Shown here in pieces: positions 1-64,000 of a DNA stretch of 64,000 nucleotides. The position numbers and the translations under genes are program-made. The notes under the pieces were generated by a model. It did no database searches and had not been told where the DNA came from. It saw nothing but the letters and a program-made list of their open reading frames with translations. Every line of letters starts with the position of its first letter. Positions within the stretch are counted from its first letter, which is position 1. Source of the stretch: Cellulosilyticum sp. (GTDB lineage: Bacteria > Bacillota > Clostridia > Lachnospirales > Cellulosilyticaceae); contig SVDC01000010.1 of NCBI GenBank assembly GCA_015058045.1, positions 1 to 64,000 on the forward strand. The letters are read 5' to 3'.

Positions 1-7
1 ATAAAAA

Positions 8-31
8 GGCGATACCCATTTGGGTATCGCC
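8..31 (-). terminator. Rho-independent terminator of the cold-shock gene
   Basis: A 10-bp GC-rich stem with a 4-nt loop lies just after the cold-shock stop codon. On the minus strand it is followed by a run of five T. Confidence 0.85.
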
Positions 32-52
32 CTCGTATACTATAATTGGTTC

Positions 53-250
53 TTAGTGTTTTACAACGTTAGCAGCTTGTGGTCCTCTGTTTCCTTCAAC
101 GATGTCGAATTCAACTTCTTGACCTTCTTCTAATGTTTTGAAACCATCGCCTTGGATAGCTGTGAAGTGTACGAAGATATCGTCTCCTTCTTCTCTTTCA
201 ATAAATCCAAAACCTTTTTCTGCATTGAACCATTTAACTTTACCTACCAT
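53..250 (-). CDS. Cold-shock protein, CspA family
   Basis: This is a 65-aa single cold-shock domain that covers the whole protein, the usual length of the family. RNP1 (KGFGFI) and RNP2 (DIFVHF) are intact, so it should bind single-stranded RNA or DNA and act as an RNA chaperone in the cytoplasm. The start follows a strong AAAGGAGG site with good spacing. A promoter-like TTACCT/TATGAT pair lies about 135 bp upstream, which leaves a long untranslated leader as in other csp genes. A terminator follows directly, so it is monocistronic. The family is certain. Whether it is induced by cold or made constitutively cannot be read from the sequence. Confidence 0.96.
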
Positions 251-383
251 GTTAAGCGGCCTCCTTTAAAAAAATAATATTGCTAAAACACTGTTACGCA
301 AAACGTTTTTCGGTCTTGCTAACTTTGTTACAAGAGGCCTACCTTCGTTTTTGTTTCAATATTTTAACTTACCTTGTTAGCTT

Positions 384-412
384 ATCATAATATCACACAA
401 AAATCAAGGTAA
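384..412 (-). promoter_or_regulatory. Predicted sigma-A promoter and long leader of the cold-shock gene
   Basis: A -35-like TTACCT and a -10-like TATGAT are 17 bp apart. Transcription would start near 377 and give a leader of about 127 nt before the ATG at 250. Long structured leaders are typical of csp mRNAs and control stability and translation with temperature. The stretch from about 413 to 654 is AT-rich and I see no gene in it. Confidence 0.55.
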
Positions 413-654
413 TTTAGACAATTTAATATATCTCCAATTCATTTGACTAGATTTTCTATTGCAATTTGTATATCATTTTTTTAGATACTTTATCAAATTT
501 TATCTCTTTGTTTTAAACACTTTTATAGGCTTTATAAATTTCACATTCTATTTTTCCTATATTTTACCATTTATATAGGATGTAAATTTAGTAATTTCTA
601 TAATATTCTATTTATTTTTAGAATGGATAAGCTTTTAATTTTTGTTAAATAAGC

Positions 655-1521
655 TTATTTCTTTTCATATCGTGCGATATAATCACCATGCTTCTTTTTA
701 TAGTAAAGCATCTTACCACAAGTCATTTTTCCTTCTTTACATTTACCGTGTACACAAGTTGGTACAGCATATTTAAAGATAGTTGGAGAAATCTCCATAC
801 AAGCTTTCCACATCTCAAATGCCATATCTCTAATCTCTTCCTGAGCACGATCGCAAAGACGTTCTTTAAAGAAGCTAAATAATGCTCTTACATTCATTGT
901 AACCTGAATCTTAGTTTCACATGCGTTTGGCAGCACATATCTTGCATTTTCAATGGCGACTTTTTCTAACTTAGAATAAAGCTTTTTATCTGTTTCTTTA
1001 AAAATAGCAACTAACTTATCACCTGTTACTTCATTACTTAAAGCTTCTTTTAAGAGTTGGTTTTCATAACCTTTTTCAAATTGCTCTTTAATTTGTTCTT
1101 TTAATAGTCCTAATGTTAAATGATTATAGTCTTCTTGTAATCTTTCCATCATCTTAATATAATCTGCTTTTAAAGCTTCATGTGCTGCAATTGGTTTTGG
1201 TATAATATACTCAAATTGACCTTCACTTACATAACGCTGAGATTTTTGAGAATAGCTACATCCAATTCTATGACGCACAAGCTGATGTGTTAATGAACGG
1301 CTTACACCCTCAATCCCAAAAGTAATGCTACTATGCTCTAAAATAGAACCATGTCCAATCTCTAAAATCATATTTAGGAATCGTTCTGCATCTTCTGGTG
1401 TTACTTTATCTCTTAAGCCTTCAATACTAGCTGAGCTATAGCATAGTCTGGCACCCCTTACAATATTTTGTTCAAATTCAGGTGTATGGCTTAACACTAC
1501 TACATTTAATTTACTTTCCAT
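655..1521 (-). CDS. thyX: Flavin-dependent thymidylate synthase ThyX
   Basis: This 288-aa protein makes dTMP from dUMP using methylene-tetrahydrofolate, FAD and NADPH. It carries the diagnostic ThyX signature RHR-x7-S (RHRIGCSYSQKS, around residue 83) followed by QRYV, and its length is at the long end for the family. It is transcribed divergently from folA with about 190 bp between them. ThyX releases tetrahydrofolate rather than dihydrofolate, so it does not itself demand dihydrofolate reductase, although folA is adjacent. The C-terminal stretch has several Cys residues (CVHGKCKEGKMTCGK) that may form a small lineage-specific extension. Confidence 0.95.
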   Translation of the reverse strand: MESKLNVVVLSHTPEFEQNIVRGARLCYSSASIEGLRDKVTPEDAERFLNMILEIGHGSILEHSSITFGIEGVSRSLTHQLVRHRIGCSYSQKSQRYVSEGQFEYIIPKPIAAHEALKADYIKMMERLQEDYNHLTLGLLKEQIKEQFEKGYENQLLKEALSNEVTGDKLVAIFKETDKKLYSKLEKVAIENARYVLPNACETKIQVTMNVRALFSFFKERLCDRAQEEIRDMAFEMWKACMEISPTIFKYAVPTCVHGKCKEGKMTCGKMLYYKKKHGDYIARYEKK

Positions 1522-1707
1522 CTGTATAACCTCTTATCCTTCCAGTATCTTCTCTGTATTTATGAATAGTAGAATAATTTTTGATTTACTATGTCTACCT
1601 TATACATTTCTTTCTAAAAAGCATCATCTTTTCTTAGCTTTTAAATTCATGTATTATTATCTTATCATAAAAGTAAACTACAAAACATATGAAACAGGTG
1701 GATAAAT

Positions 1708-2181
1708 ATGATTAAACTAATTGCTGCCATTAGTCAAAACAACCAAATCGGTCTAGCAAATCAAATGCCTTGGCATATTCCTGAGGACCTTGAATATTTT
1801 AAGCAAGTTACATCAGGTCATACCATTTTAATGGGGCGTAAAACCTTTGAAAGTATTGGTAGAATTCTCCCTAACCGTAGAAATATCATCTTAACACGTG
1901 ATTCTAACTTTATAGTATCAGGAGCTGATGTAATTCATAGTATTGAAAAAGCTCTAGAACTTTGTAAAGGGCTAGATGAAGTCTTTATTATTGGTGGTGG
2001 CGAAATTTATTCTCAGTTTCTTCCTTATGCCGATATGCTTTATTTAACTCTTATTGAAAAGTATATCGAAGGAGATACTAGCTTTCCTCATTTTAAAGAT
2101 TCCTTCAAATGTATTCAAACTACACCGGGTCAAACTACTGATGGTACAGTATTTGCCTTTACTATTTGGAATAGGAAATAG
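1708..2181 (+). CDS. folA: Dihydrofolate reductase
   Basis: This 157-aa cytoplasmic enzyme reduces dihydrofolate to tetrahydrofolate with NADPH. The standard bacterial DHFR features are present: the N-terminal IAAISQNNQIGLANQMPWHIPED loop region in which the acidic active-site residue is Glu/Asp after P, the LMGRKTFESIG nucleotide-binding segment, and the IIGGGEIY glycine motif near residue 95. The length is normal. The ATG is preceded by AGGTGG. A bidirectional terminator separates it from the convergent TPM-domain gene. Confidence 0.95.
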   Translation: MIKLIAAISQNNQIGLANQMPWHIPEDLEYFKQVTSGHTILMGRKTFESIGRILPNRRNIILTRDSNFIVSGADVIHSIEKALELCKGLDEVFIIGGGEIYSQFLPYADMLYLTLIEKYIEGDTSFPHFKDSFKCIQTTPGQTTDGTVFAFTIWNRK

Positions 2182-2211
2182 AAATATACTTATTAAGGAG
2201 GCTAATAAGGC

Positions 2212-2246
2212 AAAAAAAAATCCAATCATAGATTGGATTTTTTTTA
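2212..2246. terminator. Bidirectional terminator between folA and the TPM gene
   Basis: A hairpin with stem (A)n-TCCAATC / GATTGGA-(T)n and a 3-nt loop has T-runs on both strands. It therefore serves both folA and the convergent lemA/TPM operon. Confidence 0.85.
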
Positions 2247-2253
2247 TTTATCT

Positions 2254-3024
2254 TTACCAGCTTCCTGACGAACCTCCTCCATTGGAAGAACCACCACCAA
2301 AGCCACCATAGCCTCCTCCACCGCCTCGTCGATTACCGCCTCCACCAAAGAAACTACTCCAAAATAGCACTCTTAATAGTCGACCTCTGTTAAATAAGAT
2401 ATCAATAAAAAGTACGGCTAAAATAATCCAATATACATATGACGGTCTTGTTCTGCGGTTTGTATTCGTTCCATTTATTAATGAAGTTCGTAATGAATGG
2501 GTTAAAGTCACATTATACTCCTTGGCAACTAAGTCGCCAAATTGACTATAAGCTTGTGCCAAGCCTTGTCCATAGGCCCCTTTTGAAAAAGCCTCTTGCG
2601 TTAACTCTTCCATAACCTGATGGCTTAAAACATCTGGAATAGCCCCTTCTAAACCTCTTCCCACTTCTACTCTCCATTGTTTATCTTGTACAGCTAGTAA
2701 GATTAATAAGCCATTATCTTGATTTGCCTGACCTATTCCCCAATTTCTAAAAAGCCCGTTAGCATACTCTTCAATAGGAATCCCTTCTAATGAAGAGATG
2801 GTAACCACTGTCATTTGTGCCCCTGTTTTTTGTTCTAGTTCTCTTCCTAATGAAATGATTTGACTTGCACTATTGGTATCAACTACCCCTGCATAGTCAT
2901 TAAGATATTTATAAGCTGTTTGTCTAGGGTAATTAATGGCTGCACTTGTATAAATACCTAGACATAAAATCATACCAATGATAAAAAGAGAAGAATATCG
3001 CTTAAATGCCCTCTGCTTTCTCAT
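2254..3024 (-). CDS. TPM-domain membrane protein, YgcG family
   Basis: This 256-aa protein has an N-terminal hydrophobic segment (about 14-32, signal or anchor), then a TPM domain (about 35-165, with the typical NDYAGVVD opening and the GLLILLAVQDK strand). A second membrane segment lies near 195-212, followed by a glycine/serine-rich tail ending in GSSGSW. TPM proteins of this layout are surface-facing and usually sit beside lemA, as here, with only 2 bp between the genes. Biochemical function is not established for the family in Firmicutes; a membrane stress or protein-quality role is a common guess. Confidence 0.85.
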   Translation of the reverse strand: MRKQRAFKRYSSLFIIGMILCLGIYTSAAINYPRQTAYKYLNDYAGVVDTNSASQIISLGRELEQKTGAQMTVVTISSLEGIPIEEYANGLFRNWGIGQANQDNGLLILLAVQDKQWRVEVGRGLEGAIPDVLSHQVMEELTQEAFSKGAYGQGLAQAYSQFGDLVAKEYNVTLTHSLRTSLINGTNTNRRTRPSYVYWIILAVLFIDILFNRGRLLRVLFWSSFFGGGGNRRGGGGGYGGFGGGSSNGGGSSGSW

Positions 3025-3026
3025 TT

Positions 3027-3596
3027 TCAGCTAGAAAAATCCACTACTGGCGCATTTTGAGACTCTGGACTTGCTTCAAAGAGTGGTGCTTCTTCAAAGC
3101 CAAAAGCATTGCTAATAATACTAGTTGGGAATCTTCTTCTCTTTTTGTTATAACGCATTACCGCATCATTATAGTCTTGTCTTGCAATAGCAATACGGTT
3201 TTCAGTACCCTCTAGTTGCACGGATAAATCTTGGAAATTTTGATTAGACTTTAAGTCTGGATAATTTTCAACGACAACGAGCAATCTAGAAAGTGCATTA
3301 GATAAATCTGTATCTGCTTCTGCTTGGTCAGATAAGTTATTGGCACCTGCTAGCTTTGCACGTGCATTGGCAATATCCGTAAAAATATCTTTTTCCTGAG
3401 ATGCATAACCTTTTACTGTACTAACTAAATTAGGAACTAAATCTGAGCGACGTTGAAGTTGGGTTTCTATGTCAGATCTAGCGGTTTCCACATTTTGCTC
3501 TGCATCCACCAAACCATTATACATTCCTGCCACCCAAATAATAAGAATCACAACTACAACGCCGATTCCTATAAGCCATTTCATACCTGATTTCAT
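3027..3596 (-). CDS. lemA: LemA family protein
   Basis: This 189-aa protein has one N-terminal transmembrane helix (about 7-26) and then a long helical domain. The domain contains the family motif region QRRSDLVPNLV and the later NYPDLKSN and ENRIAIARQDYND segments. The start has a strong AAAGGAGG site. It is the first gene of a two-gene operon with the TPM protein, a pairing seen in many bacteria. LemA proteins are probably membrane-bound scaffolds, but no activity can be read from the sequence. Confidence 0.92.
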   Translation of the reverse strand: MKSGMKWLIGIGVVVVILIIWVAGMYNGLVDAEQNVETARSDIETQLQRRSDLVPNLVSTVKGYASQEKDIFTDIANARAKLAGANNLSDQAEADTDLSNALSRLLVVVENYPDLKSNQNFQDLSVQLEGTENRIAIARQDYNDAVMRYNKKRRRFPTSIISNAFGFEEAPLFEASPESQNAPVVDFSS

Positions 3597-3691
3597 TATT
3601 ACTCCTCCTTTCTATTCATTACCCTTATTATGCGTTGTGTCCTAATTAATTATGGTGCAAAATTTTAACAAATGCGGTTAATCATGACATC

Positions 3692-3731
3692 AAAAAAGAG
3701 GCTCTACAAGTTAAACTTGTAAAGCCCCTTT
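3692..3731 (-). terminator. Terminator of the DEAD-box helicase gene
   Basis: A long stem (GGGGCTTTACAAG paired with CTTGTAGAGCCTC) is followed on the minus strand by six T, just past the helicase stop codon. Confidence 0.85.
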
Positions 3732-3739
3732 TATATACT

Positions 3740-5494
3740 CTATTTTTCTTCTCTAGATTTACCAGATTGTCTGTAGTTTCCACGTCCACCCTCTTGACGT
3801 TTTGGACCTTCTTGACGTCTTGATTGTTTACGACCTGTTTGTTTTACTCTACCATCTTGTTTTCTATTTGCTACTTCGATGTTTACACGTCTACCTTTAA
3901 GTGACTCACCGATTAAGCTTGTCATCACATCATCTAAGCGATTTTTTGGAATTTCAAAGAATGAGAATTTGTCTAACATATCTACACGACCAATTTCTTT
4001 TCCTTTGATTCCTGATGTTGCTGCAATAAATTTAACAAGATCAGATACTTGAATATTATCTTTGCGACCAAGGTTGATGAATAATCTTACCATATCGCCA
4101 TCGATTTTATTTAAATCAAAATTGCTACTTCTTGTTAATTCTTCATCAGAAACTTCTGTAGAAGCACCCATTACCATTTTATCCATAGCAATTTTAAGGA
4201 ATGCAGCTGCAACGTCTAATGAGTTTGCAAAGTTTTCATTTTCTACATCGCCTACTTCTTCAAGAAGTTTTTCAATTTGGCTGATGTAAGTGTTAAGTGT
4301 TCCTTGTTGAAGAACAGCTTTTACTTCATCTAATACGCCAGAAAGTTTATTTTCTTGAATATCTTCAATTGATGGTGGCTTGATACATTTAATTTTTGAT
4401 TTTGTATAACGTTGAATGTCACGAAGTTTAACAAGTTCTTTACCTGCTGCAAATGTATAAGATACACCTAGGCGGTTTGCACGACCTGTTCTACCAATAC
4501 GGTGAACATAGTATTCTTCATCACTTGGTACATCGTAGTTGAATACTGCATCTACATCATCAACGTCAATACCACGAGCTGCAACGTCTGTTGCAATTAA
4601 AATATCAATAAGTCCGTTTCTAAAGCGAGACATAACGTTATCTCTTTGAAGTTGTTTCATATCCCCGTGTAATGACTCTGCACTATAACCTCTAGCTTGA
4701 AGGTCTTTGCATAAATCATCTACACGTTTTTTAGTATTACAGAACACAACTGATAACTTGAAGTTATGTGCATCGATTAAACGAGATAAAACTTCTACTT
4801 TATTACTTTCTCTTACTTCAAGGTAGTATTGCTCAACAGTTGGTACTGTTAAAGCTTTGTGTACTACATTAATTGTAACAGGGTCATTTTGATACTTGTT
4901 AGCAATATCTAAAATTGCTGGTGCAAGTGTAGCTGAGAATAATACGAATTGACGTACTTCTGGTACACTTTCTAAAATGATATCAATATCTTCCCTGAAT
5001 CCCATGTTAAGCATTTCATCTGCTTCATCAAGGATAATTTTCTTAAGACCATCTAATTTAAGAGTTTCTCTTCTTAAGTGGTCCATAATTCTACCTGGTG
5101 TCCCTACAATAATTTGAGGTTTTTTTCTGAGGGCTCTCATTTGTCTATCGATTTGTTGACCCCCATAAATTGGTAAAATACGAACATCTTCTTTGTATTT
5201 AGCAAGTGCAGCTAATTCTTCTGCCACTTGAATAACAAGCTCACGAGTTGGGCAAAGAATGAGCACTTGTACTTTATTATTTTTTGTATCAATGCCTTCT
5301 ACTGCTGGAATTCCGAACGCACATGTTTTCCCTGTTCCCGTTGGTGCTTGTGCAATAATGTCGTTACCTTGTAAGATAACTGGTATAGCCTTTGCTTGAA
5401 TAGGAGTTGTTTCTTCAAATCCCATATCTTGAGCGGCTTTAATGATTTGTTCCGATACGTCTAATTGACTAAATAATACACTTTCTATGATCAT
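3740..5494 (-). CDS. DEAD-box ATP-dependent RNA helicase with DbpA-type RNA-binding domain
   Basis: This 584-aa cytoplasmic RNA helicase shows all core motifs: the Q motif (GFEETTPIQ, about 25-33), motif I APTGTGKT (50-57), PTREL, DEAD (156-159), SAT (187-189), ARGIDVDDV and HRIGRTGR. After the second RecA domain comes a helical region. An RRM-like DbpA RNA-binding domain follows (about 470-545) and then an Arg/Gly/Gln-rich basic tail. This matches the DeaD/CsdA/CshA group that works in ribosome assembly and RNA decay and is often cold-induced. The GAGG site is very close to the ATG, so initiation may be weak. It is transcribed alone. Confidence 0.95.
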   Translation of the reverse strand: MIIESVLFSQLDVSEQIIKAAQDMGFEETTPIQAKAIPVILQGNDIIAQAPTGTGKTCAFGIPAVEGIDTKNNKVQVLILCPTRELVIQVAEELAALAKYKEDVRILPIYGGQQIDRQMRALRKKPQIIVGTPGRIMDHLRRETLKLDGLKKIILDEADEMLNMGFREDIDIILESVPEVRQFVLFSATLAPAILDIANKYQNDPVTINVVHKALTVPTVEQYYLEVRESNKVEVLSRLIDAHNFKLSVVFCNTKKRVDDLCKDLQARGYSAESLHGDMKQLQRDNVMSRFRNGLIDILIATDVAARGIDVDDVDAVFNYDVPSDEEYYVHRIGRTGRANRLGVSYTFAAGKELVKLRDIQRYTKSKIKCIKPPSIEDIQENKLSGVLDEVKAVLQQGTLNTYISQIEKLLEEVGDVENENFANSLDVAAAFLKIAMDKMVMGASTEVSDEELTRSSNFDLNKIDGDMVRLFINLGRKDNIQVSDLVKFIAATSGIKGKEIGRVDMLDKFSFFEIPKNRLDDVMTSLIGESLKGRRVNIEVANRKQDGRVKQTGRKQSRRQEGPKRQEGGRGNYRQSGKSREEK

Positions 5495-5708
5495 TACCTC
5501 TACAATCTAATTAAATTTTATAAGTGAAATCCGTCATTTCATTAATTTCCTTACATACTATATTGAATGATACTACAAATTCGATAAAATCACAACCTGT
5601 AAATTGTTCCTCTGACTAGTAATTATGGTTTTTACACTTGATCTTTCGGGCTATATACAGCTTAAAAATTTCTATATATGACTGAAATTTTAGATAATAT
5701 TTTTCTCA

Positions 5709-5738
5709 TCAAAAAAGATGTAGCCCCCACTACATCTT
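5709..5738 (-). terminator. Terminator after the WYL regulator gene
   Basis: A 9-bp stem (AAGATGTAG/CTACATCTT) around a GGGGG-containing loop is followed by a T-run on the minus strand. Confidence 0.8.
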
Positions 5739-5769
5739 CCATATATCTCCAGTTTTTGTATCTATTTTT

Positions 5770-6678
5770 CTAAACTGTGTTTATATACCTTTTTAATGCT
5801 TCTTTTATCCTATATGCCATCTCCTCCACAAGTACCTCAGGTTCTAGTACTCTGGCATATGGTCCAAATGACAATAAATACCCATAAAGCCACTCATCAA
5901 TAGGATATTCTATTTCCACAATAAAGTTTCCATCTTCTTGCACTACAACTTGCTCTTCCTCAAATTCATCAAAAACTCTATACGCCTGTGTGTTTTCTAT
6001 CCATAATACTACCTTCTGGGTATCCAATCGATGTCGCTCATAACCCTGCTGACTTTCTTTATGTATCTGACTATATTTAAATGTTTCCTCAAGGCATATT
6101 AAGTGCTTAATTCTTCGTAATTTAAAAAAACGCATTTGTTGTCTTAAGGTACAATAAGCTTTTAAGTACCACGTCTTTTCTTTAAAACAAAGTTGGAGGG
6201 GCTCTACCGTCCGACTAAGCCTCTCCATCTTCGTATTATAGTAATCAAACCTAATACGTTTCTTTTGTAAAATAGCAGATTTTATAGCGTCAAACTTCTC
6301 TTTTTCAGTATGATCCCAACTACCAAAATCCACTGCAATCCATTCTTCTTCTTCACTACCAAAGAGTGCACTCAGTTTTCCTAGTGTTTCATTTTCTGAT
6401 AAGTATGGTGCTACCTTTATCCCCTGTAATGCTGTTAAAATCTCCTGCTTTTCTCCTTCACTTAAATAAGATTTATTAAGTACGAAATTTTCCATAAGAT
6501 GTATCCCCCCACCTTTTCCCTTATTGGTATAGATGGGAACTCCCGCCTCACATAAACACTCTACATCTCGGTAGATTGTTCTTGTGGAAACTTCAAAACG
6601 CTCAGCAAATTCTTTTGCTGTTACTTGTCTCTTATTTAAAAGAATATAAACCATCTCAAATAATCGATTGATTTGCAT
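5770..6678 (-). CDS. WYL-domain transcriptional regulator with N-terminal HTH
   Basis: This 302-aa protein begins with a DeoR/HTH_11-type winged helix (about 1-60; QVTAKEFAERFEVSTRTIYRDVECL). It continues into a WYL domain (about 140-225; the KTWYLKAYC segment) and a WCX-like C-terminal extension. WYL regulators sense ligands, often nucleic-acid pieces or nucleotides, and control stress, DNA damage or defence genes. It lies 83 bp downstream of the metallo-hydrolase gene on the same strand. The two may be co-transcribed from the promoter at 7448-7475. Target and ligand are unknown. Confidence 0.9.
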   Translation of the reverse strand: MQINRLFEMVYILLNKRQVTAKEFAERFEVSTRTIYRDVECLCEAGVPIYTNKGKGGGIHLMENFVLNKSYLSEGEKQEILTALQGIKVAPYLSENETLGKLSALFGSEEEEWIAVDFGSWDHTEKEKFDAIKSAILQKKRIRFDYYNTKMERLSRTVEPLQLCFKEKTWYLKAYCTLRQQMRFFKLRRIKHLICLEETFKYSQIHKESQQGYERHRLDTQKVVLWIENTQAYRVFDEFEEEQVVVQEDGNFIVEIEYPIDEWLYGYLLSFGPYARVLEPEVLVEEMAYRIKEALKRYINTV

Positions 6679-6761
6679 ATGCCTTTCCTTCCGATTTATA
6701 GCTGTTAATAAACATTACTCTTATTTTCTTCTCGCTTCTTATCTATTAAATATATTAAGGA

Positions 6762-7397
6762 TTAATCTTCAAATAGCTCATCTCTTATAATAGGACTCCC
6801 ATGTGCCATACAAACCCATTGAAAAGGATAGGCGCTTAACTTATGTATAGATTGAAATAAAATCTGAGTATTCCAGTTCCATTTCACAGGATAAGGAATA
6901 CAAAGCCCATCTCGCTCTTCTACTAAATCTCCTGCAAAAAGTACATCATCATAAATCAAACAAATATGTCCTTCTGTATGACCAGGTGTCTCTACAACTT
7001 GTATGCCACTTACCTCATCTCCATCTTTAAGGGGTCTTACATATTTAGGTTTTCTTGCTCTCATTATTTTAGCAATATACTTTTTAAAACTAGGTCTTTC
7101 CTTCTCTCCCATAATATAAGGTATTTCTGCCGTGCCAGCCCATATGGTTGCACCTGTTAGTTCTTCTAGACTTGCCACATTCCCCATATGATCCATATCA
7201 GCATGCGTTAAAATAATATGTTTAATATCAGATAATTGAATTTGATTTGCCTTTAATTCCTTAAGGATATTCCTTTTATTAAACCGATAATGTGTATCAA
7301 TCAATACAAGCGCATCTGCTTTTACAAGATAGCAATATGCACCTTTTGTTGATTCCAACAAGTAAACCTGGCTGGTTATTTGTCTCACATATTTCAC
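6762..7397 (-). CDS. MBL-fold (metallo-beta-lactamase superfamily) hydrolase
   Basis: This 211-aa protein has the metal-binding motif THADMDHMGN (the HxHxDH motif with Ala at x), a downstream GHTEGH histidine, the FAGDLVEE aspartate and a C-terminal AHG histidine. These are the ligands of the two-zinc site. It resembles small glyoxalase-II-like or lactonase-like hydrolases; the substrate is unknown. A near-consensus promoter lies just upstream, and the WYL regulator follows, so the regulator may control this gene. Confidence 0.9.
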   Translation of the reverse strand: MKYVRQITSQVYLLESTKGAYCYLVKADALVLIDTHYRFNKRNILKELKANQIQLSDIKHIILTHADMDHMGNVASLEELTGATIWAGTAEIPYIMGEKERPSFKKYIAKIMRARKPKYVRPLKDGDEVSGIQVVETPGHTEGHICLIYDDVLFAGDLVEERDGLCIPYPVKWNWNTQILFQSIHKLSAYPFQWVCMAHGSPIIRDELFED

Positions 7398-7447
7398 TTC
7401 CCTTAAATAATTTCTCTATTTATATCTTCCTTAGTGATTATACCCTT

Positions 7448-7475
7448 ATTATATAAGCCGCCAATAGGTTGTCAA
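7448..7475 (-). promoter_or_regulatory. Sigma-A promoter of the MBL hydrolase/WYL operon
   Basis: A perfect -35 (TTGACA) and a perfect -10 (TATAAT) are separated by 16 bp. The start would be near 7441, about 44 nt before the hydrolase ATG. This independent promoter means the upstream hairpin at 7533-7574 is not needed as a leader for this operon. Confidence 0.85.
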
Positions 7476-7532
7476 CATTTCAAATTTTCATTTATACAAT
7501 TTCTTTATAGCTTTCTATCTATCTTCATAACA

Positions 7533-7626
7533 GAAAAACCCCATTGCCGATATCTCTTGGCAATGGGGTTTTTCTGGTTGTCACTTTGCTAGTACACATA
7601 TGCTTTTGATATAGCTTAATGGTACG
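7533..7626 (-). ncRNA. Candidate small RNA, about 94 nt
   Basis: A promoter with TTGTAT and TATAAT 16 bp apart (7633-7660) predicts a start near 7626. Transcription would end at a 16-bp perfect terminator stem (7533-7548 paired with 7559-7574) with an embedded T-run. No ORF with a ribosome-binding site lies between them. The neighbouring MBL gene and tRNA-Leu each have their own signals, so this looks like a separate short transcript. It matches no RNA family I recognise. Existence is inferred only from the signals. Confidence 0.5.
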
Positions 7627-7632
7627 CTTATC

Positions 7633-7660
7633 ATTATACTACATCTTTTACCTAATACAA
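7633..7660 (-). promoter_or_regulatory. Promoter of the candidate small RNA
   Basis: The -35 TTGTAT and -10 TATAAT are 16 bp apart. They lie in a stretch with no gene, 73 bp beyond the terminator of tRNA-Leu. Confidence 0.65.
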
Positions 7661-7742
7661 TAGTCCTATATTCTATAAAATGTACTCTATTTTAGTTTGC
7701 AATTTATGGAAAAAACTATTGGGTACTTTCATAAAAACAAAA

Positions 7743-7769
7743 AAGAGGTTGCAAATATTGCAACCTCTT
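7743..7769 (-). terminator. Terminator of tRNA-Leu
   Basis: A perfect 12-bp stem (AAGAGGTTGCAA and its complement) with a 3-nt loop is followed by a T-rich run on the minus strand, ten bases past the tRNA 3' end. Confidence 0.85.
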
Positions 7770-7778
7770 CGTCGGTTA

Positions 7779-7860
7779 TGCGGGCGAAGGGAGTCGAACC
7801 CTTACACCTCGCGGCGCTAGATCCTAAGTCTAGTGCGTCTGCCAATTCCGCCACGCCCGC
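7779..7860 (-). tRNA. tRNA-Leu (UAG anticodon)
   Basis: This is a class II tRNA of 82 nt with a seven-pair acceptor stem (GCGGGCG/CGCCCGC) and a long variable arm. The anticodon loop is CTTAGGA and the T-loop is TTCGACT. CCA is not encoded. It is a single tRNA unit with its own promoter-like sequence and terminator. Confidence 0.95.
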
Positions 7861-7873
7861 CTGACACTTGATA

Positions 7874-7902
7874 ATAATAACAGAAAGTATCAGGCTCGTC
7901 TA
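7874..7902 (-). promoter_or_regulatory. Probable promoter of tRNA-Leu
   Basis: TAGACG (four of six consensus bases) and TATTAT are 17 bp apart. They place the start a few bases before the tRNA. I see no strong terminator between the GAP1-like stop codon (7970) and this point, so read-through from the operon upstream is possible. Confidence 0.5.
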
Positions 7903-7969
7903 GTCTTTTTTGCAAAAAAATATGCCCAGAATTAATTTCTAAATTTTAAACAACAGTTTATACAAATTA

Positions 7970-10543
7970 TTAATCTTCTTCTTTGATATCGTCATTGTTC
8001 TTCTCTATGTTTTCTACTAACTCTTGCTCTTCCATAAAACAATTCTTTGTTAATGACTGATTTTCTTCTCCTTGCAGTACCTGACTCTTTTCTTCCCTAA
8101 ATAATATGTATTTCTTCTCAAAATGTTCTTCTAATACCCCTTCCATTTTTTCCAAAGACTGTTCCACTTCTTCGGGAAATATGATATAGCTTGGCATTAA
8201 TTTCCGAACAACTTCCATTGATGCTTCCGTGGATACATTGTGTGTCTTAAAGGTTTCCTGAATGTTAGTAGGCTTGTCTTTTTGACTCGTATAAAGAACC
8301 ATCCCACCTCCTATACCTACGACACCTACTAGGCCTAGAGCAGTTACTAGTTTGCCATGGGCTACAAGCCATTTGGTAAAGCTAGGCTTTAAAGCCTCTA
8401 AAATTTTATTGCATAATGCCTTTGTTTTGGCTTGTCCCCCCAATTTGGTCTCAATTAAATTACGATTAATCTTTCCCTCCCTCTTCTTAAGACTAACAAA
8501 GAAATGAATAACTTGCTCATCAAACCGACTTTTATCAACATACATCTCCTGCCCTTTGATCCAAATAATAAATTCTAATGCCACTTCCATCTGAATAGCT
8601 CTTAAATAATGAAGCACTCTCTTCATATTTAAAACAGGCTTATTCGTTTCAGGATGCATTTCTAAAAAGGCGTAAACGAGCATATAAAAATCACTTTTTC
8701 GTATGCTTTTTTTATAAAATACTTTAATCAGTTCTTGTACTTTATTAGAAACCCTAATTTTGTTTGGACTCATACAGCTTATATCCGTTTTCAGTTTTTG
8801 ATAATTTTGAATCACTTCATAGTTTTCTAGTGGATAGCTTCGATTAAATTTCAATTTGCACAAAGCAGCTTCACTTTTAATCTCGCTAAGCTGAATATGC
8901 TCTAAGTAGTAGTACTCTCCTTGCTCTACTAGATTAGTATAGATGTTTTGTTGACGCCCAGCTCCCCAACTCTGTAATTGTTCTAAAAATCTATTTAAAT
9001 CTTCTACCTTTCTTAGAGCACTGCTAAATTTTTCATAAACCACCTGAGTATAGTATTGGTCTTTCCACAAAATAAAGCCTACTTCTTCAAATCGTTCCAT
9101 CTGCTCCATCAGTTCCTCTAATCTTTGAACATCTTTGAAACTTTCTTGGATTAAATAATAGATAACCTGTTTACGTAGTTCTTCGTTGTTATACATTGCT
9201 TCAAATAAACTTTTATATACCTGCTCATACTGATGAACTTCATCTAGCACCTTATAAATGTAAGCATACTCTTTATTTCTACTACTAATCGTTAGTAGGT
9301 ACAATAAAATCTGGATACAGTGCTCTTCCTGCTCTCTATTTCTACAATAATTTAGCTTAAATTGAAGTAATGCTCTAAGCTCATCCTGCTGAATCAATTG
9401 ATTACGCCCTATTTCTTCTTGTAATAAGCTAATGATATATTCCATGACCTCAAAAAGTTCTTTTCGTATCTCATCTATTTGCTGAATTTGCATATCATTT
9501 AAAAGCTGAGTCATTAGACCATTTCGTATTTTAGGATTAGATAAGTCATAGGCTTTATGTGCCCTTAAACACATACTCATTTCAAATAGAACAATGACCC
9601 TGTTATAAAATGCTATGGTACGCTGACTTTTATCTTTCAGAGTAGCAGACAAGCTTTGTATCCAATGGTTAATTTTCTCCCATGCCATTTTATTTTTACT
9701 ATAGTATATAGCACCTTTAATATAAGGTTCTTCTTCCACATTCCCTTCCATCTCAGGGTACTTCTTATGTACAAAATCAAAAATGAGTTCTTTTCCTGTC
9801 TTAGTATCATAACGCAGGGTATTTTTATCTAAAAAAGTAATTTGAATCCCCTTTTTAGCCTCTACTTTATTGGCATAAGTACAGATACCTAAGCCTTCTG
9901 TAACTTGCCAAGGCAAAACAGTATAAAGATGATATAATAATGCCTTTGCCATCTCTCCTAATTCTTCAATTGCCACATCTAATACAATGAAAATCTTCTT
10001 TTTAGAAATAGCAGCAATTAATGTGGCATAAATCAGTTTACAAAACACTTCGTTGGTTATACCTAATTTTCCAAAAAGACGTTCTCGCTCTATGAAATAG
10101 GGATTATTCCCATCATAAGGAACCCCTGCTAGAGTAGGTAGCTCTCGCCCTTCTCCGCTATTAAAACCGGTTTGAAACCCTGTAATCCCAAAAAGTTTTT
10201 CGGGCTCTTTCATAAAACGATGTTTCTCATATTCAGAGAGAATCAAGTTATGCATAAAGAAGGTGGAACGCATGCCTGTAAAATCTTGCGCCTTATAAAC
10301 AGCTTGTCCTACAATAAGTTCGCCAGACTCCCCTGGCATAATGATCATATTAGGTGGATATTTAGCTTCATTTTGCTCCCCGACTTGCTGAAGCTCACTG
10401 GGAATATCATAGCTACATAAAGGATGAAGCACCTTTTTGATATAGTCTAGTTTCAGCTGAGATGACTTGGCAACAGTATCATAGCCATCTGTTTGATTAA
10501 ATACCCCACCCCGTTCTCTTGTGTAGTATTGTTGCTCAATCAT
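7970..10543 (-). CDS. GAP1-like GTPase-associated protein with C-terminal membrane anchor
   Basis: The protein has 857 aa. The N-terminal 150 residues (YYTRERGGVF, the NMIIMPGESGELIVGQ strand pair, RSTFFMHNLIL) resemble what Pfam calls the GTPase-associated protein 1 N-terminal domain, by memory of the family only. A long alpha-helical middle follows, then one transmembrane helix (about 730-752, glycine-rich) and an acidic tail of about 105 residues ending in DDIKEED. It is the last gene of the operon, and its start lies 1 bp from the stop of the P-loop GTPase. The tight pairing suggests it is the GTPase's partner or regulator at the membrane. No catalytic motif is visible. Confidence 0.65.
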   Translation of the reverse strand: MIEQQYYTRERGGVFNQTDGYDTVAKSSQLKLDYIKKVLHPLCSYDIPSELQQVGEQNEAKYPPNMIIMPGESGELIVGQAVYKAQDFTGMRSTFFMHNLILSEYEKHRFMKEPEKLFGITGFQTGFNSGEGRELPTLAGVPYDGNNPYFIERERLFGKLGITNEVFCKLIYATLIAAISKKKIFIVLDVAIEELGEMAKALLYHLYTVLPWQVTEGLGICTYANKVEAKKGIQITFLDKNTLRYDTKTGKELIFDFVHKKYPEMEGNVEEEPYIKGAIYYSKNKMAWEKINHWIQSLSATLKDKSQRTIAFYNRVIVLFEMSMCLRAHKAYDLSNPKIRNGLMTQLLNDMQIQQIDEIRKELFEVMEYIISLLQEEIGRNQLIQQDELRALLQFKLNYCRNREQEEHCIQILLYLLTISSRNKEYAYIYKVLDEVHQYEQVYKSLFEAMYNNEELRKQVIYYLIQESFKDVQRLEELMEQMERFEEVGFILWKDQYYTQVVYEKFSSALRKVEDLNRFLEQLQSWGAGRQQNIYTNLVEQGEYYYLEHIQLSEIKSEAALCKLKFNRSYPLENYEVIQNYQKLKTDISCMSPNKIRVSNKVQELIKVFYKKSIRKSDFYMLVYAFLEMHPETNKPVLNMKRVLHYLRAIQMEVALEFIIWIKGQEMYVDKSRFDEQVIHFFVSLKKREGKINRNLIETKLGGQAKTKALCNKILEALKPSFTKWLVAHGKLVTALGLVGVVGIGGGMVLYTSQKDKPTNIQETFKTHNVSTEASMEVVRKLMPSYIIFPEEVEQSLEKMEGVLEEHFEKKYILFREEKSQVLQGEENQSLTKNCFMEEQELVENIEKNNDDIKEED

Positions 10544-10544
10544 C

Positions 10545-11813
10545 CTATTTCACCTTCTCACTTTGAATGTAGCCTAGTTTATAAAGTAACCATAAGAAAG
10601 GTTCATCTACACGCATAGGTTGAATCACCCCTTCTAACCTTCCTTGTACTGGATTTTGCCCTAGAGAAGAAACTGCAAAATAACCTACATTATTAAAATG
10701 AACTTCTATGGCATCTAAGAAAGCTAAATCCACTTGCTCCATGAAATGATAGATTTCTCCGCTAATATTTTCATATTCATTCATATCAAAATAACCTTTA
10801 TGCTCATAGTTTCTAAAGACATTACTATTAGGTCTTAAGTAGGTTGCATCCTCTCTTGCTAATTGTTCTAACATATCACTCTTGGTAACCACCACCGCTG
10901 TTGGGGTAGAAGTTCTACCATCCTCACGACTTCCAATAAAATTTTCCCCTAAAGTAACTACTACATCCCTAGACTCTTGGTATTTAGATGTAACGTCTCC
11001 TTCTACTGCCCCTTGGCTTAAAAGGATTTTGCTACGGATGCTTGAAAGCTGAAGTGGGTCCACTAAGAATAAAATTCCCTCTGCATTTTTTATATGATTG
11101 GCATACAGATCCAAGTAATCCTCCTCTACCATCCCTTCACCTGCCACATCAAAAAACACTAAGCTAAGAGGTGGCTTACTGGTATCTTTAAATTTAAACT
11201 GATAAATAAAAGGCTCTTGTTTTCGCTCTTTTTGAGTTGACTCAATTAAAACATTTTGAGAAAAAAGCGGGTCTATGTACTGCGCACGAAAACGTCTGCT
11301 CGTATCACTACTAATAGGCATACAAGCTGCATCAAAATTATGAGCTGTAACTGTTTCTAAGGTATGAATTAAAGAGGCCATATAGACAGACTTCCCAACC
11401 TGTGATGCACCAATAATAGCAATAATATTACTTGGTGCACGACCTGCTGAATAAGGTAAGTCGTTATGACAAAATGGACACAGTCTCTTTTTAGTTTCCA
11501 CGTTGTATTTATCTCTTATGCTAATAAGCACCTCATCCACATAGTTTTTATTTTCTTCTGGAAAAAGTTTAGGATAAATGATTGCCTCCATTTCCTCGCT
11601 GCCTTCTAAGCCAAACTTCTCTAGATATTCATTAAGCTTTACATCCTCTTGAAGGCAATACTCCTCATCCTCTTCCTTGAAATGTGCTGCCCTAAAAACA
11701 ACAGAATCTGGACTAAATTTATTAAAACAATGTGGGCATACAATTGGAAATTTCTTAATAACAGGTGTGTCTTCTTTTCTAATGCCTGCTAGTAAATTTT
11801 TAATAAATGACAT
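10545..11813 (-). CDS. Zinc-ribbon P-loop GTPase, double-GTPase (DO-GTPase2-like)
   Basis: This 422-aa protein has a split zinc ribbon near the N-terminus (CPHC at 26-29, CPFC at 112-115). A GTPase domain follows: P-loop GASQVGKS (135-142), DxxG-type DVAG (222-225) and base-recognition TKSD (310-313, in place of NKxD). This combination matches the TRAFAC-class GTPases found beside GAP1 proteins in predicted bacterial conflict systems. It has no transmembrane segment, so it is cytoplasmic and probably recruited to the membrane by its partners. The sequence supports nucleotide binding; the process it drives is unknown. Confidence 0.75.
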   Translation of the reverse strand: MSFIKNLLAGIRKEDTPVIKKFPIVCPHCFNKFSPDSVVFRAAHFKEEDEEYCLQEDVKLNEYLEKFGLEGSEEMEAIIYPKLFPEENKNYVDEVLISIRDKYNVETKKRLCPFCHNDLPYSAGRAPSNIIAIIGASQVGKSVYMASLIHTLETVTAHNFDAACMPISSDTSRRFRAQYIDPLFSQNVLIESTQKERKQEPFIYQFKFKDTSKPPLSLVFFDVAGEGMVEEDYLDLYANHIKNAEGILFLVDPLQLSSIRSKILLSQGAVEGDVTSKYQESRDVVVTLGENFIGSREDGRTSTPTAVVVTKSDMLEQLAREDATYLRPNSNVFRNYEHKGYFDMNEYENISGEIYHFMEQVDLAFLDAIEVHFNNVGYFAVSSLGQNPVQGRLEGVIQPMRVDEPFLWLLYKLGYIQSEKVK

Positions 11814-11830
11814 GTTTGTGACTCCTCCCT

Positions 11831-12463
11831 TTAACTCTTTATAATTCGATAAGCTTCTTTATACGGTACTGCATCTGTAAGATAGATTCTAATATACTCA
11901 TCTTTATCGACTTCTATTTCTGGTAAGGATTGCTCTCCTGCCTCAAAATCTACAATAAATTCAAAGCACATTCCATCTTTTAGGCCAACTGGAATACTCC
12001 CCTTCTTTTTAACATAGTTTAAATACTGCCTAGGTACAGGCACTTCACAAAACACCTGCATTTGTATGAGTTTACGAGAACTCCACAATTTCTTTTTTTC
12101 TTTAATTTCATAACGAATTTCTATTTGGTGACCAATAACCTCTATTTCATTAAGATGCTCTAAATCGTTTAGCACATAGCTTTCTGCCCCTTCTTGTATA
12201 TAGGGACATAAGATATACTTACTCATGGCACTACCTAAATCTGGATCACTCCATCCTCCAAAGCGAGCATACTCATCTCTTGTATATTTTCTATAAGGTT
12301 TTTCCCACTGTATAGGCTGCTCCTCTAATACACTTTGTTTATAAATATAGAGATTTTCTAAGGTATTAGGCCATTTAAAAGTTAGCTTAACCTGCCCCTT
12401 CTCCACCTCTGCTTTAAGCTCTGTGATTTTAATGTCTCCATCCTGTGCCCATCTTACTTCCAT
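11831..12463 (-). CDS. Beta-rich protein of unknown function in the GTPase/tubulin operon
   Basis: This 210-aa protein has no signal peptide or membrane helix. The sequence alternates short hydrophobic and charged runs (for example KGQVKLTFKWP and QIEIRYEIKEKKK), which suggests one or two beta-sandwich domains. I do not recognise a family. It sits 17 bp upstream of the GTPase gene and 45 bp downstream of the polytopic VWA gene, so it is part of the same transcript. A role as an adaptor between the membrane VWA protein and the GTPase is a guess from position. Confidence 0.6.
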   Translation of the reverse strand: MEVRWAQDGDIKITELKAEVEKGQVKLTFKWPNTLENLYIYKQSVLEEQPIQWEKPYRKYTRDEYARFGGWSDPDLGSAMSKYILCPYIQEGAESYVLNDLEHLNEIEVIGHQIEIRYEIKEKKKLWSSRKLIQMQVFCEVPVPRQYLNYVKKKGSIPVGLKDGMCFEFIVDFEAGEQSLPEIEVDKDEYIRIYLTDAVPYKEAYRIIKS

Positions 12464-12508
12464 GTAAATTGCCTCCCTAGCCTCATTGTTTCAATCTATT
12501 TTACTCTT

Positions 12509-13711
12509 TTATGCAGCTCTGGTCCCATGATAGCTTTCTTTAAAAGTAATACACCAAGTAAAACTCATGAGCCCAACACCTATAAAGAACCAATAAACAA
12601 GTCTTACTATTGGTGATGATAACCCATTAGTAAACAGATTTTCTGCCAAAAGACCACTTATACCCCCACTGATAAGCGCTCCTATCAGCATACCTTTAAC
12701 GAGATACTTATTATCAAACATAATACCTAACCCCAATGCCATTAGAAGTGCTATGCCTATTAAGAAAACAACACGTAACACTTTATGTAATGAAGACTCT
12801 ATATAAGCACCTGTACGTGGGGTAATAATGGTTCCTTTCTGCTCATCATATTGAATCATGCTAAATACCTCATTTAGCATAGTCGTATCGGAAGTACTGT
12901 AGTACACACCATCTGTAAGTTGTGCAATCTCTTGCAGATAAGCTTCTGCTGAAGGATCTGTATACATCATGCCAATAGTATAAACAGGAATATCATGTGC
13001 AACATAGTCCTGAACCAGTTTAGGTATGTTATAAGCTGAGTCATCCGTTGGTGCGCCATCTGAAATCAAAATCAAACTTGCACCTCTTCCTGTATTTTCA
13101 ATAAGCTGATAGGATTCTTCCATCACCTTTGAAATTCCTGTTTGACCATCATTTTGAATGGCTAATGCACTAATCTTTGTTTTAAAAGCTTCTTTTTCCT
13201 CTTTAGTTGTAACCTCTGTAAAATCAAGTGCTAGAGTAGGCTCTTCATTAAAAGTCATCATTGCTACACGTTTAGTCCCTTTTAAGTGGTCAATAAAACT
13301 ACTTATTGCTCTAAAGCGTTCTCCATTTGGGTCTGTAGTATCCATACTACTAGATCGGTCTACTGCAATGACAATATCTTGAATGGTTTTGGGTTCATTA
13401 ATTTTAAGCCCATAGACTACTTGAAATAATCCTGCTATAATGCCCACCAACACTAATGTAGATGGAATCCATAATTTTAAAGAGGTTTTAAAGTATTGTT
13501 CTTTCCATCTATATCCAATAAGCTGAGGTGATACCTTCTGCGAAGCTACTATCATAATACCTATCATCATAGCCCCTACTCCAAAATAGATACCAACCTT
13601 TAGATAATCTGCTAATCCTAAGTGCAAAATAAGTTCTCCTAAAAGAAAAGCTATTCCCGCACCTATGATACAAAAGAGTACAGCTAACCCACTAAAACGT
13701 TTTGCTCCCAT
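12509..13711 (-). CDS. Polytopic membrane protein with VWA domain
   Basis: This 400-aa protein has three N-terminal transmembrane helices (about 8-28, 37-56, 80-100). A von Willebrand factor A domain follows (about 112-285) with an intact MIDAS start, DRSSSM (118-123), and then three or four more helices at the C-terminus. By the positive-inside rule the VWA domain should face outside, though this is an inference. The intact MIDAS suggests divalent-metal-dependent ligand binding. It is the second VWA protein of the operon. The 136-bp gap upstream holds no clear terminator, only a 12-bp direct repeat. Confidence 0.85.
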   Translation of the reverse strand: MGAKRFSGLAVLFCIIGAGIAFLLGELILHLGLADYLKVGIYFGVGAMMIGIMIVASQKVSPQLIGYRWKEQYFKTSLKLWIPSTLVLVGIIAGLFQVVYGLKINEPKTIQDIVIAVDRSSSMDTTDPNGERFRAISSFIDHLKGTKRVAMMTFNEEPTLALDFTEVTTKEEKEAFKTKISALAIQNDGQTGISKVMEESYQLIENTGRGASLILISDGAPTDDSAYNIPKLVQDYVAHDIPVYTIGMMYTDPSAEAYLQEIAQLTDGVYYSTSDTTMLNEVFSMIQYDEQKGTIITPRTGAYIESSLHKVLRVVFLIGIALLMALGLGIMFDNKYLVKGMLIGALISGGISGLLAENLFTNGLSSPIVRLVYWFFIGVGLMSFTWCITFKESYHGTRAA

Positions 13712-13847
13712 TTGATTGCTCCTTTCAACTCTTTTCTCTCTTAAACTTTCTATGGCTATCTTCTTTGTAATCCCTATATTAATCAGTCACTTTCTTATCT
13801 TACACATACTAATGAGCTATCTTCTTTAGAATATACATTCCAATAAG

Positions 13848-16169
13848 TTAGTTTTCACTATGAAAAACGTAGCCTTTTTCCTTATAGGCATCATAATAAC
13901 GCTTTGCAGATTTGGTATAAACCAAGTCCTCTAGTCTAAAGCCTCCCATAATTTGCAATTTCTCTATAACATTATGACGCTGATCATGAAGGGTACCAAT
14001 CTTATAACTACGGCTACTTTGATCACGTTTATAGGCATACTCAATAAACTCACTTTGCCTATTGCCAAGGAAATATTTTTCTATATATCGATGAGATGTC
14101 AAAGTAGTATCCAAATATACACAAGGCTTTGAGTTTTCCTCCAAGCTTTCATAAAGCATTTCATAGAGTTCACTTTTTGACACAATTTCTGTTTCTTCAT
14201 AATCAACCATCATATTGGCTCTTGCCAGAAGCTCTTCTTCAAAAGAAAGATTAAAGTACTTTTCTTCTCCTAAAATTTCTTGGCAAGCAATTTTTCCTAA
14301 TCTACTAATGATTGTCTCTTCACTCTCAGTCAAAAGCGAACTTCCCATGTATTTTTCTTCCAATAAAAAATGGCTACCTTTTGTCTGTTTCAAATTTTCT
14401 ATCTGTTTTCCTATGAGCCTTTCATAATACTCCTTTACATTTTGAACCAGATACTCTTCTTCATAACGATTAGCTTCTTCTATCATTTCTAAAAGTAAGC
14501 TTTCTACTTGCTCTAATTTTTTTAGCTGCTCTTGTAAGCTTTTTTCAAAGCTTACAAGAGCTCCTTGCAGACCTTCTAGTACTATCAGTTTTAAAGATTC
14601 TAACTCATAGTTATATCTTGCTATATAGACCTCTTCAATTAAGTAGTCTTTTACCTCTTGCAGATACTTCTTATCTAATAAGCCAAAATTACCTCCTACA
14701 CACTGACCAACAATTCTATTTTCTTTTTCTTTCACGTCTGCTTCAAACCGTTTCATTTGATATTGATATTTCTCTTTTTGTGCTTCTAAGGTACTATATG
14801 CCTCTGATTTTAGAAGCTGACTTATAGCAAAAGGGCCATATTCGGGGTGATGGACTAAGTTCCTTATCCAGTTTTCTCTAAGCTTTGATTCCTGTAAGGC
14901 ATCCGTTATCCTTCTTTTTGCCACCTCTATAAAATTAGCTTTAAAAAAAGCTTTAGCACTCTCTCCATATAAACTCACTTCTACATCCAAAAAGGTATCC
15001 TGCTTAATAGCCTTAAAACTTCCTCCCCTAGAAATCAGACTTCTCATTTCACCTAAGCCTTCTTTACTAGGCATACAACGTTTAACTAAAGCTTCTATTT
15101 TACTTTCGCTTAAACCTACTTGATCTATTAAAGCATTTCCCCTATCTTGCCCTATCTCATAAGTCAGCTCTTTTTTATAACACTTAAATAGAGCATATAG
15201 CACCGTTAAGTAAATCCCTTGTCCCGGTTTCTTCACCTTTGCAAGTCTAGCTGTACAATAACGCTGCTGTGCATCTTCCTGAATATTCGTTATAAAAGTA
15301 TTGTAATTATACTGCTCTCTTGCTTCTTCCAGCTCCATAGCTTCTTGTTGCCTATTTTTTAGAAGGTTAACAGTCACAATAGTTTCATAATGTGTTTTTC
15401 TTGCCTCATTAATCCGCTGCCCATTTTCCTTTTGATCTGATAAAAGATACACTAGTTGAAAAAGCCTACCATTATGTACTGTCATCAGCTTCATTTCATC
15501 CTCTAATAATTCTGTGGCTCTTTCATAATGATAGTTACTACTTTCATAGTCATTTAAGTCTTGAAACAAACTATAACTTAAGGCTTTTTGAAATGGCGTT
15601 GCATCTTCTTCTGTTGCATCCAGAAGTACAAATAAATCCATAAAAACTTGCTTGAAACTTTGCTCCAATCTATTTTTAAGAAGGATGCTTACATCTGATA
15701 AGATACCATTTAATGGATCACTCGCTTTGGTAATCACACTAATGTGCATTTGCTCCCAGTAGCTAAAGACCTTATTTTTTTCTGAAATACGCTGACTGAG
15801 TGCTGTTATCTTCTGATTAAGGACTTTTAAAAATGCCTCTTGCTCTAAGAGCTGACTTAGCTCTCCTCTATCTTTTAAAGTTCCTTTTTCATTTAAAGCA
15901 GTTTCATCTATAGGAATCCAAATTTCTTCTGGATTTATCTCTTCACTTCTTCTAGTACTTATCCCTAGATAAACAACGCCCTCACTATTATTCATACTTT
16001 CTGCTACTGCTTTTTTTAGCGTCTTAATATCTTCCTGTACCTGCTCACCTAAAAGTACAAAAACCAAAGGAGCCTTCATTCGTAGATTATGATGTCTGAG
16101 CACTTCTTCATCATAATGCCTCGCGAAGTCATCTGCATTTTGCACCAGTGTCTGTTTAATTGCTGTCAT
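13848..16169 (-). CDS. Large helical protein of unknown function, tubulin-operon partner
   Basis: From the start chosen here it has 773 aa. An upstream in-frame ATG at 16211 has no ribosome-binding site, whereas the ATG at 16169 has GGGAGG ten bases before it. The first about 70 residues contain two beta strands (APLVFVLLG and GVVYLGIST) that suggest a small alpha/beta start. The rest is largely alpha-helical with long Lys/Glu/Gln-rich stretches likely to form coiled coils (about 460-600). No membrane segment or known motif is seen. It directly follows the tubulin-like gene, so a filament-binding or cargo role is possible but unproven. Confidence 0.65.
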   Translation of the reverse strand: MTAIKQTLVQNADDFARHYDEEVLRHHNLRMKAPLVFVLLGEQVQEDIKTLKKAVAESMNNSEGVVYLGISTRRSEEINPEEIWIPIDETALNEKGTLKDRGELSQLLEQEAFLKVLNQKITALSQRISEKNKVFSYWEQMHISVITKASDPLNGILSDVSILLKNRLEQSFKQVFMDLFVLLDATEEDATPFQKALSYSLFQDLNDYESSNYHYERATELLEDEMKLMTVHNGRLFQLVYLLSDQKENGQRINEARKTHYETIVTVNLLKNRQQEAMELEEAREQYNYNTFITNIQEDAQQRYCTARLAKVKKPGQGIYLTVLYALFKCYKKELTYEIGQDRGNALIDQVGLSESKIEALVKRCMPSKEGLGEMRSLISRGGSFKAIKQDTFLDVEVSLYGESAKAFFKANFIEVAKRRITDALQESKLRENWIRNLVHHPEYGPFAISQLLKSEAYSTLEAQKEKYQYQMKRFEADVKEKENRIVGQCVGGNFGLLDKKYLQEVKDYLIEEVYIARYNYELESLKLIVLEGLQGALVSFEKSLQEQLKKLEQVESLLLEMIEEANRYEEEYLVQNVKEYYERLIGKQIENLKQTKGSHFLLEEKYMGSSLLTESEETIISRLGKIACQEILGEEKYFNLSFEEELLARANMMVDYEETEIVSKSELYEMLYESLEENSKPCVYLDTTLTSHRYIEKYFLGNRQSEFIEYAYKRDQSSRSYKIGTLHDQRHNVIEKLQIMGGFRLEDLVYTKSAKRYYDAYKEKGYVFHSEN

Positions 16170-16213
16170 TATGCTCTTTCCTCCCTTATAGGCTTTTTCT
16201 TCTAAAAACATAC

Positions 16214-16267
16214 TTAGGAAGCCTAGAATATAAGGCTTTTTTGCCTTATCTCTATGCTTCCTTCTAA
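16214..16267 (-). promoter_or_regulatory. Stable intercistronic hairpin in the tubulin operon
   Basis: The gap after the tubulin-like stop codon holds a long imperfect hairpin: outer TTAG/CTAA and GAAGC/GCTTC pairs, and an inner ATAAGGC/GCCTTAT stem around a six-base loop. No T-run follows on the minus strand, so it is not a normal terminator. It may protect or process the mRNA and set different levels of the two products. Confidence 0.5.
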
Positions 16268-16274
16268 GTTTTCA

Positions 16275-19200
16275 TTAACTTAATTTCTTCTTAAGTGCCT
16301 TGGTATAACCTAAAATATCTCTATAGAATCCATAGATTTGCTTACCATCTACAATTTCATGAACTTCATCTTCTATTTCCTCACGTCTTTCCCCATAGAC
16401 TGCTAAAATGTCATCCAATCTTTCCATAAGTACCGTAATGTCTTCGCTTTGAGTTAATGCTTTCACTCTCTTTTCTGACTTTCTAATCATAACGGACTTT
16501 AACTTCCCTTCTAAGGCTGTAAATCGTTTATAGAGTTCATATTCTGCATATTTATTAATATCCATCACATTGAGAATCGGGTCATAAAGCTCCTCTTCTT
16601 CATCCTTGTCATAAAGATAAAGGGCGCCTTTTTTATAAAGGGTCTTAGTATATAGCGATTTAACGAAATTCTCGATATTTTTCTCTTCCTCTTTAGCCCC
16701 CTCTACAACCTCTTTAAGCTGAACAATATATGCTTCCATAGCTTCGTATTTTTTAATTTCTTCTTTTAAAATTTGTTTTTGTAATGGATAACGCATAATT
16801 CCTTCAAATGCTAACTCTTCTGAGTAACTATTCATAATGGACTGAATCTCTTTTTCACCCTTTAAGCCATTTGCTACTTGTGCTTCAAAATCATTTAGAG
16901 CATTTTGAATGCTTGTAAAATTAGGTTTAGATAAATCAATGGCATACTGTGCAATCTGAGCCGCTAAATCAAAATCCACTACACGTTTTAGGATATATTG
17001 ATTATTAAGACCTGAGTCTTCTCGCTTTTCAATGATATGGTAGCCTAGCCCTCTCTCAAAAAGTTCCTTTCCCTCTTTCATCAGTTCTTCAATACGTGGA
17101 TTAGAATAGGTATCTCCCCATGCCCCTTGTGGAATAGGTGACGGCAAGCTTACCCAACTCTCCTTGTCTGACATAACCAAATGACGCCCCACACCCTCTC
17201 TGGTATAAATGGTTTCTTCATATAATTTTTCATATGCTTTGAGTGGACCATAAGCATAAAGTGGTACGCCATTACGAGTCGTTACCCAGAAAATACGGTT
17301 AGTTAGCTTACTTTGTCTAAGCGAAAACTTAGCGGCTGAATTTGGATATTTCTCTTGGAAATTTTTAAGCCCTTTATAAATGCTTGGTGTGTTAGCCGGT
17401 ACTGAAACCATGGCATAATAAGGGAAGTTAAACTCTGAACTATTAGTAAGATAAAATAATGGCACTGCATCTCTTGATAACTTGGTTGCAATCTGTTTTT
17501 CCACTAACTCTACTAAAGACTCTTCTTCTCCATACTTCATCACCAAAAACTCTTCCATAGTCTTTGAAATCAAATCTGAGAACTTATCTGTAATAAAATC
17601 TGAAATAGAAGAAATAATATCAATTTCTGATTCATTAATCCACTGGTCTGCTTCTTTTAAAAGCATGCTGGTAAACTCAGAAACCAAAATACTTGCATCA
17701 TATTCATCAATAACCTTATCAATATGTTTTGCCACATCTTTGACACTGACTACATTCCAGTGATAGGTCAGATTTCCCTTTTCATCCACAGACTCATTTG
17801 CCTGAATCAAAATTTGCCCATCTTTTTTAAAGATGCCATTTAAAGTATTTAAAATCTCCGTAAAGACAGCATAAAATTGATTATTTCTTTCGATTAAAAG
17901 CATTCTTAAATCTTCATAAGCTGCTATCATTTTTGTAAACTTTTCTATATCTGCACGTAAGAAATACTCAGAAACTTTACTGTCTATATAGTCATTTTTC
18001 TTTTTCTCCTTAGAGATAAAGGCCGATCTTGCATCCTGCATTTTTTCTATAGCATTTTCTATTTGATAATCTATTTGCTGAGGTAATTTTGCCAGTTGTT
18101 CTTTTAAGGTCACAATATTTGCCTCAATGGTTTTCACTAGGCAGAAACCTTCTTTGTTCACAAGTACATTTGAAGCATATACTGGTCCAAACTCTGGACT
18201 TACAAAGAGCCTTTTTATCTCATCGAAAACAGATTCTTTGAGTTCATTAGGCAGCTGCTGAGCTGCATGATTAAAGGCTTCTCTGGCCTTTAATAAGAAA
18301 TTATTTTCTAGTTCCACATCTATATTTACAGCTTGCGTCTTAATCACATTATGATAAGAAAAAGCTTCTCTAGACTCAAATCCTGGAAGGGCTTCTGGTA
18401 CATTTTGCTCAAAACGTCTACATACACTATCCATATCTAACCCGAGTCTTCTTGCCATATCCCCTACTTCTTCTTCCGTTGGCACAGCGCCAAACATCCC
18501 TTGAATACGTTCAAATACTCTAAATGCCATATAAGTAGTCATCTCTTCAATAGGTAAAATAGAGGCAGAAGCACCAATAATATTGTATTTATAATTTGCT
18601 GGAAGTGTGGCTTCTCGCATTTGCTTAATATTGGTTTCAATATTGCTAATATAATCATGGATGGCAAACTCTTCACCTGACTGTTTATCTTCACTTGCCA
18701 TAAAGTTCGTGATATTTTCTGCTGTGACATTCATGCAGTAATCATAAGCATTATGAATGGTTTTACCCTCTGTATCGGTAGCTGAAATCAAGTGGCAAAG
18801 ATCAAAAGGTGGCATGCCTGTATCCACACTTAAGCGTGTGCCATACTCTTGCTTAAAATGCTCTCTACGTTCTTCAATATTCATCCAATAATCTAATTCT
18901 TTTAATGCAGCGTATCCATTTTTCTTAATGTATTCCTGAGTATGTATACTAAGCGATGGGTTTGCCAAATTGACATCTGGTGTAAATAAGTAACCCATAA
19001 TATCGGAACGGTCAATACCACTACCACCTGCTTCAAGGTCTAATATTGCCCTGGTAATGTAAGCAATATCCAAGAAACAGCCACTACCTGTTCCTCCTGA
19101 AAGACCTGTTAAGATAAAGATATAAATCTTTCTATCCGTTCCTTTTTGAAGTTCTTTAACCTTTTTTTGAATGGCATCTACTACCTGATTAATCTTCGTA

Positions 19201-19661
19201 AAAAGTAATAGTCTCCCCCCTTGTCTAACACCTGATGCCCCATTAATACCATCTGCAATATGAAGTTCCGGTGAAAGCCAAGAAGCAATACTTGGATGAA
19301 GTCTTGTGCGATTTTGTAGCATACTTCCAATCCCTGCTTCTGAAAGCAGGACAAGTTCATTTAATGGGTCCAGTCCTATCCCTTTATATTTCTTATTTTT
19401 ATCTTGCTCATTGGTTTCAAAAGCTAAGAAATCTATATTGGCTGGTTTATCTAAACGCTTCTTAGTCATAGGATCCATTGGTAAATTAAAACGTCTGTTA
19501 ATTTGATATTTTAAACGAAGAAGTGCATCAATTCCTGTTCCACCAAGTCCAATAACAAGCATAGGGTTATCTATGGTATCTACCCTAATCTTCTTACTAA
19601 CAATACCTCCACCCTGCTGAATATCTAACTGTTGAATATGATCTCTAATAATTGGTTTCAT
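16275..19661 (-). CDS. Tubulin/FtsZ-like GTPase (Tubulin_2 family)
   Basis: This 1128-aa protein has an N-terminal tubulin-type nucleotide-binding fold. T1-like GLGGTG lies at 38-43, and the tubulin signature GLSGGTGSG at 186-194 is the phosphate-binding T4 loop. Tubulins and FtsZ are about 380-450 aa, so this protein carries about 600 extra residues. These include helical, coiled-coil-like stretches (about 480-640 and 950-1128). It has no membrane segment and should be cytoplasmic. It may polymerise with GTP, as tubulin relatives do, but key assembly residues such as the T7 catalytic acid cannot be placed by eye. It lies 9 bp after the VWA lipid-side gene in the same operon. Confidence 0.85.
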   Translation of the reverse strand: MKPIIRDHIQQLDIQQGGGIVSKKIRVDTIDNPMLVIGLGGTGIDALLRLKYQINRRFNLPMDPMTKKRLDKPANIDFLAFETNEQDKNKKYKGIGLDPLNELVLLSEAGIGSMLQNRTRLHPSIASWLSPELHIADGINGASGVRQGGRLLLFTKINQVVDAIQKKVKELQKGTDRKIYIFILTGLSGGTGSGCFLDIAYITRAILDLEAGGSGIDRSDIMGYLFTPDVNLANPSLSIHTQEYIKKNGYAALKELDYWMNIEERREHFKQEYGTRLSVDTGMPPFDLCHLISATDTEGKTIHNAYDYCMNVTAENITNFMASEDKQSGEEFAIHDYISNIETNIKQMREATLPANYKYNIIGASASILPIEEMTTYMAFRVFERIQGMFGAVPTEEEVGDMARRLGLDMDSVCRRFEQNVPEALPGFESREAFSYHNVIKTQAVNIDVELENNFLLKAREAFNHAAQQLPNELKESVFDEIKRLFVSPEFGPVYASNVLVNKEGFCLVKTIEANIVTLKEQLAKLPQQIDYQIENAIEKMQDARSAFISKEKKKNDYIDSKVSEYFLRADIEKFTKMIAAYEDLRMLLIERNNQFYAVFTEILNTLNGIFKKDGQILIQANESVDEKGNLTYHWNVVSVKDVAKHIDKVIDEYDASILVSEFTSMLLKEADQWINESEIDIISSISDFITDKFSDLISKTMEEFLVMKYGEEESLVELVEKQIATKLSRDAVPLFYLTNSSEFNFPYYAMVSVPANTPSIYKGLKNFQEKYPNSAAKFSLRQSKLTNRIFWVTTRNGVPLYAYGPLKAYEKLYEETIYTREGVGRHLVMSDKESWVSLPSPIPQGAWGDTYSNPRIEELMKEGKELFERGLGYHIIEKREDSGLNNQYILKRVVDFDLAAQIAQYAIDLSKPNFTSIQNALNDFEAQVANGLKGEKEIQSIMNSYSEELAFEGIMRYPLQKQILKEEIKKYEAMEAYIVQLKEVVEGAKEEEKNIENFVKSLYTKTLYKKGALYLYDKDEEEELYDPILNVMDINKYAEYELYKRFTALEGKLKSVMIRKSEKRVKALTQSEDITVLMERLDDILAVYGERREEIEDEVHEIVDGKQIYGFYRDILGYTKALKKKLS

Positions 19662-19670
19662 ATTTTCCTC

Positions 19671-21461
19671 CTATAATAAGTACTCTATTTGTATGGTTTT
19701 TCCAGTATCAGCTAGATTAATACTAAATCGGTCACCTTTTCTCACTTCTATACCTGTATCTGCTTTAACGATGCGTCCCGCTTTTTCTATGGCATAATTA
19801 GACCCATTAATCAGCATCACTTTATCTCCTGTCATAGCCTTTAATATAATCTGCTCCGATGCCGCTAGTTCTGGTGCAAACTGCAATAAGGCATGTAAAC
19901 TTACCTTTCCCTTAAATACATTAAGCTTCTTATATTGTGGAGGGGTAAGTTTTCCTGTTGTATTATCTTTAATCTCCACTACCATTTGCCCCACTAAAGG
20001 CCTTGTTGACTCCTTAACTACTTTTAAAACAACAATGATAATTGCTAGCACACCCAAAATACCTAAAGCAATGCCTATCCAAACTAATGGTAACTTGCCT
20101 TCCTCAGAATCCCCTGTTTTATCCAAAGGCGAAACTGGTGCTACACTAGAATTGGTTTGTGTCCCCCCTTTACCTACTGTAATCACAATAGGCGTACTTT
20201 GCCTTTTATAACTTGTATCCTCCACTAAAACTGAAAGCTCATAGCTACCTTCTTCTTGCAAACTGCAACTGCCTTTAAACTGCTGAGCATCCATTTGCAT
20301 ATCTAACGTTTCTTCTTTGCCAGAATCTACATTCTTAAAGATTAAACTTGCTTTACTACTTTGATAAAGCCCCTTATCATCAATAGGATTGCCTTGAAAA
20401 CTTAAGTAGGCATTGATATCTACTGAATCTCCCTTGGCAAACTGTGTATTTTGAAGTGGTTCTACTGTTACTTCAATATCATAGTTGTATATTAAATCAA
20501 TATTGATTTGGTCACCTGATGCACCTTTTACATAAAGCTTCCAGTCCCCTTCTACTGGTTTTGCAAGCTTCAAAAGGTAATAAGATTGAGACGTATGTAG
20601 TGTCACATCACTAGATGGAATGGTCTTACTGTTACCACTTGGATCTTCTAATCTAAATTCTATATTGCCACTTGCTGTAGCTGAAATATTAGCTTCTAAA
20701 ACATTATTATTTGGAATTTGAATCGTTACTTCTTCAAAATCACCTGTCCCTTGTAAGGTACCTAGCGTTTGAACCTTTAAATTGGAATGGGCTGCAAAAA
20801 TTTGAGTCAAAATATCGGGTAATTCATTTGGGTCTTTTGTTGAAAAGGCTAATGCCCCTGTTTCGTCTGATATGTTTTTAAGATAGGTTTCATTAAGTTT
20901 TCCATTGTCATTTAAGCCAATGGTATAAATAGGGTAGCCTACACTTTTAGCTTCATCTAACATCTTAGCTAAATCTGTATCTATTATTTGATTATTTCTT
21001 CCTGCCACACCACCTACTGCATTATTACCGTCAGTAAAGAGGATGATAAGTGGCTTATTACCTAGAGAGGTATCTCTATTATTTTGCATTTCAATGGCTT
21101 TACCAAGACCAGCTGTAATATCCGTATACTCTAAATCTCTTGTAAGACCATCTACAAAGCCTTTAATATGCTCTTTATCCTGTTGATTTTCTACTGTTGT
21201 CATAGGATAAATAGCATTTACCTGCGCACCATAGGTGACCAGTCCTACCTGATTACCTGTCGCCCCTAGCATATCTACAAATAATTTAACGCCTTCTAAG
21301 CCTAGTTTATTGGGATCTGTTTCCTTCATGGAGCCACTAGCATCCATTACTAAAACAGCATCTAACTTGCTATTTCCAGTAGTTGCAAACAAACTTATCT
21401 GCATACAAAATATCATAAAGATTAGTATCAACATCCTAACACTCAATTGTTTTATTTTCAT
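19671..21461 (-). CDS. Exported VWA-domain protein with one transmembrane helix and cytoplasmic tail
   Basis: From the chosen start it has 596 aa. The ATG at 21461 has GGAGG eight bases upstream; an ATG at 21476 overlaps the previous stop codon but has no site of its own. Layout: a signal peptide (about 1-27), a VWA domain with MIDAS DASGSM (40-45), beta-sandwich domains (about 230-440), one transmembrane helix (about 459-483) and a C-terminal cytoplasmic domain of about 113 residues, beta-rich and possibly FHA-like. The protein could bind a ligand outside and signal through the tail to the tubulin-like GTPase encoded next. Confidence 0.85.
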   Translation of the reverse strand: MKIKQLSVRMLILIFMIFCMQISLFATTGNSKLDAVLVMDASGSMKETDPNKLGLEGVKLFVDMLGATGNQVGLVTYGAQVNAIYPMTTVENQQDKEHIKGFVDGLTRDLEYTDITAGLGKAIEMQNNRDTSLGNKPLIILFTDGNNAVGGVAGRNNQIIDTDLAKMLDEAKSVGYPIYTIGLNDNGKLNETYLKNISDETGALAFSTKDPNELPDILTQIFAAHSNLKVQTLGTLQGTGDFEEVTIQIPNNNVLEANISATASGNIEFRLEDPSGNSKTIPSSDVTLHTSQSYYLLKLAKPVEGDWKLYVKGASGDQINIDLIYNYDIEVTVEPLQNTQFAKGDSVDINAYLSFQGNPIDDKGLYQSSKASLIFKNVDSGKEETLDMQMDAQQFKGSCSLQEEGSYELSVLVEDTSYKRQSTPIVITVGKGGTQTNSSVAPVSPLDKTGDSEEGKLPLVWIGIALGILGVLAIIIVVLKVVKESTRPLVGQMVVEIKDNTTGKLTPPQYKKLNVFKGKVSLHALLQFAPELAASEQIILKAMTGDKVMLINGSNYAIEKAGRIVKADTGIEVRKGDRFSINLADTGKTIQIEYLL

Positions 21462-21475
21462 TATGACTTCCTCCA

Positions 21476-22423
21476 TTATGTATCCATTTTAGATGACTTT
21501 AAATATCTTTCAAATCGCTCATCATTTCCTACAAGCATTTCTACTTCTTCCATAAGCTGAATCCTTAGATTTTCATCCTTAATCCCTGATTGCAATTTAC
21601 ATAGCCTTAATAACCGCTCCTTTGAAAAATAACTTAAATACCCCTGCATCTCCCCTGCATATTTGTTTAATAAGAACTTCGATTTTAAAGCTCCTTCTAA
21701 AATACTTGCCATGATTTTTTTACCCTTATGCTTCATTAATACTTGCTCTTTATATTGCACAATATAACTCAAGGTTGCATCATCGATCAGCGACTTTTTT
21801 AGCTTAGACACTTCATAAATATAATCAATCAAATAAGTATTACATTCTTCCTGTAATAAAGTTTTTAACTCTAATGGCATATCACTTCTTAGCTTAAAAT
21901 GCCTTAAACAAATAAGCTTATAAATTCTAACTTCCTCCGTATCCATAAGCTTTCCTAAATAACGAAAACGATCATAGGCATCTACAGGATTACCTGCTTC
22001 CACATCTTGAATCGCCATACTCATTTGCTGTCCTAAATCCACTTTAATCTGATCAATATGCTCTTCCATAAATCGTTCTACTTCCTTTAAGCATAACTCT
22101 TTTTGATATTTCTTATGAATGAGTAGATTAAGTCCCAAACAAGCTAATGTAAAGCACGTTGCCATAAAAACCAGCTTCCAGTCTTTTGCTAAAACTAAAA
22201 AAACAGCATAAAAACCTATGATTACTAGCTCTCTTATTAAAAGCTGTCTCCATATTTTCTTTGCTGTCATCTCTTCTAATGTGATTTCTGCTATTTGATT
22301 ACATTTTATACAAGGTTTATTTCCTAAATTAAAACTACCACAACGCTTACAACAGGTTAGATAATCCATCTCATAAGGAAATACGGGTAACTCTTTAAAA
22401 TGAACAATTAATTGCTCTGTCAT
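21476..22423 (-). CDS. Zinc-ribbon membrane protein of unknown function
   Basis: The protein has 315 aa. A four-cysteine zinc ribbon lies near the N-terminus (Cys24/25, Cys28, Cys38, Cys41). Two adjacent transmembrane helices (about 62-80 and 84-102) form a hairpin, and a long soluble helical C-terminal domain (about 105-315) should be cytoplasmic. I recognise no family. Its stop codon overlaps an upstream ATG of the surface VWA gene by one base (TAATG), so the two are translationally close. It also follows the 47-aa membrane ORF by 4 bp. Confidence 0.75.
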   Translation of the reverse strand: MTEQLIVHFKELPVFPYEMDYLTCCKRCGSFNLGNKPCIKCNQIAEITLEEMTAKKIWRQLLIRELVIIGFYAVFLVLAKDWKLVFMATCFTLACLGLNLLIHKKYQKELCLKEVERFMEEHIDQIKVDLGQQMSMAIQDVEAGNPVDAYDRFRYLGKLMDTEEVRIYKLICLRHFKLRSDMPLELKTLLQEECNTYLIDYIYEVSKLKKSLIDDATLSYIVQYKEQVLMKHKGKKIMASILEGALKSKFLLNKYAGEMQGYLSYFSKERLLRLCKLQSGIKDENLRIQLMEEVEMLVGNDERFERYLKSSKMDT

Positions 22424-22427
22424 TTCT

Positions 22428-22571
22428 CTACTCCTTTAACAGTTCTAGAAGTTTCTCATTGATTGCTTGTTTTCCTTTGTTATGCCTTTTACAAATGATA
22501 CATACAGCTAAATACTGTACTACAACCAAACTCATTGCTCCAACTATCACGAACATCCATATCTTAGGCAT
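22428..22571 (-). CDS. Small single-helix membrane protein, first gene of the tubulin/GTPase operon
   Basis: This is a 47-aa ORF with start ATG at 22571 and stop TAG at 22428, preceded by AGAGGTG four bases before the ATG. It begins MPKIWMFVIVGAMS, and one hydrophobic helix spans about residues 5-27. A basic segment (KRHNKGK) follows and it ends LLELLKE. Its end carries the GGAG that serves the next gene, 4 bp away. The tight coupling and good start make it real. It may be a membrane subunit or regulator of the complex. No family is recognised. Confidence 0.75.
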   Translation of the reverse strand: MPKIWMFVIVGAMSLVVVQYLAVCIICKRHNKGKQAINEKLLELLKE

Positions 22572-22699
22572 CTTTCACCTCTATCTATTTTTAATTCATC
22601 CTATTTTAGTGCTAAAACCAATATGAATCTTATAGCTTAAAATCTGAGTAGATTTACTTTAATAAATTATAAATGTAGATTTATGATAACCTCGAGTTT

Positions 22700-22728
22700 A
22701 TTATACCTGTTGCATTTTTTCTTTACAA
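22700..22728 (-). promoter_or_regulatory. Predicted promoter of the nine-gene tubulin/GTPase operon
   Basis: TTGTAA and TATAAT are 17 bp apart. The start would be near 22693, about 122 nt before the 47-aa ORF. The leader contains a nine-base direct repeat, GTAGATTTA in plus-strand sense, at 22648-22656 and 22675-22683, 27 bp apart. The repeat could be an operator. Confidence 0.6.
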
Positions 22729-22848
22729 TTAATTACCTCTTTAATTATATTAAGTTTTCTTAACATTTAGTTTATAATCTTTCATTTCTATTATACTCTA
22801 TAACAAAATAGCCTTTTAAACTTTATCTTTTCTTTAGCATCTAGAAGC

Positions 22849-22886
22849 AAAAAAAGACATAGAATCCTCGATCCTATGTCTTTTTA
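22849..22886 (-). terminator. Terminator of the nitrilase-family gene
   Basis: A stem (AAAGACATAGGAT paired with its near-complement) with T-runs on both sides lies 63 bp past the amidohydrolase stop codon. Confidence 0.8.
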
Positions 22887-22948
22887 CATTCTCTTTTCTT
22901 CTATTATGAACTTTCTTATATCTAGGCATCAACTAGCCTACTATCTAC

Positions 22949-23827
22949 TTATTCCTCTACTAGGGATTGATACCATTTCATATAAACTTCAGGTCTAAAA
23001 TCTGCTCTTTTAAGAAGCGGATTCTCTTCAAACACCCCTCTATGGGCTAGGCTTAAATCAATGGTTGTCATATAGATTTCTTGTTCTATTCCTCTTTCAT
23101 CTCCAAAAGGATAGCCCGCATAATAATAAACATCCTGCATTTTTTGAGAAGGCCCTATAATACTGCTCCCGCCCCAAAAATCATTGACCAAATCTTTCCC
23201 GCACAAATTAGCTGTTGCCACATAAACACCATTCATTAACACTGTACTCTCAAGCGTTGTTTTCCCTTTTACAAAACCCCTACTCTTGGCATATGCCGTT
23301 ACATTAATTATGAGCCTAGCACTTTTGGCCGCATAATAGCGTGCTAATTCTGGAAAAGAATAAATGTCGTAGCAAATACAAATACCCACTTTCCCCCAAG
23401 GTGTATCTATTAAACAAGGCTGATCTCCAGCTGTCGCCCAATTAGGTTCATTTAAAGCTAAATGAATTTTTCGATACGTTTCATATGTTCCATCCGGTTT
23501 GATAATCCACGCTGAATTATAAACCGCTTTCTCAGATAACTCTGGCATCCCTATTACTGCATAAATACCATACTGCTTAGCTACGCTCGATAGCTCCTTA
23601 ATCCGCTGACCTTCTATGGTTTCTGCATTTAACACTTGCATTTTTTCTTGCTTATGTACTGTCACATCATCATCATATCCTGTTAAACATAGCTCTGGAA
23701 AGATGACCATTTCTGCGCCACGTTTACTCGCACATGCCATATACCCTTTTATTCTCTCTAGGTTATATGCCACATCTCCCCACTTAGCTCTAAAATTGAC
23801 AACTGCTAAATTGAGTATAGATTGCAC
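22949..23827 (-). CDS. Carbon-nitrogen hydrolase (nitrilase superfamily)
   Basis: This 292-aa cytoplasmic protein has the Glu-Lys-Cys triad of the family: Glu45 (FPELCLTGY), Lys120 (TYRKIHL) and Cys152 (GICICYD). Such enzymes cleave amide or carbamoyl C-N bonds. The length matches N-carbamoylputrescine amidase and omega-amidase types, but the substrate cannot be decided here. It is transcribed alone, between the tubulin operon and the 5S/tRNA-Gly unit. Confidence 0.9.
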   Translation of the reverse strand: MQSILNLAVVNFRAKWGDVAYNLERIKGYMACASKRGAEMVIFPELCLTGYDDDVTVHKQEKMQVLNAETIEGQRIKELSSVAKQYGIYAVIGMPELSEKAVYNSAWIIKPDGTYETYRKIHLALNEPNWATAGDQPCLIDTPWGKVGICICYDIYSFPELARYYAAKSARLIINVTAYAKSRGFVKGKTTLESTVLMNGVYVATANLCGKDLVNDFWGGSSIIGPSQKMQDVYYYAGYPFGDERGIEQEIYMTTIDLSLAHRGVFEENPLLKRADFRPEVYMKWYQSLVEE

Positions 23828-23961
23828 CTATATCACTCCTGCCTTTTATATCTATCCTACTTATAATTTTTTCACTTATAGCAAGCCTATTAAAAGCATT
23901 ATAGGAGATCTCTTTTTTTCCTTCAACCATAGTGCATAGAATTTACTAGAATCTTTTTATT

Positions 23962-24045
23962 TTATCCACATATCTAAACTAAATTCACACCAAAAACAGT
24001 TTTATTGTGAGTAACTCCGTGAATAGATGTGTATTTTGTGGATAA
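23962..24045. promoter_or_regulatory. Two perfect inverted DnaA boxes in an intergenic region
   Basis: TTATCCACA occurs at 23962-23970 and its complement TGTGGATAA at 24037-24045. Both match the DnaA consensus exactly and point toward each other across 66 bp of AT-rich DNA. No dnaA, dnaN or other origin gene is in view, so this is more likely a DnaA-binding control site than the origin. The rest of 23828-24101 holds no gene I can see. Confidence 0.5.
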
Positions 24046-24101
24046 TTTAATTCATCATAGTGTTTTTTAATTGTTATATATTTATTTAATCTGTGCAAAT
24101 C

Positions 24102-24136
24102 GAAAAAGCTCCATAAGCAATTTGCTTATGGAGCTT
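24102..24136 (-). terminator. Terminator of the 5S-tRNA-Gly(UCC) unit
   Basis: A 14-bp stem (AGCTCCATAAGCAA and complement) is followed by five T on the minus strand, just past the tRNA. Confidence 0.9.
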
Positions 24137-24142
24137 AGGTAG

Positions 24143-24213
24143 AGCGGGTGATGGGAATCGAACCCACGTAGTCAGCTTGGAAGGCTGAAGTTCTACCATT
24201 GAACTACACCCGC
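24143..24213 (-). tRNA. tRNA-Gly (UCC anticodon)
   Basis: This is a 71-nt cloverleaf with acceptor GCGGGTG/CACCCGC, anticodon loop CTTCCAA and T-loop TTCGATT. CCA is not encoded. It follows the 5S gene by only 5 nt, so the two are one transcript. Confidence 0.95.
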
Positions 24214-24218
24214 ATAAA

Positions 24219-24335
24219 TTTGGCAACCACTTACTCTCCCAGTCAGTCTCCCAACAAGTACCATCAGCCGCTTAGGTCTTAACCTGCGTGTTCGGGATGG
24301 AAACGGGTGTTTCCCCTAAGCGCATCGTCACCAAA
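24219..24335 (-). rRNA. rrf: 5S ribosomal RNA (copy 1)
   Basis: About 117 nt, with the conserved 5S blocks GGTGACGATGCGC, CCCGAACACG, GGTTAAG and GGGAG. No 23S sequence lies upstream; a promoter lies 33 nt beyond. The unit is a stand-alone 5S-tRNA-Gly operon. Confidence 0.95.
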
Positions 24336-24367
24336 AATATTCTGTAGTTGTCTCAACCACATGAATC

Positions 24368-24396
24368 ATAATACACTATAAAATGTCCTCCGTCAA
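24368..24396 (-). promoter_or_regulatory. Promoter of the 5S-tRNA-Gly(UCC) unit
   Basis: TTGACG and TATTAT are 17 bp apart. The predicted start is near 24361, exactly where an 8-bp stem-loop begins (24343-24361). The same arrangement occurs at the other two 5S units. Confidence 0.75.
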
Positions 24397-24521
24397 CTAC
24401 TTTTTTGTTCTTTTCTTAAATTCCTTCCAAAACACCCACTTATAAACTGTTTCATCGGTACACTGATTATTCAATGGCACTTCACTAAATATATTTAAAG
24501 ATCATTTAAGTACTCTTATTT

Positions 24522-25580
24522 TTAAATATATACTGGCATTGGATCTTTAATAGCTGAATTTTCCATACTATGCACCTTAACATCATCAAAAAAATTAAGT
24601 CTATAAATAAGAATCCTTACTTCTTCTCCTATTTTAAATTCTTGTTCATCCAAGTTTCTGTATGCTGTAAGTAAGATTTCTCCTACTCTAACTTTTAATT
24701 CAGTATTACTTCCTCTAAAAAATATTTGTTCTACAATTCCTTTCTCAGAACCATAAATCGAACCAACTTCTTCAGCCGTCTTCCCTACTTTTATAAATTC
24801 TGGTCTTATAATAGCTTTGCTATTTTTAACTTTATCAAAGCCTTTTAATCTTCCATAATCTTCAATCACACAAGGTTCTCCTAAAAATTGAGCCACATAA
24901 GGCGTCTGAGGATTTATATATATATCAGCTGGTGTACCGATTTGTTCAACTTTCCCTTGATACGTAATAATAATTTCATCGGCAACCTCAATAGCCTCAT
25001 TTTGATCATGGGTTACAAATATACTTGTTATACCAAGCTTATCAATCATTTCCCTAAGCCACCCTCTAAGCTCTTTTCTAACTTTCGCATCAATAGCAGC
25101 AAATGGTTCATCTAAAAGCAAAAGTTGTGGATTAGGAGCTAATGCTCTTGCAAACGCTACTCTTTGTTTCTGCCCTCCTGAAAGCTGGTGTGGGTATCTT
25201 TTTTCAAAACCTTCAAGTCCAATCAATTTTATAAGTTCTATTACTCTTTCATTGATCTCACCTTTATTTACCTTATTAATTTTAAGCCCAAAAGCAATAT
25301 TTTCAAAAACAGTCATGTGCCTAAAAAGTGCATAGTTTTGAAAAACGAAACCTATTCCTCTCTTTCCTGCTTCAATATTATTAACCCGCTTACCATCTAT
25401 TATAATATCTCCACTATCAGGTGTTTCAAGTCCAGCAATCATTCTTAGAATAGTTGTTTTACCACTTCCACTTGCACCTAAAAGTCCAATTAGTTTTCCC
25501 TTTTCAATACCAAAACTAACATTATCTATTGCTTTAAATGCTTTAAAACTTTTATTGATATTTTTTAATTCAACATACAT
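24522..25580 (-). CDS. cysA: Sulfate/thiosulfate ABC transporter ATP-binding protein CysA
   Basis: The protein has 352 aa. Its ATPase domain has Walker A GASGSGKTT (35-43), the LSGGQKQR signature, Walker B LLLLDEP and the H-loop THDQNEA. A C-terminal TOBE-type regulatory domain follows. It powers sulfate import through CysT and CysW, whose genes precede it on the same strand; cysW ends immediately before the cysA start. Neighbouring APS reductase and sulfite reductase genes confirm sulfate as the likely substrate. Confidence 0.93.
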   Translation of the reverse strand: MYVELKNINKSFKAFKAIDNVSFGIEKGKLIGLLGASGSGKTTILRMIAGLETPDSGDIIIDGKRVNNIEAGKRGIGFVFQNYALFRHMTVFENIAFGLKINKVNKGEINERVIELIKLIGLEGFEKRYPHQLSGGQKQRVAFARALAPNPQLLLLDEPFAAIDAKVRKELRGWLREMIDKLGITSIFVTHDQNEAIEVADEIIITYQGKVEQIGTPADIYINPQTPYVAQFLGEPCVIEDYGRLKGFDKVKNSKAIIRPEFIKVGKTAEEVGSIYGSEKGIVEQIFFRGSNTELKVRVGEILLTAYRNLDEQEFKIGEEVRILIYRLNFFDDVKVHSMENSAIKDPMPVYI

Positions 25581-26396
25581 TTATTCCGACTCCCTCCTGC
25601 TCCTGTATTCAATTATATTTCTAAGGATAAGAATTACTATTGCCATTATCACTAATATGGAGGCTACACCAAAGGCCTCTGTTGCTTTAAATTCATTGTA
25701 TAAAATTTCAACATGTAAAGGCAGCGTATTTGTCTTTCCTCTTATACTTCCTGATACAACTGAAACTGCGCCAAATTCTCCCATTGCCCTTGCTGCACAT
25801 AATATAATGCCATAGATTAAAGCCCACTTGATTTTAGGTAAGGTCACCTTAAAAAATATGGTAAATCCGTTAGCTCCCATCATTGCAGCCGCTTCTTCTT
25901 CTTCATTACCTTGCGAATTCATAAGTGGGATAATCTCTCTTGCTACAAAAGGAAATGTTACAAATAATGTAGCAAGTACTATACCTGGCGTAGCAAATAC
26001 AATTTTTATATGATGTGCTTGAAGAAATGGATGTAAAAAACCAATTCTACCAAATGTCATTATAAATATCAGACCTGCTATAATGGGAGAGATTGCAAAA
26101 GGTAAGTCAATAATTGTTGTAAGTGCATTTTTAAATCTGAAATTAAATTTTGTAATTGCCCAAGCTGCAAATAGGCCAAATATTGTATTTAATACTGTAG
26201 CAATAATTGTAGCCGTTAATGTAAGACCTAGTGCTTTTTGCGTATAATAATCGGTAATGGTTGATCTATAAGTAACCCACCCCTCTTCAAGGCATTTAAT
26301 CAATACAACAGCGAGTGGAAGAACAAGCATAACAAATACAAATGCCAAACTAACAAACAATAATAAACACTTTACAAAATGACTTTTCTTATTCAT
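25581..26396 (-). CDS. cysW: Sulfate ABC transporter permease CysW
   Basis: This 271-aa inner-membrane permease has about six transmembrane helices. The cytoplasmic EAA loop (EEEAAAMMGANGFTIF, then the PKIKWALIYG segment) couples to the ATPase. It pairs with CysT, encoded 11 bp upstream. The EFGAVSVVSG segment is typical of CysW/CysT permeases. Confidence 0.93.
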   Translation of the reverse strand: MNKKSHFVKCLLLFVSLAFVFVMLVLPLAVVLIKCLEEGWVTYRSTITDYYTQKALGLTLTATIIATVLNTIFGLFAAWAITKFNFRFKNALTTIIDLPFAISPIIAGLIFIMTFGRIGFLHPFLQAHHIKIVFATPGIVLATLFVTFPFVAREIIPLMNSQGNEEEEAAAMMGANGFTIFFKVTLPKIKWALIYGIILCAARAMGEFGAVSVVSGSIRGKTNTLPLHVEILYNEFKATEAFGVASILVIMAIVILILRNIIEYRSRRESE

Positions 26397-26407
26397 AATT
26401 CCCCCTA

Positions 26408-27235
26408 TTATTTACTAAATTTACTAAATAAGGCCTGTAATATATTGATTAATAATAAAATCATAAAAGAAGCAAATAGCATTACTATAGCAATAGCTGT
26501 TGCACCACTATAATCATATTCTCCTAGCTTACTCATAATAAGTAACGGTGCTATTTCCGTTTTCATTGGTTGATTTCCAGCTATAAAAATAACACTCCCA
26601 TATTCACCAAGTCCTCTTGCAAAGGCAAGTGCAAAGCCCGTTAGTAGCGCTGGAAAAATTTCAGGAACTATAACTCTAAAAAAAATCTGTATTCTGTCGG
26701 CTCCAAGCATTATAGCGGCTTCTTCATATTGTATATCCAAATCCTCTAAAACAGGTTGTATGGTTCTTACAACAAAAGGTATTCCTATAAAAACAAGAGC
26801 CATACTTATTCCAAACTTTGAATGTATTGATTGAATTCCTATAGAATATAAAAATTGACCGATCCATCCATTTTTTGCAAAAAGAGTTGTAAGAGAAATG
26901 CCAGCAACAGCAGTTGGCAAAGCAAATGGTAAGTCTATAAAACCATCTATAATTCTTTTACAAGGGAAATCATATCTAACCAATACCCAAGAAATAATAA
27001 TCCCAAAGATACTATTCACACTAGCTGCTATAAACGAGCATAATAAACTCACTTTATAGCCCGCCACAACTCTTTGACTGAATGCTGCTTTCATAAATCC
27101 ACTTAAGCCTGAATCAAAACTTTTCACAAATACGGTAGCCAAAGGAATTATAACAATTAAACTTAAATATAGTAGAACAACGCCCATTGATAAACCAAAT
27201 CCAGGTATTACTTTTGTTTTTTTCCACCTTGCCAT
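26408..27235 (-). CDS. cysT: Sulfate ABC transporter permease CysT
   Basis: This 275-aa permease has six predicted membrane helices and an EAA loop (YEEAAIMLGADRIQIFFRV). The GEYGSVIFIAGN segment near residue 215 is characteristic of the sulfate permease CysT/CysU. It lies between the binding protein and cysW in one operon. Confidence 0.93.
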   Translation of the reverse strand: MARWKKTKVIPGFGLSMGVVLLYLSLIVIIPLATVFVKSFDSGLSGFMKAAFSQRVVAGYKVSLLCSFIAASVNSIFGIIISWVLVRYDFPCKRIIDGFIDLPFALPTAVAGISLTTLFAKNGWIGQFLYSIGIQSIHSKFGISMALVFIGIPFVVRTIQPVLEDLDIQYEEAAIMLGADRIQIFFRVIVPEIFPALLTGFALAFARGLGEYGSVIFIAGNQPMKTEIAPLLIMSKLGEYDYSGATAIAIVMLFASFMILLLINILQALFSKFSK

Positions 27236-27266
27236 TTACTTCATCACTCCCATTATCTAATTATTA

Positions 27267-28316
27267 CTAATTTGTAGGGACATATATCTGATCAAATACT
27301 CCATCATCTGCAAAGTGAGTAGCTTGAGCATTTGTCCAGCCTCCAAAAACCTCATCAATTGTCACTAACTTAATATCTGCAAATGTGTCCTTATATTTCT
27401 CAAGAATTTCTTCATTTCTTGGTCTATAATAATTTCTAGCAGCTATTTCCTGCCCTTCATCGCTGTACAGGTACTCAAGATAATCTTTTGCAATTTCTGC
27501 AGTTCCACGGACTTCAACATTTGCATCAACTATTGCAACAGGAGGCTCAGCAAGAATACTAATAGACGGTGTTACAATTTCAAATTGATCACCACCATCT
27601 TCTCCAAGAGAAAGATAAGCTTCATTTTCCCATGCTAAAAGTACATCTCCAATACCATTTTCAGCAAAACTTGTTGTTGCACCTCTTGCACCTGAATCTA
27701 AGGCAACAACATTTTTATAAAGTTTTGTTATATACTCTCTTACTTGTACCTCATCATTGTCATATTGTTTTAAAGCCCATGCCCAAGCCGCGAGATAATT
27801 CCATCTTGCACCTCCAGATGTTTTAGGATTTGGTGTTACAATCTCAACGTCACTTCTTACTAGATCGCCCCAATCCTTAATATTTTTTGGATTTCCTTTT
27901 CTTACAAGAAATACTATGGTAGAAGTATACGGTGCGCTATTCTCTTTAAATTCACTTTGCCAATTTTCATCAATCAAACCTGCTTTGCTAATCTCATCAA
28001 TATCATAGGCCAAAGCAAGTGTAACAATATCTGCTTCAATACCCTCAATAACTGATCTTCCTTGTTTTCCTGAACCCCCATGAGACTGTTCAACTTTAAC
28101 ACTCCTACCAGTCTTTTCTTGATAATACTTAGCAAAAGTTTCATTATATTGTGTATAAAGTTCTCTTGTTGGATCATAACTTACATTTAAAAGTTCCACT
28201 GTTTCAGTTTTGCTTTCCCCTGCTGTTTTACTTCCAACTTCAGTTGTATTGCATCCTGTGAAAGTTGTTACTCCTAACGCTAATAATAAAATAGTCCCAA
28301 CAAACTTTTTCATCAT
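27267..28316 (-). CDS. sbp: Sulfate-binding lipoprotein (Sbp)
   Basis: About 348-349 aa. The reading frame could start at 28331, but GGGGAG three bases before ATG-ATG favours 28316 or 28313. A signal peptide ends in the lipobox TFTGC, so the protein is a lipid-anchored surface binding protein. The ligand-binding signature [13 protein letters not shown] and QSHGGSGKQ is diagnostic of the sulfate/thiosulfate-binding family. It feeds CysT-CysW-CysA and is the first gene of the import operon. Confidence 0.92.
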
Positions 28317-28412
28317 TTTCTCCCCTTTCATCTCCCTAATTACTAGTTTATATGCTACCTCTCAATTCCCCTTTTTATTTCCCATAATTTTACTAGGTTT
28401 AATATGTTTTAC

Positions 28413-28441
28413 ACTATAATACTCGAGTAAATCTTTGTCAA
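28413..28441 (-). promoter_or_regulatory. Promoter of the sulfate import operon
   Basis: A perfect -35 TTGACA and a TATAGT -10 are 17 bp apart. The spacer contains the 8-bp palindrome ACTCGAGT (28421-28428), a possible repressor site. The predicted leader is about 90 nt and shows no riboswitch I recognise. Confidence 0.75.
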
Positions 28442-28521
28442 TTTGGCTTTTTTTATACTCCGTTATAGGTAAATAGTATAATTCTTACTCACCTAACCAA
28501 TCGTAAGTTATCCAATAAAAT

Positions 28522-28557
28522 AGGCCCTCTCAAACAGCTTTGAGACGGTCTTTTTTT
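28522..28557. terminator. Terminator-like hairpin after the sulfur operon
   Basis: A stem GGCCCTCTCAAA / TTTGAGACGGTC around a four-base loop. A seven-T run follows on the plus strand and a weaker T-rich stretch on the minus strand. It lies 21 bp past the siroheme dehydrogenase stop codon and separates that operon from sbp. Confidence 0.65.
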
Positions 28558-28577
28558 ATAATAAGCCTTTAGTTAGA

Positions 28578-29210
28578 CTATTTATATCTTTGAATAATAT
28601 CTACTATCTCTTTATTTGTAAGTTTTCTTTTTCTCTTATCACCCAACCTAAATATTTCTTCTAAGCATTTCTTTCTTTCATTTTGTGTCTTGATGCGCTG
28701 TTTCACATATTCACGAATTTCTCCCATCTGTTTGTTAAGATCATTATAGTAATCTGGGATACACTCCTCTATTTTCTTTCTAATATTTTTTGCAAGAACA
28801 GGACTGTTACCTCCACTACTAATTCCAGCAATAATCTCTCCTTTTTTTATGAGGGAAGAAAAATAAAAACTACAATCATCTTTTTGATCAACAGCATTAA
28901 TCAAAATATTTTTATCCTTACATATTTGAGCAATCTTATGATTAACTGCTATATCATCAGTAGCTGCAATTACAAAAAAAACACCTTTAAAATCATCCTC
29001 ATTGTACTCCCTTTGATTTATAATCAAATACTCTCCTAAGGGGTGATTTTCTTTTAACCTTTTAATTTTCTCAGAAAGATCAAGTGCTACTACATGGATA
29101 GTTACCTCAAATTCCAGCAAAGTGTGTATCTTTCGATATGCCACTTCACCACCGCCAATAATAAGACAATGCTTTTCTGCTAAATCGATAAAAAACGGAA
29201 AATAAGCCAT
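28578..29210 (-). CDS. Precorrin-2 dehydrogenase / sirohydrochlorin ferrochelatase (Met8/SirC type)
   Basis: From the ATG at 29210 it has 210 aa. That ATG is preceded by AAAGGTG; the longer reading would use a GTG at 29219 inside the same site. The N-terminal Rossmann domain has the NAD motif GGGEVA. The middle has the family motif SSGGNSPVLAK, and a C-terminal helical domain follows. It turns precorrin-2 into sirohydrochlorin and possibly inserts iron, giving siroheme for the sulfite reductase of this locus. The uroporphyrinogen methylase that makes its substrate is in the HemC-CobA-HemD fusion. Confidence 0.88.
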   Translation of the reverse strand: MAYFPFFIDLAEKHCLIIGGGEVAYRKIHTLLEFEVTIHVVALDLSEKIKRLKENHPLGEYLIINQREYNEDDFKGVFFVIAATDDIAVNHKIAQICKDKNILINAVDQKDDCSFYFSSLIKKGEIIAGISSGGNSPVLAKNIRKKIEECIPDYYNDLNKQMGEIREYVKQRIKTQNERKKCLEEIFRLGDKRKRKLTNKEIVDIIQRYK

Positions 29211-29270
29211 AAATTTCACCTTTCATTTACATTCATTACTAATCTATATTTAACTTGAAATATCTACCTT

Positions 29271-30173
29271 TTATTTCAAAGTCGATATATACTCAGATGC
29301 TGAAATTGCTGCATTCGCTCCATCTGCAACGGCAGTAACTACCTGACGCAAATGTTTTGTTCTTATATCTCCAGCCCCATAAAAACCCTCTCTGCTTGTT
29401 TTACAAGTTTCATCTGCAACAATGTAACCCTTTTCATCTAATAAGACTATTTCACTTAATAGGGATGTTTCCGGCATCATCCCTATAGCTACAAATATGC
29501 CCTCTACTTTTAAAACTCGCCCAGTATTCAATGTTGCTGCCTCAACCTTTTTTTCACCACTGATGGATACAAGTTGTGCATCTGTAATGATCTCAACATT
29601 CTCTTTACAGCATATTTTCTCCAATGCTTTTGCTGAACCTCTAAAGCTTTTCCGTCTATGTACTAAATATACTTTTTTACATATCTCTGAAAGATATAAT
29701 GCCTCATCAAGTGCTGTATCTCCACCTCCTACAACTATAACATTCTTATCCTTATAAAATGCACCATCACATACTGCACAATAGGATATCCCCTTACCTC
29801 CATACTCCTTTTCCTTACAAATTCCAAGTCGTCTATGTGTCGCACCTGCACAATAAATGATAGTCTTAGTTTCAATCACTTCACTATTGTCTAAAGTTAC
29901 ACGCCAATACTTATTTAATTTTTCATATTTGATAGCTTCACCTTCATAAAATTCCACATCAAGTTTTTTTACATCTTCAAGAAAAATTTCTCCAATATCA
30001 TAGCCACTTCTGCCCACTAAGCCAAGATAATTATCTACTTGGTTACTTTCTGCAATTTGTCCCGTTCCCATATATTCTTTTTCCACTACAATAATATCTA
30101 AATTAGCTCTCTTAGCATAAATTGCTGCACTTAGGCCTGCTGGTCCGCTTCCAATTATAACCACATCTAACAC
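29271..30173 (-). CDS. trxB: Thioredoxin reductase (TrxB-like)
   Basis: This 300-aa FAD/NADPH enzyme has GSGPAGLSAA (8-17), the redox-active CAVC (132-135) and NADPH motif GGGDTALDE. It should reduce the small thioredoxin encoded in the same operon, which may supply electrons to sulfite reduction or recycle the sulfur carrier. It lies between the JAMM protease and the siroheme dehydrogenase. Confidence 0.92.
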   Translation of the reverse strand: MLDVVIIGSGPAGLSAAIYAKRANLDIIVVEKEYMGTGQIAESNQVDNYLGLVGRSGYDIGEIFLEDVKKLDVEFYEGEAIKYEKLNKYWRVTLDNSEVIETKTIIYCAGATHRRLGICKEKEYGGKGISYCAVCDGAFYKDKNVIVVGGGDTALDEALYLSEICKKVYLVHRRKSFRGSAKALEKICCKENVEIITDAQLVSISGEKKVEAATLNTGRVLKVEGIFVAIGMMPETSLLSEIVLLDEKGYIVADETCKTSREGFYGAGDIRTKHLRQVVTAVADGANAAISASEYISTLK

Positions 30174-30218
30174 GTTCTCACCTCTTCTCTATTTCTAAAA
30201 TATTAGTAGTCCCATTTT

Positions 30219-30635
30219 TTAATCTATAATTATGAGCTCTTCTTTTTCAGAAATGTTATTTGCAATATGAAACGAATTAAGTACGGGATTATCATAATCC
30301 ATTAATGATAAAATCATATAGCTCGCACTACTATCATATGCAAGTCGCTTATCTTCTTCTGATGGTCTTGATGGCGATTCTGGATGTGAATGCCAATTAC
30401 CAATTAGTTTTAATCCATTTACCCTTATATCTTTAATAGTAGCTAACTGTTCATTCGGATCAATTGAAAAATGTTCATTTGAATGATCAATATTGGTCAG
30501 ATAATAAACTTTTTTAACTTCTTTACTATCACCATCAATAGTCCCTGCTATTAGTCCACATGCTTCATTAGGTAACTCAGATTTGGCATGTTTAATCATT
30601 TTCTCTAAGTCAGCTTTTAACAGTTTTATCATCAC
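30219..30635 (-). CDS. JAMM/MPN metalloprotease (HcyD/CysO-peptidase type)
   Basis: This 138-aa single-domain protease has a complete JAMM site: Glu24 (NEACG), His82 and His84 (WHSHP), Ser92 and Asp95. Small bacterial JAMM proteins of this kind trim or deconjugate ThiS-like sulfur carriers. A carrier ending in Gly-Gly-Gly-Gln is encoded two genes upstream, so removal of the final Gln to expose Gly-Gly is the likely job, as described for HcyD in Wolinella and QbsD in Pseudomonas. It starts at GTG 30635 or ATG 30632. Confidence 0.88.
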   Translation of the reverse strand: MMIKLLKADLEKMIKHAKSELPNEACGLIAGTIDGDSKEVKKVYYLTNIDHSNEHFSIDPNEQLATIKDIRVNGLKLIGNWHSHPESPSRPSEEDKRLAYDSSASYMILSLMDYDNPVLNSFHIANNISEKEELIIID

Positions 30636-30672
30636 TTACATATCCCCCTACCATTTATTTCATTACATACAA

Positions 30673-30715
30673 GGCAGCTTAGCTAGAAAAATATATTCTT
30701 TCTGATTAAACTGCC
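30673..30715 (-). promoter_or_regulatory. Intercistronic hairpin between the E1 and JAMM genes
   Basis: GGCAG/CTGCC and an inner AGAAA/TTTCT stem form a hairpin in the 95-bp gap. No T-run follows, so it is more likely an mRNA processing or stability element than a terminator. Confidence 0.4.
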
Positions 30716-30730
30716 TCAAAAAACTGTATC

Positions 30731-31537
30731 CTAAATTCCATCACACTCTGCTTGTTCATAGTCAATCAGTTCATTAATTGTTGGATGGGTTCCACATACT
30801 GAGCAATTTGAAGTATTTGATGGAAGCTTAATCTTTCGAAAATCCATTTTTATTGCATCAAATGTAAGTAAATAACCAGTTAAAAGTTCTCCTACCCCAG
30901 TTATATATTTAATAGCTTCCATTGCTTGAAGACTTCCAATCACACCACCCATAGCCCCTACAACTCCAGCCTGTTTACAAGTAGGCACTGCATCCTTAGG
31001 AGGTGGATTTTTAAATACACATCTATAACATGGACCTTCTTCAGGTACATAAGTCATAAGTTGCCCCTTAAAACGAATAATGCCAGCATGTGAAAATGGT
31101 TTTTTAGCCATTACACAGGCATCATTGATTAGAAATTTTGCTGGGAAATTATCCGTTCCATCAATGACAAAATCGTACTCTTTAATTAAATCCATTATGT
31201 TTTCAGATGTAACGAATGTACGATATGTATTAACGGTTACATCTGGATTCATTTTATTCATTGTTTCTTTTGCAGATTGAACCTTTGCCTTACCAACATC
31301 TTCTGTAGCATGAATAATCTGTCTTTGAAGATTAGATAAATCTACCTCATCCGCATCAACAATCCCTATAGTCCCAATACCTGCTGCAGCTAAATACATA
31401 GCTGCGGGGGCACCAAGCCCACCCGCACCAATAATAAGAACCTTTGAATTAAGGAGCTTTTTCTGACCTTTAACACCTATTTCCTTTAATATAATATGTC
31501 TAGAATATCTTTCTAGTTGTTCGTTTGTAAATGCCAC
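30731..31537 (-). CDS. E1-like sulfur-carrier adenylyltransferase (MoeB/ThiF/HcyF type)
   Basis: The protein has 268 aa. The nucleotide-binding GAGGLG (37-42), the DLSNLQRQ arginine segment and Asp130 region (DGTDN) are those of MoeB/ThiF enzymes. Four cysteines for structural zinc are present (CYRC at 170-173 and CSVC near 245), and Cys187 (TCKQAGV) matches the conserved catalytic position. It adenylates the C-terminal Gly of the sulfur carrier. Its start abuts the carrier's stop codon. Confidence 0.92.
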   Translation of the reverse strand: MAFTNEQLERYSRHIILKEIGVKGQKKLLNSKVLIIGAGGLGAPAAMYLAAAGIGTIGIVDADEVDLSNLQRQIIHATEDVGKAKVQSAKETMNKMNPDVTVNTYRTFVTSENIMDLIKEYDFVIDGTDNFPAKFLINDACVMAKKPFSHAGIIRFKGQLMTYVPEEGPCYRCVFKNPPPKDAVPTCKQAGVVGAMGGVIGSLQAMEAIKYITGVGELLTGYLLTFDAIKMDFRKIKLPSNTSNCSVCGTHPTINELIDYEQAECDGI

Positions 31538-31744
31538 TTATTGTCCACCTCCCATAAAATATAGGAATTCTATAGTGTCTTCATTTTTCAATACTTGAGT
31601 TATAAAATCTTCAGCTTTTACGAATTCATCATTTACAGAAACTGTTACATATTCAGGTGTTTCTACATTTTCCTGTTCAATAAGCTCTGCAATAGTAATG
31701 CCATCTTTAACTTCTTTAACTTCTCCTGCAATTGTAAGCTTCAT
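31538..31744 (-). CDS. ThiS/MoaD-like sulfur carrier with C-terminal Gly-Gly-Gly-Gln
   Basis: From the ATG at 31744 it has 68 aa. GGAGG lies nine bases upstream, while the ATG at 31753 touches it and cannot be used well. It has a beta-grasp pattern and ends in MGGGQ. Active carriers end in Gly-Gly, so the extra Gln must be cut off before adenylation. The JAMM protease and E1 enzyme encoded next provide both steps. In Wolinella the equivalent HcyS donates sulfur to MetY for homocysteine; metY is in the same operon here. Confidence 0.88.
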   Translation of the reverse strand: MKLTIAGEVKEVKDGITIAELIEQENVETPEYVTVSVNDEFVKAEDFITQVLKNEDTIEFLYFMGGGQ

Positions 31745-31764
31745 TTTTAACATCCTCCATTACT

Positions 31765-32082
31765 TTAAATGTTCCTTTTAATAATTTCTTCTAATTCTAT
31801 TTTCTTCTGGATTCCAACGAGTTTTTTAATCTGTTCTCCATTTTTAAAAAATATAAGAGTAGGTGCTGCTGTCACTTCATATCTTTCAACTAAATGCGTA
31901 TCATATGCTATATTCACTTTACCAACATACAGCTTATCAGCATATAACTCCTCAAGTTCTGCAAGAAGTGGAGATATCCTTTTACACGGAACACAACTTT
32001 CAGAATAAAAATCAATTAATACAAGCTTATCATTTTCAAGAATCTTACTCTCAAAACTTTCAATATTTAATCTCTCTGCCAT
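31765..32082 (-). CDS. Thioredoxin with CVPC active site
   Basis: From the ATG at 32082 (AAAGGAAAG upstream) it has 105 aa. A longer frame to 32142 would add an unlikely N-terminus. The active site is CVPC within SESCVPCKRIS, in place of the usual WCGPC, and the cis-Pro is in AAPTLIFF. It is cytoplasmic. It probably works with the thioredoxin reductase four genes downstream, possibly for APS reductase or carrier reduction. Confidence 0.9.
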   Translation of the reverse strand: MAERLNIESFESKILENDKLVLIDFYSESCVPCKRISPLLAELEELYADKLYVGKVNIAYDTHLVERYEVTAAPTLIFFKNGEQIKKLVGIQKKIELEEIIKRNI

Positions 32083-32154
32083 GATCTTTCCTTTCTTAGT
32101 TAAGAAGACTTTATTTTCCCCATAATTCATGCACATAAGCACTTATCCTATTTT

Positions 32155-32400
32155 TTAATCTTCAACCTTTTTAACAATTAAATCATATGTTCCATCTTGA
32201 TTTTCAATCAACTTAAGTATTTGATGTCCCTCTTCCTTTATACTTCTAGGCACATTTTGAACAGGTTCGCCATCATTCATATGTATAGATAAAATCTGTC
32301 CATCATCCAATTCCTCAAGTGCAACTTTTGCTTTAACAAATGTCACAGGACAAACTACATCTGTGATATCTACAGTATTATCAACCTTATAATCAGTCAT
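32155..32400 (-). CDS. TusA/SirA-family sulfur-relay protein
   Basis: This 81-aa protein has the family Cys-Pro motif (DVVCPVTFVKAK) near residue 17 that carries persulfide sulfur. Its start overlaps the sulfite reductase stop by 8 bp (ATGA-type coupling). It probably hands sulfide or persulfide from sulfite reduction to the ThiS-like carrier; this is an inference from position. Confidence 0.9.
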   Translation of the reverse strand: MTDYKVDNTVDITDVVCPVTFVKAKVALEELDDGQILSIHMNDGEPVQNVPRSIKEEGHQILKLIENQDGTYDLIVKKVED

Positions 32401-33256
32401 TTTTATACGCCTCCTCTATTACTTTTTCAAATTGCTCTCTACCTACACGATCAATTGTAAATTTAAAACGTTCACCAGCATTGGCATTTTCTTCAAAGAA
32501 ATGAATGGCTGCATCGCAAACTTTCATCAGCTTATTATAGTCTTCAATAAATGGAATAATAGTCTTTCCAGTATTAATGGTGTTACCAAACAACCCACCA
32601 AATGATACAATATATCCATGTGTTTCATCATAAGCATCTGTTGGACAGGCTTTAGTACATCTACCACAGAAATTGCATGCCTCTTGATTGATTGTAATTT
32701 TGTTATCTTCTAACTTAATTGCTTTCCCACGACAAGCTTTAACACAGACTCCACATTGAATACATTTCTCTTCATTCCATTCAACTTTAATACCGCCTTT
32801 AATACCAACATCATTTTCTTCTGCCTTTAAGCAATTATTCTGGCAGCCTGTAATACCAAATTTAAATTTATGTGGCAATTCACGAGCAAAATATCTATCA
32901 TCTAACTCTTTTGCAAGTGTATATGTGTCAATACATCCACTGGGACAAACAGCAGCTCCTTGACAAGCTGTTATGGTACGTACTCTTGGTCCACATACAC
33001 CAGGTTCTACTTCGCCCTCAGCCAGTGCTTTTTTAACTGCATCCACTTCATCAAGTTTAATAAAGGGAATTTCTACGCTTTGCCTTGATGTAAGGTGGAC
33101 ATAACCTTCACCATACTGCTCTGATACTTCTGCAATCTTAGCAAGTTGTTTTGCTGTCAACTGTCCTCCAACTACTCTTAACCTTAAAGAAAAATTGTTC
33201 TTTTGCTTTTGACGCATAAAACCGCCTTTTTTTAGTGCTGTATAATCTACTCCCAC
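32393..33256 (-). CDS. Single-subunit siroheme/[4Fe-4S] sulfite reductase with ferredoxin insert
   Basis: The protein has 287 aa and starts at a GTG after GGAGGGTG. It has a siroheme-Fe4S cysteine set: Cys98/Cys104 (TACQGAAVCPSG) and Cys138/Cys142 (GITGCQNNC). A double 4Fe-4S ferredoxin module (Cys165, 168, 171, 175 and 194, 197, 200, 204) follows. It is much smaller than CysI and resembles AsrC and other small anaerobic sulfite reductases. It should reduce sulfite to sulfide; the siroheme genes lie in the same region. The electron donor is not encoded beside it, other than thioredoxin. Confidence 0.88.
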   Translation of the reverse strand: MGVDYTALKKGGFMRQKQKNNFSLRLRVVGGQLTAKQLAKIAEVSEQYGEGYVHLTSRQSVEIPFIKLDEVDAVKKALAEGEVEPGVCGPRVRTITACQGAAVCPSGCIDTYTLAKELDDRYFARELPHKFKFGITGCQNNCLKAEENDVGIKGGIKVEWNEEKCIQCGVCVKACRGKAIKLEDNKITINQEACNFCGRCTKACPTDAYDETHGYIVSFGGLFGNTINTGKTIIPFIEDYNKLMKVCDAAIHFFEENANAGERFKFTIDRVGREQFEKVIEEAYKND

Positions 33257-33321
33257 GTTACACCCTCCATTTTATAACTTGTTTTACATGTATCACTTAT
33301 TTGATATAGATAAGGTATTTC

Positions 33322-34548
33322 TTATAAAGATTTAATTGCTGCTATAAAATCTTCAATCAAATCTTGTGTATCCTCAATCCCTATACTAACTCGAATAGTA
33401 TCCTCCCATACTCCTGCATTTTGCATTTGTTCTTTTGTATTATGTGTATAGATCGTTGAAGCTGGATGAATGACTAATGTTTTGGAATCTCCAATATTAG
33501 TTGCTTTTAATGCGTATTTAAGTGTATTCATGAATCGATAGGCTCGTTCTTTAGAACCTGCACGAATTGTAAGAATTCCACCACCTTTACCATTAAACTG
33601 TTTCTTAACTAAATCTTGATATGGGCTACCCTCTATTGTTGGATAATTTGCTGTAACAATGCCTGTTTGATTGATTGCTTCTGCTAGACTCTTTGCATTG
33701 TCACAAATTCTCTCCATTCGCAGTCCTAATGTTTCCATTCCAATAATATTAAGAAAAGCATTCATTGGAGCAAGGCATCCACCCATATTTCTCCATATCC
33801 CATTTCTAAGTTTTGCAATATATGCCAAACTACCATATTTTTTGTATTCTTCAAATCCCTTGTATCTTATACCGTCCCATTTAAAATTACCACTGTCTAC
33901 TATTACACCACTAATAGAATTACCACTTCCATTAATATACTTAGAAGATGAATGCACGATGATATCTGCACCAAATTCGAAAGGCCTGATTAAGTATGGT
34001 GTTGCCGTTGTACTATCCACAATGAGCGGAATATTTTTGCTATGTACAAAGTCAGCAACAGCTTTTATATCCATCACATCAAGCCCCGGATTCCCAATAA
34101 CTTCACCATATACTACTTTTGTATTTTCATTAATGAGTGGTTCAATTTCCTCTATCGTAATATGTTTTACAAATCTAGTTTTAATCCCGAATTTCTCAAA
34201 GTCTTTAAACAAGTCAATGGTTCCACCAAACAATCCACTTCCTGCAATAATCTCATCGCCTTCACTTAAAATATTAAGTAATGCCTGCGTAATTGCTGAC
34301 ATGCCCGATGCACATGCAACTGCCCCTTTTCCTCCTTCAAGTTCATTAACCCTACGTTCAAATGAGTCAATAATTGGGTTACTAATCCTTGTATATGCAA
34401 ATCCAGGAGCTCTATTGTTAAACACTTTTTCTAATTCTTCTGCTGTATCATAGGCAAAAGCACTAACTTGACTTATAGGCGGAATTGTAGCCCCTGATAG
34501 ATGACTTTTAGTGGCTTGCCCATGTAGTAACTTTGTATCAAATCTCAT
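33322..34548 (-). CDS. metY: O-acetylhomoserine sulfhydrylase MetY
   Basis: From the ATG at 34548 it has 408 aa. GGGGGTGG precedes it; a GTG at 34563 overlaps the cysN stop. It is a PLP enzyme of the Cys/Met family, with the PLP lysine in HSSSKYINGSG and the YTRISNPI segment near the N-terminus. It makes homocysteine from O-acetylhomoserine, normally with sulfide. In this operon a thiocarboxylated carrier may be the sulfur donor. It sits between cysN and the sulfite reductase gene. Confidence 0.92.
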   Translation of the reverse strand: MRFDTKLLHGQATKSHLSGATIPPISQVSAFAYDTAEELEKVFNNRAPGFAYTRISNPIIDSFERRVNELEGGKGAVACASGMSAITQALLNILSEGDEIIAGSGLFGGTIDLFKDFEKFGIKTRFVKHITIEEIEPLINENTKVVYGEVIGNPGLDVMDIKAVADFVHSKNIPLIVDSTTATPYLIRPFEFGADIIVHSSSKYINGSGNSISGVIVDSGNFKWDGIRYKGFEEYKKYGSLAYIAKLRNGIWRNMGGCLAPMNAFLNIIGMETLGLRMERICDNAKSLAEAINQTGIVTANYPTIEGSPYQDLVKKQFNGKGGGILTIRAGSKERAYRFMNTLKYALKATNIGDSKTLVIHPASTIYTHNTKEQMQNAGVWEDTIRVSIGIEDTQDLIEDFIAAIKSL

Positions 34549-34562
34549 TTCATCCACCCCCA

Positions 34563-36188
34563 CTATTCTACTGAATAAGCAGATATCTTTTTGATATACT
34601 GAACGGCCTCGTCAACTGTTAGCTTATCATTTGCTTGCCAATTCCTATAATATATAGAGTCATCTTTTAATATATCCTTATCAACAAATACCTCATCTAC
34701 TGCAAGCAGAACTATAAGACCTGCATTATTTAAATGTTTACATACCACTTCAACTGGTTCATCTTTTTGGGGTTGATAAAGATAGGTGTGTTTTCCTTCT
34801 ATACTTAACTGTTGTTCAACTTTTTGAACAAAATCAGTCGTGATCCCATTTCTACCAATAGGGAATTCTACTATCACAGGATATTGTCCATTTAATCTGG
34901 CTCTAACTTCCTTTGTAATTTTTTCATCCAATAATAATCCCTTTTCCGTCGTATTAACGTAATTTACAACACCACAAGCAGAAGTCATGTTCGTAATTCG
35001 GTCAATTAAAATGAGTTCTCCAAGCGTTTTATGTTTTGTAAATTCATCTGTCACAATTTTATCTGTAAAATCAATCTTACAAACAGCTATTTCATTTTTA
35101 TTAAGCCTGTCGGTGTTATATTCCTTTCCTGTATTCACATCAATGGTATGAACTATTTCTGTAACCATGCCAGGAATCATTTTTGTTCCTACTTTTATTA
35201 AGAAACTTTTTCCATTATTAAGCGGACTATCGTCCATCCATAAAATTGTAGCTGTAATAGATGATGTTATTTTTACATCTGAATGAATTGAAAGCACACA
35301 ACCTCTTGATACATCAACTTCTCTATCCAATTGAATCGTTACTGGCTGTCCCTTATGAGCTTTATGAACTTGATCATCTCCCACATAAATACTTTTTACA
35401 TGTGCTGTTTCATTACTTGGTAATGATGTAATTTCATCCCCTACGCTGACACTTCCTGCTTCAACTTGCCCTTGAAAACCTCTAAATTCATGATTAGGTC
35501 GGCATACACGTTGTACTGGCATATAAAATCCTTTTTCATCTTCATCTTCATGAATATCAACTTCTTCAAGATAAGGTAGTAATGCCTTGCCAGAATACCA
35601 TTTTGTATTTTTAGAAGGTGTTGTAACATTATCCCCTTCTGTTGCAGATACCGGAATTAATGTTACATTTTTAATTTCTAACTCCGTTGTCAAATCTGAA
35701 ATTTGACTTTCAATTTCTTTAAATATTTCTTCACTATAGTTCACAAGATCCATCTTATTAATTGCAAAGACAATATTTCTTATTCCCATCAATGTACAAA
35801 TTCTCGCATGACGTTTTGTCTGAATAAGAACACCTTGTTTTGCATCAACTAGAATAATGGCTAAATCTGCAAATGAAGCTCCCACTGCCATATTCCTTGT
35901 ATATTCTTCATGCCCTGGTGTATCTGCTACAATAAAGCTTCTATTATTCGTTGTAAAATAACGATATGCAACGTCAATGGTTATTCCTTGTTCTCTCTCA
36001 GCCATAAGTCCATCTAAAAGCAATGAATAATCTATTTCTCCCTCTCTACTACCCACTTTAGAATCAAGTTCTAAAGCTCTCTCTTGGTCTGCATATAGAA
36101 GCTTTGAATCGTATAAAATATGTCCGATTAAAGTAGATTTTCCATCATCCACACTACCACATGTAATAAATTTTAATAATCCCTTCAT
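34563..36188 (-). CDS. cysN: Sulfate adenylyltransferase large subunit CysN with degenerate APS-kinase tail
   Basis: From the ATG at 36188 it has 541 aa. An in-frame ATG at 36245 would overlap cysD by 56 bp. It is a GTPase of the EF-Tu class: P-loop GSVDDGKS (11-18), DTPGHEEY and NKMD, followed by beta-barrel domains. With CysD it forms APS from sulfate and ATP. The last about 105 residues align by eye with APS kinase (EGKHTYL, NNAGLIVLLA and a C-terminal LTVDEAVQYI). The P-loop region reads FPIGRNGITT instead of GLSGSGKST, and the domain is about half length, so kinase activity is very unlikely. Confidence 0.92.
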   Translation of the reverse strand: MKGLLKFITCGSVDDGKSTLIGHILYDSKLLYADQERALELDSKVGSREGEIDYSLLLDGLMAEREQGITIDVAYRYFTTNNRSFIVADTPGHEEYTRNMAVGASFADLAIILVDAKQGVLIQTKRHARICTLMGIRNIVFAINKMDLVNYSEEIFKEIESQISDLTTELEIKNVTLIPVSATEGDNVTTPSKNTKWYSGKALLPYLEEVDIHEDEDEKGFYMPVQRVCRPNHEFRGFQGQVEAGSVSVGDEITSLPSNETAHVKSIYVGDDQVHKAHKGQPVTIQLDREVDVSRGCVLSIHSDVKITSSITATILWMDDSPLNNGKSFLIKVGTKMIPGMVTEIVHTIDVNTGKEYNTDRLNKNEIAVCKIDFTDKIVTDEFTKHKTLGELILIDRITNMTSACGVVNYVNTTEKGLLLDEKITKEVRARLNGQYPVIVEFPIGRNGITTDFVQKVEQQLSIEGKHTYLYQPQKDEPVEVVCKHLNNAGLIVLLAVDEVFVDKDILKDDSIYYRNWQANDKLTVDEAVQYIKKISAYSVE

Positions 36189-36189
36189 A

Positions 36190-37092
36190 CTAGAAATACC
36201 CTTCTTTCTTTCGCCTTTCCATACTACCAGTCTCTTCATGATCAATCACACGACTCGTACGTTCAGAAGATACTGCACTTAAAGTTTCTTCAATAATTGC
36301 ATCTAACGTATTAGCCTCTGACTCAACCCCACCTGTAAGTGGATAACATCCCAATGTACGGAAACGGACCTTTTTATGTTCAATTTTTTCTCCTTCAAGA
36401 AGCTCCATTCTGTCATCATCTACCATAATAATATTGCCATCCCTATAAACAACTGGTCGTTCCTTAGCAAAATATAATGGTACAATATCAATCTTTTCTC
36501 TTTTGATATATTGCCATATATCTTTTTCAGTCCAGTTAGAAATAGGAAAAACTCTTATACTTTCTCCCTTATGAATTTTAGTATTATAAAGTTTCCACAT
36601 TTCTGGTCTCTGGTTTTTAGGATCCCATGCCTGAGCAGCATTTCTAAACGAAAAAATTCTCTCCTTTGCTCGTGACTTCTCTTCATCTCGTCTACCACCA
36701 CCAAATGCGGCAGTAAACTGATATTTTGCCAATGCTTGTTTTAATGCCTGTGTTTTCATAATGTCTGTATATGCTGAGCCATGATCAAAAGGATTAATAC
36801 CCGCATCTATTCCCTCTTGATTGCTATACACTAACATCTCTATGCCAAATTTTTTAGCTACATCGTCTCTAAATGTTATCATCTCTTTAAATTTCCATGT
36901 CGTATCAATATGTAAGAATGGAAATGGTGGCTTTTCTGGATAAAATGCTTTCATCGCAAGATGTAGCATAACCGAACTATCCTTTCCTATTGAATACAGC
37001 ATAACAGGATTTTCACACTCCGCTGCAACTTCCCTAATAATATATATTGCTTCAGCCTCTAACTCATCAAGATGAGAAAAATCGCCCATCAC
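36190..37092 (-). CDS. cysD: Sulfate adenylyltransferase subunit CysD
   Basis: This 300-aa protein of the PP-loop ATP-pyrophosphatase fold has the [10 protein letters not shown] motif near residue 34 and the family [14 protein letters not shown] segment. It is the small, catalytic subunit of ATP sulfurylase. The cysN start follows immediately after its stop. It lies 17 bp downstream of aprB, so APS is made and reduced by products of one transcript. Confidence 0.95.
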
Positions 37093-37109
37093 TAAGTCCC
37101 CCTTGTTTT

Positions 37110-37424
37110 TTAATATTTATTTGACTCTTTTTTATTTACTTCAATGACTTGCACATTACCATTTACATCTTTAATTTGCCATGTACAAATATCCTCTTTT
37201 TCTGAAACAGTCATTGTACTTCCTTTTCCACCAATGTCTGCTCCCAAATAAAATGAAATAGCATCTACCTTACATTCTTTTAAACATGATGTACATCCCC
37301 AACAATCCTTAAAATGCCTGATATATGCTTTATCCTCTTCATCTTTCTTAATCAAATTCCCAGGACACACTTCAATACATCGCCCACATCCAACGCAATT
37401 ACTTTTCTGAATAAGAATGCTCAT
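37110..37424 (-). CDS. aprB: APS reductase beta subunit AprB (ferredoxin type)
   Basis: From the ATG at 37424 it has 104 aa, with GGGGGTG six bases upstream; a GTG at 37433 is the alternative. There are two 4Fe-4S sites: Cys10, 13, 16, 20 and Cys41, 44, 47, 51. The C-terminal [11 protein letters not shown] segment is typical of AprB, although the AprA-wrapping tail is shorter than in sulfate respirers. It overlaps the 3' end of aprA by 26 bp. It passes electrons to the FAD of AprA. Confidence 0.88.
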
Positions 37425-39084
37425 ATGTTTCACCCCCTGTTACAAGATCTCTTAAAATAATTTCTACTTTGCCATTAGTCATACGAGAATTAACATATTT
37501 TTCCCACTCACTACTCTTCTCAGGATAATCAGCATTTTCAGCAAAACCATGCCATCTTGTTTCTTTTCTTGCTATAAGATGCGCGATAACCACCTTACAT
37601 ACAACAAGACGTTCTTTTAATTCATAGATACGCAGTAAATCATCCATATCTTTAGCCGATAGCTTATCTACCAATTCTGTTAATGCTTCAATCTTTTCAT
37701 CTGCAAGTCTCAATGAACTTTCGTTATACTGATAATCTGTACCAATTCCACCTGCATATTGATCCATAATCTTTTGCATTGTCTCTTCTAACTGCTCTGT
37801 TGTTATAAGTGTTTCTTCATTATTTAAATAAGCTTCATATTCTTTTTTCTTAGAATCAAAACACTCTTCATTAATCGCTTTAAAAGTATTGTTCTTCAGA
37901 AACTTTACTGCTGCTTCTGCAGCAATTTGCCCTTCTACAAATGCTCCTGTTACATACTTTTGTGGGCATCCACCTGCAACATCTCCAGCTGCAAATAAAC
38001 CTTGTATTGTGGTTTGCCTATTATTATCTATCCAATAACCACTTGCAGTATGCCCCCCCACAATGTATGGCTCAGTTCCTTCAACTTCCACATTTTCTTG
38101 TGAAGGCCCTTTTCTAGATTCAATCCATTTTAAGGTCTGGCTCGGTGCCATATTAAGATAAGCTTTGTATAAATCTTGTTCCTGCTCTTTGCTAATTCCT
38201 TCTGTTCGTAAATAACATGGACCCTTGCCGGCTCTATTTTCTGAAACAGTACCATATAAACGTTGTGAAGTAGTAATACCATACTTTGTTTCATAAATTT
38301 CACCTTTTGAATTAACTTGCTTAGCCTGAATTCCCTGCGCAATTGTTCCTGTGGGCGCAATTGTATCTTTACAACGAAGTGCAATAAAACGCATTTCAAA
38401 AGTAGTCATCTCAGCACCTGCACGAATTCCCATTGCATAACCTGCTCCTGTATTAAATGGGCAATACCACATTTTATGTCTTGAAAAACCTGGATTGTTA
38501 GGTCTATATAAACCTGCCGCTCCACCTGTTGCACAGATGACTGCTTTAGCCTTAATGGCATAAAATATTTCTTCATTAATATCAAATCCATATGCACCTT
38601 TTATCTGATTATCTTCAATAATATAATCTGTAATATTGACTCTATTAAGTATGCTTACATTTTTCTGCGCTTGAACTGCATCCGCTAAAATTACTTTAAT
38701 ATTTTCACCATTTATTTTGATATTACGATTACCACGAGTCACATATTTTCCATTTTCATCCTTTAAAATAACTAAACCCAATTTTTCCATAACATCTGTA
38801 ACATGATTTAACCGCTCTGACATACTTAAAAGTAAATCTTCTCTTACAATTCCATCTGCATCCTTCTTGGCATAATCTACATAATCTTGTGGCACTCTTC
38901 CCTCAGTAATATAAGCATTAATAGCATTTACACCCGCTGCCAAACACCCACTTCTTTTAACATTAGCTTTTTCAACAATTAAAACTTTGACATCACTATA
39001 CTTACCTAGTGTAATTCCTGCAAAACATCCTGCTGTTCCCCCACCAATAATAAGTACATCTGTTGTTAGTTCTTTTATTTTCAT
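37399..39084 (-). CDS. aprA: APS reductase alpha subunit AprA (FAD)
   Basis: This 561-aa flavoprotein of the fumarate reductase/succinate dehydrogenase superfamily has an FAD site IIGGGTAGC (12-20) and the segment RSGCLAAGVNAINAY. A later SGYWIDNNRQTTIQGLFAAGDVAGG marks the end of the FAD domain. It reduces APS to sulfite and AMP with AprB. It is about 60-100 residues shorter than typical dissimilatory AprA. Its place with cysDN, a small sulfite reductase and metY argues for an assimilatory role. It is the first gene of the operon. Confidence 0.88.
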   Translation of the reverse strand: MKIKELTTDVLIIGGGTAGCFAGITLGKYSDVKVLIVEKANVKRSGCLAAGVNAINAYITEGRVPQDYVDYAKKDADGIVREDLLLSMSERLNHVTDVMEKLGLVILKDENGKYVTRGNRNIKINGENIKVILADAVQAQKNVSILNRVNITDYIIEDNQIKGAYGFDINEEIFYAIKAKAVICATGGAAGLYRPNNPGFSRHKMWYCPFNTGAGYAMGIRAGAEMTTFEMRFIALRCKDTIAPTGTIAQGIQAKQVNSKGEIYETKYGITTSQRLYGTVSENRAGKGPCYLRTEGISKEQEQDLYKAYLNMAPSQTLKWIESRKGPSQENVEVEGTEPYIVGGHTASGYWIDNNRQTTIQGLFAAGDVAGGCPQKYVTGAFVEGQIAAEAAVKFLKNNTFKAINEECFDSKKKEYEAYLNNEETLITTEQLEETMQKIMDQYAGGIGTDYQYNESSLRLADEKIEALTELVDKLSAKDMDDLLRIYELKERLVVCKVVIAHLIARKETRWHGFAENADYPEKSSEWEKYVNSRMTNGKVEIILRDLVTGGETYEHSYSEK

Positions 39085-39174
39085 CTATACTGCCACTCCT
39101 TTTCTTCTATCAAACAAATTCAGGAACATTTATGAGCTATCGTCTTTGCCAGAAAATTCTATATTTATATTTAG

Positions 39175-39204
39175 ATTATATATTTATATTTCTAAAAGTG
39201 TTAA
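39175..39204 (-). promoter_or_regulatory. Predicted promoter of the apr-cys-met operon
   Basis: TTAACA and TATAAT are 18 bp apart, with a start near 39168 and a leader of about 84 nt before aprA. The rest of the gap 39085-39333 is AT-rich and shows no gene or riboswitch I recognise. Confidence 0.55.
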
Positions 39205-39333
39205 TTCATAAAAAGTATGACTCAATATAAGTTAAAACTATAACAAAACATTTTTTCCATCATTTAGGATATTACATATTAGTCTTATTCTATAGAAAAG
39301 CCACTTCAATAACTTTTGTTAACTTCTGGATAA

Positions 39334-39376
39334 ACAAAAAAGATGACTCCTAAAAATATAGAAGTCATCTTTTTTA
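39334..39376 (-). terminator. Terminator of the hem operon
   Basis: A stem AAAAAGATGACT / AGTCATCTTTTTT with T-runs on both strands lies just past the hemB stop. It separates the siroheme/hem operon from the apr-cys operon. Confidence 0.85.
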
Positions 39377-39388
39377 TCTTTATTAATT

Positions 39389-40366
39389 TTAACCAATATA
39401 ACCCTTATCCATAAAACCTGCAATTTGCTCTGCAAAATAAGTTAAATAGATTCCTGCTCCTGCACGATAAACACTGGTAGCCATTTCACAGATCACTTTT
39501 TCTTCGTCAATGCAGTTTAGTTTTGCTCCTGATTTAACCATTGCATATTCCCCACTTACACTATATGCTGCTACTGGAACATTTACAGCATCTCTCACCT
39601 CACGAACAATATCAAGATATGTCATTGCTGGTTTAACCATTATTATATCTGCACCTTCATTTACATCAAGAATTGCTTCTTTTATCGCTTCGTTGCGATT
39701 ATGATAATCCATCTGATAAGATTTTCTATCACCAAAAGATGGTGCTGAACCAGCTGCATCTCTAAATGGTGCATAAAATGATGATGCATATTTAACTGCA
39801 TAGGACATAATAGGAACATTCTGATACCCATTTTCATCAAGTCTACTTCTAATAGCTCGTACTCTACCATCCATCATATCAGATGGCGCAACCATATCAG
39901 CGCCTGCCTGTACATGTGTTAATGCAATTTGCGCTAGAGCCTTAAGTGTACTATCATTATCTACCTCTGTGCCCTTTAGTAGTCCACAATGCCCATGTGA
40001 TGTATATTCACACATACATACATCTGTTATGAAGTACATATCTGGAAACCTTTTTTTTGCTTCACGCAATGCTTCCTGCACAATCCCATTTTGTGCAGCG
40101 GCTCCACTCCCTATATGATCTTTATCGTTAGGAATTCCAAAAAACATCACACTGTTCACGCCAGCCTTTGCTAGCTCCTCTAATTTATATGACATTTTAT
40201 CTATACTATAACGATATTGCCCTTCCATAGATGGAATTTCTTCTACAATGCCTATTCCCTCTTTAATGAACATAGGATATATCAATGATGATTTGTCCAT
40301 TCTAGTTTCACGTACCATTTTTCTAAGATGTGAACTCTGTCTTAATCTTCTTGGTCTTTCTAGCAT
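39389..40366 (-). CDS. hemB: Porphobilinogen synthase (delta-aminolevulinate dehydratase) HemB
   Basis: This 325-aa enzyme condenses two 5-aminolevulinates to porphobilinogen. It has the metal-binding cysteine segment DVCMCEYTSHGHCGLL (about 120-135), the first Schiff-base lysine in VKYASSFYAPF and the second in IMVKPAM. The length is normal. Its start is 2 bp after the hemA stop, so the two are co-translated. It supplies tetrapyrrole for siroheme. Confidence 0.96.
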   Translation of the reverse strand: MLERPRRLRQSSHLRKMVRETRMDKSSLIYPMFIKEGIGIVEEIPSMEGQYRYSIDKMSYKLEELAKAGVNSVMFFGIPNDKDHIGSGAAAQNGIVQEALREAKKRFPDMYFITDVCMCEYTSHGHCGLLKGTEVDNDSTLKALAQIALTHVQAGADMVAPSDMMDGRVRAIRSRLDENGYQNVPIMSYAVKYASSFYAPFRDAAGSAPSFGDRKSYQMDYHNRNEAIKEAILDVNEGADIIMVKPAMTYLDIVREVRDAVNVPVAAYSVSGEYAMVKSGAKLNCIDEEKVICEMATSVYRAGAGIYLTYFAEQIAGFMDKGYIG

Positions 40367-40368
40367 AC

Positions 40369-41574
40369 TTACTCCCCATTCCTTTCTACTAGTTTTTTTA
40401 TAACATTTATAAAGTCCGCAAATTCTTCTAGGCTACTTTCTTTTTTTATCCCATAAATCAGCTTATCAGCCATTTTTTCAACAGATTGCTTACCCGCTAT
40501 CATTACCATTTCTTTTTTTAATTTTTCTACAATATCTGTAGAGTTACCCCATATTACATTTTTTAAATAATCCTGTTCATATTTATCGATAATATCCCGT
40601 GCTTCATTAGCATAATGTAATTTCTGTTCATTATTATGTCGTGCTAAGTCTTCCATATCTTCCATTGAAAAATAAAGCGTATGATCTAATGTTCCAATAT
40701 CATTTTCAATATCAAAAGGTATTGCTAAGTCAAAAAAAACACGTTTCTTATGGGTTTTTATATGATTCAAAAAGTGTTTTTTTGTTATTGTATAATGAGG
40801 GCTTGCTGTTGCACTTATAACGACATCCATATCATCAATATATTGGTAACGCTTTTCATATTCAATTGTTGTAAAACGATGCTGTTTGCATCGTAATTCA
40901 TGTGGCAATTCACCTCGTACTGTAATATATAACCTGATATCTTCTATATCCATAGCATCTTTTAAAATAATTCTTCCAATTTTTCCTGTTGCACCAATTA
41001 TACAGACATTTTTGCCTTGTAATGAGCCATGACACTCTATAGCTTTTTTTAATGCAAGGCTAGCTGTAGATACTGGTGTTTTGGAAATTAACGTATCAGT
41101 CTTTACTCTCTTAGCAGCTGTAACTGCTATTCTAAACAATGAATTAAATCCCGAATGGCAGGTTCCCAGTTCTCTTGCAAAAGAATAGGCTTGTTTAACC
41201 TGTCCTAAAATCTGATCCTCCCCTATTACCACTGAATCTAGACCTGCAGTAACAAGAAACAAATGATGAACGGCATTTCTTCCATAAAAACGAAGTATGT
41301 ACTCCTTAATATCCTTATGGTCGGTATCATCAGTATTTAATTTTGCTTCTTCTAAAAGAATGCGCTGCATTATTTTCAAATTATGATTATCATTTTTCCC
41401 TGAACAATATAACTCTACACGGTTACAAGTTGATAAAAATACAGCCTCATCAATATCTGTATAGCTAACTAATTTCTTCAATATCTTTTCCTGTGTATCT
41501 TTATCAAATACAAATAATTCTCTTATTTTGACAGGTGCTGTTTTTGAACTTATGCTCAGTAATTGTATACTCAT
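40369..41574 (-). CDS. hemA: Glutamyl-tRNA reductase HemA
   Basis: This 401-aa enzyme reduces Glu-tRNA to glutamate-1-semialdehyde, the first committed step of the C5 pathway. The catalytic Cys50 lies in LSTCNRVELY, the NADPH domain has IGATGKIG, and a C-terminal helical dimerisation region follows. The gene sits between hemL and hemB, 6 bp after hemL. Confidence 0.95.
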   Translation of the reverse strand: MSIQLLSISSKTAPVKIRELFVFDKDTQEKILKKLVSYTDIDEAVFLSTCNRVELYCSGKNDNHNLKIMQRILLEEAKLNTDDTDHKDIKEYILRFYGRNAVHHLFLVTAGLDSVVIGEDQILGQVKQAYSFARELGTCHSGFNSLFRIAVTAAKRVKTDTLISKTPVSTASLALKKAIECHGSLQGKNVCIIGATGKIGRIILKDAMDIEDIRLYITVRGELPHELRCKQHRFTTIEYEKRYQYIDDMDVVISATASPHYTITKKHFLNHIKTHKKRVFFDLAIPFDIENDIGTLDHTLYFSMEDMEDLARHNNEQKLHYANEARDIIDKYEQDYLKNVIWGNSTDIVEKLKKEMVMIAGKQSVEKMADKLIYGIKKESSLEEFADFINVIKKLVERNGE

Positions 41575-41580
41575 TTTCTA

Positions 41581-42855
41581 CTATCTTTCCAAAATAATAT
41601 TACATGTTTTATTTATTTCATCATCAGTATGTACTGCAGACACAAACATTGCTTCATATTGAGATGGTGCAATATATATACCTTGTTCCAACATATAATT
41701 AAAATATTCGGCATATGAAGCTGTATCCGATGAAATAGCACTGTCATAATCAATTACAGGAATATCTGTATGAAAAGCACATAGTAGTGATCCAATCTGA
41801 TTCACTTGCAGTTTTTTGTGCTTGTTTTTAGCCCATTTTCTTATTGTTTCAGCAATCTTAATAGCTTTTTTATCTATCTGAGCATAATATTCAGGATGTG
41901 ATTTAAGAACCTTTAATGTTTCAATTCCAGCAGTTGTAGCGATTGGATTGCCTGATAACGTTCCTGCTTGATATACCGTTCCTACTGGAGACACTTTATC
42001 CATAATTTCTTTTTTTCCACCATAAGCTGCCATTGGCATGCCACCACCAATAATCTTTCCCAAAGTCGTCATATCCGGTTTAACGCCAAATAATTGTTGA
42101 GCTCCTCCATATGACAACCTAAATCCCGTTATTACTTCATCAAAAATAAGTATTGTGCCATATTTTTTTGTAATCTCTCTTAAAAACTGTAAAAACCCTT
42201 CTGCTGGTGGAACAACACCCATATTAGCTGCTACTGGCTCTACTATAATCGCAGCAACTTCTTCTCCATACTTATCCATAAGTTCTCTGACAGAATCTTT
42301 ATCATTGTAAAGCGCAACCAGAGTATTTTGGGTATATGAAACTGGCACTCCACTACTATCTGGTACTGCTGTAGTAAGTGCGGCAGATCCCGCTTTTACT
42401 AGAAGGCCATCCGAATGCCCATGATAATTACCTTTAAATTTAATAATATAATCTCTTCCTGTATAGCCTCTTGCTGTTCGTATGGCACTCATGGTTGCTT
42501 CTGTTCCTGAACTTACTAGACGTATTTTTTCCATAGAGGGCATTGCCTCATGAATCATATCTGCAATAATATATTCATTTTCTGTAGGTGCCCCAAATGT
42601 AAGGCCATTATTACATGCTTCTTTTACTGCTTCAATCACCTGTGGATGGGCATGTCCTAGAATTCCAGGTCCCCATGAACACACATAATCAATAAATGTA
42701 TTCCCATCTACATCCATAATATGACTTCCGTTAGCACTTTTGATAAACAAAGGATTTCTTCCCACTGATTTAAAGGCTCTAACCGGGCTATTAACGCCAC
42801 CTGGTATAAGCTTTTTTGCTTCTACAAACAATTGATCTGATTTTCCTGTAAACAT
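41581..42855 (-). CDS. hemL: Glutamate-1-semialdehyde 2,1-aminomutase HemL
   Basis: This 424-aa class III aminotransferase has the PLP lysine in TTLGKIIGGGMPMAAYGG. The N-terminal SDQLFVEAKKLIPGGVNSPVRAF is the family signature. It converts the product of HemA to 5-aminolevulinate. It is encoded in the order hemC-cobA-hemD, hemL, hemA, hemB in one operon. Confidence 0.96.
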   Translation of the reverse strand: MFTGKSDQLFVEAKKLIPGGVNSPVRAFKSVGRNPLFIKSANGSHIMDVDGNTFIDYVCSWGPGILGHAHPQVIEAVKEACNNGLTFGAPTENEYIIADMIHEAMPSMEKIRLVSSGTEATMSAIRTARGYTGRDYIIKFKGNYHGHSDGLLVKAGSAALTTAVPDSSGVPVSYTQNTLVALYNDKDSVRELMDKYGEEVAAIIVEPVAANMGVVPPAEGFLQFLREITKKYGTILIFDEVITGFRLSYGGAQQLFGVKPDMTTLGKIIGGGMPMAAYGGKKEIMDKVSPVGTVYQAGTLSGNPIATTAGIETLKVLKSHPEYYAQIDKKAIKIAETIRKWAKNKHKKLQVNQIGSLLCAFHTDIPVIDYDSAISSDTASYAEYFNYMLEQGIYIAPSQYEAMFVSAVHTDDEINKTCNIILER

Positions 42856-42885
42856 AAGCCTACCTCTTTTTTAATATAATGAGTA

Positions 42886-45297
42886 TTACACTGTTACATC
42901 TTGACAAATGATATCTACTATACCATCTGCTGTATGCTCTTTTGCAATTAAATTAACTGCAATGCCTACATCTTTGCAGACTTTTTCAGTCTCTTCTCCA
43001 ATAGCAACTATCTTATTGCCCGTATAGGCACTAGGCTCTACTTCCAATAGATCACTTAATGCTCTTCCCGCTAACCCACTTGCAATAATTGTATAATCAA
43101 TATCATTAAAGATTCGATTGAGATCATCTTTTCTTCTTTTATCGTATATCGTTTCATATAAGTATGCAGTATCATAATAAACTCCAGCATTTTTCAGTTC
43201 ATTTTCTAATGTTGACATGCCAGATACTCCCCGCACAACGAGTACTCTATTTTCTATTGACATTTCATCAGCTTTTAATAATGGTATCCATTCTTTTGCC
43301 ATCACTTCTGAAGAATACTGGGTAGGTAGAAAATCATATTCATAACCATACGCCCATAGCTGCTCAGTCGTTGATTTCCCCACTACTGCAAATTTAATAT
43401 GTCCCAGTTTTCTTCTATCAATTTTTAATCGCTCAAGACTCTCAAAAAAGGCGCTTACCCCTGTTGCACTCACAAATGTAATCCAGTTATACCTTTGTAT
43501 ATTGCTTAATAACACTTCTGATTTGTCATTTTGAATATGACTAGTTTCTATAAGACTTATAGCTACTGTTTCTGCCCCAAGTTTTTCAAGCTTTTCTTCC
43601 ATTTCCTTTACATTATGCCTTGTCCCTGTGAGCAGAACCTTTTTCCCACTTAATGGTTTATCTAAATTCCACTGTATCTTTTCTTTTAAGTCAACCACAT
43701 CTCCTACTACAATAATTGCTGGTGTTTTGACTCTTTCTCTTTCTACAATATCAGCAATCTCTGATAGCTTTCCTACAACTGTACGTTGTCTTGCAGTTCC
43801 TCCACTTTGAATCACTGCAGCTGGGGTATTTACATCTTTTCCCCCGATAATAAGCTTATTAGCAATATCCCTAAGATTTTGAAGTCCCATTAAAAAAATT
43901 AATGTTCCATTTTGTTTCGCAAGCAAATTATAGTCAACAACCGTTTTATCCTTAGCATTTTTCTCATGTCCTGTAATAACATGGAATGATGTCGCAATCC
44001 CTCTATGCGTAACAGGAATACCAGCACCCGCTGGTACACTATAAGACGCAGAAATACCTGATACGATTTCAAATGAAATACCAGCATCTCTAAGATATAA
44101 TGCTTCTTCACCACCCCTACCAAATATAAATGGATCTCCACCTTTAAGTCTTACTACATATTTACCTTGCAATGTCTTTTTTACGATCAGTTTGTTAATC
44201 TCTTCTTGCTTTAATGTATGTAAATTTGCCCTTTTTCCAACATATAATAATTCTGCATCTATTCTAGCTTCATTAAGAATTGATGGTGAAATCAAATTGT
44301 CATAGATAATCACATCTGCTTTTTTAATACATTCTAATGCTTTTTTACTAATCATATCTTTATTTCCTGGTCCTGCACCTACTAATGAAACAAAAGAATT
44401 TGCTCTATTAAGGATTTCAATGGCAAGCTTGTGGGCAAGTTCTGTTACAGATTCTTCTGCTATGTCCTTAGTTTCTCCTTCAATATATTCAAGGTTTGCT
44501 CCATCCTTAGCATACATTCCCTTAATAGCATAACCTTCTGCTGTTGGGTAACAGTAGACACCACATGGCGCATTACAACTCCCCCCTAAATCTTCTAGAA
44601 ATCTTCTTTCTGCCATCAGTACTTTATGTATATTTGAATCATTTAATTCATCCATAATTTCTTTTAGTGAGTCATTACGTACCTCTAATGCAAGAATTCC
44701 CTGTCCTGCAGCTGGCAGAAACTCATTTATATCAAAATATTCATAACTTAAATCAGGCTCATTTAAAAGATTTAATCTTTTAAGTCCCGCTGCTGCTAAT
44801 ATAATGGCATCATATTGCCCATCACGTAATTTATCAAGTCTAGTCGGTACATTTCCACGTATGGATTTTGTTGTAATCCCAGGATTAATTGCTTTTATCT
44901 GCAATTCTCGTCTCAAGCTACTTGTACCAACTATACTTCCTACGGGCAAATCTTTTGCACAAATACCTGTCATAGTTACTAAAACATCTCTGCAATCTTC
45001 ACGTTCTATAATTGCTCCTAAAGATAGTCCCTCTGCAAGTTCCATAGGAATATCTTTTGCACTATGAACTGCAATATCTATTGTTCCTGCTCGCAATTTC
45101 TCCTCAATTTCTTGAGTAAATACACCTTTACCTCCAAATGATGTCAAAGATTTATCAAGCTCTATATCTCCTCTTGTAATAACCGGAACAATTTCAACTT
45201 CTTCTTCCGGAAACCTCTCAAGAATTCTCTCTTTCACAATATCTGTCTGAATCAAAGCTAACTTACTTTTTCTTGTTCCAATCCTAATCATACTCAT
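42886..45297 (-). CDS. HemC-CobA-HemD trifunctional fusion (PBG deaminase, uroporphyrinogen-III methylase, uroporphyrinogen-III synthase)
   Basis: About 803-805 aa. The best start is the ATG at 45297, five bases after GGAG. Residues about 5-300 are HemC, with Cys243 in LGGSCNAPCG for the dipyrromethane cofactor. Residues about 304-545 are SUMT/CobA, with VGAGPGNKDM, KGGDPFIFGRGGEE and VTHRGIATSF. Residues about 550-800 are HemD. One polypeptide therefore carries PBG to precorrin-2, the branch leading to siroheme. HemC is not fused in most bacteria. No heme-branch decarboxylase is encoded in this window. Confidence 0.93.
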   Translation of the reverse strand: MSMIRIGTRKSKLALIQTDIVKERILERFPEEEVEIVPVITRGDIELDKSLTSFGGKGVFTQEIEEKLRAGTIDIAVHSAKDIPMELAEGLSLGAIIEREDCRDVLVTMTGICAKDLPVGSIVGTSSLRRELQIKAINPGITTKSIRGNVPTRLDKLRDGQYDAIILAAAGLKRLNLLNEPDLSYEYFDINEFLPAAGQGILALEVRNDSLKEIMDELNDSNIHKVLMAERRFLEDLGGSCNAPCGVYCYPTAEGYAIKGMYAKDGANLEYIEGETKDIAEESVTELAHKLAIEILNRANSFVSLVGAGPGNKDMISKKALECIKKADVIIYDNLISPSILNEARIDAELLYVGKRANLHTLKQEEINKLIVKKTLQGKYVVRLKGGDPFIFGRGGEEALYLRDAGISFEIVSGISASYSVPAGAGIPVTHRGIATSFHVITGHEKNAKDKTVVDYNLLAKQNGTLIFLMGLQNLRDIANKLIIGGKDVNTPAAVIQSGGTARQRTVVGKLSEIADIVERERVKTPAIIVVGDVVDLKEKIQWNLDKPLSGKKVLLTGTRHNVKEMEEKLEKLGAETVAISLIETSHIQNDKSEVLLSNIQRYNWITFVSATGVSAFFESLERLKIDRRKLGHIKFAVVGKSTTEQLWAYGYEYDFLPTQYSSEVMAKEWIPLLKADEMSIENRVLVVRGVSGMSTLENELKNAGVYYDTAYLYETIYDKRRKDDLNRIFNDIDYTIIASGLAGRALSDLLEVEPSAYTGNKIVAIGEETEKVCKDVGIAVNLIAKEHTADGIVDIICQDVTV

Positions 45298-45454
45298 CCG
45301 CACTCCATGTTTATGCAGCTAATGCACATATTTTTCTGACTTGTATGACTTATTATAGCATTATATATCAAATGCACCAGTTATATTTTTTCTCAATAAC
45401 TAATTGATTAAGCAAGCTATACCCTCTTATTTTTCTTGAAAATATAAGGTTTCT

Positions 45455-45553
45455 CTATAATTCAGTATGCATCATAATCATTGTTTCACTCGTTTTAAAA
45501 CCATTTTTCTCATAAAAACCTTCAGTAGCTGGCCCATGGCAAATATATAGACT
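45455..45553 (-). pseudogene. C-terminal relic of a GNAT acetyltransferase
   Basis: Reading frame 45553 to 45455 ends in a normal stop and gives a 32-residue GNAT tail: ICHGPATEGFYEKNGF, then TSETMIMMHTEL. This is the last part of the fold (the P-x-FYEKxGF motif). A stop codon stands immediately upstream and no start is present. It is a fragment left by deletion. The surrounding 45304-45638 otherwise holds the hem promoter region (extended -10 TGCTATAAT near 45357) and nothing else clear. Confidence 0.7.
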
Positions 45554-45638
45554 TCACTATTAAACTTTCATTAAATTTAATCGCAACCCAAACACTAGTT
45601 GTATACTCATACTAAAAGATTATTTAGGGGGCATAAAA

Positions 45639-46292
45639 TTGGCTGATTTATCTCTTACACAACAGTATCTCATTTGTACTTTAAACCAAAACGGTAGTAT
45701 TTCTACAATCAATACCAAAAAACAAATCTGTTTTATAGCAAGTTGCCTATTTGAGCTACAATTGAATCATTGTCTTGAGCTAGATGAAAAAATCGTAAAA
45801 ATAACTGATGAACTTCCGCCTTCATTAAACTATCTGGAACCACTATATACCTATATCCAAAAAGAATCCCCCATTAAACTCAAAAAGATTATCAATACTT
45901 ATAACCTAACATTTACGGATACTAAAATGACTAAATTAATTGCTACGGTTGCTGACTCTCTAGCCAAATTGGAAATGGTAACTCCAACTAAATTAGGATT
46001 CTCGAATAGTAATAATGGATATATTCCTAAAGAGAAGTGTGTGAATGAAGTTATTCAAGGGATTAGGTATATATTGCTCGAAAATGATGAAATTACAGAA
46101 GAAGAGGCAATCCTAGCCATTCTATTAGATAAGAGCAGAAGCTTAAGTAAATATTTTTTAGAATCTGAGCAAAAACAAATCAATGCTAAACTCAAAGACT
46201 TATCTAATACTCCACCTAGTGTTCAAGTTCGTAAAATGATTAATTATGTTGATTTATTAATTGCCTTGACAACTCTTATAAATTTCATTTAA
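45639..46292 (+). CDS. GPP34 (GOLPH3/VPS74-like) family protein, tentative
   Basis: This 217-aa protein starts at TTG after AGGGGGC. The pattern LSLTQQYLICTLNQNG, a Cys/Leu-rich helix (FIASCLFELQLNHCLEL) and the ITEEEAILAILLDKS helix follow the GPP34 layout, in which a helical domain binds phosphoinositides in eukaryotes. The bacterial role is unknown. It has no signal or membrane segment. A clear terminator follows. Confidence 0.6.
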   Translation: MADLSLTQQYLICTLNQNGSISTINTKKQICFIASCLFELQLNHCLELDEKIVKITDELPPSLNYLEPLYTYIQKESPIKLKKIINTYNLTFTDTKMTKLIATVADSLAKLEMVTPTKLGFSNSNNGYIPKEKCVNEVIQGIRYILLENDEITEEEAILAILLDKSRSLSKYFLESEQKQINAKLKDLSNTPPSVQVRKMINYVDLLIALTTLINFI

Positions 46293-46299
46293 GTAAACG

Positions 46300-46338
46300 A
46301 AAAAACCGCAAGTATCTATTCGATACTTGCGGTTTTTT
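46300..46338 (+). terminator. Terminator of the GPP34-like gene
   Basis: A perfect stem ACCGCAAGTATC / GATACTTGCGGT with a 5-nt loop is followed by six T. Confidence 0.9.
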
Positions 46339-46456
46339 ATAGTTTTTTCTAAATGATTTTGTCAATATTTAATCACATTTTCTATTCTCTTTTCATACCT
46401 TGTACTAGAAAACTTCAGACATTTTTTGATTAACCTCCAGGAAGGAAGGAATCACG

Positions 46457-47422
46457 TTGAGAATTTTTATTTGTAATAGGCAGAAGATATGGGAAGATGA
46501 GCTTATTGATGGATTTACAGCATTAGGCCACGATGTACAAAAAGGCTATCCAGAAACTACACAGGCTTTCACTGAAATCATAGAGCGCTTCAATCCTCAA
46601 CTCATTATGACATTAGGTGGACCTACAATATATGATGAATATATTCTTGAGTATTTGGGTGAAACACAAAAAAACAGAAATTATACTTATGTTCATTGGG
46701 ATACGGAAGGTGTCAGACATTATGGTTTTACCGATAAATTTATACAAAAAACACGACCTGATATATTATTTACAGTTTGTCCTATAGTCAAAGAAATGAT
46801 GAGTCAGAGAGGATATTTGACCTATATTTTACCTTATGGGGTTAATCCAAAAGTACATTATCCACTTAACGAACCTACTATATATGATAATATTTATAGT
46901 CTTATAGCCAGCAACTATAAACATCGACCTGATGACTACAGGTGTAAATCCTATCAAACTTTATTAGATCCTCTTTTAGAAAAGCACATACCCATTCAGG
47001 TAAGAGGATATGGCTGGAAAGCTGATACTGAAAGAATTGCTAAGGGTTTACAAGTCTTTCCTTTCTGCAATTACTCAGAAATTAATAAAGTCTATAATGG
47101 TGCCTATATCAATTTGGTAATTCAAAATACTACAGAAGGTATCACTAGAAGGACTTATGAAATTCTAGGAGCAGGAGGATTTATTCTTTCTTACGATTCA
47201 TTAGAGCTTAGAAAGCACTTTAAGAGCGGTAAGGAATTACTCATTAGCTCTTCACCAGAAGAAACTCTTGAAATTGTTGATTACTATAATACTCACCCCG
47301 AAGAATATTGGGCTATAAGAAAAAATGCTGCTAAGCGAGCTCATGAATTTACTTATGAGAAGCGATTAAAACAGGTTTTTGAAGAAATAAGGCTCGATGG
47401 TAAAATCTTATTACCAACTTAA
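46457..47422 (+). CDS. CgeB-type glycosyltransferase
   Basis: This 321-aa protein starts at TTG with AGGAAGGAA upstream. It has a GT-B type layout: the N-terminal Rossmann half begins RIFICNRQKIWED, and the C-terminal half has the nucleotide-sugar part EGITRRTYEILGAGGF and the terminal helix. CgeB-like proteins glycosylate spore or surface components; the acceptor is unknown. It is followed by a bidirectional terminator and a 5S-tRNA-Gly unit. Confidence 0.85.
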   Translation: MRIFICNRQKIWEDELIDGFTALGHDVQKGYPETTQAFTEIIERFNPQLIMTLGGPTIYDEYILEYLGETQKNRNYTYVHWDTEGVRHYGFTDKFIQKTRPDILFTVCPIVKEMMSQRGYLTYILPYGVNPKVHYPLNEPTIYDNIYSLIASNYKHRPDDYRCKSYQTLLDPLLEKHIPIQVRGYGWKADTERIAKGLQVFPFCNYSEINKVYNGAYINLVIQNTTEGITRRTYEILGAGGFILSYDSLELRKHFKSGKELLISSSPEETLEIVDYYNTHPEEYWAIRKNAAKRAHEFTYEKRLKQVFEEIRLDGKILLPT

Positions 47423-47431
47423 TTCTTAAAC

Positions 47432-47474
47432 AAAAAGAGTCCAAGTAACTTAAAGTTACTTGGACTCTTTTTTT
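47432..47474. terminator. Bidirectional terminator between the CgeB-type gene and tRNA-Gly
   Basis: A stem AAAGAGTCCAAGTAACTT and its complement carries T-runs on both strands. It ends both the plus-strand glycosyltransferase and the minus-strand 5S-tRNA unit. Confidence 0.9.
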
Positions 47475-47479
47475 ACTAG

Positions 47480-47552
47480 AGCGCGAAACGGGACTCGAAC
47501 CCGCGACCCTCTCCTTGGCAAGGAGATGCTCTACCAACTGAGCCATTCGCGC
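47480..47552 (-). tRNA. tRNA-Gly (GCC anticodon), copy 1
   Basis: 73 nt, acceptor GCGCGAA/TTCGCGC, anticodon loop TTGCCAA, T-loop TTCGAGT, no encoded CCA. It is 5 nt from the 5S gene. It is identical to the copy at 54246-54318. Confidence 0.95.
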
Positions 47553-47557
47553 ATGGA

Positions 47558-47674
47558 TTTGGCAACCACCTACTCTCCCAGTCGGTCTCCCAACAAGTAC
47601 CATCGGCCGCTCAGGTCTTAACCTGCGTGTTCGGGATGGAAACGGGTGTTTCCCCTGAGCGCATCGTCACCAAA
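47558..47674 (-). rRNA. rrf: 5S ribosomal RNA (copy 2)
   Basis: 117 nt with the same conserved 5S blocks as copy 1. It differs in a few bases, for example CTCAGG where copy 1 has CTAAGC-type pairing. No 23S is upstream. Confidence 0.95.
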
Positions 47675-47706
47675 AGTTTTCTGTAGTTCTCTTGACTACA
47701 GATATA

Positions 47707-47735
47707 ATCTTACACTATAAGTTGATACATGTCAA
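47707..47735 (-). promoter_or_regulatory. Promoter of the second 5S-tRNA-Gly unit
   Basis: A perfect TTGACA and a TAAGAT -10 are 17 bp apart. The start is near 47700, where a 7-bp stem-loop (CTGTAGT/ACTACAG, 47681-47701) begins. Confidence 0.8.
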
Positions 47736-47795
47736 CCATTTTTTTATTTTTATGTCATGCTGCGATAAAAATTTTACTTCACAAAAGGAACTCAC

Positions 47796-48503
47796 CTAGT
47801 CTATTTCCATAGTATCGATATTATTAAAGGTATAGATAAGCGTTAAAATGATACTTAAAGCTGCAATACCACCTAATATTAAAATTCTATAGAAATAATC
47901 CGCCACATCTAACCCCTCCCCCACATTGGAAATGGATAAAGAAGTCACAATAACAGAAGCCACTATAGTGTGGGATACTGATTTTTTTCTCATACCAAAG
48001 AACAGCGGTACAATAGCTAAAAATCCACTTACAACAATACATAAGCCTACAGTTGGTAAAACATATCTAACCATTTCTATCCCTACTCCTCCTGGAACAA
48101 AATGAATAAAATGTTCTGCTATACTTGCACCTGCCATAACAAATATATTGCTAATCAATACATTTAATCCTGTAAATACATAAACAATAACAAGCTTAGC
48201 CATTAATAGTTTCTTGCGATTAATAGGATACATAAACATGAGCTGCATTGTTTTATTTTTATACTCAGATACAGTAAACTTTGCTAGGATGACACTTCCA
48301 TAAATAATAAAGGTACCCATAGTCATTAATGCAATAAACAATCCCATCTCCTTATCGCTTGCAAAAGACTCCTCAAGTTCTACCTTTCCTGTAATACCTA
48401 TCAATAGAACACTTGCTAGTAAAATGAGATTTGCTATAATAACTCCTTTAGTCACCATGCTAAATTTAAATTTCTTCATTTCTAACCTTATCAGATTAAA
48501 CAC
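47796..48503 (-). CDS. ABC-2 type transporter permease
   Basis: This 235-aa protein has about six transmembrane helices, with no extracellular domain and no ATPase motifs. It overlaps the ATPase gene by 8 bp. Size and context match the permeases of bacitracin/lantibiotic-type or BcrAB-like exporters. It probably removes a cell-envelope-active compound; the substrate is unknown. Confidence 0.88.
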   Translation of the reverse strand: MFNLIRLEMKKFKFSMVTKGVIIANLILLASVLLIGITGKVELEESFASDKEMGLFIALMTMGTFIIYGSVILAKFTVSEYKNKTMQLMFMYPINRKKLLMAKLVIVYVFTGLNVLISNIFVMAGASIAEHFIHFVPGGVGIEMVRYVLPTVGLCIVVSGFLAIVPLFFGMRKKSVSHTIVASVIVTSLSISNVGEGLDVADYFYRILILGGIAALSIILTLIYTFNNIDTMEID

Positions 48504-49416
48504 AGAGTCCTTCCCCCTTTGTAAGTCTTAAAAAATAATCTTCCAGAGATCCCCTTCTCTGACTAATACTTTCCAAATTAATGCCATGCGTAATAAGTAT
48601 TTGAGACACTTTATTAATTGTCACACTATCATCATAGATTCGTACAACATGCTCATCTATTATACGTAATGCCGAAATCCCTAATTGCATTTCAATGAGT
48701 CCTACCGTTTTTGTCACATCATCTACTACTATTTCTATATATTCCTCTTGTAAATGATGGATTTCATTCATAGCAACTTCTTTTATAAGTCTTCCTTCCT
48801 GAATAACCCCAATAGTATCTGCAATTTGTTCAACCTCACTTAATATATGACTGGAAATCATCACCGTAATGCCATATTCTCTACTTAGTTTTTTAATTAA
48901 GTTTCTGATTTCACTAATGCCTTCTGGATCTAATCCATTAATAGGCTCATCCAAAATCAATAACTCAGGCTTTGTTAAAATTGCTCTAGCTAATGCAAGT
49001 CGTTGTTTCATACCTAACGAAAAATGACCAACAGCTTTATTCTTCTCTATTAAATTAACTAATTTAAGCACCTCATCAATTTCTTTCAAGTTGTAGTACC
49101 CCATATATTCACAATGTAATTCTAGATTTTCCTTAGCTGTTAATTTCTCATAAAATATAGGATTTTCGATAATAGCTCCCACTCTTTTTAGATGCTCTAC
49201 TGAATTCATCTTTACCTCTTCCCCAAATAACTCGATACTACCACTTGTAGGCTGAAGCAAATTCATGATTAATTTCATAACAGTACTTTTACCTGCACCA
49301 TTAGGTCCTAAAAAGCCATAAACTTCTCCCTTTTTTATATGAAGATTTACATCCTGAACTACCTCTTTATCTTTGAAGCATTTTACTAAATGATGTGTCT
49401 GTAATATATATGTCAT
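48496..49416 (-). CDS. ABC transporter ATP-binding protein (BcrA-like)
   Basis: This 306-aa ATPase has Walker A GPNGAGKST (35-43), signature FSLGMKQRL, Walker B LLILDEP and a C-terminal extension of about 90 residues as in antibiotic-export ATPases. It pairs with the permease that overlaps it and lies just after the kinase gene. The whole set is a two-component-controlled exporter. Confidence 0.93.
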   Translation of the reverse strand: MTYILQTHHLVKCFKDKEVVQDVNLHIKKGEVYGFLGPNGAGKSTVMKLIMNLLQPTSGSIELFGEEVKMNSVEHLKRVGAIIENPIFYEKLTAKENLELHCEYMGYYNLKEIDEVLKLVNLIEKNKAVGHFSLGMKQRLALARAILTKPELLILDEPINGLDPEGISEIRNLIKKLSREYGITVMISSHILSEVEQIADTIGVIQEGRLIKEVAMNEIHHLQEEYIEIVVDDVTKTVGLIEMQLGISALRIIDEHVVRIYDDSVTINKVSQILITHGINLESISQRRGSLEDYFLRLTKGEGLCV

Positions 49417-49503
49417 TGGCTTACCCCTTTCCTCTTTGCTATGACCTTATATTAATCCTCGAACTTCTCATTTCTCTTACACATTCCTTACTTTTTTCTT
49501 AAT

Positions 49504-50424
49504 TTAACAAGAAAACTTATTAAACTTACAAGAAAATACCGTCCTCTTATAAGGCACACTCTCTAAATGAATTTCTCCGCCTAATGCCTCTACCAATTCT
49601 TTAGTGATGGTTAATCCCAGTCCACTCCCTTGATAAGTCTTGCTTCTAGAATCCTCCAAGGTATACATTCTTTCAAAAACTTCTTCTTTATATTGCTCTG
49701 AAATTCCTTTTCCCTTATCAATCACCTCAATCACTACAGCGTGCTTGTCCTCTTTCAAATACAACCCTAAGTATTTTCCTGCTTCTCCATATTTTAAGGC
49801 ATTGGATATCAGGTTATTTAAAATTCTATTTAGTGCACTTCTATTTCCTAAAATAAATATGGCTTCTTCTGGCACACTAATATCCACCTCGAAAAAATTA
49901 GCCTGCAAGGTATTATAGTAATCTAGTATATTCATACGGCAGATTTCACTTAAATCTACCTTTTCCAATTTAATTTCTTTATCTCCTGATTCTAGCTTTG
50001 CAAGATCAAAGAATTTATTAATTAATGCCAGTACTTCCTGTACTTTTTGATAAGTTTTATGTATCATTTCATCTTCTTTATATTTCATTTCTAGTAGTTC
50101 TAAATAACCCAGTACTACAGTTAATGGTGTTTTTAAGTCATGGGAAATATTAGAAAGCATTTTTTTCATAGAAATTCTTGCCTTATTATATTTCACTAGA
50201 TTTTTATGATTAAAATCTAAAAGATCATTGATACTACATATATGAGCTCTCATTTCTTTGTCTAAGGTACTTTGTTTAATTCGTTCTACCGTATCTTGTT
50301 GTATTAATTCATCTAACTTAGAAGTTATATAACATAATTCTTTCTTAAGTACCATACGTCTTCTGCGCTCCACTACAAAGCAAATTCCCAGAATGAGAAT
50401 TCCACCACTTAATATGATTTCCAT
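49504..50424 (-). CDS. Sensor histidine kinase
   Basis: This 306-aa protein has a short N-terminal membrane helix (about 3-20) and almost no extracellular part. The HisKA phosphoacceptor is in SNISHDLKTPL (about 96-106), followed by the HATPase motifs NRILNNLISNALKYG and DKGKGI, then GSGLGLTITKEL. With so little outside the membrane it probably senses through the membrane or through the transporter. Its start is adjacent to the regulator's stop codon. Confidence 0.93.
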   Translation of the reverse strand: MEIILSGGILILGICFVVERRRRMVLKKELCYITSKLDELIQQDTVERIKQSTLDKEMRAHICSINDLLDFNHKNLVKYNKARISMKKMLSNISHDLKTPLTVVLGYLELLEMKYKEDEMIHKTYQKVQEVLALINKFFDLAKLESGDKEIKLEKVDLSEICRMNILDYYNTLQANFFEVDISVPEEAIFILGNRSALNRILNNLISNALKYGEAGKYLGLYLKEDKHAVVIEVIDKGKGISEQYKEEVFERMYTLEDSRSKTYQGSGLGLTITKELVEALGGEIHLESVPYKRTVFSCKFNKFSC

Positions 50425-51117
50425 TTACTCATCCTCCATCTTATATCCAATTCCCCATAGAGTTTTTATATAAACTGGCTCTGCAGTATCTTCTATCTTT
50501 TCTCTCACTCTTCTTATATGTACATTAATCACATTATCCTCTCCATAATACGCCTCTCCCCAAACAGCTTGATAAATTTGTGCCTTGGTATAAACCTTAT
50601 TTTTATTGGTAACAAAAAGCTTTAGTATTTCAAACTCCTTTGAGGTTAGTTTGATGAGCTCTCCTCTCTTTTTCACCTGATAATTTTCAAGATCTATCTC
50701 CAACTCTCTAATCTTGATAATCTGAGGTTGTTTAGTTTCATGAGACTGCGTATACCTTGTTGCTCTTCTAATATTGGCTTTAATTCTGGCAGATAGTTCT
50801 ACCAAGGAAAAAGGCTTAGTTAAATAATCATCTGCTCCAAATCCTAGTCCCATTGCTTTATCTCCCTCACTATCCTTTGCAGATACGATGATAATCGGCG
50901 TTAAACTCTTCTCTCTAATCCCCTTCATAACACGCATTCCATCTAATTGGGGAATCATTAAATCTAGCAGAACTAAATCAAAGGCTTCTCTTTCAAAAAT
51001 CTGTAATGCTTCAACCCCATCAAATGCTCTTTTCACCTCAAAACCTTCATTAGCTAAGTAATCACTTACCATATCACTGATATTTATATCATCTTCAACG
51101 ATTAATATTTTTTCCAC
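50425..51117 (-). CDS. OmpR/PhoB-family response regulator
   Basis: From a GTG at 51117 it has 230 aa. GGGGGAG lies three bases upstream; the ATG at 51135 has no site. The receiver domain has the phosphoacceptor aspartate in LLDLMIPQLDG and the lysine in TKPFS. The C-terminal winged helix ends in IKTLWGIGYKME. It works with the kinase encoded next and probably controls the ABC exporter. First gene of the operon. Confidence 0.94.
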   Translation of the reverse strand: MEKILIVEDDINISDMVSDYLANEGFEVKRAFDGVEALQIFEREAFDLVLLDLMIPQLDGMRVMKGIREKSLTPIIIVSAKDSEGDKAMGLGFGADDYLTKPFSLVELSARIKANIRRATRYTQSHETKQPQIIKIRELEIDLENYQVKKRGELIKLTSKEFEILKLFVTNKNKVYTKAQIYQAVWGEAYYGEDNVINVHIRRVREKIEDTAEPVYIKTLWGIGYKMEDE

Positions 51118-51321
51118 TATGCTCCCCCATTTCAATATTTCCCTTTATCCTGTTACGCCATATTTAACAAATATTTTCTTTTCATATTGATTTATTCTAT
51201 CATAGAGTATAACGCAATTTTACTGAATTAAATCAATTTTCATTTAAAATATATCACCTTTCTTCTATAATCATCTTTTCTCAGTTATACTTATTCTTAT
51301 ACTTTACTAGGAGGTAACAAA

Positions 51322-52593
51322 ATGAAACATATCAAACAATATCCGTTTCTTTTTTCAATCATTCTTTCTGTTATCATAGGCGAAGGTCTTGTAATATGCG
51401 GTTCAATACGTGATTTAACCAACCCCCATGCTCATCTTATATTCTCTGATATCATGACATTATTATTCCTCGGCATCCTCTGTGCTATTTTAATTGTATA
51501 TCCCTTTATATTAACCCTATTCAATACGCTATTTCTTTTTAAAACAAGTAAAGATATCATCTTCTTCAAATGTGCTACCCTTGTATTAGGTTCTCTCTAT
51601 TCATCTCTGTATCTAAGCATTTCTAACATCTCATTTACAAGTAATTGGAACCAAGCACTTTTAGACACCGAACTCCATACCCCTATATTTACCGAAAGCA
51701 TTCCAACACTTATAATCATCCTATGTATTTCTCTATTAGGTTACTTACTATTAACGCTTATACCTTTAGGAAAATTATCTCCTCTGTTGATTGTATGCAG
51801 TATTTCTGCACTGTATCTTGGCATTATTGAGTGCACATTATGGATTATTCAAACATGGGGTGATGTTTACCTTATTCTATTTCCTTTTAACTGCATTCTA
51901 CTTGCCACACAACTTATTATTAAGAAAATCCAAGAGTGGAACCACATATCTACTCCATCAAGATCTTATAGCCATCCATTGCTTAATAGATGCAACCACT
52001 TCTTAATGAAGTCATCACGCTGGCCAGTGGCTGCCTTTTTCTTAATGTGGCCCCTATCAGGAATCATCATCTGCATTCTTGTGCTTTTTGGTCAAGAACC
52101 TGATGCCGCTATAAAAGCTTGGACTGAAACAAGTGACTGGAATCTATCTAATCGCACCTCACCTTCCCCACTCCAACCTTTAAATTCAGACGGACATTAT
52201 CTTTGTACAGTGGCAGCAGGTGGACATCGTCAGCTTGTAAAACCAATACGACTAGGCAAAAGACATGGGCATGAAATTATTGTTAATAGACAACTTTGCA
52301 TTGCTAATGCTTTTGAACAAATATTAGAAGAAAAAACACCTACCTTGCATCATCATATACGCTCTTTTTACGATACTTATGGTTTTCCTATTGCAAGACT
52401 CATTCGCTCACCTTACATAGCTGATTTAATCTATATCTTGATGAAACCTTTGGAATGGTTCTTTCTATTCATTTTATATTTCTGTGATACCAATCCAGAA
52501 AATCGAATTGCCATTCAATATTTACCTAAAGAGCACTCTTTAGATTTCACACAATACACAACTCAAAACCATAAAGTTAGTCGTAAAGTTTAA
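51322..52593 (+). CDS. Polytopic membrane protein, DUF6688-like
   Basis: This 423-aa protein has an ATG after GGAGGT. There are about six N-terminal membrane helices (residues 10-260), then a soluble C-terminal part with CTVAAGGHRQLVKPIR, HGHEIIVNRQL and IANAFEQILEE. These resemble the DUF6688 family in memory only. Function is unknown. It is divergent from the two-component operon and upstream of the tandem glycosyltransferase-like genes. Confidence 0.6.
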   Translation: MKHIKQYPFLFSIILSVIIGEGLVICGSIRDLTNPHAHLIFSDIMTLLFLGILCAILIVYPFILTLFNTLFLFKTSKDIIFFKCATLVLGSLYSSLYLSISNISFTSNWNQALLDTELHTPIFTESIPTLIIILCISLLGYLLLTLIPLGKLSPLLIVCSISALYLGIIECTLWIIQTWGDVYLILFPFNCILLATQLIIKKIQEWNHISTPSRSYSHPLLNRCNHFLMKSSRWPVAAFFLMWPLSGIIICILVLFGQEPDAAIKAWTETSDWNLSNRTSPSPLQPLNSDGHYLCTVAAGGHRQLVKPIRLGKRHGHEIIVNRQLCIANAFEQILEEKTPTLHHHIRSFYDTYGFPIARLIRSPYIADLIYILMKPLEWFFLFILYFCDTNPENRIAIQYLPKEHSLDFTQYTTQNHKVSRKV

Positions 52594-52694
52594 AGTCTCG
52601 AATAGAATAATAATAATGAGAATATATGCTATTTTAAAATACAAAAGCCTAAAATATGTTGATCGTTAAAAAAAATTGGAGGTAACATAGCCGT

Positions 52695-53408
52695 ATGGAT
52701 TCTAAAAAGCAAAATCGTAAAATTGTATTCAATGTAGAATTTAATACATGGAAACGTAAGGATGAGCGATTAACTAAAGAGTGGATCACAGAACGTTTAG
52801 ATATTTTTGAGCACTATCCTCTCCAATGCCTTAAAGCACAAACCAACCAAGATTTTATTGTCTATTTAAACTACGACCCTTTATCTGAAGAAATTATGCA
52901 AAACGAAATGGCACAAAGAACATATTGGCCAGCTAATATATATATAGGCACTAGAAAAGCTAATAAAGCACATATGAAAAAATGGATTACAGATAGTGAA
53001 TATTTATTTTTAGTAAGATTAGATTCAGATGATATGTACGAAAAGCATTTTGTACAACGCTTACATGATATAGTCCTTAAACCAGATACACAAGCTCTTA
53101 TCTGTCGATATGGATATTATCACTTTATTCCAACCAGAAAAGTTGGTGACTATCAATATGTTTCACCTCCATTCTATGCCTTAATTTATAAAGTAGAAGA
53201 CTATCTTGATAATAAGATTTACCAATTCAAAGGACATAATGATGTTGTAAAAGTTCTTAAATACGAATGCCTTGAAGGCAGAAACTTTATGTTCCAGATA
53301 ACTGGTCAGAATACACTTATGGAATTTGATAGATATATGAATAAAAAATCTCCTTATGGACCAGAACAAACGCTAAATATATTGGCGCAATTTGGGGTGG
53401 GTGAATAG
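52695..53408 (+). CDS. Putative glycosyltransferase, paralogue 1
   Basis: This 237-aa protein carries RLDSDDMYEKHF near residue 112, a DxD-like metal/nucleotide-sugar motif. The opening RLTKEWITERLDIFEHYPLQCLKAQT-type segment resembles putative rhamnosyltransferase domains. It has no signal or membrane helix. It is about 60% identical by eye to the gene that follows 39 bp later, so the two are a tandem duplication. Confidence 0.7.
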   Translation: MDSKKQNRKIVFNVEFNTWKRKDERLTKEWITERLDIFEHYPLQCLKAQTNQDFIVYLNYDPLSEEIMQNEMAQRTYWPANIYIGTRKANKAHMKKWITDSEYLFLVRLDSDDMYEKHFVQRLHDIVLKPDTQALICRYGYYHFIPTRKVGDYQYVSPPFYALIYKVEDYLDNKIYQFKGHNDVVKVLKYECLEGRNFMFQITGQNTLMEFDRYMNKKSPYGPEQTLNILAQFGVGE

Positions 53409-53446
53409 AATATTACGAGTCATATTATTCTAGGAGGTAAAGCCCT

Positions 53447-54160
53447 GTGGAAACCGATAAGCAAAATCGTAAAATTATAGTCAGCATAGAGTTTAATTCT
53501 TTTAAACTTAACGACAAACGATTAACTAAAGAATGGATTCGTGAACGTTTAGATATTTGTGAACTATATTCCATTCAATGTTTCAAGGCACAGACCAATC
53601 AAGATTTTATTGCTTGTTTTAACTATGACCCTTTATCTGAAGAAGTAATGCAAAATGAATTAAAACAAAGAACTAATTGGCCTAGTAATGTCTACTGGGG
53701 AACAAGACAAATGAATGAAACACGTATGAAACAATGGCTAGGAGATAGCGAATGCCTATTTTTAGTAAGATTAGATTCAGATGATATGTACGAAAAGCAT
53801 TTTATACAACGTCTACATGATATCCCCATTAAACCAGATACACAGGCAATCATTTGCAAAGACGGTTATTTTCATATTACTGAAACAAAGCAAGTTGGTG
53901 ACTTCCATTATGTTTCACCCCCATTTTATACCCTAATTTATAATGCCACGGACTACTTTAATATGAAGCGATACCGTTTAAAAGGACATGGTTCTCTTGT
54001 AAATATTCTTAAATATGAGTGCCTTGAAGGTAAAAATTTTATGATTCAGCTGACTGGAAAAAATTCTTATATGGTAGTTGATGGTTTTAAAAAATATAAG
54101 TCCTTTTATCCTCCAGAAGAAGTAAAAAAAATATTTGAGCAGTTTGGCCTTAATGAATAG
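53447..54160 (+). CDS. Putative glycosyltransferase, paralogue 2
   Basis: This 237-aa protein starts at GTG with AGGAGGT upstream. It has exactly the length of paralogue 1 and shares RLDSDDMYEKHF, the NYDPLSEE segment, YVSPPFY and the YECLEG motif. Divergence is concentrated between motifs, as expected for change of acceptor or donor preference. It is followed by a bidirectional terminator and the third 5S-tRNA-Gly unit, the same order as the CgeB-type gene. Confidence 0.7.
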   Translation: METDKQNRKIIVSIEFNSFKLNDKRLTKEWIRERLDICELYSIQCFKAQTNQDFIACFNYDPLSEEVMQNELKQRTNWPSNVYWGTRQMNETRMKQWLGDSECLFLVRLDSDDMYEKHFIQRLHDIPIKPDTQAIICKDGYFHITETKQVGDFHYVSPPFYTLIYNATDYFNMKRYRLKGHGSLVNILKYECLEGKNFMIQLTGKNSYMVVDGFKKYKSFYPPEEVKKIFEQFGLNE

Positions 54161-54191
54161 GCCATCAAAAGAATAAAATAGTAATTAACGC

Positions 54192-54233
54192 AAAAAATGA
54201 GCAATGATTAAAATAAATCATTGCTCATTTTTT
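54192..54233. terminator. Bidirectional terminator before the third 5S-tRNA unit
   Basis: A perfect stem AAAAAATGAGCAATGATT and complement with a 6-nt loop and T-runs on both strands. Confidence 0.9.
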
Positions 54234-54245
54234 CTCATATTATAG

Positions 54246-54318
54246 AGCGCGAAACGGGACTCGAACCCGCGACCCTCTCCTTGGCAAGGAGATGCTCTAC
54301 CAACTGAGCCATTCGCGC
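54246..54318 (-). tRNA. tRNA-Gly (GCC anticodon), copy 2
   Basis: 73 nt, identical to the tRNA at 47480-47552 and in the same orientation. Confidence 0.95.
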
Positions 54319-54323
54319 ATGAA

Positions 54324-54440
54324 TTTGGCAACCACCTACTCTCCCAGTCGGTCTCCCAACAAGTACCATCGGCCGCTTAGGTCTTAACCTACGTGTTCGG
54401 GATGGAAACGGGTGTTTCCCCTAAGCGCATCGTCACCAAA
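54324..54440 (-). rRNA. rrf: 5S ribosomal RNA (copy 3)
   Basis: 117 nt, nearly identical to copy 2. It again has no 23S upstream and lies 5 nt from tRNA-Gly. Confidence 0.95.
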
Positions 54441-54472
54441 AATATTGTGTAGTTCTCTTGACTACGAATATA

Positions 54473-54501
54473 ATCTTACATGATATGTTGCTGTATGTCA
54501 A
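54473..54501 (-). promoter_or_regulatory. Promoter of the third 5S-tRNA-Gly unit
   Basis: TTGACA and TAAGAT are 17 bp apart. The start is near 54466, before a GTAGT/ACTAC stem-loop as at the other two units. Confidence 0.8.
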
Positions 54502-54525
54502 CTGTTTTTTTACATTTTTTAGTGT

Positions 54526-54577
54526 AAAAGGATATCATCTTATACTTTATCTATAAATCTTAAGGCGATATCCTTTT
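54526..54577. terminator. Possible terminator with a long loop
   Basis: An 11-bp stem AAAAGGATATC / GATATCCTTTT encloses about 30 bases. It lies between the 5S promoter and the pseudogene and may end transcription of the pseudogene. The large loop makes this weak. Confidence 0.3.
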
Positions 54578-54694
54578 TATATTGATCTTCTTCTATCAAT
54601 CCCAAAATAACCTAGAAACATTATAGGATGTATATCCGTTTCATAAAGAGGTAAAATCTTTGACCTTTATTTCTGAAATAGTTTCAATGCCATA

Positions 54695-55706
54695 TTAGCC
54701 CTTAACTGCTCCAGCAATTAAACTGTCCTGAACCTGTCTCATAAGCTGCTTTTCCCATTTTTTCGTTAATATAAATTGCAAATTTGGCAGCTTCTTCTGG
54801 ATATGCTGTACTCTTATTTACCCAGAAAGATTCTACGAATCCACCACAATAATCTGTCTCATTTCCTTTACCTGTAATCATAGGGATTTTGCAAGCAACT
54901 ACATTTTCTGGATTAACAGTTGCTGATTCATCAGTATAAACTTGATTAGCAAACCAACTTCCCATAAGTCTCATGGCTGCCTTTTCAGTAATAAATGCTG
55001 AATTTGCATCATCATTTCCTGCCTCTAATGGATTTTTTCCAAATGCTCCTGCATTATAGAGTTCAACCACTTTTTCTGCTGCTGCCTTATAGCCATCTTC
55101 ACTAAATGGAAGATCTCCATTAAGCATTGCATTTACACTTTCTGCCCCATCTAGTTGAGCTAATTTTTTACAAGCATCTAATAATTCATCATATGTATTT
55201 GGAATGGTTGCCCCTACTTTATCAAAAAGAGCTTTATTACAAAAGAGCGTCATATACCAAGAGAATGATGGTAATGAATAGGTTTTGCCATCATATTCAA
55301 AAGCTGAAGTTGAACCTGGTAAAACCTTTGCTTTTACTTCATCTGTAATATAATCATCTAATGGTAAGAGTTTATCTGCATTTACAAGCTTCCTAGCTGT
55401 GCCTGCTCCTCAATAGTAAAAAACATCAATTCCTGAAGCATCTCCTGCAAATTCTGCTGAAATCTTAGTTTTATAAGCTTCTGTATCAAGCGTCTGTGTA
55501 TTAATTGTCACATTAGGATTTTCATTCATGTATTCTTCAACTGCTGTACTCTCCTCTTTTTGTTCTTTACTATCTTCTACCTGTGCTGTACTACTTTCTG
55601 CCTTATCTACACTACTTGTTTGGCTTGTAGAACCACATCCACTCATTCCCATTACTAATGTTGATGCAACCATACATGTCACTAATTTTTGAAATAAATT
55701 TTTCAT
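54695..55706 (-). pseudogene. Disrupted extracellular sugar-binding lipoprotein (carbohydrate ABC transporter)
   Basis: The start is ATG 55706 with GGGGGG upstream. A signal peptide ends in the lipobox MSGC, a Ser/Glu-rich linker follows, then the solute-binding domain. An in-frame TGA (at 55410-55412) interrupts it after DVFYY, where related proteins usually have a Trp codon; the same frame then continues unbroken. Near the end, YETGSG is followed by a frame change: the other frame reads QDSLIAGAVKG and stops at 54695. About 90 residues also appear missing there. The gene is therefore broken twice, and no permease genes remain nearby. Confidence 0.85.
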
Positions 55707-55860
55707 TATTATCCCCCCATTTTTATTAATCAAATATAACAAAAATATAATCGTTAAGTACTTCTCTTTTGTTAGTATTAGTATATAAAATCCGGCTTTC
55801 CCTCTCAATTTAATATTTTTTCTATTAAGTTCAATATTTTTACATTCTATCTTTTACTAA

Positions 55861-55899
55861 ATAAAATGCCGCAAAGCTATATACTTTTGCGGCATTTTT
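55861..55899 (-). terminator. Terminator after the receiver-only regulator gene
   Basis: A stem AAAATGCCGCAAA / TTTGCGGCATTTT lies just past the regulator's stop codon. Confidence 0.75.
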
Positions 55900-55914
55900 A
55901 CTACTCATATCCTA

Positions 55915-56280
55915 TTAGAAATTAACATTCTCTAATGCTGTAATAAGCTTAGTCCTATCTACAGGTTTTAATAAATACTCTTTTACACCATTTCTTAGAA
56001 ATTCAACTACATAAGAAAAATCATCATAGCCACTAATCACAAATACCTTTGGTACACAAGGTAATGTATTTACTTCTTTTATCAATTGAATCCCATCCAT
56101 TTTAGGCATTCTTATATCTGTTATCATCACGTCTATCAACTGTGATTTCATAATCTCTAATGCTTCTACCCCATTTTTACATTCAATGATTTCCTCAATT
56201 GGTACCTGTGATCTTAATGCTATTATTTTTATCCCTTGTCTTATCATTTTTTCATCTTCTACAATTACGAGCTTTTTCAT
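55915..56280 (-). CDS. Receiver-only response regulator, probable truncated YesN
   Basis: This 121-aa protein is a complete receiver domain: the acidic pair in VEDE, the phosphoacceptor Asp in MITDIRMPKMDG and the lysine in LLKPVD. It ends shortly after (ALENVNF). YesN-type partners of YesM kinases are normally about 250-550 aa with an AraC DNA-binding domain, which is absent here. The start overlaps the kinase stop (ATGA). It may be a decaying gene or a signal sink. Confidence 0.8.
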   Translation of the reverse strand: MKKLVIVEDEKMIRQGIKIIALRSQVPIEEIIECKNGVEALEIMKSQLIDVMITDIRMPKMDGIQLIKEVNTLPCVPKVFVISGYDDFSYVVEFLRNGVKEYLLKPVDRTKLITALENVNF

Positions 56281-58085
56281 AATTCCCCTCCGCTCACCTT
56301 ATAAGGAATTTTTACAATGACTTTTGTATAGCACTTTTCTTTTGATACAATGCTAATGCCATATTCTTTTCCAAAGCTTATCTTAATTCGGTCTTGTACA
56401 TTCTTTAGTCCTAATCCATTTCCCGAACTGCCTATTGTCTCTATTTCTCCTGTTATCTTCTTTTGTAAATTAATAACTTGCTCTTCTGACATTCCCATAC
56501 CTGAGTCTGTAATCTCAATTACACAATATTTATCTTTAATAGCTCCCTTAATATAAATGGTTGTATCTTCTGCAAGTTCTTCTATTCCATGATAAATTGC
56601 ATTTTCTATAATGGGCTGTAACGACATTTTAGGAATCGCTTGTTCAAGAATGTTTTCCGGTATACTAATACTTAATATAATCCTATAATCAAAACGTAGA
56701 TTAATTAAGGCCAAGTAGTCTTTTATATACTCTACTTCTTGCTCCACAGTTACATTATGCTTAATCCACTTCATACTATAGCGTAGTAATCTTCCTAGTG
56801 AGGTAAGCGCATCTGAAATATCATACTTTTCCTCAATCTCTGCCATCATCTTTATAGATTCTAAAACATTGTAAATAAAGTGTGCGTTGATCTGATTTTG
56901 CAATGCTCTTATTTCGGAATCTTTCATCAGTCGTTCTTTTTTAATTCCTTCTTCCATTAGTTTCGAAATCTGGTCAAGCATTCTGTTAATGTGATAACCC
57001 AATTCACCTATCTCGTCATCTTCTCCTTCTGATACACGCACTTCTAAATTACCATTTCTAACTTTTTTCACAGTGTATATAACTTCATACAAACGTTTTA
57101 ACAGAAGCTTTATAGCATAACTAATAAATATGAAGATTAAGATTAAGCAGCCTCCTAAAACAATTAAGTAATAGTTTCTAATCTGATTCAGCTTATCTGT
57201 TTCTTTTTTTAAAGACTCGATGCTCAGTATGTATCCATCTAATTCTTTAACATATTGGCAAGCAACAATAACCTTTTCACCTCCAACTTGCATTTGCTTA
57301 TAGCATTCTTCATGAGTTTGTTCCTTTATTTCTCTAAATATATTATGTATATACTTTGACCACTTTAAGCCCTTGTCAGTATCAGCATGTACTCGCCCAT
57401 TACTATCAATAAAACAACTCCACTGCTCATTAGTAGACTGATAAATTTGTGGAAACAATATTTCCATTTTTGTAGCTACTTCTATTACCCCTAAATGTCC
57501 ATATTCATTGTCCTTGATATCTGTTACTAAGGATACAAGCCCCTTAGTAGGTGTATAGACGTAGTAAGGAAATAAATTATCATCATAATCAAACTGCCAG
57601 CTTCCATTTCCAAAGCCTTCTTTATTTCCCCATTCAAGTCGTTTTAAACGATCATAACTATAAAAAATAGGCATTATTTCCGTCACATTAGGCGCATCAA
57701 TATACACACGAATCTGATAAAGATAGGGGTTGCTATTCACAATTTTCTCCAGATTCACAATCTCCTCTTTAGAAAATTCCATTTTTTCTTGAATCGATAC
57801 TACTTCTCCCGCTTTTTCCGAACAGGCCCAGTCAATAAGGTTTTTTGAATTTAAAAATACTTGAGTAGCTATATTACACATTTCTACAGTCTTTTGAATA
57901 GTACTTTGGCTTTGAGCCATATTCAATTTAACATCCTTTATCTTATCACTTACTCTTACCTGAGCAATATACTTAAAGATAACTATCGAAAAGATAATAA
58001 TAGGCACCATCAAGATACCTATTACAAAAAGATTCATTCTTTGACTGAGTCTAACTATCTTTATATGCCTTCTATCACTCTGCAT
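56277..58085 (-). CDS. YesM-type sensor histidine kinase
   Basis: This 602-aa protein has a first membrane helix (about 18-38), an extracellular sensor region (about 40-300), a second helix (about 302-322) and a HAMP domain. A His_kinase domain with phosphoacceptor in NQINAHFIYNVLES follows, then HATPase (SGNGLGLKNVQDRI). The usual Pro before the His in the QINPHFLYN motif is Ala here, but the histidine is present. Such kinases control sugar ABC operons, and here it sits beside a sugar-binding pseudogene and a beta-glucosidase. Confidence 0.9.
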   Translation of the reverse strand: MQSDRRHIKIVRLSQRMNLFVIGILMVPIIIFSIVIFKYIAQVRVSDKIKDVKLNMAQSQSTIQKTVEMCNIATQVFLNSKNLIDWACSEKAGEVVSIQEKMEFSKEEIVNLEKIVNSNPYLYQIRVYIDAPNVTEIMPIFYSYDRLKRLEWGNKEGFGNGSWQFDYDDNLFPYYVYTPTKGLVSLVTDIKDNEYGHLGVIEVATKMEILFPQIYQSTNEQWSCFIDSNGRVHADTDKGLKWSKYIHNIFREIKEQTHEECYKQMQVGGEKVIVACQYVKELDGYILSIESLKKETDKLNQIRNYYLIVLGGCLILIFIFISYAIKLLLKRLYEVIYTVKKVRNGNLEVRVSEGEDDEIGELGYHINRMLDQISKLMEEGIKKERLMKDSEIRALQNQINAHFIYNVLESIKMMAEIEEKYDISDALTSLGRLLRYSMKWIKHNVTVEQEVEYIKDYLALINLRFDYRIILSISIPENILEQAIPKMSLQPIIENAIYHGIEELAEDTTIYIKGAIKDKYCVIEITDSGMGMSEEQVINLQKKITGEIETIGSSGNGLGLKNVQDRIKISFGKEYGISIVSKEKCYTKVIVKIPYKVSGGEL

Positions 58086-58286
58086 ACGCCACCACCCATC
58101 ATACTCTACACTCTTCTTTATAGCTTAATTAATTTATATTTCAATTTATTTATATTGTCCTACACCTATTTTTAAATTAAGTAAAATATTTATAATATCT
58201 ACTATTAATAATATCATCACCATGTATTTTTTTCATTATTTTTCGACATTTTACACTATATCAAATGCTGAATATTTAACTTATTA

Positions 58287-58338
58287 AAAGATAATCAGGG
58301 AGCAATCTATTTATTGTAGATTCCCCCCTGACTATCTA
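58287..58338 (-). terminator. Terminator of the GH3 beta-glucosidase gene
   Basis: A long stem GATAGTCAGGGGG...TCTA paired with TAGATTGCTCCCTGATTATC is followed by TTTTAAT on the minus strand. The remainder of 58086-58391 is AT-rich and holds no gene I can see. Confidence 0.75.
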
Positions 58339-58391
58339 ATTGATTTTATTAAATTCCTAGTTTCTCTTTAACCTCATTTTAGAAAAATGAT

Positions 58392-61199
58392 TTATACCTC
58401 CTTCAGTTCAACCCAACCTATTTCTATATTAGGCTTTATAACTTCAAATTTTATTTCATAGAATCCTTCTTCTAAGCTAACCTTATTAAGCTTTTGTCTA
58501 ATCCATCTGCCATCCGTCCCACTTGTTTGAATGGTTGTTACTAGTTCCTTATTTAAACTCATATTACAAGCTGTCTGTGATAAGTTTGTATCTGGAGACA
58601 TAATGTGAACAACTATATTATAAATACCTGCCTTAGTTACCTTTATAGCTATCTTCTCCTCTAAGTTTATCAATGTAATTTGAGGATTAGTACTTATATC
58701 ATACACCTTACTTCCTGATACTGCTTCTACCGCCTTAAAATCTTTTATTTCACTCATAATCTCTTGTTTTCTAAAGAATGCAGGTGCTTCCATTAAAAAC
58801 TTACAAATATTGATTGCACTTCTTTGAAGCTCGCCTAATTGTAATTTCCCTGCTTCTAGTGCTTCAATCGTATCATCATTATTTGAATTAATCTCTGCAC
58901 CATAATTGTTAACTACCATATAAAGGTCATTTTGTGCACGTAACATAAAGCTTGTATACTTCATGTCTGCTTCTCCACCACTTATGACATCATTCATTTT
59001 AGCCCACCAGTCAGTCATAACAATACCTTTAAATCCCCATTCCTTACGCAAAATCGTTGTATTTAAATCATAATTCGAAGCTGTCCAATATCCATTTACT
59101 GGATTATAAGAAGTCATAATCGCCTTTGCATCTGCTTCTTTTACTGCCATTTCAAAAGCCTTTAGGTAAATTTCTCTTACTGCTCTTTCAGAAACAACAG
59201 CTTCGACTACAGAACGTTCTTTTTCTTGATTATTACATGCAAAATGCTTAAGCGTTGCATGTGCACCACCCTTATAAATCCCTTTAGTAATTGCTACAGC
59301 AAAAGCTCCAGTTATTAGTGGGTCTTCAGAGAAATACTCAAAGTTACGTCCATTTAGTGGACTACGTCTTATATTCATTCCAGGTCCTAGTAAAAGATCA
59401 ATTTGGTTCCTTCTAAGTTCCTGACCTTCTTTCTCATAAAGTGCTTCAACTAACTCGGTATCCCAAGTCGCTGCAAGTAATGTTCCTATAGCAATCTGGG
59501 TAGCCTTTAGACCGCCTTCCATACGTATCCCTGAAGGACCATCTGCAGTAGCTGCAATAGGTATGCCATAACTAAACAACCTATCACTTACTCCCCCAAA
59601 TGCAGAAGCTGTTCCACTAGTTACTAAAGGACTGCTCATTCCTTCTCCTCGTACTAAAGTTGCAAGTTCCTCTTGATTAAGCTGCCCAATAAAGGCTTCC
59701 ATACTAATTTTTTTCTCATAAACATCTCTTAACTTATAGCCTTTATCTCCCGTAATATCTAATGACTTAGGGATATTATCATAAATTCGTGTCTCTAATG
59801 AAATCTCTCTAGTAGGGACTTCTTCATAACCTATACTATATGTACCATCCGCTTTTTTCTCACCAGGCTTTAATCGCTTAAACCCTTCAATAGGCGCCAA
59901 AGCTTGTTCTAGCTGCTCAATAAGTTGAAGGCTCTTTAGATGATATGCTTCTTTACCATTAATGCTGACTAATTCTGCATTTCTAATACTATTACCTACA
60001 TAAAAATAGTAATCTCCTGCTTCTAACACATAACTAGACTTATACCCAGTTATGCCTAAATCATCATAGGAAGCCATTTTCTTAATTGGAAATTCTATTA
60101 CTATTTCTTGTGTTTCACCTGGCTGAAGTAATTTTGTCTTTACAAAGCCTACCAATACTTTTGCTGGTTTCCCTAATTTGCCTTGTGGTGCTTCATAATA
60201 AACCTGTACTACTTCTTTTCCTGAGTATAAGCTTCCAATATTTCTTACATCTACCTTTATTTCAACATATACGTCTCCATCTTTTTCAATGGTATTGGCT
60301 TCTTTATTAGAAATATCAAAGTTTGTGTAAGATAATCCATATCCAAATTCATACTGAACTTTCTCTGGGCAAAATGTTTCAAAATAGCGATATCCTACAT
60401 AGATATCCTCTTCATAATAATTCTTTACCAGACCACCATAGTTTACAGTAGATGGATAATCCTGAATATCATAAGCAACTGTATCTGTTAATTTACCACT
60501 TGGTGTTACCTTACCTGTTAATACATCTACTGCGGCAAATCCGCCCTCTATGCCTCCATGCCATACATAAATAATTCCTTGAATAGGATGTAAATAACTT
60601 TCACTATCTACCCATTTCATATCCATAATATTAGATACATTAAGAACAACTACTACTTGCTCAAAATACTTCGTTACCTTTTGAAGCATATCTTTCTCTG
60701 TTTCTGTAAGCAGATAGCTTCCTTCTGTAACCATATTATCTTTATCTTCCCCAGCTGTTCGTCCAATTACAACGACAGCCTTATTAGATTGCATCCTAGC
60801 CTGTTCTACTATCTCATCAGTTAATGGCATCTCCTTTTGATACCATGGCTCTGCTGCCCAACCGCCTCCTCCATTATCAAATGGATTTTCTTCAATCCAT
60901 CCCTCGTAGATGCTGGCTAACTCTTCGTTAATTTGAACAGCCGACACCTTACGAAATCCTTCTAAAAGATTAGTTGTATACTCCACATTAACGCTGCCAC
61001 CAGAACCTGTTCCACTTCTATAATAATTAATTTGTGCTCTTCCAAAAATAGAAATTTTATCTTCCAAAGTGATAGGTAGAATATGCGATTCGTTTCTTAT
61101 TAAAACAGCTCCATCTGCTGCTACCTTCCTTGAAAATTCTGCAAATCCTTCTAATGGTATGCCTATTTTATTTGTTTTCACGGTCTTCTCCTCCAACAC
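58392..61199 (-). CDS. GH3 beta-glucosidase with reversed domain order
   Basis: This 935-aa protein has no signal peptide, so it is cytoplasmic. Domains: a GH3 C-terminal-type alpha/beta sandwich comes first (about 15-250; ADGAVLIRNES). A fibronectin-III-like domain (about 285-370) follows. The TIM barrel comes after that (about 495-790), with nucleophile Asp about 730 in VMTDWW. A CBM6-like beta domain ends the protein (about 830-935). Most GH3 enzymes put the barrel first. The swapped order is known in some rumen clostridial enzymes. It should hydrolyse imported beta-linked oligosaccharides. Confidence 0.92.
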   Translation of the reverse strand: MLEEKTVKTNKIGIPLEGFAEFSRKVAADGAVLIRNESHILPITLEDKISIFGRAQINYYRSGTGSGGSVNVEYTTNLLEGFRKVSAVQINEELASIYEGWIEENPFDNGGGGWAAEPWYQKEMPLTDEIVEQARMQSNKAVVVIGRTAGEDKDNMVTEGSYLLTETEKDMLQKVTKYFEQVVVVLNVSNIMDMKWVDSESYLHPIQGIIYVWHGGIEGGFAAVDVLTGKVTPSGKLTDTVAYDIQDYPSTVNYGGLVKNYYEEDIYVGYRYFETFCPEKVQYEFGYGLSYTNFDISNKEANTIEKDGDVYVEIKVDVRNIGSLYSGKEVVQVYYEAPQGKLGKPAKVLVGFVKTKLLQPGETQEIVIEFPIKKMASYDDLGITGYKSSYVLEAGDYYFYVGNSIRNAELVSINGKEAYHLKSLQLIEQLEQALAPIEGFKRLKPGEKKADGTYSIGYEEVPTREISLETRIYDNIPKSLDITGDKGYKLRDVYEKKISMEAFIGQLNQEELATLVRGEGMSSPLVTSGTASAFGGVSDRLFSYGIPIAATADGPSGIRMEGGLKATQIAIGTLLAATWDTELVEALYEKEGQELRRNQIDLLLGPGMNIRRSPLNGRNFEYFSEDPLITGAFAVAITKGIYKGGAHATLKHFACNNQEKERSVVEAVVSERAVREIYLKAFEMAVKEADAKAIMTSYNPVNGYWTASNYDLNTTILRKEWGFKGIVMTDWWAKMNDVISGGEADMKYTSFMLRAQNDLYMVVNNYGAEINSNNDDTIEALEAGKLQLGELQRSAINICKFLMEAPAFFRKQEIMSEIKDFKAVEAVSGSKVYDISTNPQITLINLEEKIAIKVTKAGIYNIVVHIMSPDTNLSQTACNMSLNKELVTTIQTSGTDGRWIRQKLNKVSLEEGFYEIKFEVIKPNIEIGWVELKEV

Positions 61200-61294
61200 C
61201 TAATAATATAATCATTATAGTGAATTGAACTATTCTATGATATAATTCTTATGTGCAAAAATATAAATATTCTGTCTTCATTAAGGAGGTTGTT

Positions 61295-62191
61295 ATGAAT
61301 TATCCTGAACAAAAAAAAGAAGTTATTAATGGCATTTCTTATAATTACTTATGCCACTATCAAGATGTAGTAGGCGCTGGTAATGTATATCCTGCACATT
61401 ATCATAGTTACATAGAAATATTATATGGTATCTCTGGAAATTATGAGGTTCTCTTAAATGGTAAATGTCATTATTTTTCTTCTGGAGATTTAGTCATCAT
61501 TAACTCTAAAGAAGTTCATCAAATCAATTCACTCTCTTGTAATGGTGGACGATATATCGTACTTAGATTTGAACCTGAAATTATTTACAATAGTATGTTT
61601 GCTAATTATTCACAGCTCAAGTATGTATTTCCTTTTATCTTAGAAACATCTAATCATCAAAAAATAATAAAAAAAGAAGAGATAAATGATACATTTATCC
61701 CTGAATTACTTTATGATATGTTAGATGAATTTGAAACTCAGCATTATGGGTATGAACTTGCTATTAAAAATCATATTGGTCGAATCTTCTTGTGGTTATT
61801 ACGCTATTTTCATCATAATGGCTCTGATTTTTCTATTCTTCCTGATTCAAATCTTGATTTGCTCGAACGCCTACAACCCGCTTTCGACTACATCCAACTA
61901 CATTATGATGAAGCACTTTCCGTTCCAGTACTTGCAACATTATGTAATATGAGCCCCAGTTATTTTTCTAGAATCTTTAATGCTCAGATGGGAATGAACC
62001 TTAATCAGTATATTAACTATATCCGTATTACTGAAGCAGAAAAATTACTCATTTCTACCTCAATGAACATTACCGAGATTGCTAATGCCATAGGATTTAA
62101 CACTACCAGCTATTTTATTAAACTATTTAAAGAATATAAAAATATGTCTCCTAAACAATTTCGCAAAGAAATAGTCATTACATCAAATTAA
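61295..62191 (+). CDS. AraC-family transcriptional regulator with cupin domain
   Basis: From ATG 61295 it has 298 aa. AAGGAGG lies six bases upstream; the GTG at 61253 has no site. An N-terminal cupin-like ligand domain (HYHSYIEILYGISG) is followed by two AraC helix-turn-helices (SPSYFSRIFNAQMGMN, then ITEIANAIGFNTTSYFIKLFKEY). It is divergent from the beta-glucosidase gene, about 95 bp apart, and is a good candidate for its sugar-responsive activator. Confidence 0.93.
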   Translation: MNYPEQKKEVINGISYNYLCHYQDVVGAGNVYPAHYHSYIEILYGISGNYEVLLNGKCHYFSSGDLVIINSKEVHQINSLSCNGGRYIVLRFEPEIIYNSMFANYSQLKYVFPFILETSNHQKIIKKEEINDTFIPELLYDMLDEFETQHYGYELAIKNHIGRIFLWLLRYFHHNGSDFSILPDSNLDLLERLQPAFDYIQLHYDEALSVPVLATLCNMSPSYFSRIFNAQMGMNLNQYINYIRITEAEKLLISTSMNITEIANAIGFNTTSYFIKLFKEYKNMSPKQFRKEIVITSN

Positions 62192-62228
62192 TGCTTCTAG
62201 ATTGCTTATACTTCTACATTTTAGGTAA

Positions 62229-62274
62229 AAAAATACCAAGGTACTATTATATAATGATACCTTGGTATTCTTTA
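62229..62274 (-). terminator. Terminator of the LytTR regulator gene
   Basis: A 12-bp stem AATACCAAGGTA and complement has a seven-T run on the minus strand. It may also serve the convergent AraC gene. Confidence 0.75.
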
Positions 62275-62291
62275 CTTCAATTATTTAATGA

Positions 62292-63035
62292 TCATAGAAA
62301 TCTATTTTTAATTTCCTCGTATTTTTCTCCTGTAATGAGTGCATCCTTATCAATATCTTTAAACTTCACAACATAGCTCCATCTGCCATATGGTTCTATC
62401 TTTGTAATCTCAGAAAGATTGATGAGATAAGATTTATGACTTCTAATAAATTGATCTGGGTCTAGTTTTGCTTCTATATCACTTAGACTAGCAGAAGTTG
62501 AAAAGGCATTTTTCTTAGTATAAATGATTGTATTACCATTTTCTCTTTGTACCAAAATAATATCTTTAATATCAATAAAGCTCATGCTTTCTTTTCCCTT
62601 AACTAAAAGCTTTGCAAGACCTTTTTCATATTTAATGATTTTATCACTTTCTTCTTGCATCTTATCTTTTAAATCTAGCATTTTCACACGTTCTAATGTT
62701 CTAGTGACACGCTCTACATTAAAAGGCTTCACAAGGTAGTCATAAGCATATACTTCAAAGGCTTCTGACATATACTGAGCATGAGCCGTTGCAAAAATAA
62801 TCTTTGTTTTAGGATTTAAGTCTGAAATAATTTTGGCACATTCTAACCCACTTGTTCCTTTTATTTCTATATCTAAGAAAACAACTTCAGGTTTATAGAT
62901 TGTAAAAAGCTTAATGGCATCGGTCATTGTATCGCATTCTCCTACTACTTCAAACCCCTCTGTCTTACCAATAATTTTACTAAGTAGTAATCTAATTCCT
63001 GGTTCATCATCTACTAATAATACCTTGACTCCCAT
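62292..63035 (-). CDS. LytTR-type response regulator
   Basis: The protein has 247 aa. The receiver domain has phosphoacceptor Asp in VVFLDIEIKG and YLVKPF. A 25-residue linker follows, then a C-terminal LytTR DNA-binding domain (ILVQRENGNTIIY, FIRSHKSYLINL). No sensor kinase is encoded near it. It overlaps the stop of the 139-aa gene by one base (TAATG), so they are co-transcribed after floA. Confidence 0.93.
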   Translation of the reverse strand: MGVKVLLVDDEPGIRLLLSKIIGKTEGFEVVGECDTMTDAIKLFTIYKPEVVFLDIEIKGTSGLECAKIISDLNPKTKIIFATAHAQYMSEAFEVYAYDYLVKPFNVERVTRTLERVKMLDLKDKMQEESDKIIKYEKGLAKLLVKGKESMSFIDIKDIILVQRENGNTIIYTKKNAFSTSASLSDIEAKLDPDQFIRSHKSYLINLSEITKIEPYGRWSYVVKFKDIDKDALITGEKYEEIKNRFL

Positions 63036-63454
63036 TACTCTCTCCTTATTCTCCTATTTCGCCTTATTTTGCATTTAGGTTCACTTAAAATTTCAGCTAA
63101 CATCATAGCTTCTTTTAGTCTACTTACCTCCTGCCCCCTTTCCTTTATTTCCTGCTTATTCCTGGATTCCACTTGTTCAAACTGTCGTTTTCTTTCTCTA
63201 TTAGCTGTTAGACCTTTTATATCTTCTGCTCCCTGATTAATTCTCTTATGTTCATCTTGTTTATCTGGATCTGTTTCAAGTCTTTGTTCGTTCTGTTTAT
63301 TATGTTTTACTTTTTTGACTATTATTTTCTTTGCAGATTCCGACTTAGTTTTTTTTACTTGACTATAAGGCTCAGCCATGAGGTTTGTGACGAGTAGATT
63401 ACTTGTATGATCACCTAACTGCCCATTATATTTCATACCGGAATTTCCTATCAA
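63035..63454 (-). CDS. Hypothetical charged protein, probably disordered
   Basis: This 139-aa protein starts at TTG 63454 or ATG 63436. It is rich in Lys, Arg, Glu and Gln and has no membrane segment or recognisable domain. A helical C-terminal piece (RLKEAMMLAEILSE) is followed by a strongly basic tail. It sits between floA and a LytTR regulator. Function unknown. Confidence 0.55.
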   Translation of the reverse strand: MIGNSGMKYNGQLGDHTSNLLVTNLMAEPYSQVKKTKSESAKKIIVKKVKHNKQNEQRLETDPDKQDEHKRINQGAEDIKGLTANRERKRQFEQVESRNKQEIKERGQEVSRLKEAMMLAEILSEPKCKIRRNRRIRRE

Positions 63455-63607
63455 AGTCCTTTGAATGCTATCTTATTCTTTACAGAATCTTAGTCCAAAC
63501 TTTAATATCGGACCTCTCTTAATAATCAGACTTTGATAAACTCCTTCCTATATCTATTTGATAGCTCCTTACTTCTACATCTTATTGTACTTTATATGTT
63601 CATTTTA

Positions 63608-64000
63608 TTAATAACTTTTTTTACCTTCATTTAAACTAGGAAGCTGACCTTTATCTGAAATTGATGCCCTCATTTCAGTATCTGCCTTTAGATTTTGCAT
63701 ATCATAATAATCCATAACACCAAGACGTCCTTCTCTCAGTGCTGTTGCCAATGCTTTTGGTACCTCAGCCTCTGCCTCTACTACATAAGCTTTCATTTCT
63801 TGTTCTTTGGCTACAGCCATTGCTCTTCTTTCCTCTGCTTTAGCTTGCGCAATATTTTTATCAGCTTCTGCTTGAACAGTTTGAAGTTCTGCACCAATAT
63901 TTCTACCAACATCAACATCAGCAATATCAATAGAAAGAATCTCATAAGCTGTACCTGAATCTAGGCCTTTTCCTAAAACTACTTTAGAAATTCCATCTGG
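63608..64000 (-). CDS. floA: Flotillin-like protein FloA, C-terminal part (cut by window edge)
   Basis: 131 codons run in frame from the window end to stop at 63608. The sequence matches the FloA C-terminus: [17 protein letters not shown], the EA/QA-rich coiled-coil repeat ([16 protein letters not shown]) and [20 protein letters not shown]. FloA scaffolds membrane microdomains. The N-terminal membrane hairpin lies beyond the window. A shorter start at 63820 is internal to this domain. Confidence 0.93.

Follow-up and report, generated by a model that had tools for sequence, protein, structure and literature searches.

Two described systems come close to the gene set reported here. In Makarova & Koonin 2010 (PMC2875224), the FtsZl1 tubulin family is presented with vWA and GTPase neighbours, and membrane remodelling by FtsZl1 is put forward there as a prediction. 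Kaur et al. 2020 (PMC7159879) describe a GAP1-N2/DO-GTPase system of firmicutes that includes two genes each for tubulin and vWA proteins. No experimental or functional study of the gene set was found in the literature searched. In the present study we have analysed a window (the whole stretch of DNA under analysis, 64,000 nucleotides of a Cellulosilyticum sp. contig) containing a cassette that belongs to this published GAP1-N2/DO-GTPase firmicute tubulin type. The original prediction knew of no described function for the exact set; that the set itself is undescribed is not supported, as the firmicute version is already in print. New here are the identity of a pseudo-tubulin, the invariant order of the core, the uneven conservation of the subunits, a conserved micropeptide and a missing TPR-like/SH3b gene.

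The cassette spans 7970-22571 on the minus strand and is formed by nine genes in one direction, eight ORFs of 210-1128 aa and a 47-codon ORF (Table 1). Intergenic distances range from -1 to 136 nt, and the number of genes and the end of the set agree with the original prediction. Recognisable ribosome-binding sites precede all nine genes except the 601-aa vWA gene, which has a 1-nt overlap with its neighbour. The one good promoter of the original prediction could not be sustained, with 54 promoter-like sites vs 56.4 +/- 6.3 in shuffles and hence no excess. The standout signals are the terminator-like hairpins at both cluster ends, and the interior of the set contains no terminator-like hairpin with a good T tail on the minus strand.

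Table 1. Coordinates and characteristics of the cassette genes and its bordering hairpins, in the direction of transcription.
Feature	Position	Strand	Characteristics
Terminator-like hairpin	22851..22885	-	Behind preceding nitrilase-like gene, upstream unit end; 16-pair stem and T tail
47-aa single-helix membrane micropeptide MPKIWMFVIVGAMSLVVVQYLAVCIICKRHNKGKQAINEKLLELLKE	22428..22571	-	Ninth gene; GAGGTGA ribosome-binding site
315-aa zinc-ribbon membrane protein	21476..22423	-	CxxC..CxxC motif; hairpin of two helices at about 61-102, the rest helical
601-aa transmembrane vWA protein	19671..21476	-	N-terminal signal/anchor, vWA 39-224 with MIDAS, beta-sandwich region, helix 469-487, C-terminal tail; Pfam VWA 2e-17
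1128-aa tubulin-like GTPase (Tubulin_2 / FtsZl1)	16275..19661	-	Pfam Tubulin_2 1.4e-84; long helical (coiled-coil) section and a helical C-terminus
773-aa pseudo-tubulin	13848..16169	-	Second tubulin-like protein, without GTP-binding loops; in-frame upstream ATG at 16211 gives 787 aa
400-aa polytopic vWA protein	12509..13711	-	About 3 helices, vWA (112-283), about 3 helices; Pfam VWA 5.4e-17
210-aa soluble protein, possibly beta-rich	11831..12463	-	Same position in 76/76 Bacilli loci
422-aa DO-GTPase2	10545..11813	-	Zinc ribbon at the N-terminus, split into two CxxC pairs set apart; Pfam 39.4 bits vs cut-off 27
857-aa GAP1 protein	7970..10543	-	GAP1-N2 2.3e-38, GAP1-M 1.1e-9 (Pfam); then a helical part, a membrane helix (about 732-750) and a polar tail
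Terminator-like hairpin	7742..7770	-	After tRNA-Leu, downstream unit end; 13-pair stem and T run

A core of seven genes keeps the same order and strand in all 76 full-length loci of the Paenibacillus group (Bacilli). Two loci of the same genus carry the cassette genes in unchanged order, and part of the set is found in a third locus of the same family that is cut by a contig end. This recurrence of gene order is beyond chance, and the co-occurrence in related genomes on which the original prediction depended is thus observed. The flanks are poorly conserved, the best flanking family being found in 12 of 80 loci. Among Bacilli the identity of the GTPase and the tubulin reaches 0.80-0.82, that of the other subunits 0.37-0.59; median dN/dS is 0.02 for the former pair and 0.055-0.144 for the rest, so every subunit is under purifying selection. 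Near-fixed GTPases beside a fast-changing pseudo-tubulin and membrane subunits are as expected for a conserved core with lineage-tuned adaptors. Tubulin_2 occurs in 77 of 150 genomes of Paenibacillaceae, in most of which a single strong match is accompanied by at most a weak second, and in 7 of 196 Clostridia genomes. GAP1-N2 was tried as a marker for the complete system and rejected: the other GAP1-N2 matches of the Clostridia sample sit in genomes without Tubulin_2.

The 1128-aa protein carries the Tubulin_2 domain (284.9 bits in Pfam) with the T1 loop GLGGTG and the T4 loop GGTGSG, the latter as first noticed. Its homologues contain GLGGTG in 76 of 77 cases and GGTG[SG]G in 77 of 77. In the AF2 model (pLDDT 82) long helices at 447-620 follow the Tubulin_2 domain, and the top Foldseek matches are FtsZ/CetZ with a TMt of about 0.5. 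Pfam and Foldseek therefore both support the tubulin fold predicted for this protein. The T7 catalytic loop was not recognised, and Makarova & Koonin 2010 (PMC2875224) likewise failed to identify T6-H7. A PDB sequence search gave no detectable solved relative for this tubulin or for the 773-aa protein.

Both vWA proteins possess the MIDAS DxSxS motif originally reported, present in 78/78 homologues of the 601-aa protein and in 73/73 of the 400-aa protein. The former had been considered an exported protein; its MIDAS stands, and its second membrane helix favours a transmembrane receptor, whose vWA domain would be extracellular and whose beta-rich tail would be cytosolic. Its homologues give MG2-like and galactose-binding-like beta-sandwich matches in the beta-sandwich region, and no YtkA domain was matched by Pfam on the vWA protein. 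The 400-aa protein is polytopic as expected, with helices on both sides of the vWA domain by hydropathy and the MIDAS intact.

The remaining assignments were likewise borne out. The DO-GTPase shows the P-loop GASQVGKS and TKSD, and its homologues conserve both the CxxC pairs and the P-loop (77/77 each), in keeping with a P-loop GTPase with split zinc ribbon. Its gene lies 1 nt from that of the GAP1-like protein, in which GAP1-N2 (131.8 bits) and GAP1-M (38.9 bits) exceed the Pfam cut-offs of 24 and the C-terminal membrane helix has a matching position in 8/8 Bacilli homologues among the matches listed. In the 315-aa protein, the predicted zinc-ribbon membrane protein, the four Cys are invariant in a 15-member alignment and the CxxC motif is found in 72/72 Bacilli homologues. 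The predicted single-helix membrane protein corresponds to the 47-codon ORF, in which the helix is followed by basic residues and a conserved LLELLKE-like end. Counterparts lie 5' of the zinc-ribbon gene in loci L018, L019 and L020 and in 53 of 72 Bacilli loci vs 21 of 838 control genes. For the 210-aa protein there was no convincing Pfam or PDB match, nor was FNIII detected by Pfam; its gene occupies the slot held by FNIII proteins in Kaur's GAP1-N2 systems. A TPR-like/SH3b gene present in three relatives is absent from the window, the Brevibacillus partner having an SH3b wall-type domain. A sibling query found no relocated copy in the genome of the window, a weak result given siblings only ~27-32% identical and no positive control.

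The 773-aa protein had been taken as a large unknown helical subunit, a specific partner or effector. Judged by Pfam, hhalign, AF2 and Foldseek, it is instead a second, degenerate tubulin with a predicted fold that is kept and GTP loops that are lost. The alternative, that it is unrelated to tubulin and that Pfam and Foldseek pick up a generic Rossmann-like core together with a coiled coil, could draw on the weak primary score for Tubulin_2 (2e-7, 31 bits) and on low TM-scores against single PDB chains (TMt 0.32-0.42). We consider it very improbable, as 16 of 39 homologues match Tubulin_2 and hhalign aligns the protein with the 1128-aa tubulin profile co-linearly over 459 columns (E 1.2e-7). 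Moreover, 49 of 50 Foldseek hits of the AF2 model (pLDDT 86) among the matches listed are of the tubulin superfamily (tubulin, CetZ, TubZ; probability 1.00), the sole other being a bacterial dynamin at rank 27. In Kaur et al. 2020 (PMC7159879), too, firmicute versions are credited with two tubulin genes. The loops are missing in nearly all Bacilli homologues (GLGGTG in 0/77, GGTG in 1/77). In more distant Clostridia the gene following the tubulin encodes a protein of 588-643 aa, and a profile of this protein aligns with the pseudo-tubulin (E 1.5e-8). By motif and model, an active-looking tubulin-like GTPase is thus always encoded beside a fold-keeping paralogue without GTP loops.

As to the role of the cassette, Kaur et al. 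2020 (PMC7159879) proposed a conflict (anti-phage/anti-toxin) system, in which invasion is detected on the vWA/GAP1 side and the DO-GTPase sets off assembly of the tubulin into a multimeric membrane effector. The close match to their GAP1-N2 firmicute theme, the patchy distribution and the differing chromosomal sites speak for it. Presence in so few Clostridia suits an accessory or conflict system just as it does an envelope function, which counts against the reading favoured below. Against the conflict role, the composition of the seven-gene core is invariant, variable effectors such as a nuclease or toxin are absent from it, and median dN/dS stays at or below 0.144 in all subunits, without the diversification expected of arms-race sensors. 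A search of 50,697 phage records gave no match to the 1128-aa tubulin, and among 72,556 plasmids there were only three, all of them remote. PADLOC gave a single weak match (E 0.022) in a generic P-loop region, and when PADLOC, NCBIfam, PHROGs and Pfam were searched for a defence or effector role of the unknown subunits, the matches were only generic or weak. A conflict role is possible, though doubtful and not the one we favour. It seems improbable that the cassette forms a cytoskeleton for division or sporulation in endospore-forming Firmicutes. Paenibacillus and Brevibacillus are spore formers and Spo0A is present in the genome of the window, but Spo0A is found in most genomes of the Clostridia sample (162/196, vs Tubulin_2 in only 7/196), so nearly universally that its co-occurrence carries no information. 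In addition, genome G049 has Tubulin_2 without Spo0A, and the family extends to archaea, Cyanobacteria, Planctomycetes and others without endospores. A canonical FtsZ is encoded elsewhere in the genome of the window, so division is already served.

Thus, we propose a membrane-anchored tubulin scaffold or switch in which extracellular vWA domains are coupled to tubulin/pseudo-tubulin assembly, a reading to which we give about an even chance. It is favoured by the fixed composition of the core amid poorly conserved flanks, and by the membrane helices, the MIDAS motifs and the SH3b wall-type domain in the Brevibacillus partner. In this mechanism the vWA domains would lie outside and recognise a cue from the wall or surface by Mg-dependent contacts of the MIDAS. 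On the cytosolic face the signal would be gated by the DO-GTPase/GAP1 pair, and the tubulin may assemble with the pseudo-tubulin into a cortical filament or patch organising the envelope. The pseudo-tubulin could serve as cap, nucleator or fixed partner. Polymerisation, contact between the two tubulins, outward topology and a ligand are all inferred, and the probable role is to organise the envelope or cell surface, not to divide the cell. A more novel version, rather unlikely in our opinion, would make the pair an obligate active/inactive heteropolymer. GAP1/DO-GTPase, the zinc-ribbon hairpin protein and the micropeptide would connect it with outward vWA receptors, giving a bacterial linkage from transmembrane receptor to tubulin cytoskeleton.

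If such an assembly is real, surface receptors would be linked to a polymer of the tubulin type in a bacterium, and the paired dead tubulin would offer a natural test of heteropolymer origin. Functional and structural work would be informative either way, since the family is found in about half of the sampled Paenibacillaceae genomes and for neither tubulin did a PDB sequence search detect a solved relative. A rigidly conserved gene set already predicted in print is a good experimental target.

Compared with the firmicute theme of Kaur et al., the cassette shares GAP1-N2 with GAP1-M, the zinc-ribbon DO-GTPase and the polar tail on GAP1. It also shares two tubulin genes with coiled coil, recovered here by Pfam, hhalign, AF2 and Foldseek, and two vWA genes, one of them with several membrane helices and the vWA domains presumably outward. 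It differs in its zinc-ribbon hairpin membrane protein and its conserved 47-50 aa micropeptide, neither found in the accessible text of Kaur 2020 (PMC7159879), in a second tubulin demonstrably without GTP loops, in YtkA and FNIII domains undetected by Pfam, and in the missing TPR-like/SH3b gene of relatives. With FtsZl1/Tubulin_2, as far as the available text describes it (PMC2875224), it has in common the tubulin family, the partners (vWA proteins and divergent GTPases), an association with the membrane and coiled-coil architecture, whereas a paired paralogue lacking GTP loops is undescribed in that text. Tubulin_2 is distinguished from FtsZ and tubulin by the absence of FtsZ_C/Tubulin_C domains and by a large coiled-coil/helical extension. 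The N-terminal domain fold of FtsZ, TubZ, CetZ and alpha/beta tubulin is nevertheless common to both proteins here. In eukaryotic alpha/beta tubulin the alpha subunit keeps GTP bound without exchange, whereas one partner here is devoid of the usual GTP loops.

The operon consists of eight minus-strand ORFs of 210-1128 aa and a ninth, much shorter one, with intergenic gaps of -1 to 136 nt, which bears out both the coordinates and the count of nine genes given in the original prediction. Promoter-like sites showed no excess over shuffled sequence in the window. Pfam searches identified GAP1-N2 and GAP1-M in the 857 aa protein, DO-GTPase2 in the 422 aa protein, a VWA domain in both the 400 aa and 601 aa proteins, and Tubulin_2 in the 1128 aa protein (E 1.4e-84); Tubulin_2 was also matched, at profile positions 177-351 (E 2e-7), by the protein of 787 or 773 aa, depending on the start chosen. 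No convincing Pfam match was obtained for the 210-aa and 315-aa proteins, the latter containing a two-helix hairpin and two CxxC pairs that are invariant across the alignment.

Positions of the operon, of features in comparison loci and of other genes in the window (assignments in the last three rows are read from sequence)
Locus	Feature	Position	Strand	Remark
Window	Eight ORFs	7970-22423	minus	ORF reading
Window	Ninth ORF, 47 codons (micropeptide)	22428-22571	minus	good ribosome-binding site
Window	Terminator-like hairpin before operon	22885-22851	minus	hairpin search
Window	Terminator-like hairpin after operon	7770-7742	minus	hairpin search; behind tRNA-Leu
L018 (same genus)	TPR-like single-pass gene	5122-6888
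L019 (same genus)	TPR-like single-pass gene	1507-3255		appears cut at its end
L019	Shortened 601-aa vWA gene	3255-4280		N-terminal half, with vWA domain, missing
L020 (same family, contig-truncated)	TPR-like single-pass gene	3573-5327
G265, contig C2 (Clostridia)	Two strong Tubulin_2 genes	229876-234626		E 2.2e-51 and 2.0e-46; ~3 kb apart
Window	Apparent sulfate uptake and assimilation cluster	24522-39084	minus	ABC transporter, ATP sulfurylase-like subunits, sulfite reductase-like gene
Window	JAMM-like and MoeB/ThiF-like genes, sulfur-carrier type	30219-31537		within sulfate cluster
Window	ThyX-like thymidylate synthase, dihydrofolate reductase-like gene	655-2181	minus, plus	divergent pair

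Judged from its sequence and predicted structure, the 773-aa protein is a pseudo-tubulin, a tubulin relative that lacks the usual GLGGTG and GGTG loops for GTP. Tubulin_2 is matched by 16 of 39 homologues, and the profiles of the 773-aa protein and the 1128-aa tubulin align co-linearly over 459 columns (E 1.2e-7). The AlphaFold2 model of the 773-aa protein (mean pLDDT 86) finds CetZ, tubulin and TubZ chains as its top Foldseek matches (best E 4.8e-4, probability 1.00); that of the 1128-aa protein (pLDDT 82) resembles FtsZ and CetZ. GLGGTG occurs in 0/77 and GGTG in 1/77 of the Bacilli homologues, the corresponding two loops of the tubulin being present in 76/77 and 77/77. By profile comparison, the protein of 588-643 aa encoded beside the tubulin in five more distant Clostridia loci matches the 773-aa family (E 1.5e-8) and shows no match to the active tubulin. 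The two Tubulin_2 genes of the Clostridia genome G265 are possibly a pair of active tubulins.

Tubulin_2 was found in 13/96 sampled relatives, in 7/196 Clostridia genomes and in 77/150 Paenibacillaceae genomes (76 exceeding the cut-off). The full gene set is present in L018 and L019, and its visible part in L020. A scan of named genomes gave 80 Bacilli loci, chiefly Paenibacillus with Brevibacillus and Saccharibacillus, which as best matches to the tubulin are mutually related and hence not independent samples. All 76 of at least 21 kb carry the seven core genes in identical order and strand, with the zinc-ribbon gene upstream and divergently placed in 75; any one flanking family is common to at most 12 of the 80.

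In 53/72 Bacilli loci the zinc-ribbon gene is preceded by a hydrophobic ORF of 30-90 aa whose end lies at most 60 nt away (21/838 for control genes of the same loci); these ORF sequences can be aligned with each other, and counterparts exist in L018, L019 and L020. This conserved micropeptide gene (47-50 aa, single helix) could escape annotation by its size. In the same three loci the TPR-like single-pass gene (582-588 aa) sits between the zinc-ribbon and vWA genes, which are directly adjacent in the window operon; related genes are found in 42 of the 80 Bacilli loci and adjoin the zinc-ribbon gene in 34, and the Brevibacillus copies show weak TPR matches and a terminal bacterial SH3 domain. 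The shortening of the 601-aa vWA gene in L019, together with that apparent in the preceding TPR-like gene, is either a true deletion or a draft-assembly artefact.

Median pairwise identity in Bacilli is 0.80 for the tubulin and 0.82 for the DO-GTPase, and from 0.37 (GAP1) to 0.59 for the remaining subunits. Median dN/dS (Nei-Gojobori, 16 close pairs) is 0.021 for the tubulin, 0.020 for the GTPase, 0.055-0.061 for vWA, 0.086 for the pseudo-tubulin, 0.095 for the zinc-ribbon protein, 0.109 for the 210-aa protein and 0.144 for GAP1; every value is well under 1, although such whole-gene averages are compatible with a few positively selected sites.

The genes present, their domains and predicted folds, the missing loops and the conservation are established here; beyond these, we give an even chance to an envelope scaffold or switch, in which the vWA domains would face outwards, the DO-GTPase and GAP1 would provide gating, and tubulin and pseudo-tubulin may assemble together at a cortical location. 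A conflict system, which we regard as rather unlikely, would agree with the patchy occurrence and varying chromosomal location, but the composition is invariant, the seven-gene core has no variable effector and selection is purifying, and for these reasons we lean away from an arms-race system; a division or sporulation function appears quite improbable. Literature searches among open-licence papers found no experimental study of the system. Kaur et al. 2020 (PMC7159879) describe the same theme, including two tubulin genes, and Makarova & Koonin 2010 (PMC2875224) the tubulin family with its vWA/GTPase context. The theme and the tubulin family were thus already known, and the present work adds detail on the pseudo-tubulin, the micropeptide and the evolutionary rates.
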